Origin: Polytrichum commune
Lineage: Eukaryota > Streptophyta > Polytrichopsida > Polytrichales > Polytrichaceae
Assembly (NCBI GenBank): GCA_950295325.1
Contig: OX485808.1
Coordinates: forward strand, 23,764,527-23,828,526
DNA: 64,000 nt
Reading direction: 5' to 3'
The translations under genes were made by a program, and so were the position numbers. This document shows, piece by piece, positions 1 to 64,000 of the stretch. Position 1 is the stretch's first letter. Every line of letters begins with the position of its first letter. The notes under the pieces are model-generated. The model made no database searches, had not been told where the DNA came from, and saw only the letters and a program-made list of their open reading frames with translations.

Positions 1-490
1 AGGGGGGGGTTAAATGATTTTGGTTTATATTTTGATTTCATGTGGGTTTAGTTCAACTATGAAGGCACTCTAGTGAGCATTCTGGTTCGAGACCACTATT
101 TTGGAATTTCAGGTTGATAGGAAATAAGGGGATGTTAGGGGGGGGGGTTAATGATTTTGGCTTATATTATGATTTCATGTGGGTTTAGTTCAACTATGAA
201 GGCACTCTAAGGAGCATTATGGTCCGAGACCACTATTTTGGAATTCGAGGTTGATAGGAATTAAGGGTAGGTTAGGGGGGGGGGGTTAAATGATTTTGGA
301 ATATATATTTTGATTTCATGTGGGTTTAGTTCAACTATCCAGGCACTCTAGGGAGCATTCTGGTCCGATACCACTATTTTGGAATTCGAGGTTGATAGGA
401 ATTAAGGGGAGGGTAGGGGGGGTTTAAATGATTTCGGTTTATATTTTGATTTCATGTGGGTTTAGTTCAACTATGAAGGCACTCTAAGGA
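1..490. repeat. Tandem repeat of about 138 bp, about 3.6 copies, in an intron of gene A
   Basis: Successive copies of a unit containing ATGATTTTGG and GTGGGTTTAGTTCAACTATG start near positions 14, 151, 290 and 428, so the period is 137-139 bp. Each unit carries a run of 7-11 G just before the conserved start. The array ends about 25 bp before the splice acceptor of the first visible exon of gene A at 517, so it occupies the 3' part of an intron. Copies differ by few substitutions, which suggests recent expansion. Confidence 0.9.
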
Positions 491-516
491 GCATTGTGTA
501 ATTTGTTTACTTTCAG

Positions 517-3500
517 ATTTCCGATAATGCGACAACTATGTTTGAGGACATAGTTCAACAGGATCGCATCCCCATCGACATGTCTGTGCCTTCCGAGCCT
601 CTAGCTTTGGCTGCATATATTGAGGAATGCAGGATCGCGCTTTGGGACAATGCATTTGTCTCGGTGTTTCGCGGTCACGACTGCTTTAAGAAAATTGATG
701 ATTTCCAGGGATACAAGGGAACGGACCTTGTTGTGAGAAGAGTCCTCTTCAGGTGTTTGCTCTGTTTGCCTTTCATGCTTTGATTTCATACTTCTATTTC
801 CCGCTTTATAAATTCCAAATGTTTCATGTTCTTATGGCCATCATTATTTTCCAGGTTCTTCAAGTTTGAGCTCCTTCCAAAGAAAGTGATTCTCAAAGAG
901 GACTTGCCGCTCTTCTTGAGTACTTGGTTGAACCGGTCCAACGCTGCATGCATGTTCACAGCTGCCCAGCTGTCGCAACCCTTGCTAGCCCCCCCTTGAC
1001 CATCTTGCCAATTTTCAATTCTAGCAAAGGTTACGAGTGGCTAACCCTTCGCATACCGCCATGCTAATGGTTAGCTCCTCTAACCCCGGACCAATAGTTC
1101 ATAGGAGGGAACCAACCCTCCTACTTTGCTTTCGGGACTCACCCCTTAATCGGTAACCCATTTCCCCAATGTGGACTTCCATCCATGGAAGTCCAATCCT
1201 ATGTTGATCATCGCGTTGCCGGAGCAACACTACAACAACCTGAACCATACTAGGCAACTATGGCCTCACAATAGGCCAAAGCCCATGGAGGCCTTGCCGT
1301 TCGGCCTCGGGTGGGTGAGGCCACACCACCTCACCCATATAAGCCTCTAGGACTTCACGCGGGGCCCCTACCCCACCGTCAACCAACCTCTTGTCTCTCC
1401 ACCAAGAGTTGGGGCCAAGTGGACACTTTCCCTTAGCCGCTGGGCCTAGAAGCCCCCATCAGCTTCAGACCATCATAACTTCCTTGTATGATGTCTGATT
1501 CCAGCAACCAACCACTCCATCCTCATCTACGCTTCACGTAGATGCGGATGGACTCCTCATTTTCCCCATTCGGGCAAGTCTTGAGGAAGTTATGCCTGTT
1601 TGAACCTTGGCAGTCCCGGGAATCACTCCCAGGCACTGCTGTACCAGGGCGCTGTCCCGGGACAACGCCCCACTCAAATGGCCATAACTCCTACCTCACA
1701 CCTCCGATTGAGGTGTTCTTGAGCTTTCTAGAATCACCACGCCATGAGCTACGCATAGCTCATGGCCTTACCCTTGTGCCTCCTAGTCTTCGTGGGTGGG
1801 AGGCGTTCCCAACGCCCGGGGCCCTCACCCACACTAGGATCACTTGGGCCCTCTCACCAACGGCGCCACAAGTCCCGGGTGTCACTCCGGGGTCCCCCTT
1901 GTGCCCATGGTGTTTCGGGCACTCCTCATGGAGAGGTGCGCGACACCAGCAGAGGACATGGACGACTTCACACCTTGCTTCTGGCGCGTGGTATTTCGAT
2001 TGTGCTACACATTACACCCCACCTTTTGAGATGGAATTGAGGAAATCACGCGAGGCTATTGGAGAGTCTGGAGAGGAGATGCATGACTTGAAGGGCATCG
2101 AGGATGACAACGATAGGGCTAAGGCACTGAAGAGGCGGATTGAAGAGGACCGCAAGAAAGCCCTCAAGGTGAAGGAGGCAGAAGAAAAAGCTCACCTGAA
2201 GGAGTTGGAGAGGCAGCAGAAAGCAGCTGCAAAATCGACGAAGAAAGGCAAGAAGAAGGTGTCAACTCCTGTAGAGGTAGAAATGATAAGTCATGTGCAG
2301 CCTAGTCCAACCGTGGACTCTGGTTCCCAGATTCGCTCAGTTTCAGCTAGGGGTACTAAGAGGGACACCTCATATGAGCTCTTTTCCCAGTTGCCGGTTG
2401 TTGATCTCACAGAGAAGGCCAATTGCATGAATGATGAGTTCATTCTTAATTCATCATTGTTTGAGGTCCTTGGCGGTGAATCGGGCAGTTTATCGCCCCT
2501 CTATGATGACCTCAAAGCTTTTATTTCTAAGGTATCTTTATTCTCATTTGCCCATCTGATGTGGTTATGTTTTGCAACTGGTAGTGTTTAGTTCTCCATT
2601 TCTGTTTGCTTTTGAAATTGTTACGTTTCTTACATGCATTGAATTGCTCATTTAGCAGCATTCATCTGATAAAAGGCGTGCGCACAAAGGATCTTCTGGA
2701 AACCACCCTTGTGTGGATTTGATCCTTGTGGACCAACCAGAAGGTCTCCCAGTTCCAGGTATTTCGAACCCTATTTCATCTGTGCCCTTATGGAACCAGG
2801 ATTCTAAGGAATGGCTGGAGCTCATTTTTGATTTTGCCGACCAACACCTCCAGGATGGTGGTGCACTCATCATCATTCATCCTTTTCAATTGAGCACAAA
2901 GTCAAACATACTCGAATACTGCAAGTCCTACGGATTTGAAATCCGCAAGGAATGGTGGGGGATGAACCGTCTGCATTTGACATCGGCAGTACATCCGACA
3001 TCCACTGTAAGTTCAAAACTATGTCTTGTGTTCTGATTCGGCTTTGACATTAAGGATCTTCACACATGATTTGATTATCCATGGACATTGTCATTCTTGT
3101 CTAATATTGTTGTTCAAATGCCAAACCATGAGATTTGGCATCTGTTTGGCGGTGAGGAGTCTTTCAGGGGTTCCCAATTCTACATTTTCTTTTCAGCCAA
3201 TTCCTGCTCTTGACCACCACGGAGTAGACGTTGCCAGAGATGACATCCTCATGAACCTGGTCACAAAAGATGATCAGCTCATGAATGGCAATTTGCCTTG
3301 GCGAGGCCCTCGGGAGAAGTCCGTCTTGCTCATGCAGATGCTTATAGAAGCGTCTACCTTTCCTGGGGATCTCGTGGTTGACTGCACTGCAGCCACTGGT
3401 TCGTTTTCTCAACCTAAACCCTACTCAGTCTCAGTTTATTTTCCTCAAGGTTTCAACTTAATTTTATTTGTACATTCACTTAACACCTAAATCATCTTCA

Positions 3501-4022
3501 CTTCTCTAGGGTCGTCCATATACGCTTGTCGCAATATCAACCGATATATTGCCGCGTTTGAGCCGGATGAGGAAATCTTCAAGGCCTTACTGGCACCCCT
3601 CATCCGGGCTTCACCTGCTCTTTAGCCTCCTCACCTGGATCCACTCACCATCGTGGATGACATTGATGGCAAGGAAATTGAAGTTGAGCGGATCGTGAAG
3701 AAATCCCGATTCAGTAAGTAAGTCTAAACGTTCAAGTATGCATTTCTATTGAGATCATGTTGATTTATGTTACTTCTTATTTCGGCTTTCGTTTTGCAGG
3801 TGCGAGATCCTGATTTCTCCACAGCATCGACCTTTTTTTTGTAGGCCGACATTTTTCCCAAGCCCTCCTAAACCCTTTGAGTTGCCTACATATGCCGAAG
3901 AAATCGCTTTTTGTTTTGCAACTGAGGGCATACGGAATCCCACTTCGCGCTCCCGTTCTCTGTCTCGTAGAGGCTTGAGTTTTCTAGATCTAGAAGTTGT
4001 TCAGTGTGATGAGGAGGAGTGA
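517..4022 (+). pseudogene. Gene A: beta-class DNA methyltransferase-like gene, 5' incomplete and broken
   Basis: Exons deduced from GT-AG sites and from phase-for-phase agreement with gene B are 517-752, 855-970 plus 1951-2531 (split by a solo LTR), 2659-3006 (or from 2656, a TAGCAG choice), 3197-3398, 3510-3717 and 3800-4022. The first exon(s) lie before the window. The protein has an N-terminal part of unknown fold, a Lys/Glu-rich linker near 2080-2260, a motif IV-like segment VDLILVDQPEG (2707-2739), a GGALIII strand, then PWRGPREKS and a motif I-like segment VVDCTAATG followed by SSIYACR across the 3398/3510 splice. This order (IV then I) and the spacing fit beta-class N6/N4 DNA methyltransferases. 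Motif IV has lost the usual DPPY/NPPY form, so catalysis is doubtful. An in-frame TAG at 3623-3625 precedes coding that still aligns with gene B. The methyltransferase call is inferred from motifs. Confidence 0.72.
971..1945. mobile_element. Solo LTR (975 bp) inside a coding exon of gene A
   Basis: The segment begins TGTCGC and ends GCGACA, a perfect 6-bp inverted terminal repeat with the TG...CA ends usual for LTRs. It is flanked by the direct repeat CCAGC at 966-970 and 1946-1950, a 5-bp target duplication. Removing the LTR and one CCAGC restores an open frame that aligns with gene B (A: MFTAAQQRTW..AWYFDC; B: MLTEGIMKSW..GWYLDC). A TATA-like CCATATAAG lies near 1336-1344. No internal retrotransposon coding is present, so this is a solo LTR left by recombination. 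Confidence 0.9.
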
Positions 4023-4560
4023 ACGCATTCGTACACTTTTTCAATGATTGCTTGCAATTTGTTAGGCGAATGTTGTGTTGAATAAATGACCCTAAACCAT
4101 TAGTGTCACCTCATGTAACTTGGCATTCAAGTGTGTTTTCTAATACCTCTATATGAGTATGTTCAACAATGATATGAGATGCACACCTATCTTACACAAT
4201 GGTCTACAAGTTGACTAAAGTATACACCAACGAAAAGTGTACCCTAAACCCAACTTCCACTCTATTCTTCAATAAGACATAGAGGTTAACTAAAAAAAAT
4301 AAAGAAATGTAGTTGTAAAAATATAGATCAAAACATGAAACAAAGACTAAGGAAAACTAAACCGAACAACTAAACCAAAATATTAAAGATAATAAGTATA
4401 GAATATCAATACAATTTTTAGAATTACAAATAATAAGAAGATACACTGGAAGAAGAATGGAAGAATTAAAAAATGAGAATATAGATTGGAAGAAGAATGG
4501 AATAACCCAAAAAATGCTTGTGCATAAATTATGGACATCATCCTATGTTTTATGTTCAAA
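4023..4560. other. AT-rich spacer, no gene seen
   Basis: This stretch downstream of gene A is AT-rich with no recognisable ORF. It leads into the tandem repeats that follow. Confidence 0.6.
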
Positions 4561-4599
4561 TCAAACATCAAACCCCAAGAAATTCGGGGCCATATCCAA

Positions 4600-5310
4600 A
4601 GTGGCCACTCCCGCATGACATATGAACCACTTGGCATGCCGAGACTCAACCTGAAACCAATGATTTGAGGTCAAATTTATAAATTCAGGTTGAATGTAGC
4701 TAAGCATGAATCCTAAACATTGCATGTCCTCATTCAACCTGAAGCTATCAACTTGACCTCAAATCAAACAACAAACCCCTAGGCCTTTGTCCAAAGTGGC
4801 CATATATGCCGAGACCGAACATGAAATCTAAGCCGTTGGGCATGTCGAGACCCAAATTGAAACCAATGATTTGAGGTCAAATTTATAAATTCAGGTTGAA
4901 TGTAGCTAAGCATGAAACACAAACATGGCATGCCTACATTCAACCGGAAAGCATAAACTTGACCTCAAATCAGACATAAAACCCCTAGGCCTTTTCCAAA
5001 GTGGCCATGCCGAGACCGAACATGAAATCTAAGAGACCCAAATTGAAACCAATGATTTGATATCAAATTTATGGCTTCAGGTTGAAAGTAGCTAAGCATG
5101 AAACCCAAACATGGCATGCCTACATTCAACACAAAGCGATAAACTTGACCTCAAATCAGAAATAAAACCCCTAGGCCTTGTCCAAAGTGGCCATGCTGAG
5201 ACCGAACATGAAATCTAAGAGACCCAAATTGAAACCAATGATTCGACTTCAAATTTATGGAGTCGGGTTGAATGTAGCTACACCCTTTAAACACAATCAG
5301 AATGTAGGGG
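4600..5310. repeat. Tandem repeat of about 185-205 bp, about 3.5 copies
   Basis: The phrase ACCAATGATTTGAGGTC recurs near 4656, 4862, 5048 and 5232. It is followed each time by CAGGTTGAATGTAGCTA-like text and by CCCCTAGGCCTTGTCCAAAG. The spacing falls from about 206 to 184 bp through small deletions. The unit also holds inverted halves (TTGAGGTCAA and TTGACCTCAA). No coding is evident. Confidence 0.85.
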
Positions 5311-5318
5311 CTCAAGCC

Positions 5319-5670
5319 ATGAGGCCTCGGATCCGAGGCCTTGTCCAAGTGGGATTTAGTCCACCTCAAATGACAACCTGTAAGCATCCGAGACCCATTC
5401 CCAACCTACAAACCTTATACCCAATCTGAAATGATACCGCAGCCATGAGGCCTCGGATCAGAGGCCTTGTCCAAGTGGGACTTAGTCCACCTCAAATGAC
5501 AACCTGTAAGCATCGGAGACCCATTCCCAACCTACAAACCTTATACCCAATCTGAAATGATACCGCAGCCATGAGGCCTCGGATCCGAGGCCTTCTCCAA
5601 CTGGGATTTAGTCCACCTCAAATGACAACCTGTAACCATCCAAGACCCATTCCCACTCTACAAACCTTAT
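5319..5670. repeat. Tandem repeat of 126 bp, about 2.8 copies
   Basis: ATGAGGCCTCGGATC starts at 5319, 5445 and 5571, giving an exact 126-bp period. The core GCCTCGGATCCGAGGC is a perfect palindrome in copies 1 and 3. The last copy is cut short near 5670. The array borders the older 185-205 bp array and shares the CCTTGTCCAA phrase with it, so it may derive from it. Confidence 0.9.
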
Positions 5671-5859
5671 AAGAGAATCTGCAAGCAAATATAGTATAGG
5701 TTCCTCAACCACGGTTATAGGTTATTTTTGTCAAAAAAATTGTCAAAAAATATTTCAATATTTAGCTCTACACCGCGGTCATAGGGCATGTTTCACCACA
5801 CAAAATTTCAATATTCTACAAAACTCACCGCTCACCGCTCGCAAAATAGTTTTTCCCCA

Positions 5860-6344
5860 AACCATGAAAGATATTGTTTACAACATTTAGAGTTTCCTTT
5901 GAAACACTTAACCTCGACATTAGGATTTCGGGAAACATAAACTTGAAAACCTAAGGCACTTTCTCCTTGGAGATTTATAAAAGGAATCTTAAAATACAAC
6001 ATTCCGGATTTGAAGAAATAAGATTATCTTGCGAGATCTTTCAAACCATGAAAGATGCAAGAACGAATAGATGATTAAGAACTAGGGAAAGTAGTTTCTT
6101 AGAGAGCACTTTAATATTAGATTTCGGGGAACATAAACTTGTAACCTCAGGTCAACGATACCAAGAGGATTCAAGAGTAGTAAATTAAAGATTACAAGTA
6201 TTAGTCAACAAAGAGTTAACGGACACCTTCACAAGTTTTGGAAGCTAAGAGAATCTAATTTTGGTGGGAGTAACTTCCATGTAAACTGGTCAGCAACGGG
6301 TTGCACCGTCTAAGTTTGCTAAGGGTTTGAAGGTGACCTCGACA
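5860..6344. mobile_element. Partial LTR, 3' end of the 39.5-kb and 43.6-kb LTR family
   Basis: The 3' half matches the ends of the solo LTRs at 39544-41728 and 43624-45470. Shared phrases include AACACTTAACCTCGACATTAG, GATCTAATTTTGGTGGGAGT-like text, and the terminal GGTGACCTCGACA. The segment ends at CA 6344 exactly as in the other copies. The 5' part, including the TATA box, is absent, so the LTR is 5'-truncated. It abuts the 3' end of the minus-strand transposase gene at 6345 and supplies that gene's last codons and stop. Confidence 0.8.
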
Positions 6345-9300
6345 GACGTGCGATGTGCCACTTACTTTCGTCACAAGCTGATTCTTGAACTGCTGTAACA
6401 TGCTGCAAAGGAGCAAGTGGGGTGACATCACTTACTCGAGTCTTGCCGTTCGATTGTTGCGGCGCAATTGGAGTTGCAAACGTTTCAGGAGATTCAGAAT
6501 CAGCGGTTGGTGAGGCCGTTTGAGAGTTTTTTATGGAAGACCGCGTTTGCACTCGGGGACGAGAGATGGAGATCTTGTCAGGTCAGTGAGAGTCAAGTTT
6601 CGAACCTGGAGGAAGGTCAGCCTTCCGTTTCAACGATAGGAAGACTTCTTCACCTTCTAAGTGTGGCGTGCGGATGCAAAACTCTTGCGCTCCGGGCATT
6701 CTAGTCATTGCTTCGTGAAGGGACTTGGTGTTGCCGGTAATCTCCGAAGAACGTTGTGCGGTACGTAACTTCAGCTCTTCCTTGGACTGGCCAGTACCAG
6801 CACGATCTCCTTTTAAGTACTGGTAGTACGAGACACAATGCATAAATGCGCACACGTAGTCATCAACTGTTGCAACGTATGGATCCTTACCACGGTGGCC
6901 GGATTGTTGGAGCCACTTATTGTGCACGGTCTCGGCCAAATTGCAGGAAGGCATTTCAGCCAACTCAACTTCGTTCAAGTCCTATGGAGAAGGAGTTTAG
7001 AAAGAATCGATTAGGAAACATGTAGGAGACGATTGACGATTGCTTTATCAATGGATGGGTAGACGTTCAATGAGCGAAGAACTTACCAATTGCATGAAGC
7101 CACCCCATTGGCGGTAGCGGAAATGCCAAAAAGTAAGCCAGAGGTCGAGTCGGGATATGGCATCCTCAGATGCGGCACCGGACAAAAGCCACCACGCGCG
7201 AATGGCAAGGGAGCGCATTTCAGCTTCAGAAATGGTCTTGACGTTCTTGTATTGCTTGCAAAGCAATCGGTGCTGATCTTGAAGGTCGAGTCTAATGTAG
7301 GCCTTTGTGTGCTTCTCGAGGGACTGAGTCCAGTGAAAGAGGCACATTCTCTCCTTGTTTTCCATGGGCATAGATGCATCTCCGTTTCCGTAGACAATAC
7401 GGATAGCATTCCAATTGGCTTGAGCGCTATCTACCATAAACCCTTTGAAGTTTGGTTGAGGAACGTTGTGGCGAGCCATAACAGCGTTGAGGTTTTTCCA
7501 AACCACAATTTGAGCAGCGGTATCCTCGGACTGCATGTCGTAGACGGCAATGGTCATTACTCGACAAAAGATGGCATCATAAACATGGCACGCCATTGTA
7601 CTCCAACTTTGCACACGCTTAACATGGTCAAACATGAGCCAGGCGTTTTCGAGGTCTCCACCGGCTTGCATCCGTTTCACGAGGTCGACTCCACTACCCG
7701 GTCCTACCTCAGACATTTTGAACACAAAGACCTTGTCAGTTTCCGCTCCTTGGCCTGGAAACTTGTTCTCCTGGACATAAGGCCAGTTGCTTGACCCACG
7801 AAGTTTGGTGATGCTATCCATAACCCCAAATCTACGGATGTATTTGAAACCCGATACAGTATTACAGATGCTAGGCGAAGTAAGGTGCTTACAACGATCA
7901 AACAAAGGCAGGAGGTCATATACAGAGAGGAATTTTGGTTGTGAACCCTCAGGCACTAGGAGCATGTCTCCAACTAAGTCTTTGCTAGCTTCCAAAACTA
8001 AAGCGGAGTTGGTAGTTGTAGGAGTGCTTTGAATTTGTTCACTCAGGAAGCTGGTAGTATGCTCAATGGAGTCGCGATAATCACCAGTTTTGACCGGATG
8101 GGCATGGATTCCGAAGTGAATACAAGCCCGAGTCATAGATTCTGATCCAACTACATAATAAATCCTAGCCGGACACAAGGCAACACAATTCGGCGAAACC
8201 TTACAAATGGAACAGACGATGGTTGAATCCTTGGGAGGCACGGTACCACACTCAAAGGGCAAAGATGAGTTGCCCTCCCACTCCGTTTCATTAATAGGTG
8301 TGGTGCGGTGTACTCGAGTAAGGAATTCACAGTCAACATTATCGCACCGTAAATGACCTAAACAGGAAGAGGTACGAAAAGTGAGACCAAAATCGTTAGA
8401 GATGTTGGACGTGATAGTTCGGGTCCAGGCGTGGCCATCGAAACGTTTGTCCATACCACAAAGTTGTTTCGCTACAGTCAGCCGAGTGGCAGAAATTCAA
8501 AAATGATATCTCCGTCAAATGTAAGCGGGAGGTACTCAACCCTCTCTATTGTAATGGTATCATAATCGATTTTGGAAAGAACGTTCTTTGACCTCTTTCT
8601 GGATGCAAGTTGTTTCAGTGAATCTATGACACTAGTAGACTTGCTAGTAGACTTGCCAGTAGAATTGCTAGTAGGTTGTGAATCGGAGTCTTTGGGCAGA
8701 TATTTTGTGCTACATTTCTCAAACATGTGGCTGACATCGACATTTGGAAGAGGGCAAGAGTCTCTCAATTCATAGATAGTACGGAGTCCAGGCTCAATCT
8801 TCACTTTTCTAAGAGATGGTGTCTGAACGGATGACATGGACGACTCTCTGGAAGTAAGTAACTCGGTAGATGCATCCATGAGAGAAATAGAGATTCCGTA
8901 GGCCCAAAATTTTCCTGGCTTCAAGAACCAAACCTTCCCGTCATCATTCCTGAAAGAGAGTTGTCCAATAGTTTGAATCGCTTGAGGGGATTTGGATTCA
9001 AAAATTTCTTCCTCAATGTGGACAGACTCCTTTTTGAACAGAAATTGGAGAGCAAGACTTCACTCACTAACTGTGGCATAACCAGCAGGACCAACTGGAA
9101 AAGTGACTGGCACAGGATGATCATCAGCACGAATGAATGCTAAAGCGGAGGGCTGCACAGGGGTACTCGTCTCAAACACATTTGAGTTTGAAACAAGGAC
9201 GTCCTTACTATCAGAATCGTCACTGAGGTTATGGATGGTATGATGATCAGGTTCTACTTTGACTTGTATAGGAACGAATGGATCAATGCTAACAGTGGAC

Positions 9301-9602
9301 GACTGTCGAGGAGTGAGTATTTCAGTGGAAGCAGGCATAACAGAATCAGGAAGTCCGTATGCTCGATATTTTCCGGGTTTAAGCGACCAAAACATACCGG
9401 CATCGTTCGTACTATGCAACTGACCAATTGCGTGCTAGAGGATTCCAGATTCATTGTCAAAAATCTCCTCCTCGACAAACAGTGCATCTTCATGAAATTG
9501 GAACCTAAGACTAAGCGTAGTTGAGCTAACGATGGCATAACCATTCGCACCCAAAGGAAACGTAATCGGCACAGAATGCGAATCAGCACGAATGAAGGCC
9601 AT
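6345..9602 (-). pseudogene. Decayed transposase gene with GCM/WRKY-like zinc domain, Mutator-like
   Basis: The start is ATG at 9602-9600 (MAFIRADSHS). An N-terminal block of about 160 codons is duplicated in tandem (MAFIRADSHS at 9602 and LAFIRADDHP near 9143, each followed by an EEEIF and a LKPGK block). The next part (start ATG at 8454) begins MDKRFDGHAW, with a Cys/His cluster: C31, C37, C42, C81, C84, C111 and His 113-119. Candidate catalytic residues are D293 (VYDAIF) and D342 (MVDSAQ), followed by a CLFH motif at 371-374 of the kind seen in Mutator-like transposases. A GTAAGT donor near 7085 pairs with an acceptor near 6981. The downstream exon encodes VHNKWLQQSG and a polar tail. Lesions are TAG at 9437-9435, TGA at 9062-9060, a 1-base frame change near 8495 and TGA at 6585-6583. 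The 3' end is cut by the LTR. The superfamily call is inferred. Confidence 0.7.
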
Positions 9603-10200
9603 TGAACCGTAAACAACAGAGGAAGAAGAAGAGATTGGATCAAAGAGGGAATGCAAGAGACGATCTGAAGCTAGAGTTCTGCAATTTATAAGCTCCAGGT
9701 TAGGGATACCTTGAATCCAGACTACCAAGCTTTGTCTAATCATGTGCTGGTATACAACAGCATAAATAATTATAATTACTGTGAAACGTGGTAAGGAATC
9801 GCAATTAAAAAATGGATGGATCTCAACAACTATATGCATTAATTGTCCGCACCTTGAAATGAGCAACTTGACATGTCAAAAATGGAGTGGAATAAGACGT
9901 GGGCATCGGAATTAGAAATTGACTGGAATAAGACGTGGGCTTTGACGGCGCAAGCTCTATAATACGAACACGACATATGTCCAGCATGGATGATCCACAT
10001 GTTCATCTATGTATAGTTAAAAACCTGCTGGAACAATTCAGAGAATGGATGGATTTCGGTAGTCGTTAAAATCTTCCCATGCAATAAATGTATATTAAAA
10101 AAAAATCCATGTGCACTTTTAGAAGAGTCTTGTAAGGCACGAAAATGTACACCTGTAAATCATATAAGAGCAATCGGAATTTGTAGTAAGCGAGAACAGA
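9603..10200. other. Spacer between transposase gene and LINE
   Basis: This is AT-rich sequence upstream of the minus-strand transposase start, presumably its 5' leader and flank. No terminal inverted repeat or ORF could be supported. Confidence 0.5.
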
Positions 10201-12846
10201 ATGCTGGGAGTGAGTGCAAGAAAAAGACGCAAGCGTGGTCTCCTCTTTACAAGTGCAAACACATGTGCACACAACTCTGGACTACTAACACAATACTATA
10301 CTGAAAAACAACATAAACACTACTCAAACTTAATAAACGCTCACTTTGCCACAGAACAACAACGAGATACGAGATATGTCACCCCCGCAACAAATATCCC
10401 AATGGCACATATCTCTATCCATGAGTGTAACCCCGAAAATGACATAGAAACCTCCACAAATACTATCCAAACGCATTTTGATGTTGCCAACATATATGAG
10501 GACAAGGGACGGCACCTCATTACCATTCCCAAAACCAGACTACATTGGCTCTGGAAACAATACCAACTCGCACAAAATACCCCACATGGGTTAGAACCAC
10601 CTACACAACCATTCGAAACTGAAATAGTATGGCTATACCAAAGGTACAAGTACCGGATCCCAAAAAATGACCCACTAAAACTAGCCCAATACACATTACC
10701 AACTCCAATATTAAATTTTCTCATCACATCATTCAACATTAGCCATTCATACTTCTCATCCCCAGTCACATGCCCTACACAACTTAATAGATTTTACTCT
10801 CCATTCGCAAGAGATAAAATATTTGGATCATTAGGGAAAGCCTTCGACCACAAATGGAATGGAATAGGCTTTGCCCACCCCAACAACGCTACAGACCTAC
10901 TACAGGCTACACATTGGGCCCGTCTTGCTGCCAAAGATGACCCAAGCAACATCACAATAATCATCTCACCTGACATAAATTGGTACCAAAACTTCAACCC
11001 ATACTCGGGCCCATTCCCAGATACACATATTATCGCTCACTTTGCGGCAGATACAATCACATACGAAGAACCTACTATACCACCTGAACTTAATATACCT
11101 AGGAAAGAACTCTCCACACTACAAATACTCTGCATACACCACCAAAATAACCACATAGGCACCTATGAACAGCTAAATCAACTCACCCATATTGCAAATA
11201 ACCTCTCAATAACACAACTATACACACAAATTGCCATGCACACCCCCCCGAATACTCCTGTCGTCCCTAACAAAAAGTGGTCCAAATTAACTTACCCCGA
11301 TACCCCCATACTCAATGTATCACCTATACCTCAACTACCGGACTACCAAACTAACTTACCATTGAAATACCATCCACAATATAGTTATTACACCGATGGC
11401 TCATTCAAAGAACCCAAACTAATCTCTACCGGAGTATGGAGGAAAGAAATGGCAGGACATGGTATCTATAGCCCTAAAGGACTAAGTATAGCCGAAAGGC
11501 TATATGGACACCAAAATATCCTCAGAGCAGAAATGATGGCTATACATAAAACATTGCGAATTATCAACGACCAATATCCAAATGAGCCCGCATATATATT
11601 CACCGATAGCCTCAATGTCCTATACCTACTAAACACACAAATCAAACACCCCACACTACACAATAGTCACCCAGACCAAGTCACACTTGCCTCCATGGTA
11701 AAATTACTCCAAAAACGCTCTCAACCAACTACATTATACAAAGTTAGAGCACATGTCAACATAGACGGCAACGAACAAGCAGATAAATTAGCAAAAGAAG
11801 AACTGGACCTTACCCATAGAAATGCCATACACCCACACGAACACGGTCATGCCACACCTTACTACTATCAAAAAGACAAATGGCCCTCCATGATAGACAC
11901 GCCAGACAAGGGCCCAGTCAGATTCCTAGAAAAATAAATGAAAAAATATGATAGAACAAACAACTTAGAAAACATGGCCGCACAAACCCCTAATATTTGG
12001 AAATGGATAGGCAATGAACACATTGACAAGGAACTTTCTAATGAATTATGGAATAACCCTACTATTACGGACAAACAAAAGTCATGTCTTATCAAATTTT
12101 GTACAGGAACTTACATGGGCCAAGCCAGAAAACAACTCTTCTTTGGTAGACAAAGATTCCCCACCATCACATGTCCCATCTGTAACTCATACGAACCTGA
12201 CACATGGCTACATGTACTACTCACATGTAGGCAACAACATATTCACTCTCTACACGTAAAAAGACATAACAAATCAGTATGGGAAATAAGGAAATTACTA
12301 ATCTCATCTGAAAGATCCCGATGCTACACCCTTATGAACGCTGGCACCTTTAATGACAACCCCCAAGAAAACACCGTCCCTAACTGGTTATTACCCTGCA
12401 CATGTGGAACCCAAAGATGTCACTGCAACTCCCGTTTTAAACCCGACATTCTTTGCGTGAAAGGACTACCATATCAAAATACACCCCCCACAAATGTAGA
12501 CCAAACAATTACCATACAATTCATTGAATTCACATACTGTAATGATAGATTTTCACCAGCAACTCTAGAAGCCAAAACTAACAAATACCAACCACTGATA
12601 GAAAGCATTGCTACCCTAGGTTGGAAAACCGACCAGCTTATTGTTATTACAGCAAACGCCAGAGCCGCAACACACATCCCATCAATGAAACTATTGGAAG
12701 ACAAATTTAAAATACCTATGTCATCCATCCGAAATACCTTCAAAAACATTAATACCATTGCGATACAATACGCCATGTCCATCTTGCTCCACAAAAGAAG
12801 ACTTGAAACTCACCAACCTCTACCTCAAATACAAGACCCCCCCTAA
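10201..12846 (+). pseudogene. LINE ORF C-terminal part: methyltransferase-like segment, RNase H, zinc knuckle
   Basis: A 578-codon frame (10201-11937) is followed, in the same frame, by a 302-codon frame (11938-12846); one TAA at 11935-11937 separates them. Homology to the second LINE copy begins near 10285, so the first 28 codons are probably flank. Residues about 180-290 contain FSSPVTC, RDKIFGSLG and HKWNGIGFAHP, resembling the layout of PCIF1-type methyltransferases but without an NPP[FY] motif. Residues about 395-535 form an RNase H domain with D399 (YYTDGSF), E444 (LRAEMMAI), D469 (IFTDSLN) and D528 (NEQADKLA), all present. The second frame holds a C2HC cluster (C79, C82, H92, C97) and a CTCGTQRCHC patch. 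The reverse transcriptase domain is missing, so this copy is 5'-truncated. Confidence 0.8.
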
Positions 12847-12890
12847 ACTCCCTAGATCAAACTAAACAAAACAAACCCTATATTAAACCA
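10285..12890 (+). mobile_element. LINE copy 1, 5'-truncated
   Basis: The extent is set by similarity to LINE copy 2 (42500-47190), which aligns from QYYTEKQH at about 10288. The 3' end is placed in the AT-rich stretch after the stop at 12846. The missing reverse transcriptase and retained 3' end are typical of incomplete target-primed reverse transcription. A 3' poly-A tail and target duplication could not be read with certainty. Confidence 0.75.
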
Positions 12891-13129
12891 TCCCTTGGGT
12901 ATAGTCTCCCTTTGTGTCATTAACCAATATTGGTCACTGGCTCTTATTTGTTATTGGTTACTTGTGACTATAGTGTCTACTCTCGAAAGGGGGAAGTAGT
13001 TCCTCACTTCTACTCCTATGTCCCGTGGACATAGGTTGGGTGGAACGAACAGACACTTCATTCACGTCGGTCCCCCTGGGGATCGAAGTTTCTTCTTCTT
13101 CTTCTGCAAAGTCTTTGAAGCGGAACAGA

Positions 13130-16100
13130 ATGGTTCGGACGAGGCGTTCAAGCGAGGAGAGGTGTGACATTACCGATATTGCGAAGGTGCTCAAATACAA
13201 TGATGAAGGACAAGAGAACCAACTAGAAGGCATACCAGAAACGCAGGAAGGGGGTAGCTCAAACAGTGAAGCTCATGATGCCCCAAGGAGCGATGACAGG
13301 GACGACAGGGACTCGGACTCGGTAAGTCTCGAAACTTAAAATTTTAGAACAAGAGTTGGGGCAAGCGGAACGGAAAAGGCTTTGTAGAGGCTAGTAGGGC
13401 GGGCATTGGGGAGGATAGTAGGGCGGGCAGGTGCTAGTGAGAGGGTTAGGCAAGCGGTAACCCTAGAACATATCTAGCAGCACCCTAAACATTTCCAAGC
13501 TTTTGAGAGGGTGCGCAAGCTGTGGCAGATGAATCATGCGCCGACAGCCATGGACACCAGGGAGGTCACAACGGGCAATCAAAGAGGTAGTACATCGAGA
13601 CAGCTTGGAGAGTTGTCGTCGACGGAGGTGCGCAACCTCGAGGGCGACATCGCAGGTGAGCCTTGAATCCTGAAACCCTAATAAAACTTTGCGGGTTTCT
13701 TCATGCTTCTAGCCTTCGGAAAACTTGTGCTTGTGCTTGTGGGTTGCAATCAGATTGCTTGTGGGTTGCTCTTTGTGTGTTGCAATCAGATTGCTTCTGG
13801 GTCGCTCTTATTGTGCTCTCAGGTTGCTTAGATTTCTCTTAAGGTGCTCCCAGGTCGCTCTTAAGGTGCTCTCAGGTTGCTTAGATTTCTCTTAATGTGC
13901 TATCAGGTCGCTCTTCATGTGCTCTCAGGTCGCTTAGATTTAAAAGTTGGAATTTTCATTGGGTGCCTGAGGCACCCCGCCGGTGCCGGCTAGGGGCTCT
14001 GGGCTGGACCCTGAGGGATCCTAGTTGCTCCCAGGTGGCTCTTAAGGTGCTCTCAGGTGGCTTAGATTTCTCTTAAGGTGCTCCCAGGTGGCTCTTAATG
14101 TGCTCTCAGGTTGCTTAGATTTCTCTTAATGTGCTCTCAGGTTGCTCTTAATGTGCTCTCAGGTCGCTTAGATTTAAAAGTTGGAATTTTCATTGGGTGC
14201 CTGAGGCACCCCGCCGGTGCTGGCTAGGGGCTCTAGCTGGACCCTGAGGGATCCTAGTTGCTCCCAGGTGGCTCTTAAGGTGCTCTCAGGTGGCTTAGAT
14301 TTCTCTTAAGGTGCTCCCTGGTGGCTCTTAATGTGCTCTCAGGTTGCTTAGATTTCTCTTAATGTGCTCTCAGGTTGCTCTTAATGTGCTCTCAGGTCGC
14401 TTAGATTTAAAAGTTGGAATTTTCATTGGGTGCCTGAGGCACCCCGCCGGTGCTGGCTAGGGGCTCTAGCTGGACCCTGAGGGATCCTAGTTGCTCCCAG
14501 GTGGCTCTTAAGGTGCTCTCAGGTTGCTTAGATTTAAAAGTTGGAATTTTCATTGGGTGCCGGCTAGGGGCTCTTGGCTGGACCCTGAGGGATCCTGGTT
14601 GCTCCCAGGTGGCTCTTAAGGTGCTCTGAGGTGGCTTAGATTTCTCTTAAGGTGCTCCCAGGTGGCTCTTAATGTGCTCTCAGGTTGCTCTTAATATGCT
14701 CTCAGGTCGCTTAGATTTAAAAGTTGGAATTTTCATTGGGTGCCTGAGGCACCCCGCCGGTGCCGGCTAGGGGCTCTGGGCTGGACCCTGAGGCATTGTG
14801 GTTGCTTCTAGGTGGCTCTTAAGGTGCTCTCAGGTGGCTTAGATTTTTCTTAAGGTGCTCCCAGGTCGTTCTTAATGTGCTCTGAGGTTGCTTAGATTTC
14901 TCTTAAGGTGCTCTCAGGTTGCTTGGATATAAAAGTTGGAATTTTCATTGGGTGCCTGAGGCACCCCGCCGGTGCCGGCTAGGGGATCTGGGCTGGACCC
15001 TGAGGGATCCTGGTTGCTCCCAGGTGGCTCTTAAGGTGCTCTCAGGTTGCTTAGATTTAAAAGTTGGAATTTTCATTGGGTGCCTGAGGCACCCCGCCGG
15101 TGCCGGCTAGGGGCTCTTGGCTGGACCCTGAGGGATCCTGGTTGCTCCCAGGTGGCTCTTAAGGTGCTCTCAGGTGGCTTAGATTTCTCTTAAAGTGCTC
15201 TCAGGTATCTCTTAATGTGCTCTCAGGTGGCTTAGATTTCTCTTAAGGTGCTCTCAGGTATCTCTTAATGTGCTCTCAGGTTGCTTAGATTTCTCTTGAT
15301 GTGCTCTCAGGTTGCTTAGATTTCTCTTAATGTGCTCTCAGGTCGCTCTTAATGTGCTCTCAGGTTGCTTAGATTTGTCTTAATGTGCTCTCAGGTCGCT
15401 CTTCATGTGCTCTCAGGTTACTTAGATTTCTCTTAAGGTGCTCTGAGGTTGCTTAGATTTCTCTTAATGTGCTCTCAGGTCGCTCTTCATGTGCTCTCAG
15501 GTTGCTTAGATTTCTCTTAAGGTGCTCTCAGGTAGCTCTTATTGTGCTCTTAGGTTGCTTAGATTTCTTTTAATGTGCTCTCAGGTCGCTCTTAAGGTGC
15601 TCTCAGGTTGCTTAGTGCTAAAAGGTGGAATTTTCATTGGATTGCTCTCAGGTTGCTCAAGTTGCTCTAAGGTTGCTCAGGTTTCTCTCTTGTTTCTCTC
15701 AGGTTGCTCGGTTGTTGCTCTCAAGTTGCTTGTAGCTTTCAGGTGCTGAGGGCTGAGGGCTGTGGGCTGTGGGTTGCTCTCAGCTATCATGCGAGACCGT
15801 ATTCTTGAAATTCTCGAGAAACAGGTCAGCCAATTTCTTGCCCTAAACCCTAAACCTTTGCCATGGATCCTTCCATGAAGGTACTTTGGCTTGAGCGTTG
15901 GAATCAGCCTACAAGCCTTCGGGTGCAACTGAAATTCCCCAAGCAAGGTTTCAACGATGACGCCTTTTACACTTGGCTGAATAAGGCAACATGGTGGGCT
16001 CAAGTATGTGATTCTCCACCTGCCCTCTTTGTTGAGTTCTCAAAAATTGTTGTTGAACTTTCATCTTCATTGCTAGTCCATTCCAAATTTGTTGTCTTCT

Positions 16101-18574
16101 GTGTTCATAACTCCTTTGTCTTGCTATGCAGTTGGCAGTGGAAGCACAAAAACTTCTCGATGGTGTCCTGCATGATCAAAAGGCCACCATCAACTACCAA
16201 CCTGATGGCCGGGATCCAATTCCCACCATTTTTTATTATATTGAGAAAATTCGCATTTCATTATGGGACACGGCATTCTTCCGCGAATTCGCAGTGGAGA
16301 AAGGAGTGAACAAGAACAACACTATCGACAAGCAGTACTTGTTCAAGCCAGCATTACACCGTGTCCTGTACCGGTACTTCAAATATGTCCTCTTCCCCTC
16401 CAAGGCTATCTCTAGATCCCCTCCATTCTTTGTTAATTTCTTGGAGATAGATAGTGAGGATTTCATGCTCACTGAGGGGATCATGAAATCATGGGATTTT
16501 GTGCACTGGGAGCGATGTGGTTGGTATCTTGACTGCCCAGCTTTGAAGGCCCCTTCGTTTGACATCGCTCTTCGGGACTCTATCCAACCACCTTCCCTTC
16601 GAACTGGGACTCCCTCGGATACCGTCGACACTCCACTTGAGGTGCTTGCCAGTCAACGGCCGGCCTCAAAATCCAAGAGGCAACCGAGGCAGAAAAAAGC
16701 TCCCGTTTCTTATCAGGTTCAGAGGGCCACTTCCCCGGTTGTGACGCCACCCCTCTTCTCTGCACCAGATGCTGCACATGCTTCAAGTGCATCTAGACTT
16801 CCTGCATCACCTCCGAGTCCTTCAGTACTTCCAGCAGAGCCAATTACGAAGTGCCAGAAAGTTGATGTCCCGGAGTCCAGTACGGCCACCACGTTCTTGT
16901 CTCCCCCTAAGCGTCATCCCATGAAGATGAAGGTTGTTGCATTGTCAAGCGCATATACTTCTCAGCAACTTCTTGTGAATGATTCTTTTGTTCAAATTGT
17001 GGAGGAGAAGACAATCACTGGAAAGTTCAGCACCAACTACGAAGACATTGTTTACTTTTTTAACAAGGTTTTCACTCCCCCTCATTTTCCAATTCACTAC
17101 AGCATTGCTTTCATTTTTTCAATGTCATGTTGTAGGTTGGTAGTTGGATTTTTGTGGCATTGGATATTTTTTTCAATGTCAAGTTCTAGCTCGGAACTCC
17201 CAGGACTTACATTCCTCTCCGTTTTAGGTTGGCAGTGGACGCCACTTCTACTCTCATGGCAAACTCATTCAAAAACCTACAGTGGACTTGCTTATTGCTG
17301 AGTACCCTGACGGGCAGAGAGTTCCTGGAGTTTTTAATCCCCCGTCTCAGATCCCACCTTGGAATGAGTACTCCGATTCTTTTCTTCAAGTGACCATGGG
17401 ATTTGCATATTCCTACTTGCATGACGATGGAGCCTTCATTCTTTTCTACCTCCATGGTTCGCAAGGAGATTTCATCATTTTTCAAGAATTACAAGATGAA
17501 GGTTCTTGACGAGTAGACCATCATCAATTATTTGCACCTTGCCAATCCCCTCGTGCCAGCCAAAAATGTTTGTTTCTTGTCCTTCTCTCTTTCCTACTAT
17601 TTTAACTAAGTTTTTACTTCTCTTCCGATTTTTCTTCTTAAGAGTTAGCTAATTGTTTGATTTACCTTTGCAGACTTTGAAGTTCAAGGCTATTCTTATA
17701 GTCAGATCTGTCCCTACTTCTGAGGCTAAGCAGCCAAAGAACCTCACGATCACTCCAGATCCTTCAGTCCCTCGGGTGGACTTAGCGTGTGATGATGTCC
17801 TCTTCAATCCTGTCACATCCGAGTCCCAGTTGATTCGTAAAAGCGATGGTTCGCCATGGCGAGGCCCGAAGGAGAAATCGGATGTTCTCATGAAGCTCTT
17901 TGTGCATGGATTATGTCCTCCAGATGGTATTGTCGCCGACCTAACCGCTTCCACAGATACCTCATACCCACTTCTCCTTCCTTTTTTACTTTTAATTTTC
18001 ATACCATGTTTCATACCATGTTTCATGTCCTAATTTATCCCATTACTCCAGGAGCTACTATTCGCGCAGCCCGTGCATGTAATCGCCACATTCTGGCTTT
18101 AGAGAGCGACTCTATGCTCTTTTCTGAAGTCCTTGAACCCCTGGCAGTTCCACCTCCAAATGCTTCGACTTTCTCTACTCCGGGCGACCTGATTGATGAT
18201 GACGAGTCCATTCAAGATGCCCCTTTGCACGATATATGTGAGTAAGTCCACGCCTTCGTTGGTTGACATTGTTTTCTATTTATCTCTTAATTGTAATCCA
18301 TCCTTTGTCCATCTCTAAATCTTGCTCTGAACATGGCAGTTTGACAAATCCAAGGAGACCACTACGAACTCCACCTTCAACTTGGTACTTTCCGTCGCCG
18401 CCCCCAAGTCCTCGTGGCTTACCTGTATATGTTGAAGTCATGGCCTTGGCGTATGCCCATGGTAGCTCTGGGAATTCGACATCCTTCTTCACTCCTAAGA
18501 ATCATGTCGACCCTCGAGTTCTACGCTACTTTGATTTAGAAGCAGTGTCGAGCTCTCTATGTAGCAGTGATTGA
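13130..18574 (+). pseudogene. Gene B: beta-class DNA methyltransferase-like gene, nearly full length but damaged
   Basis: A phase-compatible chain of exons runs 13130-13321, 13481-13655, 15784-15824, 15881-16003, 16132-17067, 17228-17567, 17674-17956, 18052-18241 and 18340-18574. The 56-bp intron 15825-15880 is unusually short; translation may instead begin at ATG 15863. The protein has an acidic N-terminus, a conserved domain with WLNKATWWAQ and IRISLWDTAFF, a Pro/Ser linker, VDLLIAEYPDG (motif IV position), PWRGPKEKS, and VADLTASTG (motif I position) followed after splicing by ATIRAARACN. This matches gene A throughout. Lesions are a frame change near 17450-17470 and TAG at 17514-17516 where gene A has Trp. 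The donor after 17956 reads AT, not GT. Motif IV lacks NPPY/DPPY, so even an intact copy may not methylate DNA. Function is inferred. Confidence 0.65.
13740..15760. repeat. Minisatellite of about 2 kb filling an intron of gene B
   Basis: Short units built on GGTGCTCTCAGGTTGCTTAG alternate with CTCTTAA and repeat dozens of times. In 13940-15120 they are organised into higher-order blocks of about 120-240 bp. These blocks contain AAAAGTTGGAATTTTCATTG, GCCTGAGGCACCCCGCCGG and GGACCCTGAGGGATCCT. The array fills intron 13656-15783. Nearly every unit contains CTCTCAGGT, which looks like a splice acceptor and donor side by side. The real acceptor of the next exon (TTGCTCTCAG at 15774-15783) is itself a repeat unit. 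Confidence 0.9.
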
Positions 18575-18821
18575 AGTAATGGCGACCTTCTTGATCATAC
18601 AAAGTATCTTGAGCTCCCAGGAATTGTCACGGATATAGGCCCCTTTAATAAAAATTGTGTTCTACAACTTTCAAGTTTTCAGTGAAAACCGCGGTCATAG
18701 AGCTCAAAAGTTTTCAAATTCTTGCTCTATTCCTGATTATAGGGCTTTATTTTCAATAAAAAAATATCTAAAAACTGTAGAAGTTATCGCTCACCGCTCA
18801 TTGCTCACTGCTCACATAATA

Positions 18822-19210
18822 GCATTCCTCCAAGTCAACCCGCTTGTTACAATCACAGCCGGAGTTAGAGGGGCCATCCACGAACAACCAATCAAAGAAT
18901 TAGAAAACCTTCAAATACCTAAGAGAGAAATCAAAACACTTATGAAACAAATACACCAAATTGCCATTAAATACCTCACATTTTTTATATTAAATAAAAG
19001 AAATCTAGACAACAAACAACCCCCCGTTGACCCCCCTTAGGGGCTAGGGACTCAGTCAGTGTGTAAACTAAAGGAGCCCACATCCGGAGAGGGAGGAAGT
19101 ACCCCTTATAGTGACGCTTGGTCAAACAAGACCACGGTAAAAGAGGAACGGGCTCCCATTCACGTCAGGGTAAAAGAAACCCGGACGTTGTTTTTATTTT
19201 ATTTTATTAT
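18822..19210 (+). mobile_element. LINE 3' fragment, 5'-truncated
   Basis: The frame ending at 19040 reads VTITAGVRGA...IHQIAIKYL...LNKRNLDN, matching the last 70 or so residues of LINE copy 1 (VITANARAAT...INTIAIQYA...LHKRRLET). The 3' untranslated part ends in repeated TTTTA units near 19187-19210. Only the extreme 3' end is present, typical of abortive LINE insertion. It sits about 250 bp past the stop of gene B. Confidence 0.8.
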
Positions 19211-19496
19211 ATGTAGACATTGATACCAAATCATACAGAGTGCCCAACAATGCCCGGGTAGTTTTTGGGCATAGTCGGTCAAGATCCTAGTGATTCTAAA
19301 TCCATCCGGTTACATGTTGGCATCTTCTTATTGTGTTTTTATTCATTTAAGGTATATTCTATAGATTCCTCTAAAATGATCGGTAATTATCATGAAGTCT
19401 ACAACTTCAACATGTTGTTTCTTAAATTCAAGCGGTTCATTTGTAACTAACCACCGATTCATCCTAGACATAGGTCCCCAAGTCACTTGAGGTCAA
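19211..19496. other. Spacer with a dispersed repeat
   Basis: Positions 19253-19400 (TTTTTGGGCATAGTCGGTCA ... GGTATATTCTATAGATTCCT) match 37225-37345 in the same orientation with many differences. This is an old dispersed repeat of unknown class. No gene is seen. Confidence 0.6.
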
Positions 19497-22250
19497 TCCG
19501 TGCAATCTCAACTATTGGTAGCATGGAAGTTGGGACTTACCACTTCACACGGTGTCCCAAGTCCTAAGTCCCAAAAATGACATGGTGCCTACATGGCAAC
19601 AACTTCTTGGAGGTGAGGCTTGGGAGATGTGTTGAGTGTTGGGTCGAGCAAAAAGCTAGACCCAACTCTCAGCCCAAGTCTTGCAAATTATTTTTGCATA
19701 AAATTATCGAGATCCAACTCCAATGATAATTAATCATAATTTAATGGTTTCTTGAAGCTCAAGAGTTGGGACTTGGTCTCCATTTTGGGACTCTCTAACA
19801 TGAGTGGGATCTGGGACATGGGACATTGGACCCCACATGAACCAACTCTTAATGTAATGAGGGAGGGGGAGGTTTCAAAGCTAGGTGAAGCCCATCTCCA
19901 CAAAGGAAATCTAGAAGCACTTACATTGGAGAGGCAAGAACAAGAAATAAGGACACAATATCTCTACTTTTCACGAGCATAATTTCATGGACAAAATAGT
20001 TCCTTCCTACTCCTTTGCTATGATTGGTGGCTAGGGTGTCAGACTCAAGACACATGGTGCATTACATTACTCAGTGTACAACTCTCATTCCGTGAGCCCT
20101 CAAAATACGACAGTGAGGTGCTCAAAAAGATGTGCATGGAGACTTGGATACATACTAAACTCCCACGATCTCACTATTATGTTTTGAGGGCCCGCGTCAT
20201 TGAGTAATGTTATGTGATGGTATTTAAAGCCAAGTTAGTGTGTAGTAAGCTCACTAGGAGTCGGTTCCTTGAAGACACGTGATGAATGTTTAAAGATAAA
20301 CTTGGAGGTGGAATATCATATAGTTATAGACACCAATGGCAAATCACTACTCTCTATGAATGGGTCTACTTGAAATCTAATATGACGTGTCATTAGGTCC
20401 ATCATAGATCAACCTAGCATAACACTTTGAAACTCATAACTAATTCGTATTATGTCTCAAAACATATCAAATAAGTTTGAAGACTCGGTTCCAATTTCTT
20501 GATTTACAATAAATGTTTCTTGAAGAAACGTAAAAATCTCTAGATGATAAAATTGCTCAAGATGTACACTAAATATTGTATTCAATGTCATCATGATAAC
20601 TTTCCTAATGACGTTTTCTATGAATAAGTTTACAAGTATTGTCATGGAAGATTGAAATGTCAATGATATTTATGTCAATTCTTGAATCAAAGTTTGGTAT
20701 TTTTGCATCCTAGCAATGAAGTAATGAAATCCCCGGTTGAGGACTCTTCATTGGAAACCTTAATGATGTGCATGGGTCACTATGACATTAAAACCCCAAC
20801 ATACGAAAAGTTTATAGAGAAAACAAAATGTATACGTACTAATGGTATGCTAGAAAATAGACTCATGTATTTATACTAAGCTTTTCAATTTAATATGATA
20901 AATGCCTTCCCTACATGTATAAAACAAAATTCATGAACTAAATAGACCTTTATTACTTACACAACCCACTTTCACTTTCCAATGAGAAGGTCGCTAAATG
21001 TTTTTTCCTCCATAGCATTTAACTCAATAATTGCATCAAACAAACAAAGGCAAGAGCACAATAACTTAGAAACAATTCAAAGAGGAAAACTCAAGGGAGC
21101 ACATGAGCGGTTCCAACAGCCTTCAATTTGTGAAACCTAGAATCCAAATGCAAACGTTAACAAGAATTGGCAAGGTAGTCAATGAGGACATTACCATATC
21201 ACAACAACATACGAAAACATGAATTCGATGAAACTAATGCGTCTATTGTCAAATCTTGATCTAATCCTTAGAGCCAACTTTTGTACATTCACTTCCAAAT
21301 TCTTGATAGCCTTTCTAAATGTACACACTAAAGATAAACAATACATCTCCCGTACATATACTATGTACATTAATGCCTCAAGTAATACCCCTTCTTACAG
21401 TCTCATTACTTCATACGTTGAATGACGAGTCCACCCCCCTCCCTGTGAATGAAACATTGTCAAGGATGATTGTGTTTTGGATGAAAAATCACTTAGTAAG
21501 TGACAATAACTATAAATCAACGATGCCCTAAATTTTGTATGAGAAATGACAAATAATGTCAGGTTTACATTTAGTGTCGGTGACACTACATGGGCGATTT
21601 ACGTTTAATATTGAGCAAGACCAACAAAATAGGTGACACTAAACACAATGTTTAGGCTAGTTCATATCTTACTATGCTCAATAACATAGTTTTGCACATC
21701 TTGGTAAGTGAAGGTGCACATTGGACATTGGGCATTAGGCAACACTTGGATTTTGATTTGCTCAATTTACAAACAGGGAGAGCCATCCACTACACCAAAT
21801 ACAACATTTAGTGTGACTTACTATTTGGATTTACACGGTGCTATATCTTTTTACTATTGAATGTTTTTTTATATCAAGTAAAGATGTCAAAGTTCTATAA
21901 TATCCAAAGTACCAATTTAACATTTGTTGGTAGAATATGAGATTTATTGTAAATAGATATAGCATTGCGTAATTTCACAAAGTAGGTCACACTAAATATC
22001 ATATTTAGTGTAGCTTCAAATGGGCCGGTTGAGTTTGAGAGATAAAAGGTTTAAGCTTGAGACTTTAAGCAAATCATTCATCATTCTAGGACTCTATAGA
22101 ATAAGTTTTAAAAGAGATCAACATGTAACCAATTTGACTTGGGAATACTTGGATCTTAGGGCCACTTCACACACGAGCCAAGAGCCGTGACCATGAAATT
22201 GTGAGAGCCCAAAAGATATTGTCCAAAGGCCGTCCCAAGACACCTCCAAG
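19497..22250. repeat. Large duplicated segment, copy 1
   Basis: The sequence from GCAATCTCAACTATTGGTAG onward matches 60119-64000 over its whole length with a few per cent differences, apart from a 1.1-kb insertion in the other copy. The match continues past 22250 in the other copy to the window edge, so the true right boundary is not visible. It has no convincing gene. It contains copies of the TTTAGTGTAG motif and, at its right side, the left end of a PIF/Harbinger-like element. Confidence 0.9.
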
Positions 22251-23657
22251 ATCATGTAGTGTGGTAACCTCGGGGAGTTCACTGCGATAATATTAGAAAA
22301 CAACGTGCGGGAAAATATAGGGTAATTTATATTCACAAAAGGAAAAACTTAGAATTTTTTTAGAAGTAATATAGGTGAGTATGTATGATAAAATTTGTAT
22401 TATAAATAATATAGGCTTGATACAAATAACGCATATTTTTAAAATATTTGTAAAAATATACCATAGGATTTAAGGATCCTAGGTTTTTTTGAAATAGGGT
22501 GTCCTTTATGTTCAGAGGCGGGAAGATTTTGGATGAAAAATTACGTCGATTCAGTTGAAAAAATGGGATGAAAGATTGATGAGGGTGGATGACGGATTCC
22601 TGGGTTTAGGATTAAAGGCATGCATTATTTGTTGATTATATACTAGTGTTCTTAAAAGCTAGGAATTGTTTTGCAAGATGAACATGACATCTTTCATTTG
22701 CTATGAACAATTTTGCTAGTATTTTTAAATGCTAGAAACAATTTCTCAAGATAAATTAGAGGAGTTTTGGTTGGTCTTGTGTTTGTCTGCTTCAAGCAGA
22801 ATGTTGTAGTATTAACTCTTTACCCTTTTACATTATTGCATGGACCCTATTTTTGCTTGCTTTGTTGTTGGTGTTTTAATTGTTTTTTTACACTCGGTAC
22901 CATTGTGTTTAATTGTGCGTGTAACTTGATTGAGGAACATGGGTTGATTTTGTTGTTTGAAACTATTTATGAACACTCTTAATGTAAAACCTTGTTGTGC
23001 CTTGGATTTTGGTGACTTAGCACTTTGAATGCTCTTAAACCCTTTGGAGCAAAATCAAATAATTATAATGGACATACCTAGCTTAAAATTAGAGCTTCAT
23101 CAAATTTAAAATTAATTATAGGGTCACTTTTTAAAAAAAGAAAGAAAATCATATAATGATACAATACAAAAAATTAAGGATGGATAATTAAATACCCCTT
23201 GAATAAATACCCTTGTCACGCACGTATATACATATATACATGTCTAGTGAACTCCCCGAGGTGGTAACATGCCCTCAAGTATAGTGTGAAGCCATATGTG
23301 ATTGGGCCCTCAATCAAATGCTATTTCAATGAATTTCTATTCATGTGGGTCCTCGCACATGATAAATCAATATAAACCAACGATTGTGAGCATTCAAAGT
23401 GCCATGATCTCTTTGTTTTGTGTTAGGCCTACCTCCAAGAGATGGTTTTTGAAAATAGTCCAAGTCACCATGAAACATGATCTGTTGGATACCATATAGA
23501 AATCCATGTAGACTTTACATCCATCTCGCATTCACATAATCCGTCGGTCCCTCAAGTGTAGTGTGAAGCGAACTTGGACCGGCTCCGCCTTTTCCACCAA
23601 TGACAGTGCTTGAAGTGTAATGGTCACGGGCTCTCAGTCTCATGTATGAAGTGGCCC
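22159..23657. mobile_element. PIF/Harbinger-like MITE, about 500 bp net, split by an insertion
   Basis: The ends are GGGCCACTTCACACACGAG at 22159 and the imperfect inverse CATGTATGAAGTGGCCC at 23657. They are flanked by TTA on the left and TAA on the right. The interior matches the uninterrupted relative at 37597-38103 in inverted orientation. With the 992-bp insertion at 22269-23260 and its 8-bp duplication removed, it is 499 bp, close to the 507 bp of the relative. A third, partial copy begins at 63907 inside the duplication. Confidence 0.75.
22269..23260. mobile_element. TIR element (992 bp) nested in the PIF/Harbinger-like MITE
   Basis: Perfect 15-bp terminal inverted repeats CTCGGGGAGTTCACT and AGTGAACTCCCCGAG bound it. 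The 8-bp direct repeat GTGGTAAC at 22261-22268 and 23261-23268 flanks it. An 8-bp duplication suggests the hAT superfamily, though the ends do not begin CAG. The interior is AT-rich with no transposase. Confidence 0.85.
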
Positions 23658-23792
23658 TAATACCACACTCACACATGGGCAAATGTCGAACATTTTGTCA
23701 TTTTAAAAATTAGCCTCACGTGTGTGAGTGCAGAGAAGCTTTCAGGACACCCAGCATTTGGGTAAAGTGTTATGGTAGAAAGTCATGACTCA

Positions 23793-24899
23793 GGGGCGAT
23801 TTACACTATGGACCATGAAGTTGGACCAGGGCTCTGCAAGGCAGGTGATTGGCTGTTGAAGTTCTCCCTGGACAACTTCGGCTTACACTAAGGAAAAAAT
23901 GGCAGAGGGACCATGGAGGTGGAGGTCCCCAAAATATAAATTTTAAGTCCTACTAAATGCAATGAAATGGTCCAAGAGTCGTGGTTTGGTAGGAAAAGGC
24001 ATGGGCCCATGTCAAGAAATACCATTTCAATAAATCTTTAATGAATCTACCTTTTAGGCACCTTAATTATACCATAGGCCATGAGACATACCAGCACTAC
24101 CTTGCCCTACCCCTTAAACCGGCTGACACGTGTTTCACCAAACAACGTGGGACATCTAGAACTCAAGAATTCAAGTGCAGATTTGTTTTTTTGGTCTACC
24201 AAATGTAATGTTTGTAATTCTGGGGCTTGTAATATACCGTTGGAAAGGTCTTGAAAATACCTTTCCAACGGTATATTCCACACCCCAATATTATTACAAA
24301 ATGCAGTTGCAAAACAAAAAAGAAAAATCTGTAGTGGTTTAGTGATTGTAGATCAGGGTAGTCAAAAGAAGTGCAATGGGAAATCTTCTAACATTAATTA
24401 TCAAAGAATTGAAAATTAGTGTTGAGCAAGGTAGGGTGGTAGCAACATTAAATATAATCAAACACTAAATATCCTATTTAGTGTAGTGACAACACAAGGT
24501 ACATGTCACATGTAAATTACATTGAGCATGTACAAATTAAATTGCTCATTTTTTTATTTTTTTTATTTTTTTGTAAGAAGCTTTGCAAGCCACATCTTCG
24601 ACACAATTAACAAGAAGTGAAGACAAGTGAAGCCCAAGAGAAGACAAGGAATGATCAAACTTAATTTTTTTTCAAAATTGCCCTTTTTGGGCATGTATTA
24701 AAAAAGTCAGCACCTCCACTTTTTGGTGCATGGTCATTCTTCATGGTCCACATTCGGTTTACACCTAGTGAAGGGCCCATGAACCATGAAAACTAATATT
24801 TTAGTAACTCGGACCATGGAAGTCGTCCCATGAAGTCGTCCCACGCAAAATAGGCCTCTTACGTGGGACGACTTCATGGTCCATAGTGTAAACCGCCCC
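23793..24899. mobile_element. PIF/Harbinger-like nonautonomous element, family 2 copy 1 (1107 bp)
   Basis: The left end reads GGGGCGATTTACACTATGG. The right end is the inverse of GGGGCGGTTTACACTATGG, and the inverted similarity extends about 30 bp. The flanks are TCA at 23790-23792 and 24900-24902. A perfect 19-bp hairpin (24231-24249 with 24259-24277, 9-nt loop) lies inside. No transposase is encoded. Confidence 0.85.
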
Positions 24900-24902
24900 T
24901 CA

Positions 24903-27038
24903 TACACAAGAATGAGAAACCGATATAATTGTCACCAATTGCAAGCCAAGATTTGTGATGAAGATGGTAACTTGGTCTTTCACATTTTTATGTTTTAAGA
25001 GTTGTCAAATGCTTTGGTAGTTGAACGCTCTTGTTTGTCCAACATTGGAGTGCACAAGGTGGTTCCTCAACTTGCGGGAGGGTCCTTTAACGTTAGAGAA
25101 TTGCCATGTGCGAGTGGGCTGTAAACTAGGTGCACATATTTAGGTTTGTAGCCCACTTTGGAGATCTAAAACTAAGGACACATTAGACACAGAGGATACT
25201 ATGTTACATGGTCTGCCTTCAAATTAAAAACCAAGTGGAGACATAGCATAACCTATGTACACGAACGGCAAGTATATAGTTTAGTACACCGTGACATAAA
25301 TAATTGAATGGAGACTTTAACATAGATAAGGTTGTGGATACTATATAATTGAATCTCTTGTTTGTTCTCCACATGTGGGGAGCCTTCAAAGGATGTGAAG
25401 CAAGTGAATTGATCCACCTACACAATATAGCTCTTACAAATACGACACATGTGCACATTGAAATGAATCGTTATGTATTTACCGCTCGTAAGTCTTCTTG
25501 CTACTCTTGGGAGGTTTATTTGCTAACAAAGGACAAGGATTGAGAGTTGCATGAGATTGTATTAGGTAGATGGTAGAGATGCCGTCGATATCAAAATTGA
25601 GTGAGATGATGCCTAATTTTATTTATGAAGTTGATGACTACTATATATAAAAGGTCCAATCATACAAATGTGTCAATCGACTTTGTGTCAACAATTTTGC
25701 TTCATGATGTTTCATAAAGCAAGGTTGCAAATCTCATTTTTATAACTCATCTTGAAAATACAAAAAATCATAGGGATAATAAGGGTTATGGGTCAGTTCA
25801 TTGATATCAAATTGTGCTATATGATATGTAGGCCAACCCCCTACCGTGAATGGGCTTAGGGGACCCATTATTAGAATCACAACGCATTCACCTCTCTTAT
25901 TCCATGAAGAAAGAAGAAGAATCACAACATTGCCATGGACTCCACTACATATTGTATTTAGTGCCACCAATTCTATGTGTTTTGCTTATTACCAAATGAA
26001 AACAACCCATGGAGTGTCCACCAACACTAAAAGCAAACCTAGCATTATTTGTTATTCCTTGTTAAAAAAGTTGGGCATTCTATATTTATGATATTGCAAC
26101 TATTTTCACTTCCTAAGTGAACTTTCACTCATATTTCAATCATCCATGATAATTTTTCAATGTATGCATGTTAGGATGCTAAATAAATGTTGCTTCATTA
26201 ATTGGCAATGATTTCATCCATGACCAAACTTGTAAGCTTATATGGTGACTTTAACCACAACATTTAGTGTAGTAAAACAAAGCATATAGAAATGGCAATA
26301 CTAAAAAACCAAATTAGGGTCTCATCCCAAAGTATGTAGAATTATCTGCAAACATCATGTGAAGAAACATGTGAAGGTATGTGGGTCTTCATGCGTAATC
26401 ACTTGTCTTAAAGGGACACTAATATTTAAGTGATATATGGATACATACCAGAAATGACATATGTCATGATGGAGTGTGTGCTTGACACATAGACATTGTT
26501 TTAAATTCATCGATTAACACATTTGGATAAACCTATATGATCAATAAAAGAGAGTGAGATTCTTCACTATGGCATTTCAAATTGGGTTGTAGAATTTGAA
26601 ACGACAATCTTGATGACTCACAATTGTTAACATGACAAGACACTTCTCAGTCTAAATCAACCGTTGACTTTTTGTGTGGAATGGGAAGTGCCCACACTAA
26701 GACCATATAGTTCATGTTCATATACTTTTAATACATTCATGATAATTATGTACCTGTTCTTTATATTAGATGATATGAAATATTTGTCAAACTCTTTCCG
26801 AGTTACTTCGCATGTCAAGAAGAATAGATAATCTTGCAAAATAACAAGCTCTCATTAGTATCTATGAGAACCCGAATCGGACTTTAAAAATGTGTTGGGG
26901 TTATTCAATGATAAGTTAAAACAAGAAGGAGCCACAATGGCATACAAGTTGGGCAATGCTTTAAACTCTCAATTACAGCCAATGTCATCTCCTAGTGATG
27001 TGGCAAAAGCAGGCCCCACCTCGTCACAAACACTTAAC
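24903..27038. other. AT-rich intergenic spacer
   Basis: No gene could be supported. Short ORFs here show no recognisable motifs. Isolated TTTAGTGTAG motifs occur near 26265. Confidence 0.5.
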
Positions 27039-27041
27039 TTA

Positions 27042-28507
27042 GGGTTGGTTTGCACTATGGACCATGAAGTTGGACCATGGCATTGTAAGAGCATTGATTG
27101 GCTGTTGAACTCGTCCCGACACCACTTCGGTTTACAGTTAGGAAAAAATGGCAGAGGGACCATGGAGATTGAGGTCCCCAAAATACAATTTCCAAGGTCT
27201 AATAAATGCATTGACATGGTCCAATGGGTTTTGCAGTGAGAGAGGTAAGAGAGATGGTTTGATAGGGAAAGGCAAGGGCCCAAGGTAGAGAAATGTCATT
27301 TTAATATAAATTTAATGAAACTTTTTTGGGGGGCATGTATATAACTCTTCCCACTAGGCAAGGCTCACACTTTTTAGCATCTATATGATGTAATGAATCT
27401 TGAAAAGCAAGTCCGCCCTCTATGTGCCTAGATCTTATCATAGGCCATGAGACATATCATTTCTTCCATGCCCTACCCCTTGAACTTGCTCCCACATGTT
27501 TCATCAAATAATGTGGGACATCTAGAACTCAAGAATTTGAGTGCATATTTGTTTTTTTGTTCTACTAACTTAAATGTTTGGGATTTGGGGAGTTGTAATA
27601 TACTGTTGGAAAGATCTTGAAAATACCTTTTGGACGGTATATTACACGCTCTAGAATTATTAAAAATTACAGTTGCAAAACGGAAGAGAAATTTTGTAGT
27701 CGTCTAGCAACTACAGATCAGGGTGGTCAAAAGAACTTCAATGGGAAAACAATTGTGGTTTTTTATTGCATAGTTATCTACTACACTAAATAGGAAGTTT
27801 TGCGTTTTATACACAAAATAAGAATGCATACACTAAATATGAATAACCCTATGAAAGCAAGTAACATTAAATGCAAACTCAAACACTAAATATCAACTAT
27901 GGTAATATGTGGAAGTTACATGTTTTAATTTAGTGTTAGTAATGATATGAAAAGAGAAGAAAAGAAAAATGATAAAAGGAGAGTTCCAACATATCTTCAA
28001 GCAAATCTTCTACCACTAATTATCAAAGAATTGAAAAATTAGTGTTGAGCAAGATGTGGTGGTAACAACATTAAATTTAAACGAACACTACATATCTTAT
28101 TTAGTGTAGTGAGAACACAAGGTCCAGGCCACATGTAAATTAAATTGAACATGTACAAATCAAATCGCTTGTTTTTTTGTAAAAAATGTTCTGAGAAGAT
28201 TTGCAAGCCACGTCTTTGACACATTTAACAAGAAGTGAAGCCCAAGAGAAGACAAGAGAATGGTCAAACTTGAATTTATATCAACATTGCCCTTTTTGGG
28301 CATGTGTTAAAAAACACCAGCACATTCATTTTTTGGTGCATGGTCATTCTTCTTGTCCACATTTGGTTTACACCTACTGAGGGGCCCAAGGCTTTCAATA
28401 TTATTTTATCAAGAAGTTGAACCATGGAAGTGAAACCATGAACTCGAACCAATGACAAAGGCCCTCTTCCATGGTCCGACTTCATGGTCCATAGTGTAAA
28501 CCAACCC
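27042..28507. mobile_element. PIF/Harbinger-like nonautonomous element, family 2 copy 2 (1466 bp)
   Basis: The ends GGGTTGGTTTGCACTATGG and the inverse of GGGTTGGTTTACACTATGG match copy 1 at 23793-24899. The flanks are TTA at 27039-27041 and 28508-28510. It is longer than copy 1 through extra sequence near 27320-27410 and 27740-27970. The latter is partly bounded by inverted CTACACTAAATA motifs and may be a further insertion. The hairpin of copy 1 is present here but decayed (27595-27645). Confidence 0.85.
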
Positions 28508-28625
28508 TTATATATATTAACATCCCACAAGTTCTCCATTGACTAGAGTATAGAAAAGTAGAGTAGAGTAAACATATGTTTCGGCTCAATCAAAATTGAG
28601 TCCCACCTTGATCGAAATGCATGTA

Positions 28626-29538
28626 CAGTCCACCCTCTATAAGTGTTACCTCTATAAGTGTTAAAATTCCATAAGTGTTAACATTTTTTCTACTCCCTAC
28701 TTGGGGAGACTACAATAACGTTAAGTGTTAAGTGTTAACTGATTGGCTACTCCCCTCTTTGTAATTTTGCCCTCTATATCTGTTAACTTATTATTATACT
28801 ATATAATACCATACAATACAATATACTGTAACATAGCACATGTAATATACTGTAACATACTGTAACATACCCCCCATTTAGAAATTATTAGGGTTTAGGA
28901 TATTGACTGCAAGTCCCTCCTTCGTCAACTCACTTTACCCTAGAAGGTTGAGCCAGTCTACTAGCGTTCGAATTTCTGAGAATGTTGTTTTCGAATTTTA
29001 GACTTGTAGGGCGAATCGCATACCATTAGAAAGCTATTAAGGAGAATTTGACTTGAATAATCCTTACCAACCATCCAATGAGGAATTGATGGAGATGTTC
29101 AACCCAGATTCCTTTGTTGAGGAGGAGGATGACACTGAAACTCTTGCATCTGAACCTATAGCCCCTGCGTGTTACAAGGATGTGCAGTCTTCTCTTCAAA
29201 CTTTACGTCATTATCTTGAGCAGAGGTCTACTGATGTTATGCATTTGGTCAAGAAATTAGAAAAGTTTGAGAAAGAGATTGATCACCTACACGTGAATCA
29301 GCTCCAACAGACCTCTATAGATGCCTTCTTCCATCCTAGAGGAGTGTAAATGGAGGAGTGAGACTCCTCAATTGTATTTTGGAACTTCATTTGGTATTAT
29401 AACAATATTTTACTTGTGTTACATTTATACGTGCTATGTTTTGATTTATTAAACTCTATATTTCTATAAGTGTTAACACTCTATAAGTGTTAACAATATT
29501 ACCACTCCCAATTGTTAACACTTATAGAGGGTGGACTG
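28626..29538 (+). mobile_element. Emigrant/pogo-like (Tc1/mariner) element, internally deleted (913 bp)
   Basis: Terminal inverted repeats CAGTCCACCCTCTATAAGTG and CACTTATAGAGGGTGGACTG are perfect over 20 bp and flanked by TA on both sides (28624-28625, 29539-29540). The CAGT...CTCTATAA style is that of plant Emigrant/Lemi (pogo-like) elements. Subterminal TATAAGTGTTAA motifs recur on both sides. A short coding remnant of the transposase lies inside. Confidence 0.88.
29041..29349 (+). pseudogene. C-terminal remnant of a pogo/Tigger-like transposase
   Basis: An open frame preceded by a stop and without ATG encodes an acidic patch (EEEDDTE), a predicted helical region (SSLQTLRHYLEQ ... LVKKLEKFEKEI) and the tail QQTSIDAFFHP before the stop at 29347-29349. 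Helices followed by a Q-T-[ST]-I-D-x-F-F tail are characteristic of pogo/Tigger/jerky transposases. The DNA-binding and DDE domains are absent, so this is an internal-deletion derivative. It lies in the element's own 28626-29538 interval, in the expected 3' position. Confidence 0.7.
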
Positions 29539-29959
29539 TACCATGTAGATTGTTGATGGGAGCCAGACCGGGAATAGGCGCATCTAATATACACTAATAG
29601 TGCCATGACACATGTCCCTAGTTGCCAGTGCTAAAGCTCCTCACGGAAGGAGCGGTTGTGGCAAACTCTAGACATTGGTAATATGTTTGGGCCAACTTAT
29701 TCATACTTAGAAAATTCATAGTGATCTCAATTTAAAGAATGAAATTACCAACAAAAAATTGCAATCCTCATGAATATGATATTTGCACATGGGAAATATT
29801 TGCGTTGCCTTATACCTCTCTAGATCCGGCACATAATCTCTTCAATGATCAATTATGAACGCCTCTACTATAGTGTGGGTTACCGTTTGGAGTTACATAG
29901 TGCTATAACTTTTTATCAACATTTATTTTTTTACCAAGTAAGTTACATCATGTTCTTTG

Positions 29960-30555
29960 ATGTGCATCACCTGCTAATCTGATAAGCATACTTCCTGAAT
30001 TAATTGGCTTTATTTGTATGAATTAGGATTATTTAGACTTAATTACATTTACTCACACTTAATTACTTTGAGTGTGTACGAATACTTTGTGAAAGAAGAA
30101 AGTATTAACTAAAATGTTATTAAATAAACACTGTAGAAATAAATCACTCAATTTAGTCCCATTTTAGAATGACAAAGACCCTTTGACCGGTAAGTCACAA
30201 AATTTATAACCTCAATGCTAATGAGGATTTTGCAATGTTTTTGACTTCCAAATTAATTACATGCTTTATTGAAGGTTTCACTTCGAAAAGGAAATCCCAA
30301 TCAATCATTACTTACTCAATGGAAGTGAACATATATATTAGATTTTGAACCTTAAAAATGAAGAGCACTCAATATGGGTTATATGGACAAGCGGCCTTCA
30401 AGCATGCAAGGGTCAAGCCAGGGTCCAGGGGTCGAGGCTTTGGCTTTTTCGGTGCTGCCCCCGCCCGCCGTCCTAATGCGTGCATTGGAGGTATTTAGAA
30501 AGACCCCATAATTGGGAGCCCCGATGCCCTTTACGAAAACCTTATGGGCAACTAA
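29960..30555. mobile_element. Single arm of the foldback-element family, truncated
   Basis: The order of phrases (ATTTTAGAATGACAAAGACC, GACTTCCAA.TTAATTACATG, ACTCAATGGAAGTGAACATA, GCACTCAATATGGG) matches the right arms of the elements at 33890-35249 and 60637-61738. The left arm is missing. A MITE interrupts or bounds it at 30556. It looks like an old, one-armed relic. Confidence 0.7.
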
Positions 30556-31106
30556 GGGCCAAGTTCCATGTGCCAGTCCCCGTCCGCTTTTGAAATGGGT
30601 GAGAATCATGTGACATCATCCAAAAAATGGGTTGAAATTGTCATTGTACATTGTTTATAAGTGATTTTAACTGTGACACCTAAATGATACCAAAATAGTC
30701 TTTTAAATATTTCATGAGTGTTTCCTTTGGTTTGTTTTCCTTATCCTTATATATATATTGTTAAGATCTAGATTCTAGAAACATCATAAAATACACGTTC
30801 CGTAAGAGTACTCCTCAAAAGAAAGGACTTGAAGAACAAAGTGGCCTTTAGTATTCAAAGGTGTACCTTAGGTGACCGGACGATCCTGTCACCAGAGCTT
30901 TCTAACCGGCACATGTCCTTCTTGTGACTGTTAAGACCGCCGGTCCTTTGGCACCCGTTCTTGCACAACACAAAATGTGGGACACCCATCCATGTGGGGT
31001 ACCGATCCTTGGGTGAGAGGGATGGGCACATGGCACCACCCTCTTTTCACCGGCCACCCATTTATTTTGAAAACAATGGACGGGACCGGCACATGGAACT
31101 TGGCCC
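30556..31106. mobile_element. MITE with 3-bp duplication TAA (551 bp), PIF/Tourist-like
   Basis: The ends GGGCCAAGTTCCATGTGCC and GGCACATGGAACTTGGCCC are perfect inverses over 19 bp; similarity continues further inside (GTCC.. and TTTTGAAA). TAA flanks it at 30553-30555 and 31107-31109. It has no coding capacity. Confidence 0.85.
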
Positions 31107-31109
31107 TAA

Positions 31110-31491
31110 GAGCATGCCCACCTACCCGGGCATGGGGCATGCCAACGCCAAAATGGGGCATCCCGGGTTCTTAGGTGGTGGTACCATCATAAATTAAGCC
31201 CCACTAATAATTTAGAACCGGCCCGGGTATAGTAAAGACCTTCCGAAGCCATAAATAGTTCATATAACGGCCCTCCTCCGGCCCGCCAAAAGATTACTTT
31301 AATATTAGATACTCCGATATCCTACTTTATCACATGTCTTATTCATTGCTTCCTAATTATACCAGGGGTATACTTAGGCTTTGGTGGGCTTTGACTCAAG
31401 ACGAGCTACCCCGCCCAAGTTGAAGGGCTCCCCAAAGGTATAAACTATTTTATACTCTATTTGGCATGTACCCGATCTGGAGGGCATGCTC
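31110..31491. mobile_element. Second MITE (382 bp) sharing its left TAA with the previous one
   Basis: The ends GAGCATGCCC and GGGCATGCTC are inverse, flanked by TAA at 31107-31109 and 31492-31494. The left TAA is also the right duplication of the 551-bp MITE, so one inserted at the border of the other. Inverted repeats are short (10 bp), so confidence is lower than for its neighbour. Confidence 0.6.
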
Positions 31492-31494
31492 TAA

Positions 31495-32143
31495 GGAACC
31501 TTGATTGTTCTAAGAAAGTCATGTCCACGTTCGCCAACTTGTCTCAGGGTTGACACACAACCATAGGATGTAGATACGATGGACGGCTGAGATACTCCAC
31601 CCCTCCCGTGGCTCCATCGGCTGTTAGTGAAGGCTCCGTGCTCTTAAGCAGACGGACTCCAACCTTTCCTTAGCCGACCCTCGGATAGCTGGAGTGCATT
31701 TGTTTCCATTGAACTCGTGGTATTGCGTTCGTGCCGGTGTTGGTGAAGTTGTTCACTATAAGTTGGGGGTGGAGATGATGTTGGGCATGATGGCGTGAAG
31801 AAGGATGCATGGCATAATGATCCGGGGTTTTAGTTTATACCACATTGGCAAGAGCTTGTTGGAAATCGATCCAGTGTGACTTTTGTTTCTCAACATTCAC
31901 AAACGATCTGGCATCGAAGAGCTGTAACCGGATGAGTACTCTCTCGTTCGAGTGAGGTAGATCGTTGTTTCTACATTGTCCGAACCAAGAGTGCATGGGC
32001 GAAGGCAATCGCAAGGCAGCAAAAAGATGAGTGGCACTAACACGTGAGGCATTGACGGATGCTACTGCCGGCATAATCTTGACGAGGTCCAAAAGGAAGA
32101 ACCCACTCTCATTTCGAAGTGAAGTAGTGTCGGTGGGGTAGAA
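31495..32143. other. Upstream region of the membrane-protein gene
   Basis: This stretch has mixed composition and no supported gene. A 149-codon frame on the minus strand (31835-32284) overlaps the start of the membrane-protein gene and shows no recognisable motif. The region probably holds that gene's promoter and leader, but no clear TATA box was found. Confidence 0.45.
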
Positions 32144-33406
32144 ATGAAGGGGGGTTTGGAATGGCCGCGCAGGTTGCGTTGGTGTGCGCGGTTGGATCCT
32201 CTGGTTTTCTCGGCCATAGTCGTCAGTTTGTGGTCCGTTGTGTCTGCTGCTCAAACGTCGGGGACAGGCGAGTATGATCAACAATGCCCTAAGACAAGGG
32301 AGTTGGTGACAACTGTTTGGGGCGGTGCCGTCACCCTCTTTGTGATCTCCTTTGATTTCTGGAGGGCAGTGAAGACAATAGTGTATGATGATGATGATTC
32401 TGGGTTGGAATTCGGTATAGTTGTGGGAACGTTCTCATTGGTCATTATAAATCCGGTTTTCATGCTTCTTCTGATCGTTGAGAGTGCGGCGTGGAGATAT
32501 CACATTTGGCGGAGAACGCCTGGGTGTGCAGTTTTGTCCTTGTTGTCACCATGGACGAAAGATCCTACAAAGATCGTAATCGGTTGTCATGTTGTCATCA
32601 CTGTGCCTAAGGTGATTTCTATTCCTCGCAAGTTTATTGATTCCGACTTGCCGAGCCTTTCAGAAGCAGTGGTGATTGGTCGTGGACCAGAAGAATCACG
32701 GGAGACCAAAAACATTACCCTTGATTACGAGGGAAAAGAAGTTTTGTTGCAAATGGGTGTTCTTCCTCCATATGATCAACTCAAGGTCTTGCAAGGACGT
32801 TCTGGGTGGGCCTCAATTATAGCCTCAGTGCAAAGTATGGGATATATTTATGGTGTTGTGCTTCGGACTGTACAAGGACTCCCGGTGAGTCCAATTGAAG
32901 TTGTTGCGTTAACGTTGAGCATACAAGTCTTGATCAGGGCTCTCCTACACAATATTGTAAGTTTAAGTTATATGCCCCTTCATGTTTATTTGACAGATCA
33001 CCAAGCACAAACTTTTGTAGATACGTGTAGAGAATACACTGCAGATGGAGTTTCTAAGATTTGGTTTGCGGGCCCATGCGTGGTTATAGTCTTGTTGGTT
33101 TCAAGTGTGGCGATTTATTACGTCATACATGTGTGGCAAACCACAAGGATAATCATGGTTGTCCCAATAATGCTAACACTTGTTGGATTATATTTACAAC
33201 TAATCTTCATGATGGCATATATATATAGGGGTCCGCATACAATTATCGCAATAATTGGAATTTCATGTACAATCATGAGCACCATGGTAAATGTAACATC
33301 GTACATTCTTGCATTAGTTGTTACAATTAAATATTGGAAGGTTGATAGGTTGAATGAGAAATCTTCTAGCATGCTAGCTCAAATATTTCCATACATTGGT
33401 CAATAA
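32144..33406 (+). CDS. Multi-pass membrane protein of unknown function, intronless (420 aa)
   Basis: This is the longest uninterrupted frame outside the transposons. The ATG at 32144 follows an in-frame TGA at 32120. Hydrophobic segments fall near residues 19-36, 55-72, 91-115, 222-240, 249-268, 308-330, 336-360 and 365-396. A soluble loop with basic and acidic stretches (about 120-215) separates the first three from the rest. The segment around 218-270 (GRSGWASIIASVQ, GLPVSPIEVVALT) resembles a conserved stretch that I associate with uncharacterised fungal multi-pass proteins; this is an unverified impression. The first 300 bases are GC-richer than the last 400, which are AT-rich. The stop is immediately followed by AAAATATTTG. 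A functional gene is likely because no lesion is visible, but its role is unknown. Confidence 0.65.
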   Translation: MKGGLEWPRRLRWCARLDPLVFSAIVVSLWSVVSAAQTSGTGEYDQQCPKTRELVTTVWGGAVTLFVISFDFWRAVKTIVYDDDDSGLEFGIVVGTFSLVIINPVFMLLLIVESAAWRYHIWRRTPGCAVLSLLSPWTKDPTKIVIGCHVVITVPKVISIPRKFIDSDLPSLSEAVVIGRGPEESRETKNITLDYEGKEVLLQMGVLPPYDQLKVLQGRSGWASIIASVQSMGYIYGVVLRTVQGLPVSPIEVVALTLSIQVLIRALLHNIVSLSYMPLHVYLTDHQAQTFVDTCREYTADGVSKIWFAGPCVVIVLLVSSVAIYYVIHVWQTTRIIMVVPIMLTLVGLYLQLIFMMAYIYRGPHTIIAIIGISCTIMSTMVNVTSYILALVVTIKYWKVDRLNEKSSSMLAQIFPYIGQ

Positions 33407-33889
33407 AAATATTTGTAATATGATTTGCAAATGTAGTGTGCTTTTATTGGAATAAATTTCATTTCCATTTGTACTAGGTTGGTCACTATAATAATCTCTC
33501 TATTTAGAAAACAAAACAAAAAAAATTCTAAGGGAATGATCGTTGTCAAATGTATGTACATCCAATAAAAATTTGATGGTCATTCCAAGTTGGGTTTGAT
33601 GGTGAATCTTGTCAAAATCTTATTCTACATTCTCACAATATATTGTAATAGGTGGACCCACCACATGGTGTCATTGAGCCCATTTTTGGTAGCATGTTCT
33701 TTGCACATACAATCTCACCTCGATATATAACCACACCTCGGTTATTTGACATATTTCCCGTCAACCAAACTCTCTAGAGTTAATTTATCCCCATATTACG
33801 ATTACGGTGCTTGTAATATGACATGTTTTAGGCCAATTTGTCATGTAATAGAGGTAATTAATGTGTACACGTGGTGTACCCACACTAAG

Positions 33890-35249
33890 GCTAGGGTGAA
33901 CCAGCACCTACACTCGTACCTTCGGGGGATGAAGGCCTCGCGGATGACACTGAAAACGTCATCCTTCTTTATGGGAAAGCCCCCTGACATTTTTCTGCAC
34001 CCGACCGAAAACTGCTGCCCGCCCGCCCGATTTTGAAAAAACTAGTGTACTTGCATTTTTGAAGGCTACTTGTCCACAAATCCCATATTGAGTGCACTTC
34101 ATTTTCAAGGTCTCCAATCCAATATATATGTTCACTTCCATTGAGTAAATAAGCAATTGACTAGATTTCATTTTCAAAGTGAAACCATTAATAAAGCATG
34201 CAATTAACTTGGAAGTCAAAAACATTACAAAATCCTCATTAATACTAAGGTAATAATTTTTGTCACTTACAATTGAAAGGGATCTTGTCATTCTAAAATG
34301 AAACTAAAATTCATGATTCATTTATTTTATTTTTAATATTTTAATATAATATAGTTAATACCTTCTACTATCACAAAGTTTCCATATGCATTTAAACTAG
34401 TTAATTAAGATTGAATGCAACTAAGTCTAATATATTTTGATTAATCCTAATTAAACCCAATTAAATCAGAAAATATGCTTACCAAATTAATTAAGCCTAA
34501 TTAATCATAAATTATATTTACTGGAGTTAATTCCATTTAAATCATGACTAATTCCAGTAAGTACATTTTATAATTAATTAGGGTTAATTAATTTGGTACG
34601 CATATTTTCTGATTTAATTGGGCTTGAATACGATTCATTAGGATTAACCAGAAATTATTAGACTTAGTTGCATTCAATCTTACTTTACTAGTTTAAATGC
34701 GTATGAAAACTTTGTGATTGTAGAAGGTATTAAATATATAATATAATACTATAGTATATACTATATTTAAAATATTATACTAGAATACATTATAAAATAT
34801 TTAAAATAAAATAAAAAATCATGAATTTTAGTTTCATTTTAGAATGACAAGGTCCCTTTCAATTGTAAGTGACAAAAATTATTACCTCAGTATTAATGAG
34901 GATTTTGTAATGTTTTTGACTTCCAAGTTAATTGCATGCTTTATTGACGGTTTCACTTTGAAAATGAAATCTAGTCAATTGCTTATTTACTCAATGGAAG
35001 TGAACATATATATTGGATTGGAGACCTTAAAAATGAAGTGCACTCAATATGGGATTTGTGGACAAGTAGCCTTCAAAAATGCAAGTACACTAGTTTTTTC
35101 GAAATCGGGCGGGCGGGCAGCAGTTTTCGGTCGGGTGCAGGAAAAATGTCGGGGGGCTTTCCCATAAAGAAGGATGACGTTTTCAGTGTCATCCGCGAGG
35201 CCTTCATCCCCCGAAGGTACGAGTGTAGGTGTTGGTTCACCCTAGCCCC
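33890..35249. mobile_element. Foldback element, 1.36-kb near-perfect palindrome, Mutator-like duplication
   Basis: The left half (33890 to about 34560) and the right half are inverted copies almost throughout. Shared phrases include GGCTAGGGTGAACCAGCACC, CTGCTGCCCGCCCGCCCGAT and CACTTCCATTGAGTAAATAA. The centre near 34540-34570 is AT-rich. The 9-bp repeat CACACTAAG flanks it at 33881-33889 and 35250-35258, fitting a Mutator-like 9-bp target duplication. The left end appears to have lost about three G relative to the right. It has no coding capacity; identical open frames on the two arms are a by-product of the palindrome. Confidence 0.85.
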
Positions 35250-35258
35250 CACACTAAG

Positions 35259-35906
35259 ATAATGCTATGGAATTGAGGAATTATTCCGAGTACGACATTG
35301 GTTTGTTGGTGGGTTAACTTAACTTAATTCAAGTAAATTGTTTGATCTTGGTTCCAAAACAGACGTTGCACTTTTGGGTGGGGGTTAAAGAATTTGAGGA
35401 TTGTAACAATTGAGATGAATCTTTGGATTCGGGATGTTGTGAGCATTGTAATTGAGTGAATCAATATGAAGTGAGAGACATGCAAGTTGTTCATGAGTGT
35501 TGTTGCCACCCTTGCCCTCCTCATGAAGTAGAAAACAAATAATGTATTATTTTAGGTTCAACGTTACGCTAGTGGTGCAACCAACATATTTGAAGCTGAC
35601 AACTTTGAAACGAGGTTTCTTGGAGATCCAAGGAAGGGCTATATCATACAACAAAGTTGTTCCATGAATGGCACATGAGAGCTTTTAATAATGCATCGCC
35701 TTTGAAGGTGATGCTTAACTTGGCATAACCCACATTTGAACTTTTTCAATCATCGAATCCTTTGAACCTTTGAATCTCGAAAGTGAAGAATATGTGTAGG
35801 TGATAGACAACCTATTAAAGAATATTTGCAATTGGGAGGGGAGTATTGTTGATGCAAAATACATCATGGTGTAGTTGATGAATTTGGGATGAGGTAGAGA
35901 AACCCT
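35259..35906. other. Spacer, no gene seen
   Basis: No supported feature. It could include decayed upstream sequence of the transposase remnant that follows, but no motif is recognisable. Confidence 0.4.
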
Positions 35907-36200
35907 TTGGATTTTGATTTGAAGGAACAACCAATCAACGTGATTGATGTGGATGACCAACCAACACCAGCAGTCAATCTTACTCAAGCTCATGAGTGCG
36001 CCCAATTAGTATCAAGTCTTGCAATGGGGCGTACTTTGGAAATAACAATTATAGATGTGATGAACATGCCAATTTTTACGGATAAATTGAATAGGACGTC
36101 AAATTCCAACATCAAAAAACATTATTGGATGACTATAGACTTTTACTTTCGTAGTGTGTGCTATGGTGAAGACATCATCATGGGACTGCAATACTTTTAA
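35907..36200 (+). pseudogene. Possible second C-terminal remnant of a pogo/Tigger-like transposase
   Basis: The frame encodes INVIDVDDQPTP, then a helical region (LTQAHECAQLVSSLAM) and a tail NIKKHYWMTIDFYF. An acidic/proline stretch, helices, then K-x-x-x-M-T-I-D-x-[FY]-F resembles the C-terminus of pogo/Tigger transposases. The frame continues about ten codons beyond the motif. There are no terminal repeats like those at 28626-29538 around it, so it belongs to a different or badly decayed element. Confidence 0.4.
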
Positions 36201-37593
36201 CTCCATATTGTGTGATGTTGGAAGCATATTTCTTTAATAGAAATGTTTGTTCAAACTTGCGTATCTTCATTGTGTATACCAACTAACATTTAAATTGAAA
36301 TAGGCCATTTTCTTGAGGAAACTTGATAGTACAACATTTGAGATTAAAATGTCATAATGTTGAGAATACGGCATATGGAAGATATGATACTTTCTTGCAC
36401 GACCAAACATGTCATCTCAAAGCAACAGAAGAAAAGTCAACCTTGTCAAAGAATTACTCCCTTTTACCCTAAGAAATCAAAGTATCTTTATTGAACTTAT
36501 AGTCTTCCCTCTACCCCATTAAGTTACCGATTATTCTATGACGGTTAGATTACTACATTCTATTGGTCACGTGACTAGTAGATCCACCACTATTGAAACT
36601 GCCAATATCTATCTTTGGAAGCTCATTGGGTAAGGTCCCTATACCAGCTTGCCACCAGTCTAACTATACCATCAATATTCTCAAGGACTTCCTTATACAC
36701 TATGATTACCAGTGGGGTCGCTCTTTCCTCTCCTATTAAGTCTTTTGGTCACCCATAACCCATGGGAATACCTAACTAGCTATTCCCAATTTTGAGTATT
36801 GGTAGCCCCTTTTTCTATTGTTACTAATACCATCCCTATTACCAAAAGATAGTTTCCACATTGACCACCTATCACCTAGGAATCCCAATTGCCCAAATGT
36901 GTCGATACTCATGTTTATGATTTGGTGCTACCGCCTACCATTAACCTATAAACATGCTACATACTCTCTACCCCCGTTTGTATCCCAAACCTCTATTCTT
37001 GTGGACACACACTTTGTTAGCAACATTGATATTGTAGCTAGCTTAAGATCCATGATAGGGCCAACTCCACACATTTGTCAGCACACTACCTCCAACCATG
37101 CACCAAGTATGGAAGATGTTGTATGCAAAACAACCAATTCCCCACCAAAACTTCCATTGAGTTAAAGGATACCTCTATTGAGCAAGGTTCAAGAGAATAT
37201 TTGAGTCAATGTCTCAAAAGGATTTTGGGCATAATCAGTCAAAGTCCTAGTGTTTCCAAGTCCAATTGGTTACATGTTGCAATGTATGAGTTTCCTTCAT
37301 CAATTTGAGGTATATTCTATAGATGCCTCTAAAATGATCGTATGTTACTTGTATGAAAAGTGTTATTATCGGTAAAAAGCTATAGCAACGTATAACTCCT
37401 AATACTAACCCACACTAATAGGACAATTTAGTGTAGTAGGAGAATCGTTGGATTAAAATACTAACACCACTCCCAAACTTTGCAACCGTCCTCCATGGGC
37501 ATCTTAAAATTGGACTATCTTACCATATGGGCCTACCGTGCCCAACATCAACCTATGGTGTGGATCAGTGCCCAGGAAGTTTTTGGGCATGTC
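36201..37593. other. Intergenic spacer with a dispersed repeat
   Basis: Positions about 37225-37345 match 19253-19400. Short frames near 36818-37165 show no motif. Nothing else could be supported. Confidence 0.5.
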
Positions 37594-37596
37594 TTA

Positions 37597-38103
37597 GGGT
37601 CACTTCACACACGAGTACTGAGAGCCCATGACCATTCCACTTCAAGCACTCTCATTGGTGGAAAAGGCACAGCCGGTCCAAGTTTGCTTCATACTACGCT
37701 TGAGGGACCAACGGAGTATATATGTGAATGCAAGATGATGGATGTAAAGTCTACACGGATTCCTACATGGCATCAAATGGATCGTGTTTCATGGTCTGCT
37801 GGACTTTTTTCAAAAACCACCTCTTGGAGGTAAGCTTAACACAAAACTGGGAGACCATGGCCCTCCGAACGCTCACAACCGTGTATTTGTTTGATTTTAT
37901 CATGTGTGAGGACCCGCATGAATAGAATTTCATTGGAATAGCATTTGGTTGAGGGCATGGTTGCATATGACTTCACACTGCACTTGAGGGTCCGTGACCA
38001 CACTATATGATTTCGGAGGCGTCTTGGGACGGCCTTTCGACACTTTCTTTTAGGCTCTCACAATTTCATGGTCATGGCTCTTGGCTCGTGTGTCAAGTGG
38101 CCC
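37597..38103. mobile_element. PIF/Harbinger-like MITE (507 bp), uninterrupted copy
   Basis: The ends GGGTCACTTCACACACGAG and CTCGTGTGTCAAGTGGCCC are imperfect inverses, flanked by TTA at 37594-37596 and 38104-38106. The interior matches the split element at 22159-23657 in inverted orientation. No transposase is encoded. Confidence 0.8.
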
Positions 38104-38106
38104 TTA

Positions 38107-39538
38107 GCGTAACATGTCATAATTTACTGACCCGCAATAATCCACAAGAATCCACGTTCAAGATAAATCACGGGTCCACAATGATCACACACTAGCCAGA
38201 TCATTGACAATAATAACGTAGACATAATAGTATTGATTTAGATATTGGAGCCCTTGAAATGCAATGTAAGATTACGACTTATAAAAGCAAGATAAAAAAT
38301 AAATAATTAACACACTCCAACATACTAATTGGTTCAAATAATATAGATCATAAATTAAATGTGAAAGTTAATGTAGATATCATTCTTTTGGGTTAATATG
38401 AAGAAATTGTCCACGGCATCATTTCAAGTATATCATGCATACATATTTTGTTGCGAGCTTATGTGAGGGTGTTGACTCCATTCAATGGTTGCCACTCCAA
38501 TGTAAACATTCCATGGACATAAAACGTGTTTATTTTGGTAAAAGTGATATTTTGTGATGCTCATGCAAGAACGACATGTGTGCTCACATCAATTGGTTAA
38601 TTGAATGTTTTCACACTCTTTGATTTTTAAGGAATTATTTGCATATACATTGTTAGAAATATGGGACGATTTACATACTTCAAATTCAACGCAACTAGCC
38701 TATTATGGTTTGCAAATTTTTGGCAAGAGAAATCGTGGAGGTGGTCAACTATTGAAGTTAACCATCTAGTAAATCACACAAGCATTCCACTCCCTTTTCA
38801 TGTGAAATGGATTGGACAAATGTCTTTTATGGGGGATAAAACATGACATTTTCTTGTGCATCCCTCCCTTCAATTGTTATAATCTAAAAATACAAACAAT
38901 TATTCATGGCCATCCCACCTATAAATAGCTCGTCTCCCACATTTCAAGAACCTACATATAAATTCCAATATAAGCTCATAACTTGTCCATGAAAATTCCA
39001 CAATCAACATAGAATGAAATGCTCCCAAAATACTCTCCCCCCATAGGCTTGGGATGTTAGGGGTTAAATATACATCTTTTACTCTCTGCATTCATTTCTT
39101 GTAAAACATGAAACACTCAATTAGTGCGACATGATCAACAATTCGGACTCATGTCCTTAGCAACTTTCTTTGTAATTGTAGGAGCTCATATATACATCTT
39201 ATTCATTGTCAAAGTGAAGATTCTCATGCTCACTGGATGATCGTATAGGCTCCCACCCCCCAATTATGTTGCTTATTTCTTGGTCAATAGATTTAGGCAA
39301 GAAGTCCATTATTTTCTCAACACATGTATTTTGGTGTTCGTTTTTAGATTCACACTCAACCATACATCACTCAAAATATAGGTGTTTGTTTATGAACGAG
39401 CACCATCTTAGGCACATCTACCTTATTCTTCATTGTGAGCAAAGAAGATTACCATAACACAACATTAGAGAATATATAAGACTCTTGTTTTGTTGGGCTT
39501 GTAACCCAAAACTCACACATGACATGGAGCCAACATTG
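38107..39538. other. AT-rich spacer
   Basis: No gene supported. A good TATA-box sequence (CTATAAATAG near 38919-38928) has no convincing gene downstream. Confidence 0.5.
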
Positions 39539-39543
39539 TGTAT

Positions 39544-41728
39544 TGTAAACCACCAAGGGACCGCAAGAGTGAAGCAAGGACGAGCATCGGGAAGAAACCA
39601 GATCAGAGGAACCAAACAGGGCAGCTGTGAGATCGAGAGGCCGAACCAGGAGAAGCAAGCGGGTATTAGCAGCGGAGACACGAGGGTGGAAGCGAGTCGA
39701 GAGAAAGACGACGAGCAGCCGGAGGCGAGAAGACCGGATTTGATATCCAGGAGCCGGGTGTCGGGCAAAGGCAGGAGCTGAGGAGACAGGTGAAGGCCCG
39801 GGACTGATAACCCGGGTAGCTGGAGGGGAAGCAAAGGGGGGCCGGGTACTTGAAGGCGGACAGAAGGAACGAGTGATGGCCACGTGGCTCAGGTACAGGC
39901 ATGGCTCGAGAACGGATGTGAGCATGGGAACGTACTTAGGCCGGCGAGAACACGACCTAGTACCTAGGGGACGTAGGTAGGAGGAACTAGTGAGTACCTA
40001 ATTAGTAGGTAGGAAGAACTAGTGAGTACCTAGTTACCGTTTTTGAAGAAGGAAGTGAGTGCCTTAGTGACTAGGGATAGTAACACCTAGTTGTTTTAGT
40101 GAACACGTAGTTACTAACAATGATCTCATTAAAGGATGTGGATGAAGGACCAAGCCAAGGGATGAAAATCTCTTGGATGACATTAACCACCTTAACCATC
40201 TCGCAATGAAGGATGAAACTGTGAATGAATGGATCATGGATGGTAACCGAACACCACCTAGGCACATCTAGGAAATAAGAAGAACTATAACCAATCTACC
40301 CCACAAGGACATCTAAATTTAGCACGTGGGTTTACTGTAAATAGATCCGACAATCCTAAATTTAGACTGCAGCCATATTACAGATTTAAATTAGCCTATT
40401 GGGACATTTGGCATTAGGGGCCGAATGTCTAACCGCTAATTCAACCAATCACAAGATTTCAAAGCCTATATAAAGGGGCACTACGGGACCCTAATTCACC
40501 TCATTTATCATTTCAACAATCCAACGTGAGCGTCATCGAGCTATCGGAAGAGATTGCACGAAGCCGGCCTTGATTTGAAGGTCCGCAAAATTGCACGAAG
40601 CCGGCCTTTGAATTGAAGGTCCGAAGTTTGCTTTCCGCCGGTCTTCGGATTGAAGGCCCGCGAAATTGAAGGCCCACGAGACCGAAGGTCCGGGGAATCG
40701 ATCAGAGCCGGTCTTTGAATTAAAGATCCGCAAAGAACGAGTTTGAAGAATCGCGGAGGCACGACGCCGGTCTTCAAATCTGAAGGCCCGCGTGACTGAT
40801 GACCGCGGTACCAGAGGCCAAGAAGACTTTAGGACTTGAAGGTCTTTCCGAAAGATTTCGCACTCAAAAGACTACAAGAAGACCTTGAAGACCCTAAAAG
40901 CCATGTTCGAGATTTGGGGGACTGAGGGCCCGCAGGACCGGAGGACCGCAAGCCCAAGACCAAGGCCCCGCAAGATCAAAGACACTTTTGGAGACCAGAT
41001 TTAAGGAGTTTATAAACCAAGGTCTAAGATACTTTTGGGACTAAGGAGAAGTCAAGATATCAAAGGCTAAGACACCTTAGAAACTGAAGTATTCTTTAGA
41101 AGACTAAGGAGATTTCCTTAAGGATCTCGAGACCGAAGTACTCAAAGAAAATAGGAAGATCGGAGAAGATCCTTTCAAGGAATTTAGATCGAGAGAAGTG
41201 TTCGAGAACGAAGAATTAAACTTTCACGATTAGAGAATACCAAAAAGGGAAACCAGACAAAAGAGACTCTTGAAGACATTAAGAGGGCCTCAAGCCATCA
41301 TTCAAGAATAAGAGACTTTGAAGACCATCAAGTAGTCAACTTTCACCTTGAAGGCATTACAATGGATTGTTAATGAAAATACTCAAAGTAATGTGATTGT
41401 GAACTTTGGTTGAGGATTTGTAATTGAAAACGGAATGAAAGAATGTTGTTATTGATTACAAAGAATATTCTTTTCATTCATAACACTTAACCTCGACATT
41501 AGGATTTCGGGGAACATAAACTTACAATCTTAGGTCAATGACTTCATGAGGATTCAATGAGCATTAAAATTATAGGTTACAAGATTGAGTTAACAATGAG
41601 AGTACGGACACCTTCACAAGTATTGGAAACTAAGAGGATCTAATTTTGGTGGGAGTAACTTCCATGTAAACCAGTCAGCAGCGGGTTACACCGTCTAAGT
41701 TGCTGAGGGTTTGAAGGTGACCTCGACA
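39544..41728 (+). mobile_element. Solo LTR (2185 bp)
   Basis: It starts TGTAAACC and ends GACCTCGACA, flanked by the 5-bp repeat TGTAT at 39539-39543 and 41729-41733. A CCAAT-like CAACCAATCAC (about 40441-40451) and a TATA box (CCTATATAAAGG near 40475-40486) place the U3/R boundary about 950 bp in. After the TATA box, 40550-40960 is a GC-rich field of short imperfect repeats around GAAGGCCCGCG and GAAGGTCCG. The last roughly 280 bp match the partial LTR at 5860-6344 and the solo LTR at 43624-45470. No internal gag/pol region is present. Confidence 0.9.
40475..40486 (+). promoter_or_regulatory. TATA box of the 39.5-kb solo LTR
   Basis: The motif TATATAAAGGGGC lies about 35 bp after CCAAT-like sequence. 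The other complete LTR of the family has the same motif at the equivalent place (44256-44263). Confidence 0.65.
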
Positions 41729-41733
41729 TGTAT

Positions 41734-42499
41734 CAATGTTATACACTTGAAACCTTTAAATGTATGATTGTGGTACACAGTGTTGGTACACATGTGCTCC
41801 CAACATTCAAGGAAATTTGATAATTCGATACTCAACTTTTATGCTTTTTATAACATAGTGTTTTACGCATGAAACCGTATTAGAATTGGTTTGGGGTTCG
41901 TGGCGTCTATCTAACTCACTCATGATGGACAATAAGACTCCAATATAAACAAGCCCCCTTCAATGTGAGTGTTGATTCATTCCAACTAAAACCCACTAGA
42001 CTAATTTAGGGTCTTTGATGTTATTTATGGAGTGAAGACATTTTAAAAAAATGCGCATGCTTAGACATAATACCTCACTACGTTGTCACCTTCCTAATGA
42101 TGAGGAGTTTATGCAAAAACAATGTATCCATAACCAATTGGTTTCTATTCATTATCATTTCATTTAAACATGTGAATCATTGAAGGGGAGGGGGATGACA
42201 TTTGCAAGGGAACAAGTTGAACTCACACATACATAGTTGCCCATAACAAGTATGGGAAATGACTCCTAGGCATGTTAGTAATTGCAAGATTTAGATGCTT
42301 GTCAATGGTGAAGCATTTTCATTGAAAAATGCCTACCTTAGATGTATCGGGGAACAACTCATAAATGCACTAAATGATAAAGGCAAATTTGGAACAATCT
42401 ACAAGGGTCTTACACAGTGTATACTTGCTAAACATGGAGGTGCAAAGAACATACCTAGAATCAAACACCACGACTGTAACTGATCACCCACCACTAGAA
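41734..42499. other. Spacer between solo LTR and LINE copy 2
   Basis: A 62-codon frame at 42295-42483 has no recognisable motif. No other feature is seen. Confidence 0.45.
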
Positions 42500-43623
42500 C
42501 ATATACCTTATAAAAGCAACAGGTGGAGCCCATCTTAGAAGTCGAATAGGAAATTTCCCTTTGGAAGCAACACCTCTTGAAAAAAAATGGCATAAACTAT
42601 CCACAACACCACCACCGCAGAAAATCTTTATTCAAAATCTAAAACACATACACAAACTACTCTTACAAAACATATATGACATAAAACAACTTACTCTAAG
42701 GAATGGCACACACTTGATGTCCTATACTAAATATATAAACTTCTACAAAAAACCAAAACACGTGATAAAAACAAGCACTAAAAATAGAAGAATGATTATT
42801 TTTCCACCTAGGATGCAATGAAAATTGTCAAGAGCCATGCCAAAATCATAACCCACCACGCACACTAAAACAAGAATACATTATAACAAGACATAATATA
42901 GAACCTCTAAATAATGATACCCACACACAACCACCAACCCTAACACATCTAATACACCCGCCCACACCAACACACATAATAAATAACCCAATAAAATACC
43001 CTATACACTCAATAATAGACCATTATACGATACCAATCAAAGACAAACATAAAAATATTAAAAAAAATAGTACACATACCTAGGCCATTGGATACTACCC
43101 GATGGTACAACTTATAACAAAAAAAACCCCACAAAGATAATTGTTCCCCTATAACATCCCAAGAGTCATACAACACAGTACAAATATAATACTCACATAC
43201 TTTACCAAGAAACAACATACACTATATGAAAATATCATACGAGAAAATGATTTTTCTACCCAAAACAAAGGCCCAAGGCACATATCCCCGCCCCTAAGCA
43301 TCATCCTCATAAAAATTTCAACACATGAATGCAACCCCAAAAAAGATACCAATACTAACACAAACAAAATTCAAGTACAAGATGATATCGCCCACATATA
43401 TGACAAAACAAACAAACATCTTATAACCATTCCTTATAATAGACATGCATGGCTTTGGACCCAATACAATCAAATGCTACACCAACCACATGACCTAATA
43501 CCCCCCACCCAAACATTTGAAATAGAAATAACTTGGCTATATCAAAGATATAAACATAGAATCAAAAAATGACCCACTCAAAAACTCACACCACCTCCTA
43601 CCCAAAGTACTATTAGACCACAT

Positions 43624-45470
43624 TGTGTAGCCATTAAACGACCGCACCATGCCGCACCGGCGGCGGTGCCAGGAACACCAAGAGGAGAACACTGAGATTG
43701 GAAGCTGGAGGCCTGAGAGCCCAGAGGGAGACGTTGAGGAGAAGAAGAGAAGACGGGGAGGTGACCGAGCCATGACGGGACTTAGGGCTGGCAGCCGCAG
43801 GCTGCCACGCGTCACCGGGAGCGGGAAGCAGCGCGGGAACACCGGGAGCGGGGAGAACGACCCCCGGGAACACAGGGAGCTGGGAACAAGCCGGAGCGGC
43901 CCGGGAACGGGGGAGCATCACCGGGAGCGCACCGGGAACGTCGAGCAGCCTCGGGAACAAACCGAGAGCGTGGAAGCAGCCTTGGGAACGAACCGAGAGC
44001 GTGGGAGCGGCCTCAGGAACGGCCCGAGATTAGAAGAGACATTTTGAATTAGGACACGTGTTAGAATTAGGGAAATGAATGGAGGACGGATGAACTCTCA
44101 ACCGAAGGAGATGTACCTATTTACTACATCTCAAGGATGGTAGATTCCTAGCTCCAAGATTAAAGACTTGTGATTCAGGCTATTTATAGATACATTGCTA
44201 TTTATATCCGAGACTGATATTTGAGGAAATTAGACAAATGGTAGATTTCAAACACTATATAAAGGGGGCAAGTTGGGACCCCTATTACACTTCATTTGCC
44301 GCGGACCACTAGTCGTGAAGTGTCCTCAAAGAGGCCGTACGAACAACCTTTTGGAGACCAAAGGACTCGTGGACCTCTTACCTTTATTAGCTCAAAGAGG
44401 CCGTACGAGCAACCCTTTGGAAACAAAGGACTCGTAAACCTCGAACCAAACTTAGGATTCAAAGCCGATGAAAACCCAACGAACGCTTAAAGGAATTTAG
44501 TGGAACTTACGAGATTTACAAGATAGACAAAAAGATCCTCGGAATTTCATACGAACTCAAGTAGGAACTTGAGGAACGGCCAAATCATTTACAAAGGCCA
44601 ATCAAGTGGAGCTAATTAAAAGTCGGAAAAGACTCAGAAAAGATTGTAATTTACTTAAGAGAAAACTTATCATGAAACAACATTGTAAGAAGCCGGAAGA
44701 GGCTAACGCTTTGGATGAACAATAAAAAAGATTTGTGTATAGTAACACTTGAGCTTAAAAAGGACTTGAGTTACCTTTCACTTACTTGAGCAATCTTGAA
44801 CTAGAGGTACATTATCCATTGCATTAGGCTAAGGATTGTAACTAATGATTTCTACTCGAGCAAAGCCACCAAATAGGCGATTTCCACATCTTGTCACCAT
44901 GATACCTACACTAAGATTTCACGTCATTCCAATCTAAGGAAACTTAGGAATAGTAAGTTAAGGCATTGAAATCTAACCAAGGATATCTCGGAGAATTCTA
45001 CTTAATAGATCTTGAGAATTCGGAATTACACCTAAGTAAGGGAATGTGAACTTTGTGGACTAAGAATAAATTCATGAATAAAAAAGAAAGGTATACAACC
45101 ATTGTAAGTGTATTCGAATTAAAAGATCTTAGTACAATATTCTTACGATTGAAATGGAATAAGAATATTTCATGATCATTCAAACCATGAAAGATATTGT
45201 ATGTAAGGATAAGAGTTTCCCTTAAAACACTTAACCTTGACATTAGGCTTTAAAGGAACATAAACTTGCAACTTAGGTCAACTACTCCTTGAGAATTCAA
45301 AAGAGCATTAAGATTACATGTTACAAGATTAAGGCAATAGAGAGAATTCAAACACCTTCACAAGTATGAAAAGCTAAGAGGATCTAATTTTGGTGGGAGT
45401 AACTTCCATGTAAACCGGTTCAACAGCGGGTTACACCGTCTAAGGCTGAGGGTTGAAGGTGACCTCGACA
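43624..45470 (+). mobile_element. Solo LTR (1847 bp) inside LINE copy 2
   Basis: It starts TGTGTAGCC and ends GACCTCGACA, with the 5-bp repeat CACAT at 43619-43623 and 45471-45475. On each side the LINE sequence resumes (AACATCCTTTAACATTACTC matches copy 1 near 10727). The U3 part (43650-44040) is a GC-rich field of CGGGAAC/GGGAGCG units. A TATA box lies at 44256-44263, followed by a pair of 75-bp direct repeats around AAAGAGGCCGTACGA (44323 and 44394). The 3' part matches the other two LTRs. Confidence 0.92.
44256..44263 (+). promoter_or_regulatory. TATA box of the 43.6-kb solo LTR
   Basis: The sequence CACTATATAAAGGGGGC matches the TATA region of the sister LTR near 40480 in sequence and position relative to the 3' end. 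Confidence 0.65.
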
Positions 45471-47190
45471 CACATCACAACATCCTTTAACATTACTCAT
45501 TCTTACTTCTCCTCACTAGTTACATGCTCCACTCAACTAACAAAATTCTTCTCGCCATTTCCCATACACACATGTAATCACTCAAATATCGGCAAATACC
45601 ACTAAATACGAGGAACCAACTAAACCTCCAGAACTCACCGAGCCACGTATAGAACCACTTGCTATTAGAATCCTTTGCATACACCACCAAAATAACAACA
45701 TCGGTACCATAGAACAAATGGGCACAATCCAAAATATATGTGATGACCTTAACATAAACCGTACAACCACACAAATTGCTCCTCCTAGCCCGCAAAATAT
45801 AAAAGGTAACAAATTTAAGCAAAACATGGAATGCCCTCACTTACTCAAGTCCAAACACACACAATCGTAACACAATCCCACCAATCCCAAACTACGAGAA
45901 CAAAACACCCCTCAAATTCTCTCCCCAATATCGCCTCTACACGGACGGATCCTTCAACCCTCCAAAAAAATAAGATATACATGGCTAAGGGAAGAAGTTG
46001 GTTACGGCATATATAACCAAGAAAAAAAATATCAACGTTGCAATACGACTACCAGGCCTACAAAACATTTTCAGAGCATAATTAATGGCCATACACCACA
46101 CCCTTACAATAATATATAAAGACTTCCCAAATGAACCCGCACATATCTTCACAGAGTGCCTCAATGGCCTATATGTGATACAAAACCAAATAAAACACCC
46201 CACACTACATAACAACCACCCAAATAAAACTATTTTAGAAGAAATAATTAACTTCCTTATACAAAGGACCCAACCCACAACACTATATAAAGTAAGAGCA
46301 CATGCAAACATCATGGGATTGCATTATTGCCTTAAGTATTAGATTAGACTAGGATTATTTAGAACTAGTAAAGCTTTATATTTTTGGAACCTTTGAGACA
46401 AGTAGCCGACGACATAAGGTAATGTCTAAAGTGGTTCATCTCATCCATAAAGATGAATGAACTCTTATTAATGAGAATACATGAGTGCCACAAATCCCTA
46501 GCCTGGAGGGCCCCGACACATGGCTACACGTACTTCTAAAGTGCAAACAACACCACATACATGCCCTCCGAACCAAAAGGCATACTAACGCAGTATGGAA
46601 TTTTTTTTATAAAAAAACTTATAGTGGCATCCAAAAACTCAGAATGTTATATTCTCATGAATGCAGGCACATTCAATAATAACCCACCAAAAAACACAGT
46701 CCCCCCATGGCTACTACCTTGCACGTGTGGTCAACAAAGATGTCATTGCAATGTCAAATTCAAACCAAACATCTTAATATGTGTGAAAGGACTACCATAT
46801 CAATCCCCACCACCAACATAACCAAATGGGAACCTAACAATACAATTCATGGAATTCACATATTGTAATGATAGGATACCATATGATACTATAATCATAA
46901 AAATATAAAAATATAAACCATTAATAAACAATATTATCAATAGAGAATGGAAGGTAGACCCACTAATAGTAATCACGGCTGGTGCTAGGACAACCACACA
47001 CACACCTCCTATGGAAAATATTTAAATAATATTTAAAATCCCCAAAAATAAGCATCAAACACACATTTCAAGAAATCAATGTCATTGCCATACAACATGC
47101 CATGTCCATAATCCTACACAAAAGGAGAATAGAAAACAATGAACCATTACCAACAAATACACAACCTACATAACAACCCCAAATACCCAC

Positions 47191-47619
47191 CAAAAATTAA
47201 ATAATCAAGATTAAAAGAAAATAATAAAATGCCAACAAGAGCCAAAGAATTGTTACAACCCATGGCAAGGGTTGATGGCCATATGTTCCACCAAGTAAAC
47301 TCACATAGCATACGCCAAGTCACTTACATCACAATACAATGCTCGTAAGAGGCCATCAAGAATTGAACCCAAACCACTAAACCGGCGCTAATAACCCCCA
47401 CATTTAAAGAACCACTAAGTAGCCCACTCGGAGACCACCACACAAAGAAACACAAAACACATACCCTTATAAACATCACAACCACATTAACATCACCCAT
47501 ACAAAAATCATCCAATTAGGGGTTAGTAGTTGTGCACCACTGTTATTATGCCCAGTGGGCATAATACTAAGGGTGGGTCGAACATGCATTTCAATCAGAT
47601 TGATCCCATAAGGACCAAC

Positions 47620-47660
<41 letters not shown>

Positions 47661-48645
47661 GTTCTTACTGTGCCATAGATGAACAAATTTGGTAAAAAAA
47701 CATAACCCTAATGAACTTAATGTTCTAGGGCTAAGTAAGGCTTACCTAAATGTTTTCAACCATAGATCTCACACTAAGGATCTACGGATGAGAGCATTTA
47801 CCTTATCATATATGAAGGGTGAGGAAAGCATTGAGACCTCCTTTCAAAGGTTAAAACCGCTTATGCAGTTTTACCCTAAGTAACTTCTCGGATTAGTGTG
47901 AGTTAGTGAATACTTGTGGAAGGTGTACACTAACGGCCTCAGTATTGTTACACACTAAGCTCAAATGGCCAAAGAACAGGTAGAGTACTTAATATTGTTA
48001 AGTATTCTTAGATACAAACCACATGATTTTACCGTATTCATTTGTGTGACATAGATAACAATTGGCTTATGTTGTTATTCACCTCGTGTACATTACTGAC
48101 CCTCTCTTTGGATTTGGTTGGTGGCATGGGCACATGTGAGGCAGACCCTTCACATTTTGGACGGCCATCTTAGGTTTTGTATTTCATCTTCAAGCAAAAA
48201 TATTGTGTGTACAAGGCTTATTACAAAGCCTTGTTTACTTGTGAATGATACTTGAAGTATTTTTTTTGAATAAGAGGCACCTACTCTTTTGATAGTGACT
48301 TGTTATGTATCGGATATGTTATGTTATATTTCACTTAAGGTTTGAAAAGCTTACAACCTTAGAGGTGTGAATACTCAAAGGTTTTAGTAATGCTTTGAAC
48401 ACACACCAAGTGGAAGCATTTTGTAAATACTTAGAAGTAATCTTGCAATGATGTGAACAAGACGGATGGCCCCACCCACCCTCCCAGGTTTTGGAAGGTT
48501 TATAGATATGTTATAGAATGATATGGCCTCTAAACAAGAGGATGTACTAAGAAGGAGCTATGCTGGAAAGTAAGCATAGAATTTGTTCAAGCAATGCCCA
48601 GCTCTCTCTCTCTGCTTGACAGTGGAAGGCAACCACCAAGTAGGT
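47191..48645. other. AT-rich spacer with a CT microsatellite
   Basis: The only distinct feature is the CT run listed separately. A 64-codon frame at 47689-47883 has no recognisable domain. Confidence 0.5.
47622..47655. repeat. (TC)17 microsatellite
   Basis: An uninterrupted run of TC dinucleotides of about 34 bases, preceded by ACGTG and followed by TACTTTG. Confidence 0.95.
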
Positions 48646-48647
48646 TA

Positions 48648-49590
48648 CCGTAGTTTACTAGCAGGTTAGGCAACTTGCTGCCTAATATTTAATTAAAGTT
48701 CAAAAAGTAAGTTCGGCACCTAAAAATAGTATATTCATATTTTCGGCAATTTTCTCTTTTAATTTTTAAAAATTCGGCTTACATCATTTTTAATTTTCTA
48801 TTTCAACTTATATCTTGTACATCTCTCTTGCATTGAATGACAAGTAAGATGTGAGTGAAGAGTTGAGAATGCTCTGTGCTTTATGCAAGTAGAGTGGAGT
48901 TGTGTTCAACAATGCATATGGGATATGTAGACTTTGAGGTGAAGCACCTAGTTAGACGTCATTTTTATAACACGCATAACTTTAGCATAGAGTCTTCAAA
49001 TGACATAAAATTTGTTGGAGGTGAAATATTACTTGATTTCTAAACTTTTCTTCGACCAACAAAATTCCAAAAAAGTTGATCTTCTATGCACAAATGAGCT
49101 CCAAAAAACTGTTATGAACGCATTTTAATTTTTTGATCTTTACACGGCTGCAATGTTTTGTCCATATCTTTTGCATAAAGACTTATTTTGACACAAAACT
49201 TGTTGGAGGTGGAAGAAGGATTGATTTCTCAACTTTTGTTAGTTGGACAAAATTCTATAAAAACTTCATCTTCTATGCTCAATTGGACTCCAAAAATTTG
49301 TGTACAACACATTTGAAAAGCCTCGCCTAGAGTCTTGCTACTTCTTAACCCATATTCTTTGTGGACTAATGTACGTGAGCTTGATTACAAAAGGAGCACC
49401 TTCTCTCCTTCAAAATTCACATATGCTTCCACTGTAAGTAAAACTCTAGTGAGAAGTAAAAATTTCTTACTTTTAGGCAATTTTGAAAAATAATTAATTT
49501 CATATTCGGCAAAAAATGCCAATAATATTCCAAAATTTTAGGCATCTATTTTTAGAATTATTTTGTGCCGAACCTGCTATTAAACTACGG
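48648..49590. mobile_element. TIR element with TA flanks (943 bp), Tc1/mariner-like
   Basis: The ends CCGTAGTTTACTAGCAGG and CCTGCTATTAAACTACGG are near-perfect inverses over 18 bp, flanked by TA at 48646-48647 and 49591-49592. Inverted similarity continues inside (GTTCGGCACCTAAAAATAG near 48711; TTTTTAGAATTATTTTGTGCCG near 49550). The middle (48960-49320) holds two diverged direct repeats of about 175 bp around AAATTTGTTGGAGGTG. No transposase is encoded. Confidence 0.7.
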
Positions 49591-49826
49591 TAATCACCGC
49601 AACAATTACATGTTGGAGAAATGGGAAGGCGGTTGTGCACACACATAGAAGAGAGCAACCTCCTTGAAGAGAATAGACTATTCATTTGCATTATTGTAGT
49701 TACATGGCAACATTGATGTTGATTGCTTCGTTATTGAAGCAACGATGCCATGTGTCACATAACTATAGACTAGAGCTCGTTACAAACACTAGAACAAATC
49801 TTGTTCATTAGAACCATATGTTGTGA

Positions 49827-49993
49827 CTTGTCCATTGTGATCATGGCAAGAAAATGCATAATAAATTGTTTTGGTTGTCAACATGACTTAGGTTTATGGT
49901 TGCGATTTTTAGACATTTGGCAACCACAACCCTATGGTTGACAACCAACCGACTTATAATGCATTTCCTCACCATGAGTCACAATGGACAAGT
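49827..49993. repeat. Imperfect inverted repeat, about 57-bp arms
   Basis: The left arm (ACTTGTCCATTGTGATCATGG ... GGTTGTCAAC) and the right arm (GTTGACAACC ... GTCACAATGGACAAGT) are inverses with several mismatches. The inner part (GGTTGC/GCAACC) also pairs. It may be a small foldback MITE; no target duplication was identified. Confidence 0.65.
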
Positions 49994-49999
49994 TTTATT

Positions 50000-51015
50000 G
50001 CAAAATGCAACATGCATAATGTTGAACATACCATGGTACCACAACATCGCACTCACAAGTTTGCACTTAAGCCATGTCACTAGGGAAACACCACTTTCTC
50101 ATGACGCGAATACCTTGTTTTTTACGTTCTTTCCCTTTTTGCTAATTCTATTTGAGATGGAAGAGGGGTACGACATGCATGTGTAACTTATGTGGTCACT
50201 CTTCTTGATTGGACACCTACATTCATGTAGTATGGGTGTGGTATAAGGGATAAATTGTAGTTAAATATACCACCAAAAAAACATTTGTGCGCGATGAGAT
50301 GTGACTACCTGCTCTTAATATAGACACCATTCAAGGTTCAATGGTTAACACAATTGAGGTAGCCTATGTAGTCCCTTGAAAACAACATTCAATTTACCCA
50401 CTTATGACTTATGCATCTCGACTCCTAATTTGGAACTTGAAATGGCAATGTTGACGAGCACAAATGCTACCCGGATGAGACGGTTCTTGAGTTGACCAAC
50501 CATCAAAAGTATATGTGGAATTGGGAGTGCCCACACTAGGACCACATAACTTACCTCACTATCGAATGAATCAAGTTTCTAATAATGTACGCGGGTCTTG
50601 TTTGGATATTTATCCTAACCATACACCTATACATGAGTGGTGTGTGGTCAAGTCATTATTAAGAATGGACACCCAACAAGACACATGTTTAGAAGAGATT
50701 GGACTACACACTAAAAAATGATCAACCACTATAATGAACACAATCAGGGGCCACCTCGATACTCATTCAAACAAATAACACACATGCACTTTTGATAATC
50801 ATAAATAAATTAAAGGGGTCCAATTTTCAACTCGATTTTTGTTGATACTTCATCATAGAAATGCTAATGCCACAATAAAAAAAATTAATTAATTTAAAAA
50901 AAGAGATTGATAGATAAAACAAAACTAACCGAATAGCACCCACATACCTCACTAAGGGACCCAACAAAACAGAAGGTGTACACGGGGACACCTAAGCAGC
51001 TTGCCTATTCTTTGT
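50000..51015. other. Intergenic spacer
   Basis: No supported gene or repeat boundary. Short frames (for example 49896-50186 and 50515-50721) lack motifs. Confidence 0.45.
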
Positions 51016-51023
51016 CAACATAG

Positions 51024-51391
51024 CAGAGCCCTACATCGGGCGCCCATACCCATGCCCATGCCCATGCCCACCCATGCCCATGGGTTTTGGGTGGGCATGG
51101 GTGCAATATTATTGTTCATGGGCGGGCATGGGTGGGCATGGGTGGGGCATAATTACACAATTACACAATTACACAATACACATTACATAATTTTTGAATA
51201 CATGGGCGCAATTTGAATAGCATGGGTGGGCATGGGTGGGTATGGGTGGGCACATGTCATGCTATGTGTGGGCATGGGTGGGCATGGGTGCGCACATGTC
51301 ATGCTATGGGTGGGCATGGGTGGGCATAGGTCGTTGCTGATGGGCATGGTCTGGGTATGGGTGCAATTAGAAAGGAAAATGTTGGGCTCTG
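51024..51391. mobile_element. hAT-like MITE with internal GGGCAT array, copy 1 (368 bp)
   Basis: It begins CAGAGCCCTACAT and ends AAATGTTGGGCTCTG, with the 8-bp repeat CAACATAG at 51016-51023 and 51392-51399. CAGAG/CTCTG ends and an 8-bp duplication are hAT hallmarks. Most of the interior is a short tandem array of GGGCATGGGT-type units in both orientations. The sister copy is at 55843-56378. Confidence 0.9.
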
Positions 51392-51429
51392 CAACATAGT
51401 CTACCTTTCCCAAGGGATCCTCTGTGTGA

Positions 51430-51640
51430 CCTTAAAAGTGTGAACTGTGGCCGTAGGGCCTACTCCAGTTTAAGGCAGGAACACCAGAGTTTGAATATGC
51501 GAGGGAGTGGATTTTCGAACTGAGTCTCGGGAATGCGGATATCGAACACGTTCTCATGAGTTCCCGTGGTTCCCTCGGCAGGTGGGTCCCGCGAACGGAC
51601 TTGCATTCTAAGCACTAGGGCTACTGAGCTCTTCCCACTT
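51430..51640 (-). mobile_element. Possible tRNA-derived SINE head
   Basis: On the minus strand, GTGGGAAGAGCTCAGTAGCC (about 51638-51619) resembles an acceptor strand followed by a Pol III A box. GTCCGTTCGCGGGAC (about 51601-51587) resembles a T arm with B box, and CCCAC closes against GTGGG. Further downstream, two more B-box-like GTTCGA motifs occur. The anticodon arm is not convincing, so this is tRNA-like and not a functional tRNA. No A-rich tail or target duplication was found. Confidence 0.35.
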
Positions 51641-51751
51641 CCCATTCCACTCAGCTTCTCTAGCTTCCTCTGCCTTTCTAGCTCTTGGGCGATCTGTGCT
51701 AGTTTCCATTTCTAATGTTTTGTTGTTTGCGTTTGGGATGCGTTGTTGACG

Positions 51752-51862
51752 ATGTCTGGACGCGGAGCTAAGGCGGGTGCTACCAGGAAGAAATCAGTGA
51801 CGAAGTCGACGAAGGTTGGACTTCAGTTTCGAGTGAGCAGGCTTGCTTGGTACTTGCTAGCG
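51752..51862 (+). pseudogene. Histone H2A, N-terminal fragment
   Basis: From ATG 51752 the frame reads MSGRGAKAGATRKKS, then VTKSTKVGLQF and a damaged version of the following alpha-N/alpha-1 region (RVSRLAWYLLA where H2A has PVGRIARYLK-like sequence). The core histone fold is missing after about 37 residues. The leader (about 51650-51751) is pyrimidine-rich as in a 5' UTR. A 5' gene fragment including leader suggests a DNA-level fragment; a retrocopy would more often keep the 3' end. Confidence 0.75.
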
Positions 51863-51869
51863 TGTTATT

Positions 51870-53029
51870 TTTCTAAGTCTTCTCAAGTGTCATGGTGATA
51901 GGATGTAATACCAGACGTTTAAAGATCATACCATGTTCCTCCACTTCAAACTTCTCCACCTCTACGATAACGAGTAAAACAATAGACTTAAGACAAGATG
52001 GACGTTACATTCTATTCCATATACTAAAGTAAGAGATTCAAGGCGGAAAAAAATTACATGTGTTAGCATAGTCCTCCTAAGTTGCAAAAAGAGGAAGCAA
52101 TCTCCTAGAAGAGACTTTAGCAATAGAACTCAATCATGCGCAAAATTCACATCACATACTTCCGGTAAATAGTTTATTGTTTGACCTACAATAACTCTCA
52201 GTAGACAATGGTTTGAAAAGTAAAATTCAATTCTTTCAATTTTTGTAAAATTAATGAGACGATAAACTTGTAGGAGTTCTATTAGCCCTTAAAAAAAATC
52301 ATCATCCAATAAAACCTCCTTCTTTATCCACTTGGTGATGTATCCAAGAAAAATCTTCTTTTTAAGCTGGTAACTTCTTCATCTCAAACTTAACTGACAC
52401 ATAATCACTTTGGATTCTTCCCAATCTTAAGCTCACGCCATAGACTCTTATAATTTATTTATTTATTTATTTTCCGTTACCTAAGTTCAATCTTCCAAAA
52501 GGAACATATTAGATATAACAAATAAAAATCTACATGATAGTAGTGGTCCTAAGGAAGGAAGAAATCGCTCCATTCCCTTTCTTATATTTTCTATCAAAAG
52601 GATCCATTTAACCCGACATTGTAGTTGATAATTCCTTTGCTACATGTAAGTTTCTTATTCTTTATAGGAATAATCATGTAGTTGTAGCCCTCCATACTCT
52701 CATTTCAGTCTCTTATCATCCACTTTCTTCTTCTAGGATCTTATCCAACTCAAGCCATGGATTCTTCCACGTTACAACACTTAGTTGAATATAACAAGAA
52801 GGAAAAGTTTCCTAGCCATCACTTCAACTTCTTACAACTATTGGATATCAATAACAATTATTTTGAATATGTCTTGAGAAAGCCTGAGCTTCCTAAAAAA
52901 TGACTATAGCCTTCTCACAAGCACCCTCTAGACTATAGTCTATGACCAACTTTCAAAAACATTCACCCCTTTTTTAACAACCTATTCACTTTCTTTCAAG
53001 TAACGTCATTCTTCACTTAGAAGGAGGTC
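51870..53029. other. AT-rich spacer
   Basis: No gene is seen. A short (TTTA) run lies near 52455-52472. Confidence 0.5.
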
Positions 53030-55060
53030 CTAACTAATGTTCTTAACTAATGTTCTTCAACACCTTTTTGAAATTTTCCTTTAATTTTTTTCAATTATTT
53101 TACACATGGCCCTCATATCAATTATATTACAAATGGCTTTAAAACGATTTTATAAATGTTCAAGAAAATTGAAACGAGGCATCTTGACGATGAGGTGACT
53201 AATATCAATATTTTGATACTATTAACTTTCTCTTAAAATTTCCTCTGTCTTTTTGAAATTGTTTACAAATTCCCTTACCCTTCCCAAGGATTTAAAAACA
53301 AATTAACAAATCTTCAAAATATTGAAAGTACACACCTTGGTAACAATGTACTAATATCAAAATTTGGTTACTCTTAACTTTGTTTGAAATTTTTCTTTTA
53401 TCTTTCTCAAATTGTTTACAAAGGGCTTTCATGGTGATTTTGAAAACTCTTCAGAAACTTAGAATTAGTCACATATGTGCTAAGATGAGCAATATCAACA
53501 TGAGGTACTCTTAAGCTTCTATGAAAAGATCCTTTATTTCTCTCGAATTGTTTACAAATGGTCCTCACAACGCTTTGCATGGCTTCAAAGAGGATTTTCC
53601 AAATCTTCAAGAAATTAAAACTAAGCACTTCTATGCCGTGGTGACTAATATGAAAATTTGCGTAATCATTGTTTTCTCTAAAAACATCCTTTATTTTTCC
53701 TAGGACTTCAAAAGCAATTTCACACATCTTCAAGAATTTGGAACTAGGCACCTCAATGCTGAGGTGATGGAAATCAAAATTTGGGCAACATTTAATTCTC
53801 TCTATGATTTCCTTTATTTTCCTCAAATTGTTTACAAATGGCCCTTGTACCACTTCATAGAGTCTTGTTTTCTTTTAATTAAAAATATTCAAGAAATTGA
53901 GATTAGGCACCTATGTGTTGAGGTGAGGAATATCACAATTTGAGCACTCTTGACTTTCTCGTAAAACATTCTTTATGTTTCTCAAGTTGTTTACAAATTG
54001 CCTCGTGCGCTTCCTAGGGATTTAAATACAATTTTACAAATATTTAAAGAATTGAAATTAGGCCCCACAGTGCCAAAGTGACTAACATCAAAATCTAGGT
54101 AATCTTAAGCTTCCTTGAAAAAATCCTTTTATTTTTCTAGAATTGTTTACGAATGGCTCTCATATTGCTTCTAAGGGCTTTAATAAAAAAGTTACAAATT
54201 TTCAAGAAATTGAATTAGGCACCATGCTAAGGAAATTATTATCAAAATTTGAGTACCCTTAAGTTTCTATGAATTTTTCCTTTCTTTTTCTCAAATTGTT
54301 CACAAAATGGCCTTCATTCCACTTCCCATAGCTTTAGAAATTGATTTTACAAAACTTTGATAAATTGAAATTAGTTATCTCAATGGCAAGGTGACTAGTG
54401 TCAATATTTGGTTACTCTTAATTTTCTCTGACATTTTGTATATTTTTCTAGAATTGTTTGCAGATGGCTCTCACAATGCTTCATATGGCTTTCAAAGAGA
54501 TGTTGAAAACCCTCCAAAAATTTGAAATTGGTCATTTATGTGCCATAGGTGACTGATATTAACATTTGGATACTCCTAAGTTTCTCTCACAATTTCCGTT
54601 AAATTTCTCAAATTGTTTGGAATTGGCCCTTGCAATGTTGCCCAGGGCTTTCAAAGTGAACTTGAAAACTCTCCAAAAATTTGAAATGAGTAATCTCGGT
54701 GCCAATACAACTAATAATATCAACATTTGGGTACCTTTGAGTTTTATTTTTCTCAATTTCCTTTATTTTTGTCAACTTGTTTACAAATGATCCTTGCAAC
54801 ACATCCCAATGTTTTGAAATCGATTTTGAAAACTTTGCAAAAGTTTGAAATTAGTTGTTTCGACTACAAATGACCTTGGTAAGAATTCCCAAGGCTTTTG
54901 AAGTTATCTTGAAAAATCTCCAAAAAAATTAAAATTTGTGTGCTCGGTGCCAAGTTTACAAAATATCAACATTTGAATAACCTTGAAGATAGTTCAAAAT
55001 AATTTCAGTTTCCTCAAATGCTTTGTAAATGATGTTGTCAACACTTCACTGTGGACTCTT
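53030..55060. repeat. Diverged satellite array, unit about 155 bp, about 13 copies
   Basis: The phrase TCAAATTGTTTACAAATGGC (with variants) recurs near 53258, 53410, 53547, 53827, 53985, 54141, 54295, 54454, 54612 and 54775. It is followed each time by CTTTCAAA.., AATTTGAAATTAGG, GTGACTAATATCAA and TACTCTTAAGTTTCTCTG-like text. Spacings are mostly 152-163 bp. On the minus strand one frame stays open across nearly three units (53416-53853), giving peptides such as FVNNLRKIKEI, SSKFLK and KQFERNKGSF once per unit. Confidence 0.85.
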
Positions 55061-55735
55061 ATGGCAAGAAGTTGTGTTTTATTAAGTAATTAGTCAGAGG
55101 TAGAATTAGGTTGTTTTTGAGGAGGCAATGACAACTATCGATGAAGGGGAAAAAATTGGGAAGGATAAATAAAAGAGCAGTGCTTGTCACACTCAGGATG
55201 ACCGCATATGAAGTTGTGGTGAGCATTACAAAGCAATGGTGAACTTTTGCGGTGTATGACCTTGCTAATGAAAGCAATAGTGTTGGTCCTTAGAATATTA
55301 TTATTTGGGTTTGAAGGGATTCCTAACTTGTTTGTGGTTGTAATAAGGCTTGTCAAAGCAATTGATTCCAAGAAGTCTTGGAGAGACGAGACTTATGTAT
55401 TGTCTTACATTCATTTTTTCCTAATAATAAGAAGTACCTATCACACTAGTGTGAAGAGTTAAGAGAACTAAGTTGGTCAACCCTCAATATCACTACCGGT
55501 CATATATAGACTAAATTAGAAAACTAGAAGTAAATATGGAAGATCAATCACATGTTGAAGGGTACGGCAGAAGAGCAGAGTATACTGGGGAAGGGGGAAT
55601 AAACGAGTGGAGCGGAAGAACTTTGGAAATCAGTTTTCTAAAGCTAAAGCACAAAACAGAGGAGAGCAAAAGTCAGCTGGTCGAAGATTGAGCAGGGGCG
55701 TAGTTGGAGTTGTGAATCAGCTCATGTAATTCATC
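55061..55735. other. Spacer between satellite and gene fragment
   Basis: No supported gene. Small frames near 55247-55462 lack recognisable motifs. Confidence 0.4.
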
Positions 55736-56480
55736 CTAGCGTGAGCCAGCTGCCTGAATTCTCACCAGAAGCTCCCGAAGTGCATCAGGGACCTCAGAAA
55801 AATGGTGCTGCCGAATTTTATAAAGGCCACTTACTACTGGAGCAGAGCCCAACATTTCCCTTCGAATTTGTACCCATACCCAGACCATGACCATCAGCAG
55901 CGACCTATGCCCACCCATGCCCACCCATAGCATGACATGTGTCCACTCATGCCCACCCATGCCCACCCATAGCATGAATGTGTCCACCCATGCCCACCCA
56001 TGCTATTCAAATTGCGCCCATGTATTCAAAAATTGCACCCATATATTCAAAAATTGTGCCAATGTAGTCAACCTTGCCCAGTGGCTTTTGTATTTTGGAG
56101 CTTTCCACTTCACTACTTTGAGAAGAGAAAGTCATAAGGGGTTAGTAGAGTAATCCAACATGTAACACAGTCCGGTCCTCCTCGCAACCGTCGAAAGCAT
56201 TTGAATGAGAGCTCATTCAATATGCTTTGCTATAGCCCATGCCCACCCATGAACAATAATATCGCACCCACGCCCACCCATGCCCGCCCATGAACATAAT
56301 ATCGCACCCATGCCCATCCAAAACCCAGGGGCATGGGTGGGCATGGGCATGGGCATGGGCACCCAATGTTGGGCTCTGTACTGGAGGGAGGCTGAGGCCT
56401 TGGAGGCAATCGACAACCCTCTGTCGCACAATGGAGATAGCCGAAGCCTGCATTTGGTGTAAGCAGTAGCTGGTACGAGG
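55736..56480 (-). pseudogene. Unrecognised coding fragment split by a hAT-like MITE
   Basis: On the minus strand, with the MITE 55843-56378 and one 8-bp duplication removed, a single frame of about 70 codons runs from about 56480 to the TAG at 55738-55736. It passes through SIVRQRVVDCLQ, the junction SLPPVVSGLYK, and EVPDALRELLVRIQAAGSR before the stop. The sequence looks like real coding (amphipathic C-terminal helix, balanced composition), but I do not recognise it. A stop upstream suggests that its 5' part is lost or in another exon. Confidence 0.4.
55843..56378. mobile_element. hAT-like MITE with internal CCCATG array, copy 2 (536 bp)
   Basis: The ends CAGAGCCCAACATTTCCC and CAATGTTGGGCTCTG are inverse. 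The 8-bp repeat TACTGGAG lies at 55835-55842 and 56379-56386. The interior is dominated by CCCATGCCCAC units. It matches the copy at 51024-51391, largely in inverted orientation, and is longer mainly through more repeat units and the segment 56040-56250. Confidence 0.92.
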
Positions 56481-56589
56481 GAGGGAGAAGTTGTTTCAGG
56501 CTCTGAAGAGGAAATGAGGAGTGTTGATTCCGACAGTGGGTTGTGGGAGTAGCCCTCTCCCTGGAAGAGGATCAGCAATTAGTAGATAG

Positions 56590-59500
56590 GTTAGTAACAG
56601 GGGAGTTGTAGCACTGGGTCGAATATTAGTGTGGGGTAGCTTAGGTAATGGATATGAAGTTAGATAGGTGTGTTGAAGGTTGATAAGTGATTGTGTTTTG
56701 GAAGGATTACAAGTGCAAGGAGTATTTCTAAATACTTATCACCTTGTGGTCTTTGAATAAAAGCGTGTGTTGACATTGATATTGCTGAAGCGTTGGGTGC
56801 CTAGTCCCAAAGGCTAGGTGGGGTTGATCGAAGGCATGTGAGTGAGTCATAGGCTCCCACCCGGACTACGACGCATATGGGTGGGAGTTTATGGCTGACA
56901 ACCTACATGAATTCCAAAAATATAGTCTAGAACATGTTGGATACTCATGACATTATTCAGGTGCATGATTTTGTTACATTCTATATTTAGCATGTGACAT
57001 GGGCCTTCACTATCTTACCTTCATGGGAAGAATTTAGAAAATTAGAAGAAACTCACACCGGTACAAACAATGGATAGTGCTACTATGAATAATATTGGGA
57101 TGAATAATGATTCTTGCACATAGTGCTAAGAGTATACCACTCAAATTTCCAACTTCACCTTGAATGTACGAATAATAAACAAATATTCTTCCTTTAGTAT
57201 GGGGGCCCATGGAATATAAATGACATATTTCATGGTCATGGAACCGACTCACATGGCTAAGTAATGCTATGTTTGGAATGGGGTTGCATTTCATCTTAAG
57301 AATTTGAATTTTGAATCTAGCAACAATGTTAAAAATCGTCTCCAAACTCTCATTCCAAGCTTGTGCATGTTGATTTTAGAAGTAAAGCAAAGCACTCATT
57401 AGGTTGATTACATTATGTGTGAACTCCCCACTCATACTACCATAAACAAAGATGTTGTTATTTACGCTAGAATACCACACTTAAAAGATACCAATGGGTG
57501 TATTTCCAAATATTTTGCCAACCTCACCACTCACAAGTTACTGCTCATCGCTCATCGCTCACAACTCACATGTTCCCACTCCCATGTCCAAAGAGACACA
57601 CTTTCCTTATCGTCTCAATCACTAAGAATGAATAAGTTTACGGTACATTCCCAAGACCGTGATCTTACAAGAAAAAAAAAAATAACGCCCGTACTATGTA
57701 CCGGCATGAATGTGAGCCCGTTAACCCGATGCTGATCATGCTACCCATGATGCAGTATGGGGCGTTATGCCTCTTAGCTATTTCCTCATCTGCGACGCAG
57801 ATCTTACAACTTAATTCTCAAACATGCATTTGTGAGTCATGTAGTCTATTGGACCTCCAAAACAAACCTCTTTTGATCTCATGTAATCATATGTGGCATT
57901 TATAACACCGAAGCCATTACTACAAAAGCCTAATCTTATTGTTCAATCAAGAAGTTCATCGTAGCTCTATAAGTTGTACTAGCCATCAGAATTGGCACTT
58001 AAAAGATTTTGCTTGGGCAATGGCATAATACACGAAGGGCCAATTCTCCTTGAGGCCGATTGCATGAAATTTCAGCCCCTTTTGGGTTGGAGGCCGGCCT
58101 CAACTACACATTATAATAAGATTATAATGGGGGCCAATTTTCCCATATGTGAAGGCCTTAGGGCCAAGAAGCTAGGCCGATTCAATAAATCTAGCATAAT
58201 CCAACGGATCTAGCATAATCTAGCATAGATCCATTCATATTTCCACATAATCCAATGGATTTAGTTCCCTTAAAAAATTATTTTTAATTATTTTTAAAAT
58301 TTTAATATTGAAATTTGACATTGGCCCCGAGGCCAAGAATTGGCCTTCCATTTTGGGTGCACCCAAGTCAATGAGCTCGGGTCGTGTCATACCATGCATT
58401 TTTTGATAAAAAATTTCATACCACCAAATCGGCCCGACCTCTAGGTGTAAAGGGATAGGGGCCGATTTCAGCCTTTTGGCCAATCACAAGTGAGGATTTC
58501 AAGCCTCTTACACAACGAATTGGCCCGGCCTCTAGGTGTAAAGCGGCCCTAACTACGAGAGGGCATCAGTGTAAGCCCCACCATATGATATCCCACTAGG
58601 ACGTAAACTTTTGAAGTTATGTTGAAGTCCCTCATGGTGGGACTGCAACAAGAGTATGTGGGCACGCATTCCATCACCAAGTTTGTCTGAATCAGCTATT
58701 GTTGATCTTAATTCTTTTCCTCAAAAGAAGGGTTGTTGAATTGCGTTTGCAAACCTAGATCTTCTTTCACCTAAGGTGGAAATATCATAACCCGTGAAAA
58801 TAAGGTGATTCGCATTGAAGATCTGGTCTCACAATCATGAGATCATTTTCCAAGATAGACAAGACGATTTCATGAAGAATGCAAGTTGTTTCATAATTTT
58901 CTACCCTATAAAAGAAAATGCTACGATTTTTCAAAGTGGAAAGTTGTCCCAATCCCCTACTCATTCACTACATTCTCGCTACACCGAACACGGTGCTCCG
59001 CATTTCCATACAGAACATCGCCTAAATCGGTTACCTCATGAGTATATTAACACTTGACTCCCATTGGCTACAATAAGTGTGCACGCATTGAAGTTGCCGC
59101 CGAGGGATTGATCGGTTTTAGAAATGGCACTTCACCATTATGACGGCCGTCTAGTGCACGGCTAGAGGGTGGTTAACGGGTTATGATATTTCTACCTTAA
59201 AGCTTGTCTGCAAATCTAAAGCTACATCGCGACTAATCGTGCCTTTGTAACGGGTTGAATTCAATCCCTCGGCAACCAATCTATCCCCATCATCAAGGGT
59301 TGAAAGTGCTTGATCACCCTTTTTCGTAGCTAGATTCTCGGGGAGGTCACTAGCAAAAATCGCGTAAACAACATGCGATAAAAAATAGGGTCTAATGTAT
59401 TCATTGTAGATAAATTTGGCGAAAAATGTACATATAATATAGGGAGTTTTAAAATAGTGAAACATGTTTACATGGAAAACACCATCACATATAATGGCCT

Positions 59501-60118
59501 ATTTTATTCAGTCAATACATGTAAGATAACGTGGAAACAATTACTAGGGGTAGTGGGTTTAGGGTAGGGTATGTGCTTGTGGATGAAAAGAGGTAATTTT
59601 CCGTTGAAAAGGCTTGGATGGATGACTTCGCAGGTTGGCTGGCTTCAACGTTATTGAACCAACATATCTAATGGTGAGTAAATGTTCTCTACCTACGTGC
59701 CGGGAGGGAAAATTTCAAAGCGTTGTTTGAATTGCAATTTCCTTTCTAATTTTTTTTGGTTGTATAAGCAAAATAAAGTATTTCAAATTAATTCCCCTTA
59801 AAATTACAATTATTGATAGGGTGTATTAAAATACAAGCATTTACTTTTATTTTGAAAAATACCATACCTTATAATCTTTTCGACAAGATAAATACCCCCC
59901 CCCCCGGCGATAAATGAGTCCTAAACGTACTTGTATGCATTAAAATAAGAGGGAGTGACCTCCCCAAGGCTAGATTATGTTTGGTAATACCCATTCCAAC
60001 TTCACAACCTCTGTAGGTTCTAGATCGTTACGAGGATGATCCTTGTCTTGTGTGTCTACCTTAGATGTGTTGCTTGTAGAATTTGGAGCACCACTTTCTG
60101 CTAGACTACACTCTAGAG
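56590..60118. other. Long intergenic stretch without a supported gene
   Basis: Frames at 57415-57735, 57696-57905, 58815-59057 and 59181-59465 (minus) lack motifs. The minus frame at 59181-59465 has a reasonable polar C-terminal composition (DDGDRLVAEGLN) but cannot be assigned. GCTCATCGCTCATCGCTCAC near 57542 resembles the CTCACCGCTCACCGCTC text near 5826 and 18790. A C10 run lies near 59887-59896. Confidence 0.5.
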
Positions 60119-63100
60119 TTGCAATCTCAACTCTTGGTAGTATGGAAGTTGGGACTTACCACTTCACACAGTGTCCCAAGTCCTAAGTCCCAAAAATGAC
60201 ATGGTGCCTACATGGCAACAACTTCTTGGAGGTGAGGCTTGGGAGATGTGTTGAGTGTTGGGTCGAGCAAAAAGCTAGACCCAACTCTCAGCCCAAGTCT
60301 TGCAAATTATTTTTGCATAAAATAATTGAGATCTAACTCCAATGATAATTAATCATAATTAAATGGTTTCTTGAAGCTCAAGAGTTGGGACTTGGTCTCC
60401 ATTTTTGGACTCTCTAACATGAGTGGGATTTGGGACTTGGGACATTGGACCCACATGAACCAACTCTTAATGTAATGAGGGAGGGGGAGGTTTCAAAGCT
60501 AGGTGGAGCCCATCTCCACGAAGGAAATCTAGAAGCACTTACATTGGAGAGGCAAGAACAAGAAAAAAGGACACAATATCTCTACTTTTGACAAGCATAA
60601 TTTAATGGACAAAATAGTTCCTTCCTACTCCTTTGTGGGGGACGTTAAATACCCCCCCACGAACTTTTCGGACTGTCAGAGTCGGGCTGGGGCAGCCGCC
60701 CGGCCAGAAAATCTGAATTTTCTGGACCCGATCGAAAACTGCTGCCCGCCCGCCCGATTTCGAAAAAACCATTGCCCTTGCATTCTTGAAGGCCACTTAC
60801 TCACAAATCCCATATTGAGTGCACTTCACCTTCAAGGGCCAAAATCCAATATATATGTTCACTTCCATTGAGTAAATAAGCAATTGACTGGGGTTTCATT
60901 ATCAAAGTGAAACCGTCAAAAAAAACATGTAATTAACTTGGAAGTCAAAAATATTACAAAACCCTCACTAACATTGAGGTTATAATTTTTGTGACTCACA
61001 ATTTGAAATTGTCTTTGTCATTCTAAAATGACACTTATAACATGTAATTAACTTGGAAGTCAAAATATTACAAAATTACATATATTAATTATTATAATTA
61101 ACTCACTGGAATTAATTCCAATAATTAATTAATTACAGTAAGTACATTTTATAATCAATTAGGTTTACTTAATTTGGTAAGCATAGTTTCTGATTTATTT
61201 GGGATTAATAAAGATTAATTAGACTTAATTATATTTAATCCCACTTGATATTATTGAATGCGTATGAATACTTGTGAAAGTAGATGGCATTACCTAAAAT
61301 ATTATAAAATACACATACTAAATCAACACACATGTTTTAAGTGTCATTTTAGAATGACAAAGACAATTTCAAATTGTGAGTCACAAAAATTATAACCTCA
61401 ATGTTAGTGAGGGTTTTGTAATATTTTTGACTTCCAAGTTAATTACATGTTTTTTTTGACGGTTTCACTTTGATAATGAAACCCCAGTCAATTGCTTATT
61501 TACTCAATGGAAGTGAACATATATATTGGATTTTGGCCCTTGAAGGTGAAGTGCACTCAATATGGGATTTGTGAGTAAGTGGCCTTCAAGAATGCAAGGG
61601 CAATGGTTTTTTCGAAATCGGGCGGGCGGGCAGCAGTTTTCGGTCGGGTCCAGAAAATTCAGATTTTCTGGCCGGGCGGCTGCCCCAGCCCGACTCTGAC
61701 AGTCCGAAAAGTTCGTGGGGGGGTATTTAACGTCCCCCCTCCTTTGTTGTGATTGGTGGCTAGGGTGTCGGACTCAAGACACATGGTGCATTACATTACT
61801 CAATGTACAACTCTCATTCCATGAGCCCTCAAAATACGACATTTGAGGTGCTAAAAAAGATGTGCATGAAGACTCAGATACAAACTAAACTCCCACGATC
61901 TCACTATTATGTTTTGAGGGCCCGCGTCATTGAGTAATGTTATGTGATGGTATTTAAAGCCAAGTTAGTGTGTAGTAAGCTCACTAGGAGTCGGTTCCTT
62001 GAAGACACGTGATGAATGTTTAAAGATAAACGTGGAGGTGGAATATCATATAGTTATAGACACCAATGGCAAATCACTACTCTCTATGAATGGGTCTACT
62101 TGAAATCTAATATGACATGTCATTAGGTCCATCATAGATCAACCTAGCATAACACTTTGAAACTCATGACTAATTCGTATTATGTCTCAAAACATATCAA
62201 ATAAGTTTGAAGACTCAGTTCCAATTTCTTGATTTACAATAAATGTTTCTTGAAGAACCGTAAAAATCTCTAGATGATAAAATTGCTCAAGATGTACACT
62301 AAATATTGTATTCAGTGTCATATGATATTTTATGTCATCATGATAACTTTTCTAATGACGTTTTCTATGAATAAGTTTACAAGTATTGTTATGGAAGATT
62401 GAAATGTCAATGATATTTATGTCAATTCTTGAATCAAAGTTTGGTATTTTTGCATCCTAGCAATTAAGTAATGAAATCCCCGGTTGAGGACTCTTCATTG
62501 GAAACCTAAATGACGTGCATGGGTCACTATGACATTAAAACCCCAACATACGACAAGTTTATAGAGAAAACAAAATGTATACGTACTAATGGTATGCTAG
62601 AAAATAGACTCGTGTATTTATACTAAGCTTTTCAATTTAATATGATAAATGCCTTCCCTACATGTATAAAACAAAACTCATGAACTAAATAGACCTTTAT
62701 TACTTACACAACCCACTTTCACTTTCCAATGAGAAGGTCGCTAAACATTTTTCCCTCCATAGCATTTAACTCAAGAATTGCATCAAACAAACAAAGGTAG
62801 GAGCACAATAACTTAGAAACAATTCAAAGAGGAAAACTCAAGGGAGCACATGAGCGATCCAAGAACCTTCAATTTGTGAAACCTAGAATCCAAATGCAAA
62901 ACCTTAACAAGAATCGACAAGGTAGTCATTGAGGACATTACCATATGACAATAACATATGAAAACATGAATTCGATGAAACTAATGCGCCTATTGTCAAA
63001 TCTTGATCTAATCCTTAGAGCCAACTTTTGTACATTCACTTCCAAATTCTTGATAGCCTTTCTAAATGTACACACTAAAGATAAACAATACATCTCCCGT

Positions 63101-64000
63101 ACATATACTATGTACATTAATGCCTCAAGTAATACCCCTTCTTACACTCTCATTACTTCATACGTTGAATGACGAGTCCACCCCCTGTGAATGAAACGTT
63201 GTCTAGGATGATTTCATTTTGGATGAAAAATCACTTAGTAAGTGACAATAACTATAAATCAACGATGCCCTAAATTTTATATGAGAAATGACAAATAATG
63301 TTAGGTTTACATTTAGTGTCGGTGACACTACATGGGCGATCTACATTTAATATTGACCAAGACAAACAAAATATGTGACACTAAACACAATGTTTAGGCT
63401 AGTTCTCCTATAATATCTTACTATGCTCAATAACATAGTTTTGCACATCATGGTGAGTGAAGGTGCAAATTGGACATTGGGCATTAGGCAATACTTGGAT
63501 TTTGATCTGTTCAATTTACAAACATGGAGAGCCATCCACTACACCAATTACAACATTGAGTGTGACTTACTATTTGGATTTACACGGTGCTATATTTTTT
63601 TACTATTGAATTTTGTTTTTACCAAGTAAAGATGTCAAAGTTCTATAATATCCTAAGTACCAATTTAACATTTGTTGGTAAAATATGAGATGTATTGTAA
63701 ATAGATATAGCATTGTGTAATTTCAAAAAGTAAGTAACACTAAATATCATATTTAGTGTAGCTACAAATGGGCCAGTCGAGTTTGAGAGATAAAAGGTTT
63801 AAGGTTGAGACTTTAAGCAAATCGTTCATCATTCTAGGACTCTATAGGATAAGTTTTAAAAGAGAACAACATGTAACCAATTTGACTTGGGAATACTTGG
63901 ATCTTAGGGCCACTTCACACACGAGCCAAGAGCCGTGACCATGAAATTGTGAGAGCCCAAAAGAAATTGTCCAAAGGCCGTCCCAAGACACCTCCAAAAT
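60119..64000. repeat. Large duplicated segment, copy 2 (continues past window edge)
   Basis: It matches 19497-22250 in the same orientation, from GCAATCTCAACTCTTGGTAG onward. Differences are scattered substitutions, a short insertion near 62320-62338, and a foldback element at 60637-61738 that the first copy lacks. The left end of the PIF/Harbinger-like MITE (from 63907) is at the same place in both copies. Confidence 0.9.
60637..61738. mobile_element. Foldback element with about 400-bp arms (1102 bp), Mutator-like duplication
   Basis: The ends GGGGGACGTTAAATAC and GTATTTAACGTCCCCC are perfect inverses. The inverted similarity continues about 400 bp to near 61040 on the left and 61338 on the right. 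The 9-bp repeat CTCCTTTGT flanks it (60628-60636, 61739-61747), and copy 1 of the duplication shows the unoccupied site (CTCCTTTGC at about 20011-20019). It shares CTGCTGCCCGCCCGCCCGAT and the inner arm with the foldback at 33890-35249. The arms are unequal in the centre, so part of the left inner arm is deleted. Confidence 0.95.

Follow-up and report, generated by a model that had tools for sequence, protein, structure and literature searches.

A methyltransferase-derived gene in a moss DNA-transposon family encodes a putative palindrome reader

To our knowledge, beta-class amino-methyltransferases have been found in eukaryotes in very few cases. One is the N4CMT of bdelloid rotifers, which, like the genes described here, is eukaryotic, intron-bearing and of the permuted N6_N4_Mtase type. 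Unlike them, it is a host gene with an active SPPY motif and a chromodomain; it was stated to be without eukaryotic homologues, and the accessible part of its report does not describe it as transposon-borne (PMC8885841). DNA transposons that carry chromatin or DNA-modification genes are on record, namely fungal TET/JBP and SET in MuDR and Harbinger families (PMC12730594), as are retrotransposons bearing a DNMT (PMC5890265). Those cargo genes belong to other enzyme families, and a replaced catalytic core is not mentioned in the accessible portions of the two reports.

The VANDAL elements of Arabidopsis, members of the Mutator superfamily, offer a further comparison. According to the available text of two studies, they combine a transposase gene with a gene for a DNA-recognising protein, VANC, and carry fast-diverging non-coding tandem repeats with a short recognition motif (PMC5735166; PMC10398659). 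The moss elements described below have a transposase-like gene, a gene for a putative DNA-recognising protein and, in some types, tandem repeats with a recognition-like motif. In contrast, VANC is not known to descend from a methyltransferase and contains DUF1985/DUF287 regions, its binding is proven while that of the moss protein is one that we infer, and VANDALs are described as non-TIR in the part of PMC6446971 available to us, whereas the moss elements have inverted ends. A literature search that took in few subscription journals returned no report of a beta-class amino-methyltransferase in a MULE-like element.

The transposon family and its two copies in the window

A preliminary description of a 64,000-nucleotide stretch of Polytrichum commune DNA (the window) had reported two genes, A and B, as a plant gene pair resembling beta-class methyltransferases. 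Both genes lie where they had been placed and their exons could be mapped; their copy number, together with the inverted ends and the duplicated target sites, rules out a host gene pair. Almost certainly, A and B belong instead to a family of DNA transposons of approximately 17 kb with imperfect inverted ends, 10-bp duplications, two divergent genes and hundreds of copies, and represent its second gene in a decayed state. The motif IV exon is present in at least 225 copies in the 408-Mb genome, whose 18 strong Chloroa_b-bind matches are in keeping with a moss such as Polytrichum. Among eight elements read at both ends, seven show a target duplication (six at 10/10 positions, one at 9/10); in E1, both ends are present and the duplication is absent (5/10). 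The two ends of an element are alike at 22 to 29 of 32 positions. The terminus at the methyltransferase end occurs 91 times genome-wide with at most one mismatch (reversed control, 0), and 73 of these 91 have a listed methyltransferase exon 1.4 to 5.6 kb inside, on the expected strand. MULE target duplications measure 8 to 11 bp; the moss elements share with MULEs the inverted ends and a duplication of this size, but not a match to the MULE transposase profile.

Judged by its anatomy, the companion gene, with at least 88 copies listed in the genome, probably encodes a DDE/SWIM-like, Mutator-like transposase: DDE-like residues are visible by eye, as is, in L019 and L020, a CTC...CKH arrangement of the SWIM type (CxC...CxH). 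Pfam gave nothing above cut-off for it, leaving PF10551 (MULE) and SWIM unmatched; the best 150 of 271 candidate PF10551 places all lie more than 3 kb away from each of the 88 transposase copies. Profile comparison with MULE (hhalign) was non-significant (P 0.28), with the D2-CxxH stretches coinciding, and structure prediction for the window transposase protein alone reached a mean pLDDT of 31. The two genes are linked. A divergent methyltransferase gene lies within 30 kb of 55 of the 88 transposase copies, compared with a mean of 0.85 and a maximum of 5 in 500 shuffles, and 5 copies have it on the wrong side. The partners of the two large transposase groups are B-type in 12/12 and A/E/D-type in 41/41 cases.

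Element A, of which both ends and the target duplication were read, measures 16,905 bp (G000:C6:23753479-23770383); its right part fills positions 1 to 5857 of the window, the remainder lying to the left. Gene A runs on the plus strand, starting with an N-terminal exon (517 to 752) that aligns with other copies. Exon 2 (855 to 2531) consists of 855-969 and 1944-2531, broken by a 974-bp segment (970-1943) that E1- and D-type copies lack, their exon sequence running on without a break at this point. Exon 3 (2659 to 3006; at least 150 genome matches) holds the replaced motif IV (DQPEG at 2731-2745), and exon 4 (3197 to 3398) has PWRGxxEK where motif X would stand, plus the first part of motif I (VVDCTAATG). 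Motif I continues into exon 5 (3510 to 3713), which also holds the acid in the ribose-binding position (FEPD) and an in-frame TAG (3623-3625) that is absent from all eight A-type sisters read there, a ninth giving no match. The last exon (3800 to 4022) matches L010-L014. Two tandem arrays with 186- and 126-bp units occupy 4633 to 5671; in the second, the 18-bp palindrome GGCCTCGGATCCGAGGCC occurs in perfect form at 5323 and 5575. The terminal inverted repeat of the methyltransferase end (GGGAAAAACTATTTTGCGAGCGG...; 5826 to 5857, minus strand) matches the other end at 27/32 positions, and the 10 bp next to it (5858 to 5867), the target-site duplication on the right-hand side, agree at 10/10 positions with the left flank in L026.

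The transposase-like gene of element B is on the minus strand (6319 to 9600; core ORF 7048-8496), with approximate outer limits and an apparently truncated C-terminus. A retroelement piece foreign to the element, with RNase H plus a PCIF1-like domain in Pfam, sits between its two genes (10168 to 12846, plus strand). Tandem arrays 5′ of gene B (13737 to 15730) contain GCCGGNNCCGGC at 13979, 14756, 14968 and 15096. Gene B, on the plus strand, comprises exon 1 (15863 to 16003; MDPSMKVLW...ATWWAQ, matching L001-L009), exon 2 with the N-terminal region (16132 to 17067), exon 3 with the motif IV segment EYPDG (17228 to ~17568), exon 4 with motif I, VADLTASTG (17674 to 17956), exon 5 (18052 to ~18237, end approximate) and a last exon (~18341, start approximate, to 18574). 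The second half of exon 3 has a frameshift and a stop; this exon is open in six of seven sisters (L099-L105), L103 having a shift of its own. The splice donor at 17957 is altered in gene B and intact in both sisters read there. Both window copies are broken, damage that the preliminary description had not reported. On the right, element B probably ends at 18797 to 18828 (minus strand; GGAATGCTATTATGTGAGCAG..., resembling C-type termini), a terminus placed by eye, with no target duplication read.

Methyltransferase ancestry and the replaced motif IV

The sequences of genes A and B point to descent from a beta-class (permuted, bacterial-type) amino-methyltransferase, as first proposed from their motif order. 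In both, a motif IV-like segment (VDLILVDQPEG in A, VDLLIAEYPDG in B) precedes a motif I-like one (VVDCTAATG, VADLTASTG), and the motif I intron is in phase 1. Exons 3 to 5 of gene A match PF01555 (N6_N4_Mtase) in Pfam at 2.2e-7 and 31.5 bits, above the cut-off of 26.7, with exons 4 and 5 covering 163-218 of 221 profile positions; exons 4 and 5 of gene B stay below it (0.005, 17.2 bits). Five sister copies also exceed the cut-off (L001, 32.4 bits; L047, 29.0; L013, 31.8; L080, 40.4; L003, 29.9), the match in L001 spanning profile positions 1-216 in permuted order. The methyltransferase family was likewise matched when a six-copy profile was compared with the PDB, which returned the solved beta-class enzymes 5hfj (1.9e-9), titled adenine-specific DNA methyltransferase DpnA and taken by us to be M1.HpyAVI, and CcrM (0.005), over positions 18-204 of the six-copy profile with motif IV first, then X and I. 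Structure prediction for the methyltransferase region (L095/L094 plus window exons), in which a Rossmann fold was looked for, gave a mean pLDDT of 42.7. A search of viral contigs for a relative yielded 33 pattern matches, none of which was confirmed.

Like M1.HpyAVI and CcrM, the moss proteins have motif IV before X and I, the motif I Asp and TG, the ribose acid and PF01555 matches above cut-off; unlike these enzymes, they have D/E-x-P-E/D-G for DPPY, a conserved N-terminal region, introns and carriage by a eukaryotic transposon. The N-terminal region, unrecognised in the preliminary description, can be aligned from both A and B to that of other copies. Pfam found no match in the pieces scanned, which were exon 1 and no more than the beginning of exon 2 in A, and exons 1 and 2 in B; DUF1985 was matched neither in these pieces nor in the L003 ORF.

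Loss of the NPPY/DPPY core, noted earlier for A and B, extends to the whole family: the catalytic (D/N/S)PP(Y/F/W) is found in none of the 84 copies read. An acid stands at the aromatic position of motif IV in 78 of them (62/68, 14/14 and 2/2 copies from another organism), where the 68 are fully aligned copies from 69 sources, a non-random selection across listings. Relatives with an intact DPPY, which by the preliminary description would have supported its proposal, did not turn up among the 84; one C-type copy, L001, has DIPYG, and its eight C-type sisters have DIPDG.

Decay alone does not account for this replacement, which is common to the types read, with synonymous divergence near saturation in the four tested. 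Those four subfamilies of the gene have diverged under purifying selection: in 22 between-subfamily pairs (8 copies, 4 subfamilies), pN was 0.13-0.22 and pS 0.59-0.87, and omega was 0.07-0.14 in the 9 pairs with finite dS. The test used eight of nine chosen representatives (L074 had no gap-free exon) from 53 sources with all three exons, and took in no B- or C-type copy. The missing DPPY core is not a product of decay in the two window copies, as the whole family shares the replacement and purifying selection maintains it. The same test contradicts a functionless captured passenger of the Pack-MULE kind, which we hold to be highly improbable: MULEs do capture gene fragments, as the accessible text of PMC6431247 relates, and stops are present in some copies, but a multi-exon gene has been retained across subfamilies at an omega of about 0.1 and occurs in another organism as well.

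Six copies, each of a different kind, show no variation in the Asp and TG of motif I, in the ribose-binding acid or in PWRGxxEK. Because the ribose acid and the TG are kept, SAM binding, and hence some activity, is possible. Together with strong purifying selection, the DIPYG of one copy and the usually palindromic targets of type II enzymes, these residues speak for an amino-methyltransferase that has stayed active (4mC, 6mA or another substrate) despite its unusual motif IV and that would mark the element's palindromes for chromatin change or transposition. We nonetheless consider such an enzyme unlikely, given the prevalence of an acid at the aromatic position. Moreover, L001 alone of the nine C-type copies has the tyrosine, and it also has Lys in place of the ribose acid; in the bdelloid N4CMT, changing the Ser and Tyr of SPPY to Ala abolishes 4mC addition, according to the part of PMC8885841 available.

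Palindromic arrays and candidate functions

Arrays cover 15-40% of five element pieces, as opposed to 2.3% of the remaining window. The 18-bp palindrome has 1310 exact sites in the genome (reversed control, 0), and the best matches among 138-, 244- and 295-bp units fall on it. The sites listed include 15 TGT-type clusters; 12 of them have a listed methyltransferase or transposase copy no more than 20 kb away, compared with 1.5% of random positions, and the other three have no listed copy nearby. Recognition-like motifs are found in the elements' own non-coding tandem repeats in E1-, D- and C1:472 kb-type elements. This enrichment is confined to some element types: no TGT-type site was found in the C-type loci (L001-L009, 6 kb each) or in the B-type elements L096 and L097, and CGGNNCCG is missing entirely from L097. 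Element A contains CGGNNCCG just as often as the control GGCNNGCC, five times each; most element pieces are also richer in this control than the remaining window is, and no 7-mer is common to all four A arrays.

We infer, as a tentative chain of argument that we rate somewhat short of an even chance, that the methyltransferase-derived protein acts as an inactive palindrome reader in anti-silencing. It would keep the SAM-pocket region and the beta-class order; with D/E-x-P-E/D-G fixed in place of DPPY, the usual base methylation would be lost. It may recognise sites with dyad symmetry (best TGTCTCGGNNCCGAGACA) that are multiplied in tandem arrays within non-coding parts of the element, and may there shield the element from silencing by the host or open it, much like VANC in the VANDAL elements. 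The DNA-binding role suggested in the preliminary description has indirect support. The arrays show no CpG sparing (observed/expected 0.30-0.44 in five arrays, 0.53-0.60 overall), so that lasting hypomethylation of them is not favoured. In its fuller form, the proposal holds that a methyltransferase of the restriction-modification type became a putative non-catalytic reader, that anti-silencing arose independently of VANC, and that reader and palindrome (TGTCTCGG, GGCCTCGG, perhaps GCCGG half-sites around CGGNNCCG) co-evolved as subfamilies split; this is more doubtful, at about one chance in three.

The TGT-type palindromes are central, lying within introns of the methyltransferase gene and upstream of it rather than at the element ends. 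Their position argues against an accessory transposition protein that shapes the element's DNA or transpososome instead of countering silencing. Such a role, which has been proposed for MURB in Mu and which we regard as rather unlikely, would agree with the A/E/D and B types keeping both genes paired, divergent and of matching subtype; further ORFs are possible in MULEs, going by the accessible text of PMC6446971.

The protein that binds the candidate palindrome could instead be the transposase or a factor of the host. If the arrays belonged to one of these, the methyltransferase-derived protein would be unrelated to them and might, for example, bind SAM or a protein partner. That seems improbable to us with arrays 5′ of and inside the methyltransferase gene, and transposase sites are expected at element ends. 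On the other side, the link between protein and palindrome is our conjecture, C-type loci are without the palindromes, and some arrays of the GGC-type palindrome (2217 sites) are remote from all listed copies, as in three of six listed clusters.

A beta-class amino-methyltransferase thus appears as the long-term cargo of a eukaryotic DNA transposon, its catalytic motif rewritten yet strongly selected. N6_N4_Mtase matches in plant annotations call for caution, as they may represent transposon genes and not host writers of 6mA or 4mC. If the palindrome link is true, the moss family would be a second case, of independent origin, in which a transposon counters silencing in a sequence-specific way, and would offer a ready test system, with a defined 18-bp site, hundreds of elements and subtypes with different sites.

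Methyltransferase ancestry of genes A and B

The exon structure previously read in genes A and B, the two methyltransferase (MTase)-like genes of the window, proved to be real: each consists of six exons, with a phase-1 intron within motif I in both. The preliminary description had also proposed a beta-class ancestry, which profile comparisons bear out. Joined exons 3 to 5 of gene A matched Pfam family PF01555 at 2.2e-7, over the curated cut-off, which five sister copies also exceeded (1.3e-6 to 4.3e-10); exons 4 and 5 of gene B reached 0.005, under the cut-off. At L001, a C-type copy in which exons 2 to 5 form a single open frame, the match covers profile positions 1 to 216 of 221. An A-type sister matched PHROG DNA methyltransferases at 3.6e-8, and among solved structures a six-copy profile matched 5hfj (1.9e-9; titled adenine-specific DNA methyltransferase, and which we take to be M1.HpyAVI) and CcrM (6pbd; 0.005). 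Descent of these genes from a beta-class methyltransferase is thereby shown at the sequence level.

PF01555 scores highest elsewhere in the assembly (9.6e-26 and 2.2e-16), on two small contigs, C10 of 47 kb and C12 of 61 kb, where the matching open frames (L085 and L086) measure 248 and 501 aa. Our guess is that these frames are bacterial contamination.

The absence of the DPPY core from motif IV, already noted for genes A and B, extends across the family. At the position of the catalytic aromatic residue, 68 copies carry E (53), D (9), K (3), Q (2) or Y (1), and D is found in all 14 further copies, which are of B-type and more distant types. Two intron-bearing copies, L094 and L095 (contigs CADCWO010000058.1 and CADCWO010000134.1), both read DVPED in motif IV and have the same motif I intron as genes A and B. 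They come from a soil MAG named Synechococcales cyanobacterium; since they carry introns, they are probably eukaryotic contamination of the cyanobacterial bin, and probably represent a second host of the gene family. For one rotifer N4CMT, a catalytic mutant is reported to add no 4mC (PMC8885841).

For a selection analysis, eight copies gave 28 pairs, 22 between subfamilies and six within. Between subfamilies, pN was 0.13-0.22 and pS 0.59-0.87, with omega at 0.07-0.14 in the nine pairs with finite dS, the 13 others being saturated; within subfamilies omega was 0.31-1.36, which is what insertion would lead one to expect. The Asp and TG of motif I, an acid at the ribose-binding place, and PWRGxxEK did not vary among six copies, each of a different kind. 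The MTase-derived protein thus has a selected function. Its DPPY core was lost long ago and the loss has become fixed; it does not reflect decay of the window copies of A and B, which bear separate lesions of their own.

Element copies, termini and the partner transposase

The pair had been described as plant-type genes; many copies, inverted ends and target duplications identify both instead as transposon genes. Searching the source genome (408 Mb, 64 contigs), in which the window spans C6:23764527-23828526, returned at least 150 matches to the motif IV exon of gene A (1077 candidates) and 75 to the gene B exon at E<=1e-20, that is, at least 225 places, because the two lists share none. Homology between two young copies extends with gaps across ~15.7 kb (blastn), both starting at GGGAAAARCTATTTTGCGAGCGG. 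Allowing at most one mismatch, the genome holds 91 such termini and none of the reversed control, and at 73 of the 91 an MTase exon, among the exon matches listed, lies 1.4-5.6 kb inward on the expected strand. The opposite end, GGACGAAGCTATTTTGCGAGCGG, is an imperfect inverted copy with 22-29 of the first 32 positions alike. Among eight elements read at both ends, a 10-bp target duplication is perfect in six, including gene A's element (16,905 bp, ending at window position 5857), and agrees at 9 of 10 positions in another. No duplication flanks the remaining one, element E1. At L015 (1553-2072), the end of E1 directly adjoins an older MTase copy in mid-gene, which suggests that these transposons insert into one another. 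At 18.9 Mb on contig C7, one element end was found and the second was not.

A transposase-like ORF on the minus strand of the window (7048-8496) has at least 88 listed copies, plus one fragment; 88 of 2128 candidates were scored. Among the matches listed, 55 of the 88 have a divergent MTase exon within 30 kb (median 11.4 kb), whereas 500 shuffles gave 0.85 on average and never more than 5; the exon was on the wrong side in five cases. Subtypes pair faithfully within two large transposase groups. Close relatives of the window transposase had a B-type partner in 12 of 12 cases (six without a partner), and a 65-70% group had an A-, E- or D-type partner in 41 of 41 (20 without). In a 61% group of nine, partners occurred in two and were of differing types. 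All these counts are among the matches listed, so a missing partner is not necessarily an absent one.

Judged by eye, the transposase protein has the residues D, D (with CxxH) and E arranged as in MULEs, and a C-terminal CxC...CxH. Nothing in Pfam scored over the cut-off, and none of the 88 copies was among the listed matches of the at least 150 PF10551 places in the genome. When the transposase was compared by profile with five further MULE ORFs from the same genome, the result was non-significant, although the best alignment paired the D2-CxxH stretches. We call the partner transposase Mutator-like by anatomy only.

In the literature searched, we found no report of a beta-class amino-MTase within a MULE-like element. 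One MULE survey gives mutB, vanB and vanC as extra ORFs and does not use the word methyltransferase (PMC6446971). Another paper notes that the Pack-MULEs of one report stay within 7 kb (PMC6431247). DNA transposons with TET/JBP and SET cargo are on record (PMC12730594), as are mobile elements bearing chromatin or DNA-modification genes (PMC5890265).

Elsewhere in the window, a retroelement ORF on the plus strand (10168-12846) has an RNase H match at 7.2e-12; upstream of this, it matches a PCIF1_WW-type domain at 2e-9, over the cut-off. The PCIF1 motif is NPPF, at the place of which this PCIF1-like domain seems by eye to read HPNN. Genome-wide, PF12237 has at least 150 matches at E<=1e-6 (697 candidates), the longest frames reaching 2924 aa; these may belong to another family of mobile elements that carries a methyltransferase-like domain. 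A 427-aa open frame at 32123-33406 (plus strand), rich in hydrophobic stretches and without a Pfam match, probably encodes a membrane protein. Chloroa_b-bind has 18 strong matches in the genome, which marks its source as a green plant; at C5:1751760-1846160, ~95 kb contain fourteen chlorophyll a/b-binding matches whose profile scores are identical.

Palindromes in the tandem arrays

Tandem arrays make up 15-40% of five element pieces versus 2.3% of the rest of the window. Units of 295, 244 and 138 bp characterize E1-type, D-type and a third type (C1:468-472 kb), respectively. The best matches between them (20-41 columns) sit on GTGTCTCGGNNCCGAGACAC, one on a changed copy; elsewhere, the 295- and 244-bp units match best over 16 bp (E 0.023). 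The palindrome sites of E1 lie in the introns of its MTase gene and upstream of that gene. The TGT-type 18-bp form has 1310 exact sites in the genome and its reversed control none. The first sites, which are those listed, form 15 clusters, all on C1 and C2. In 12 of these clusters a listed copy of the MTase or the transposase is no more than 20 kb away, compared with 1.5% of random positions on these contigs, and we consider the claim for this type strong.

Other element types carry other forms. A-type elements have the GGC-type GGCCTCGGATCCGAGGCC (window 5323 and 5575), in which different flanks surround the same core as in the TGT-type form. The genome contains 2217 such sites, but three of six listed clusters are distant from any listed copy. 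Element B holds GCCGGNNCCGGC four times. One sister element contains CGGNNCCG nine times, while another lacks it, as do the nine C-type loci; of seven element pieces, six have it at a higher frequency than the rest of the window. The claim of a single common core for all element types is weak, because in element A CGGNNCCG does not exceed the control GGCNNGCC, and most element pieces are enriched in this control too. No CpG sparing was seen in the arrays, which counts against lasting hypomethylation.

Away from listed elements, C1:2252877-2257761 and C1:13974508-13976430 hold arrays of perfect 18-bp GGCCTCGGATCCGAGGCC, mostly at 96-128 bp spacing, a possible transposon-derived satellite. Very large TGTCTCGGCACCGAGACA arrays, mostly at 295 bp spacing, occupy C2:26750259-26795099, 32 kb from the nearest listed MTase copy.

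A predicted DNA-reading role

In Arabidopsis, VANC binds a short motif spread across tandem repeats in the introns and upstream non-coding parts of VANDAL elements, and lifts silencing at those repeats (PMC5735166, PMC10398659). The layout seen here is alike in kind, with the MTase-derived protein in place of VANC and the palindromes as the motif. Type II methyltransferases usually target palindromes. By analogy, this layout and target shape lead us to favor a DNA-reading role, probably an anti-silencing one: the MTase-derived protein is predicted to read the palindromes in its element's own arrays and would, as VANC does, counter silencing of the element.
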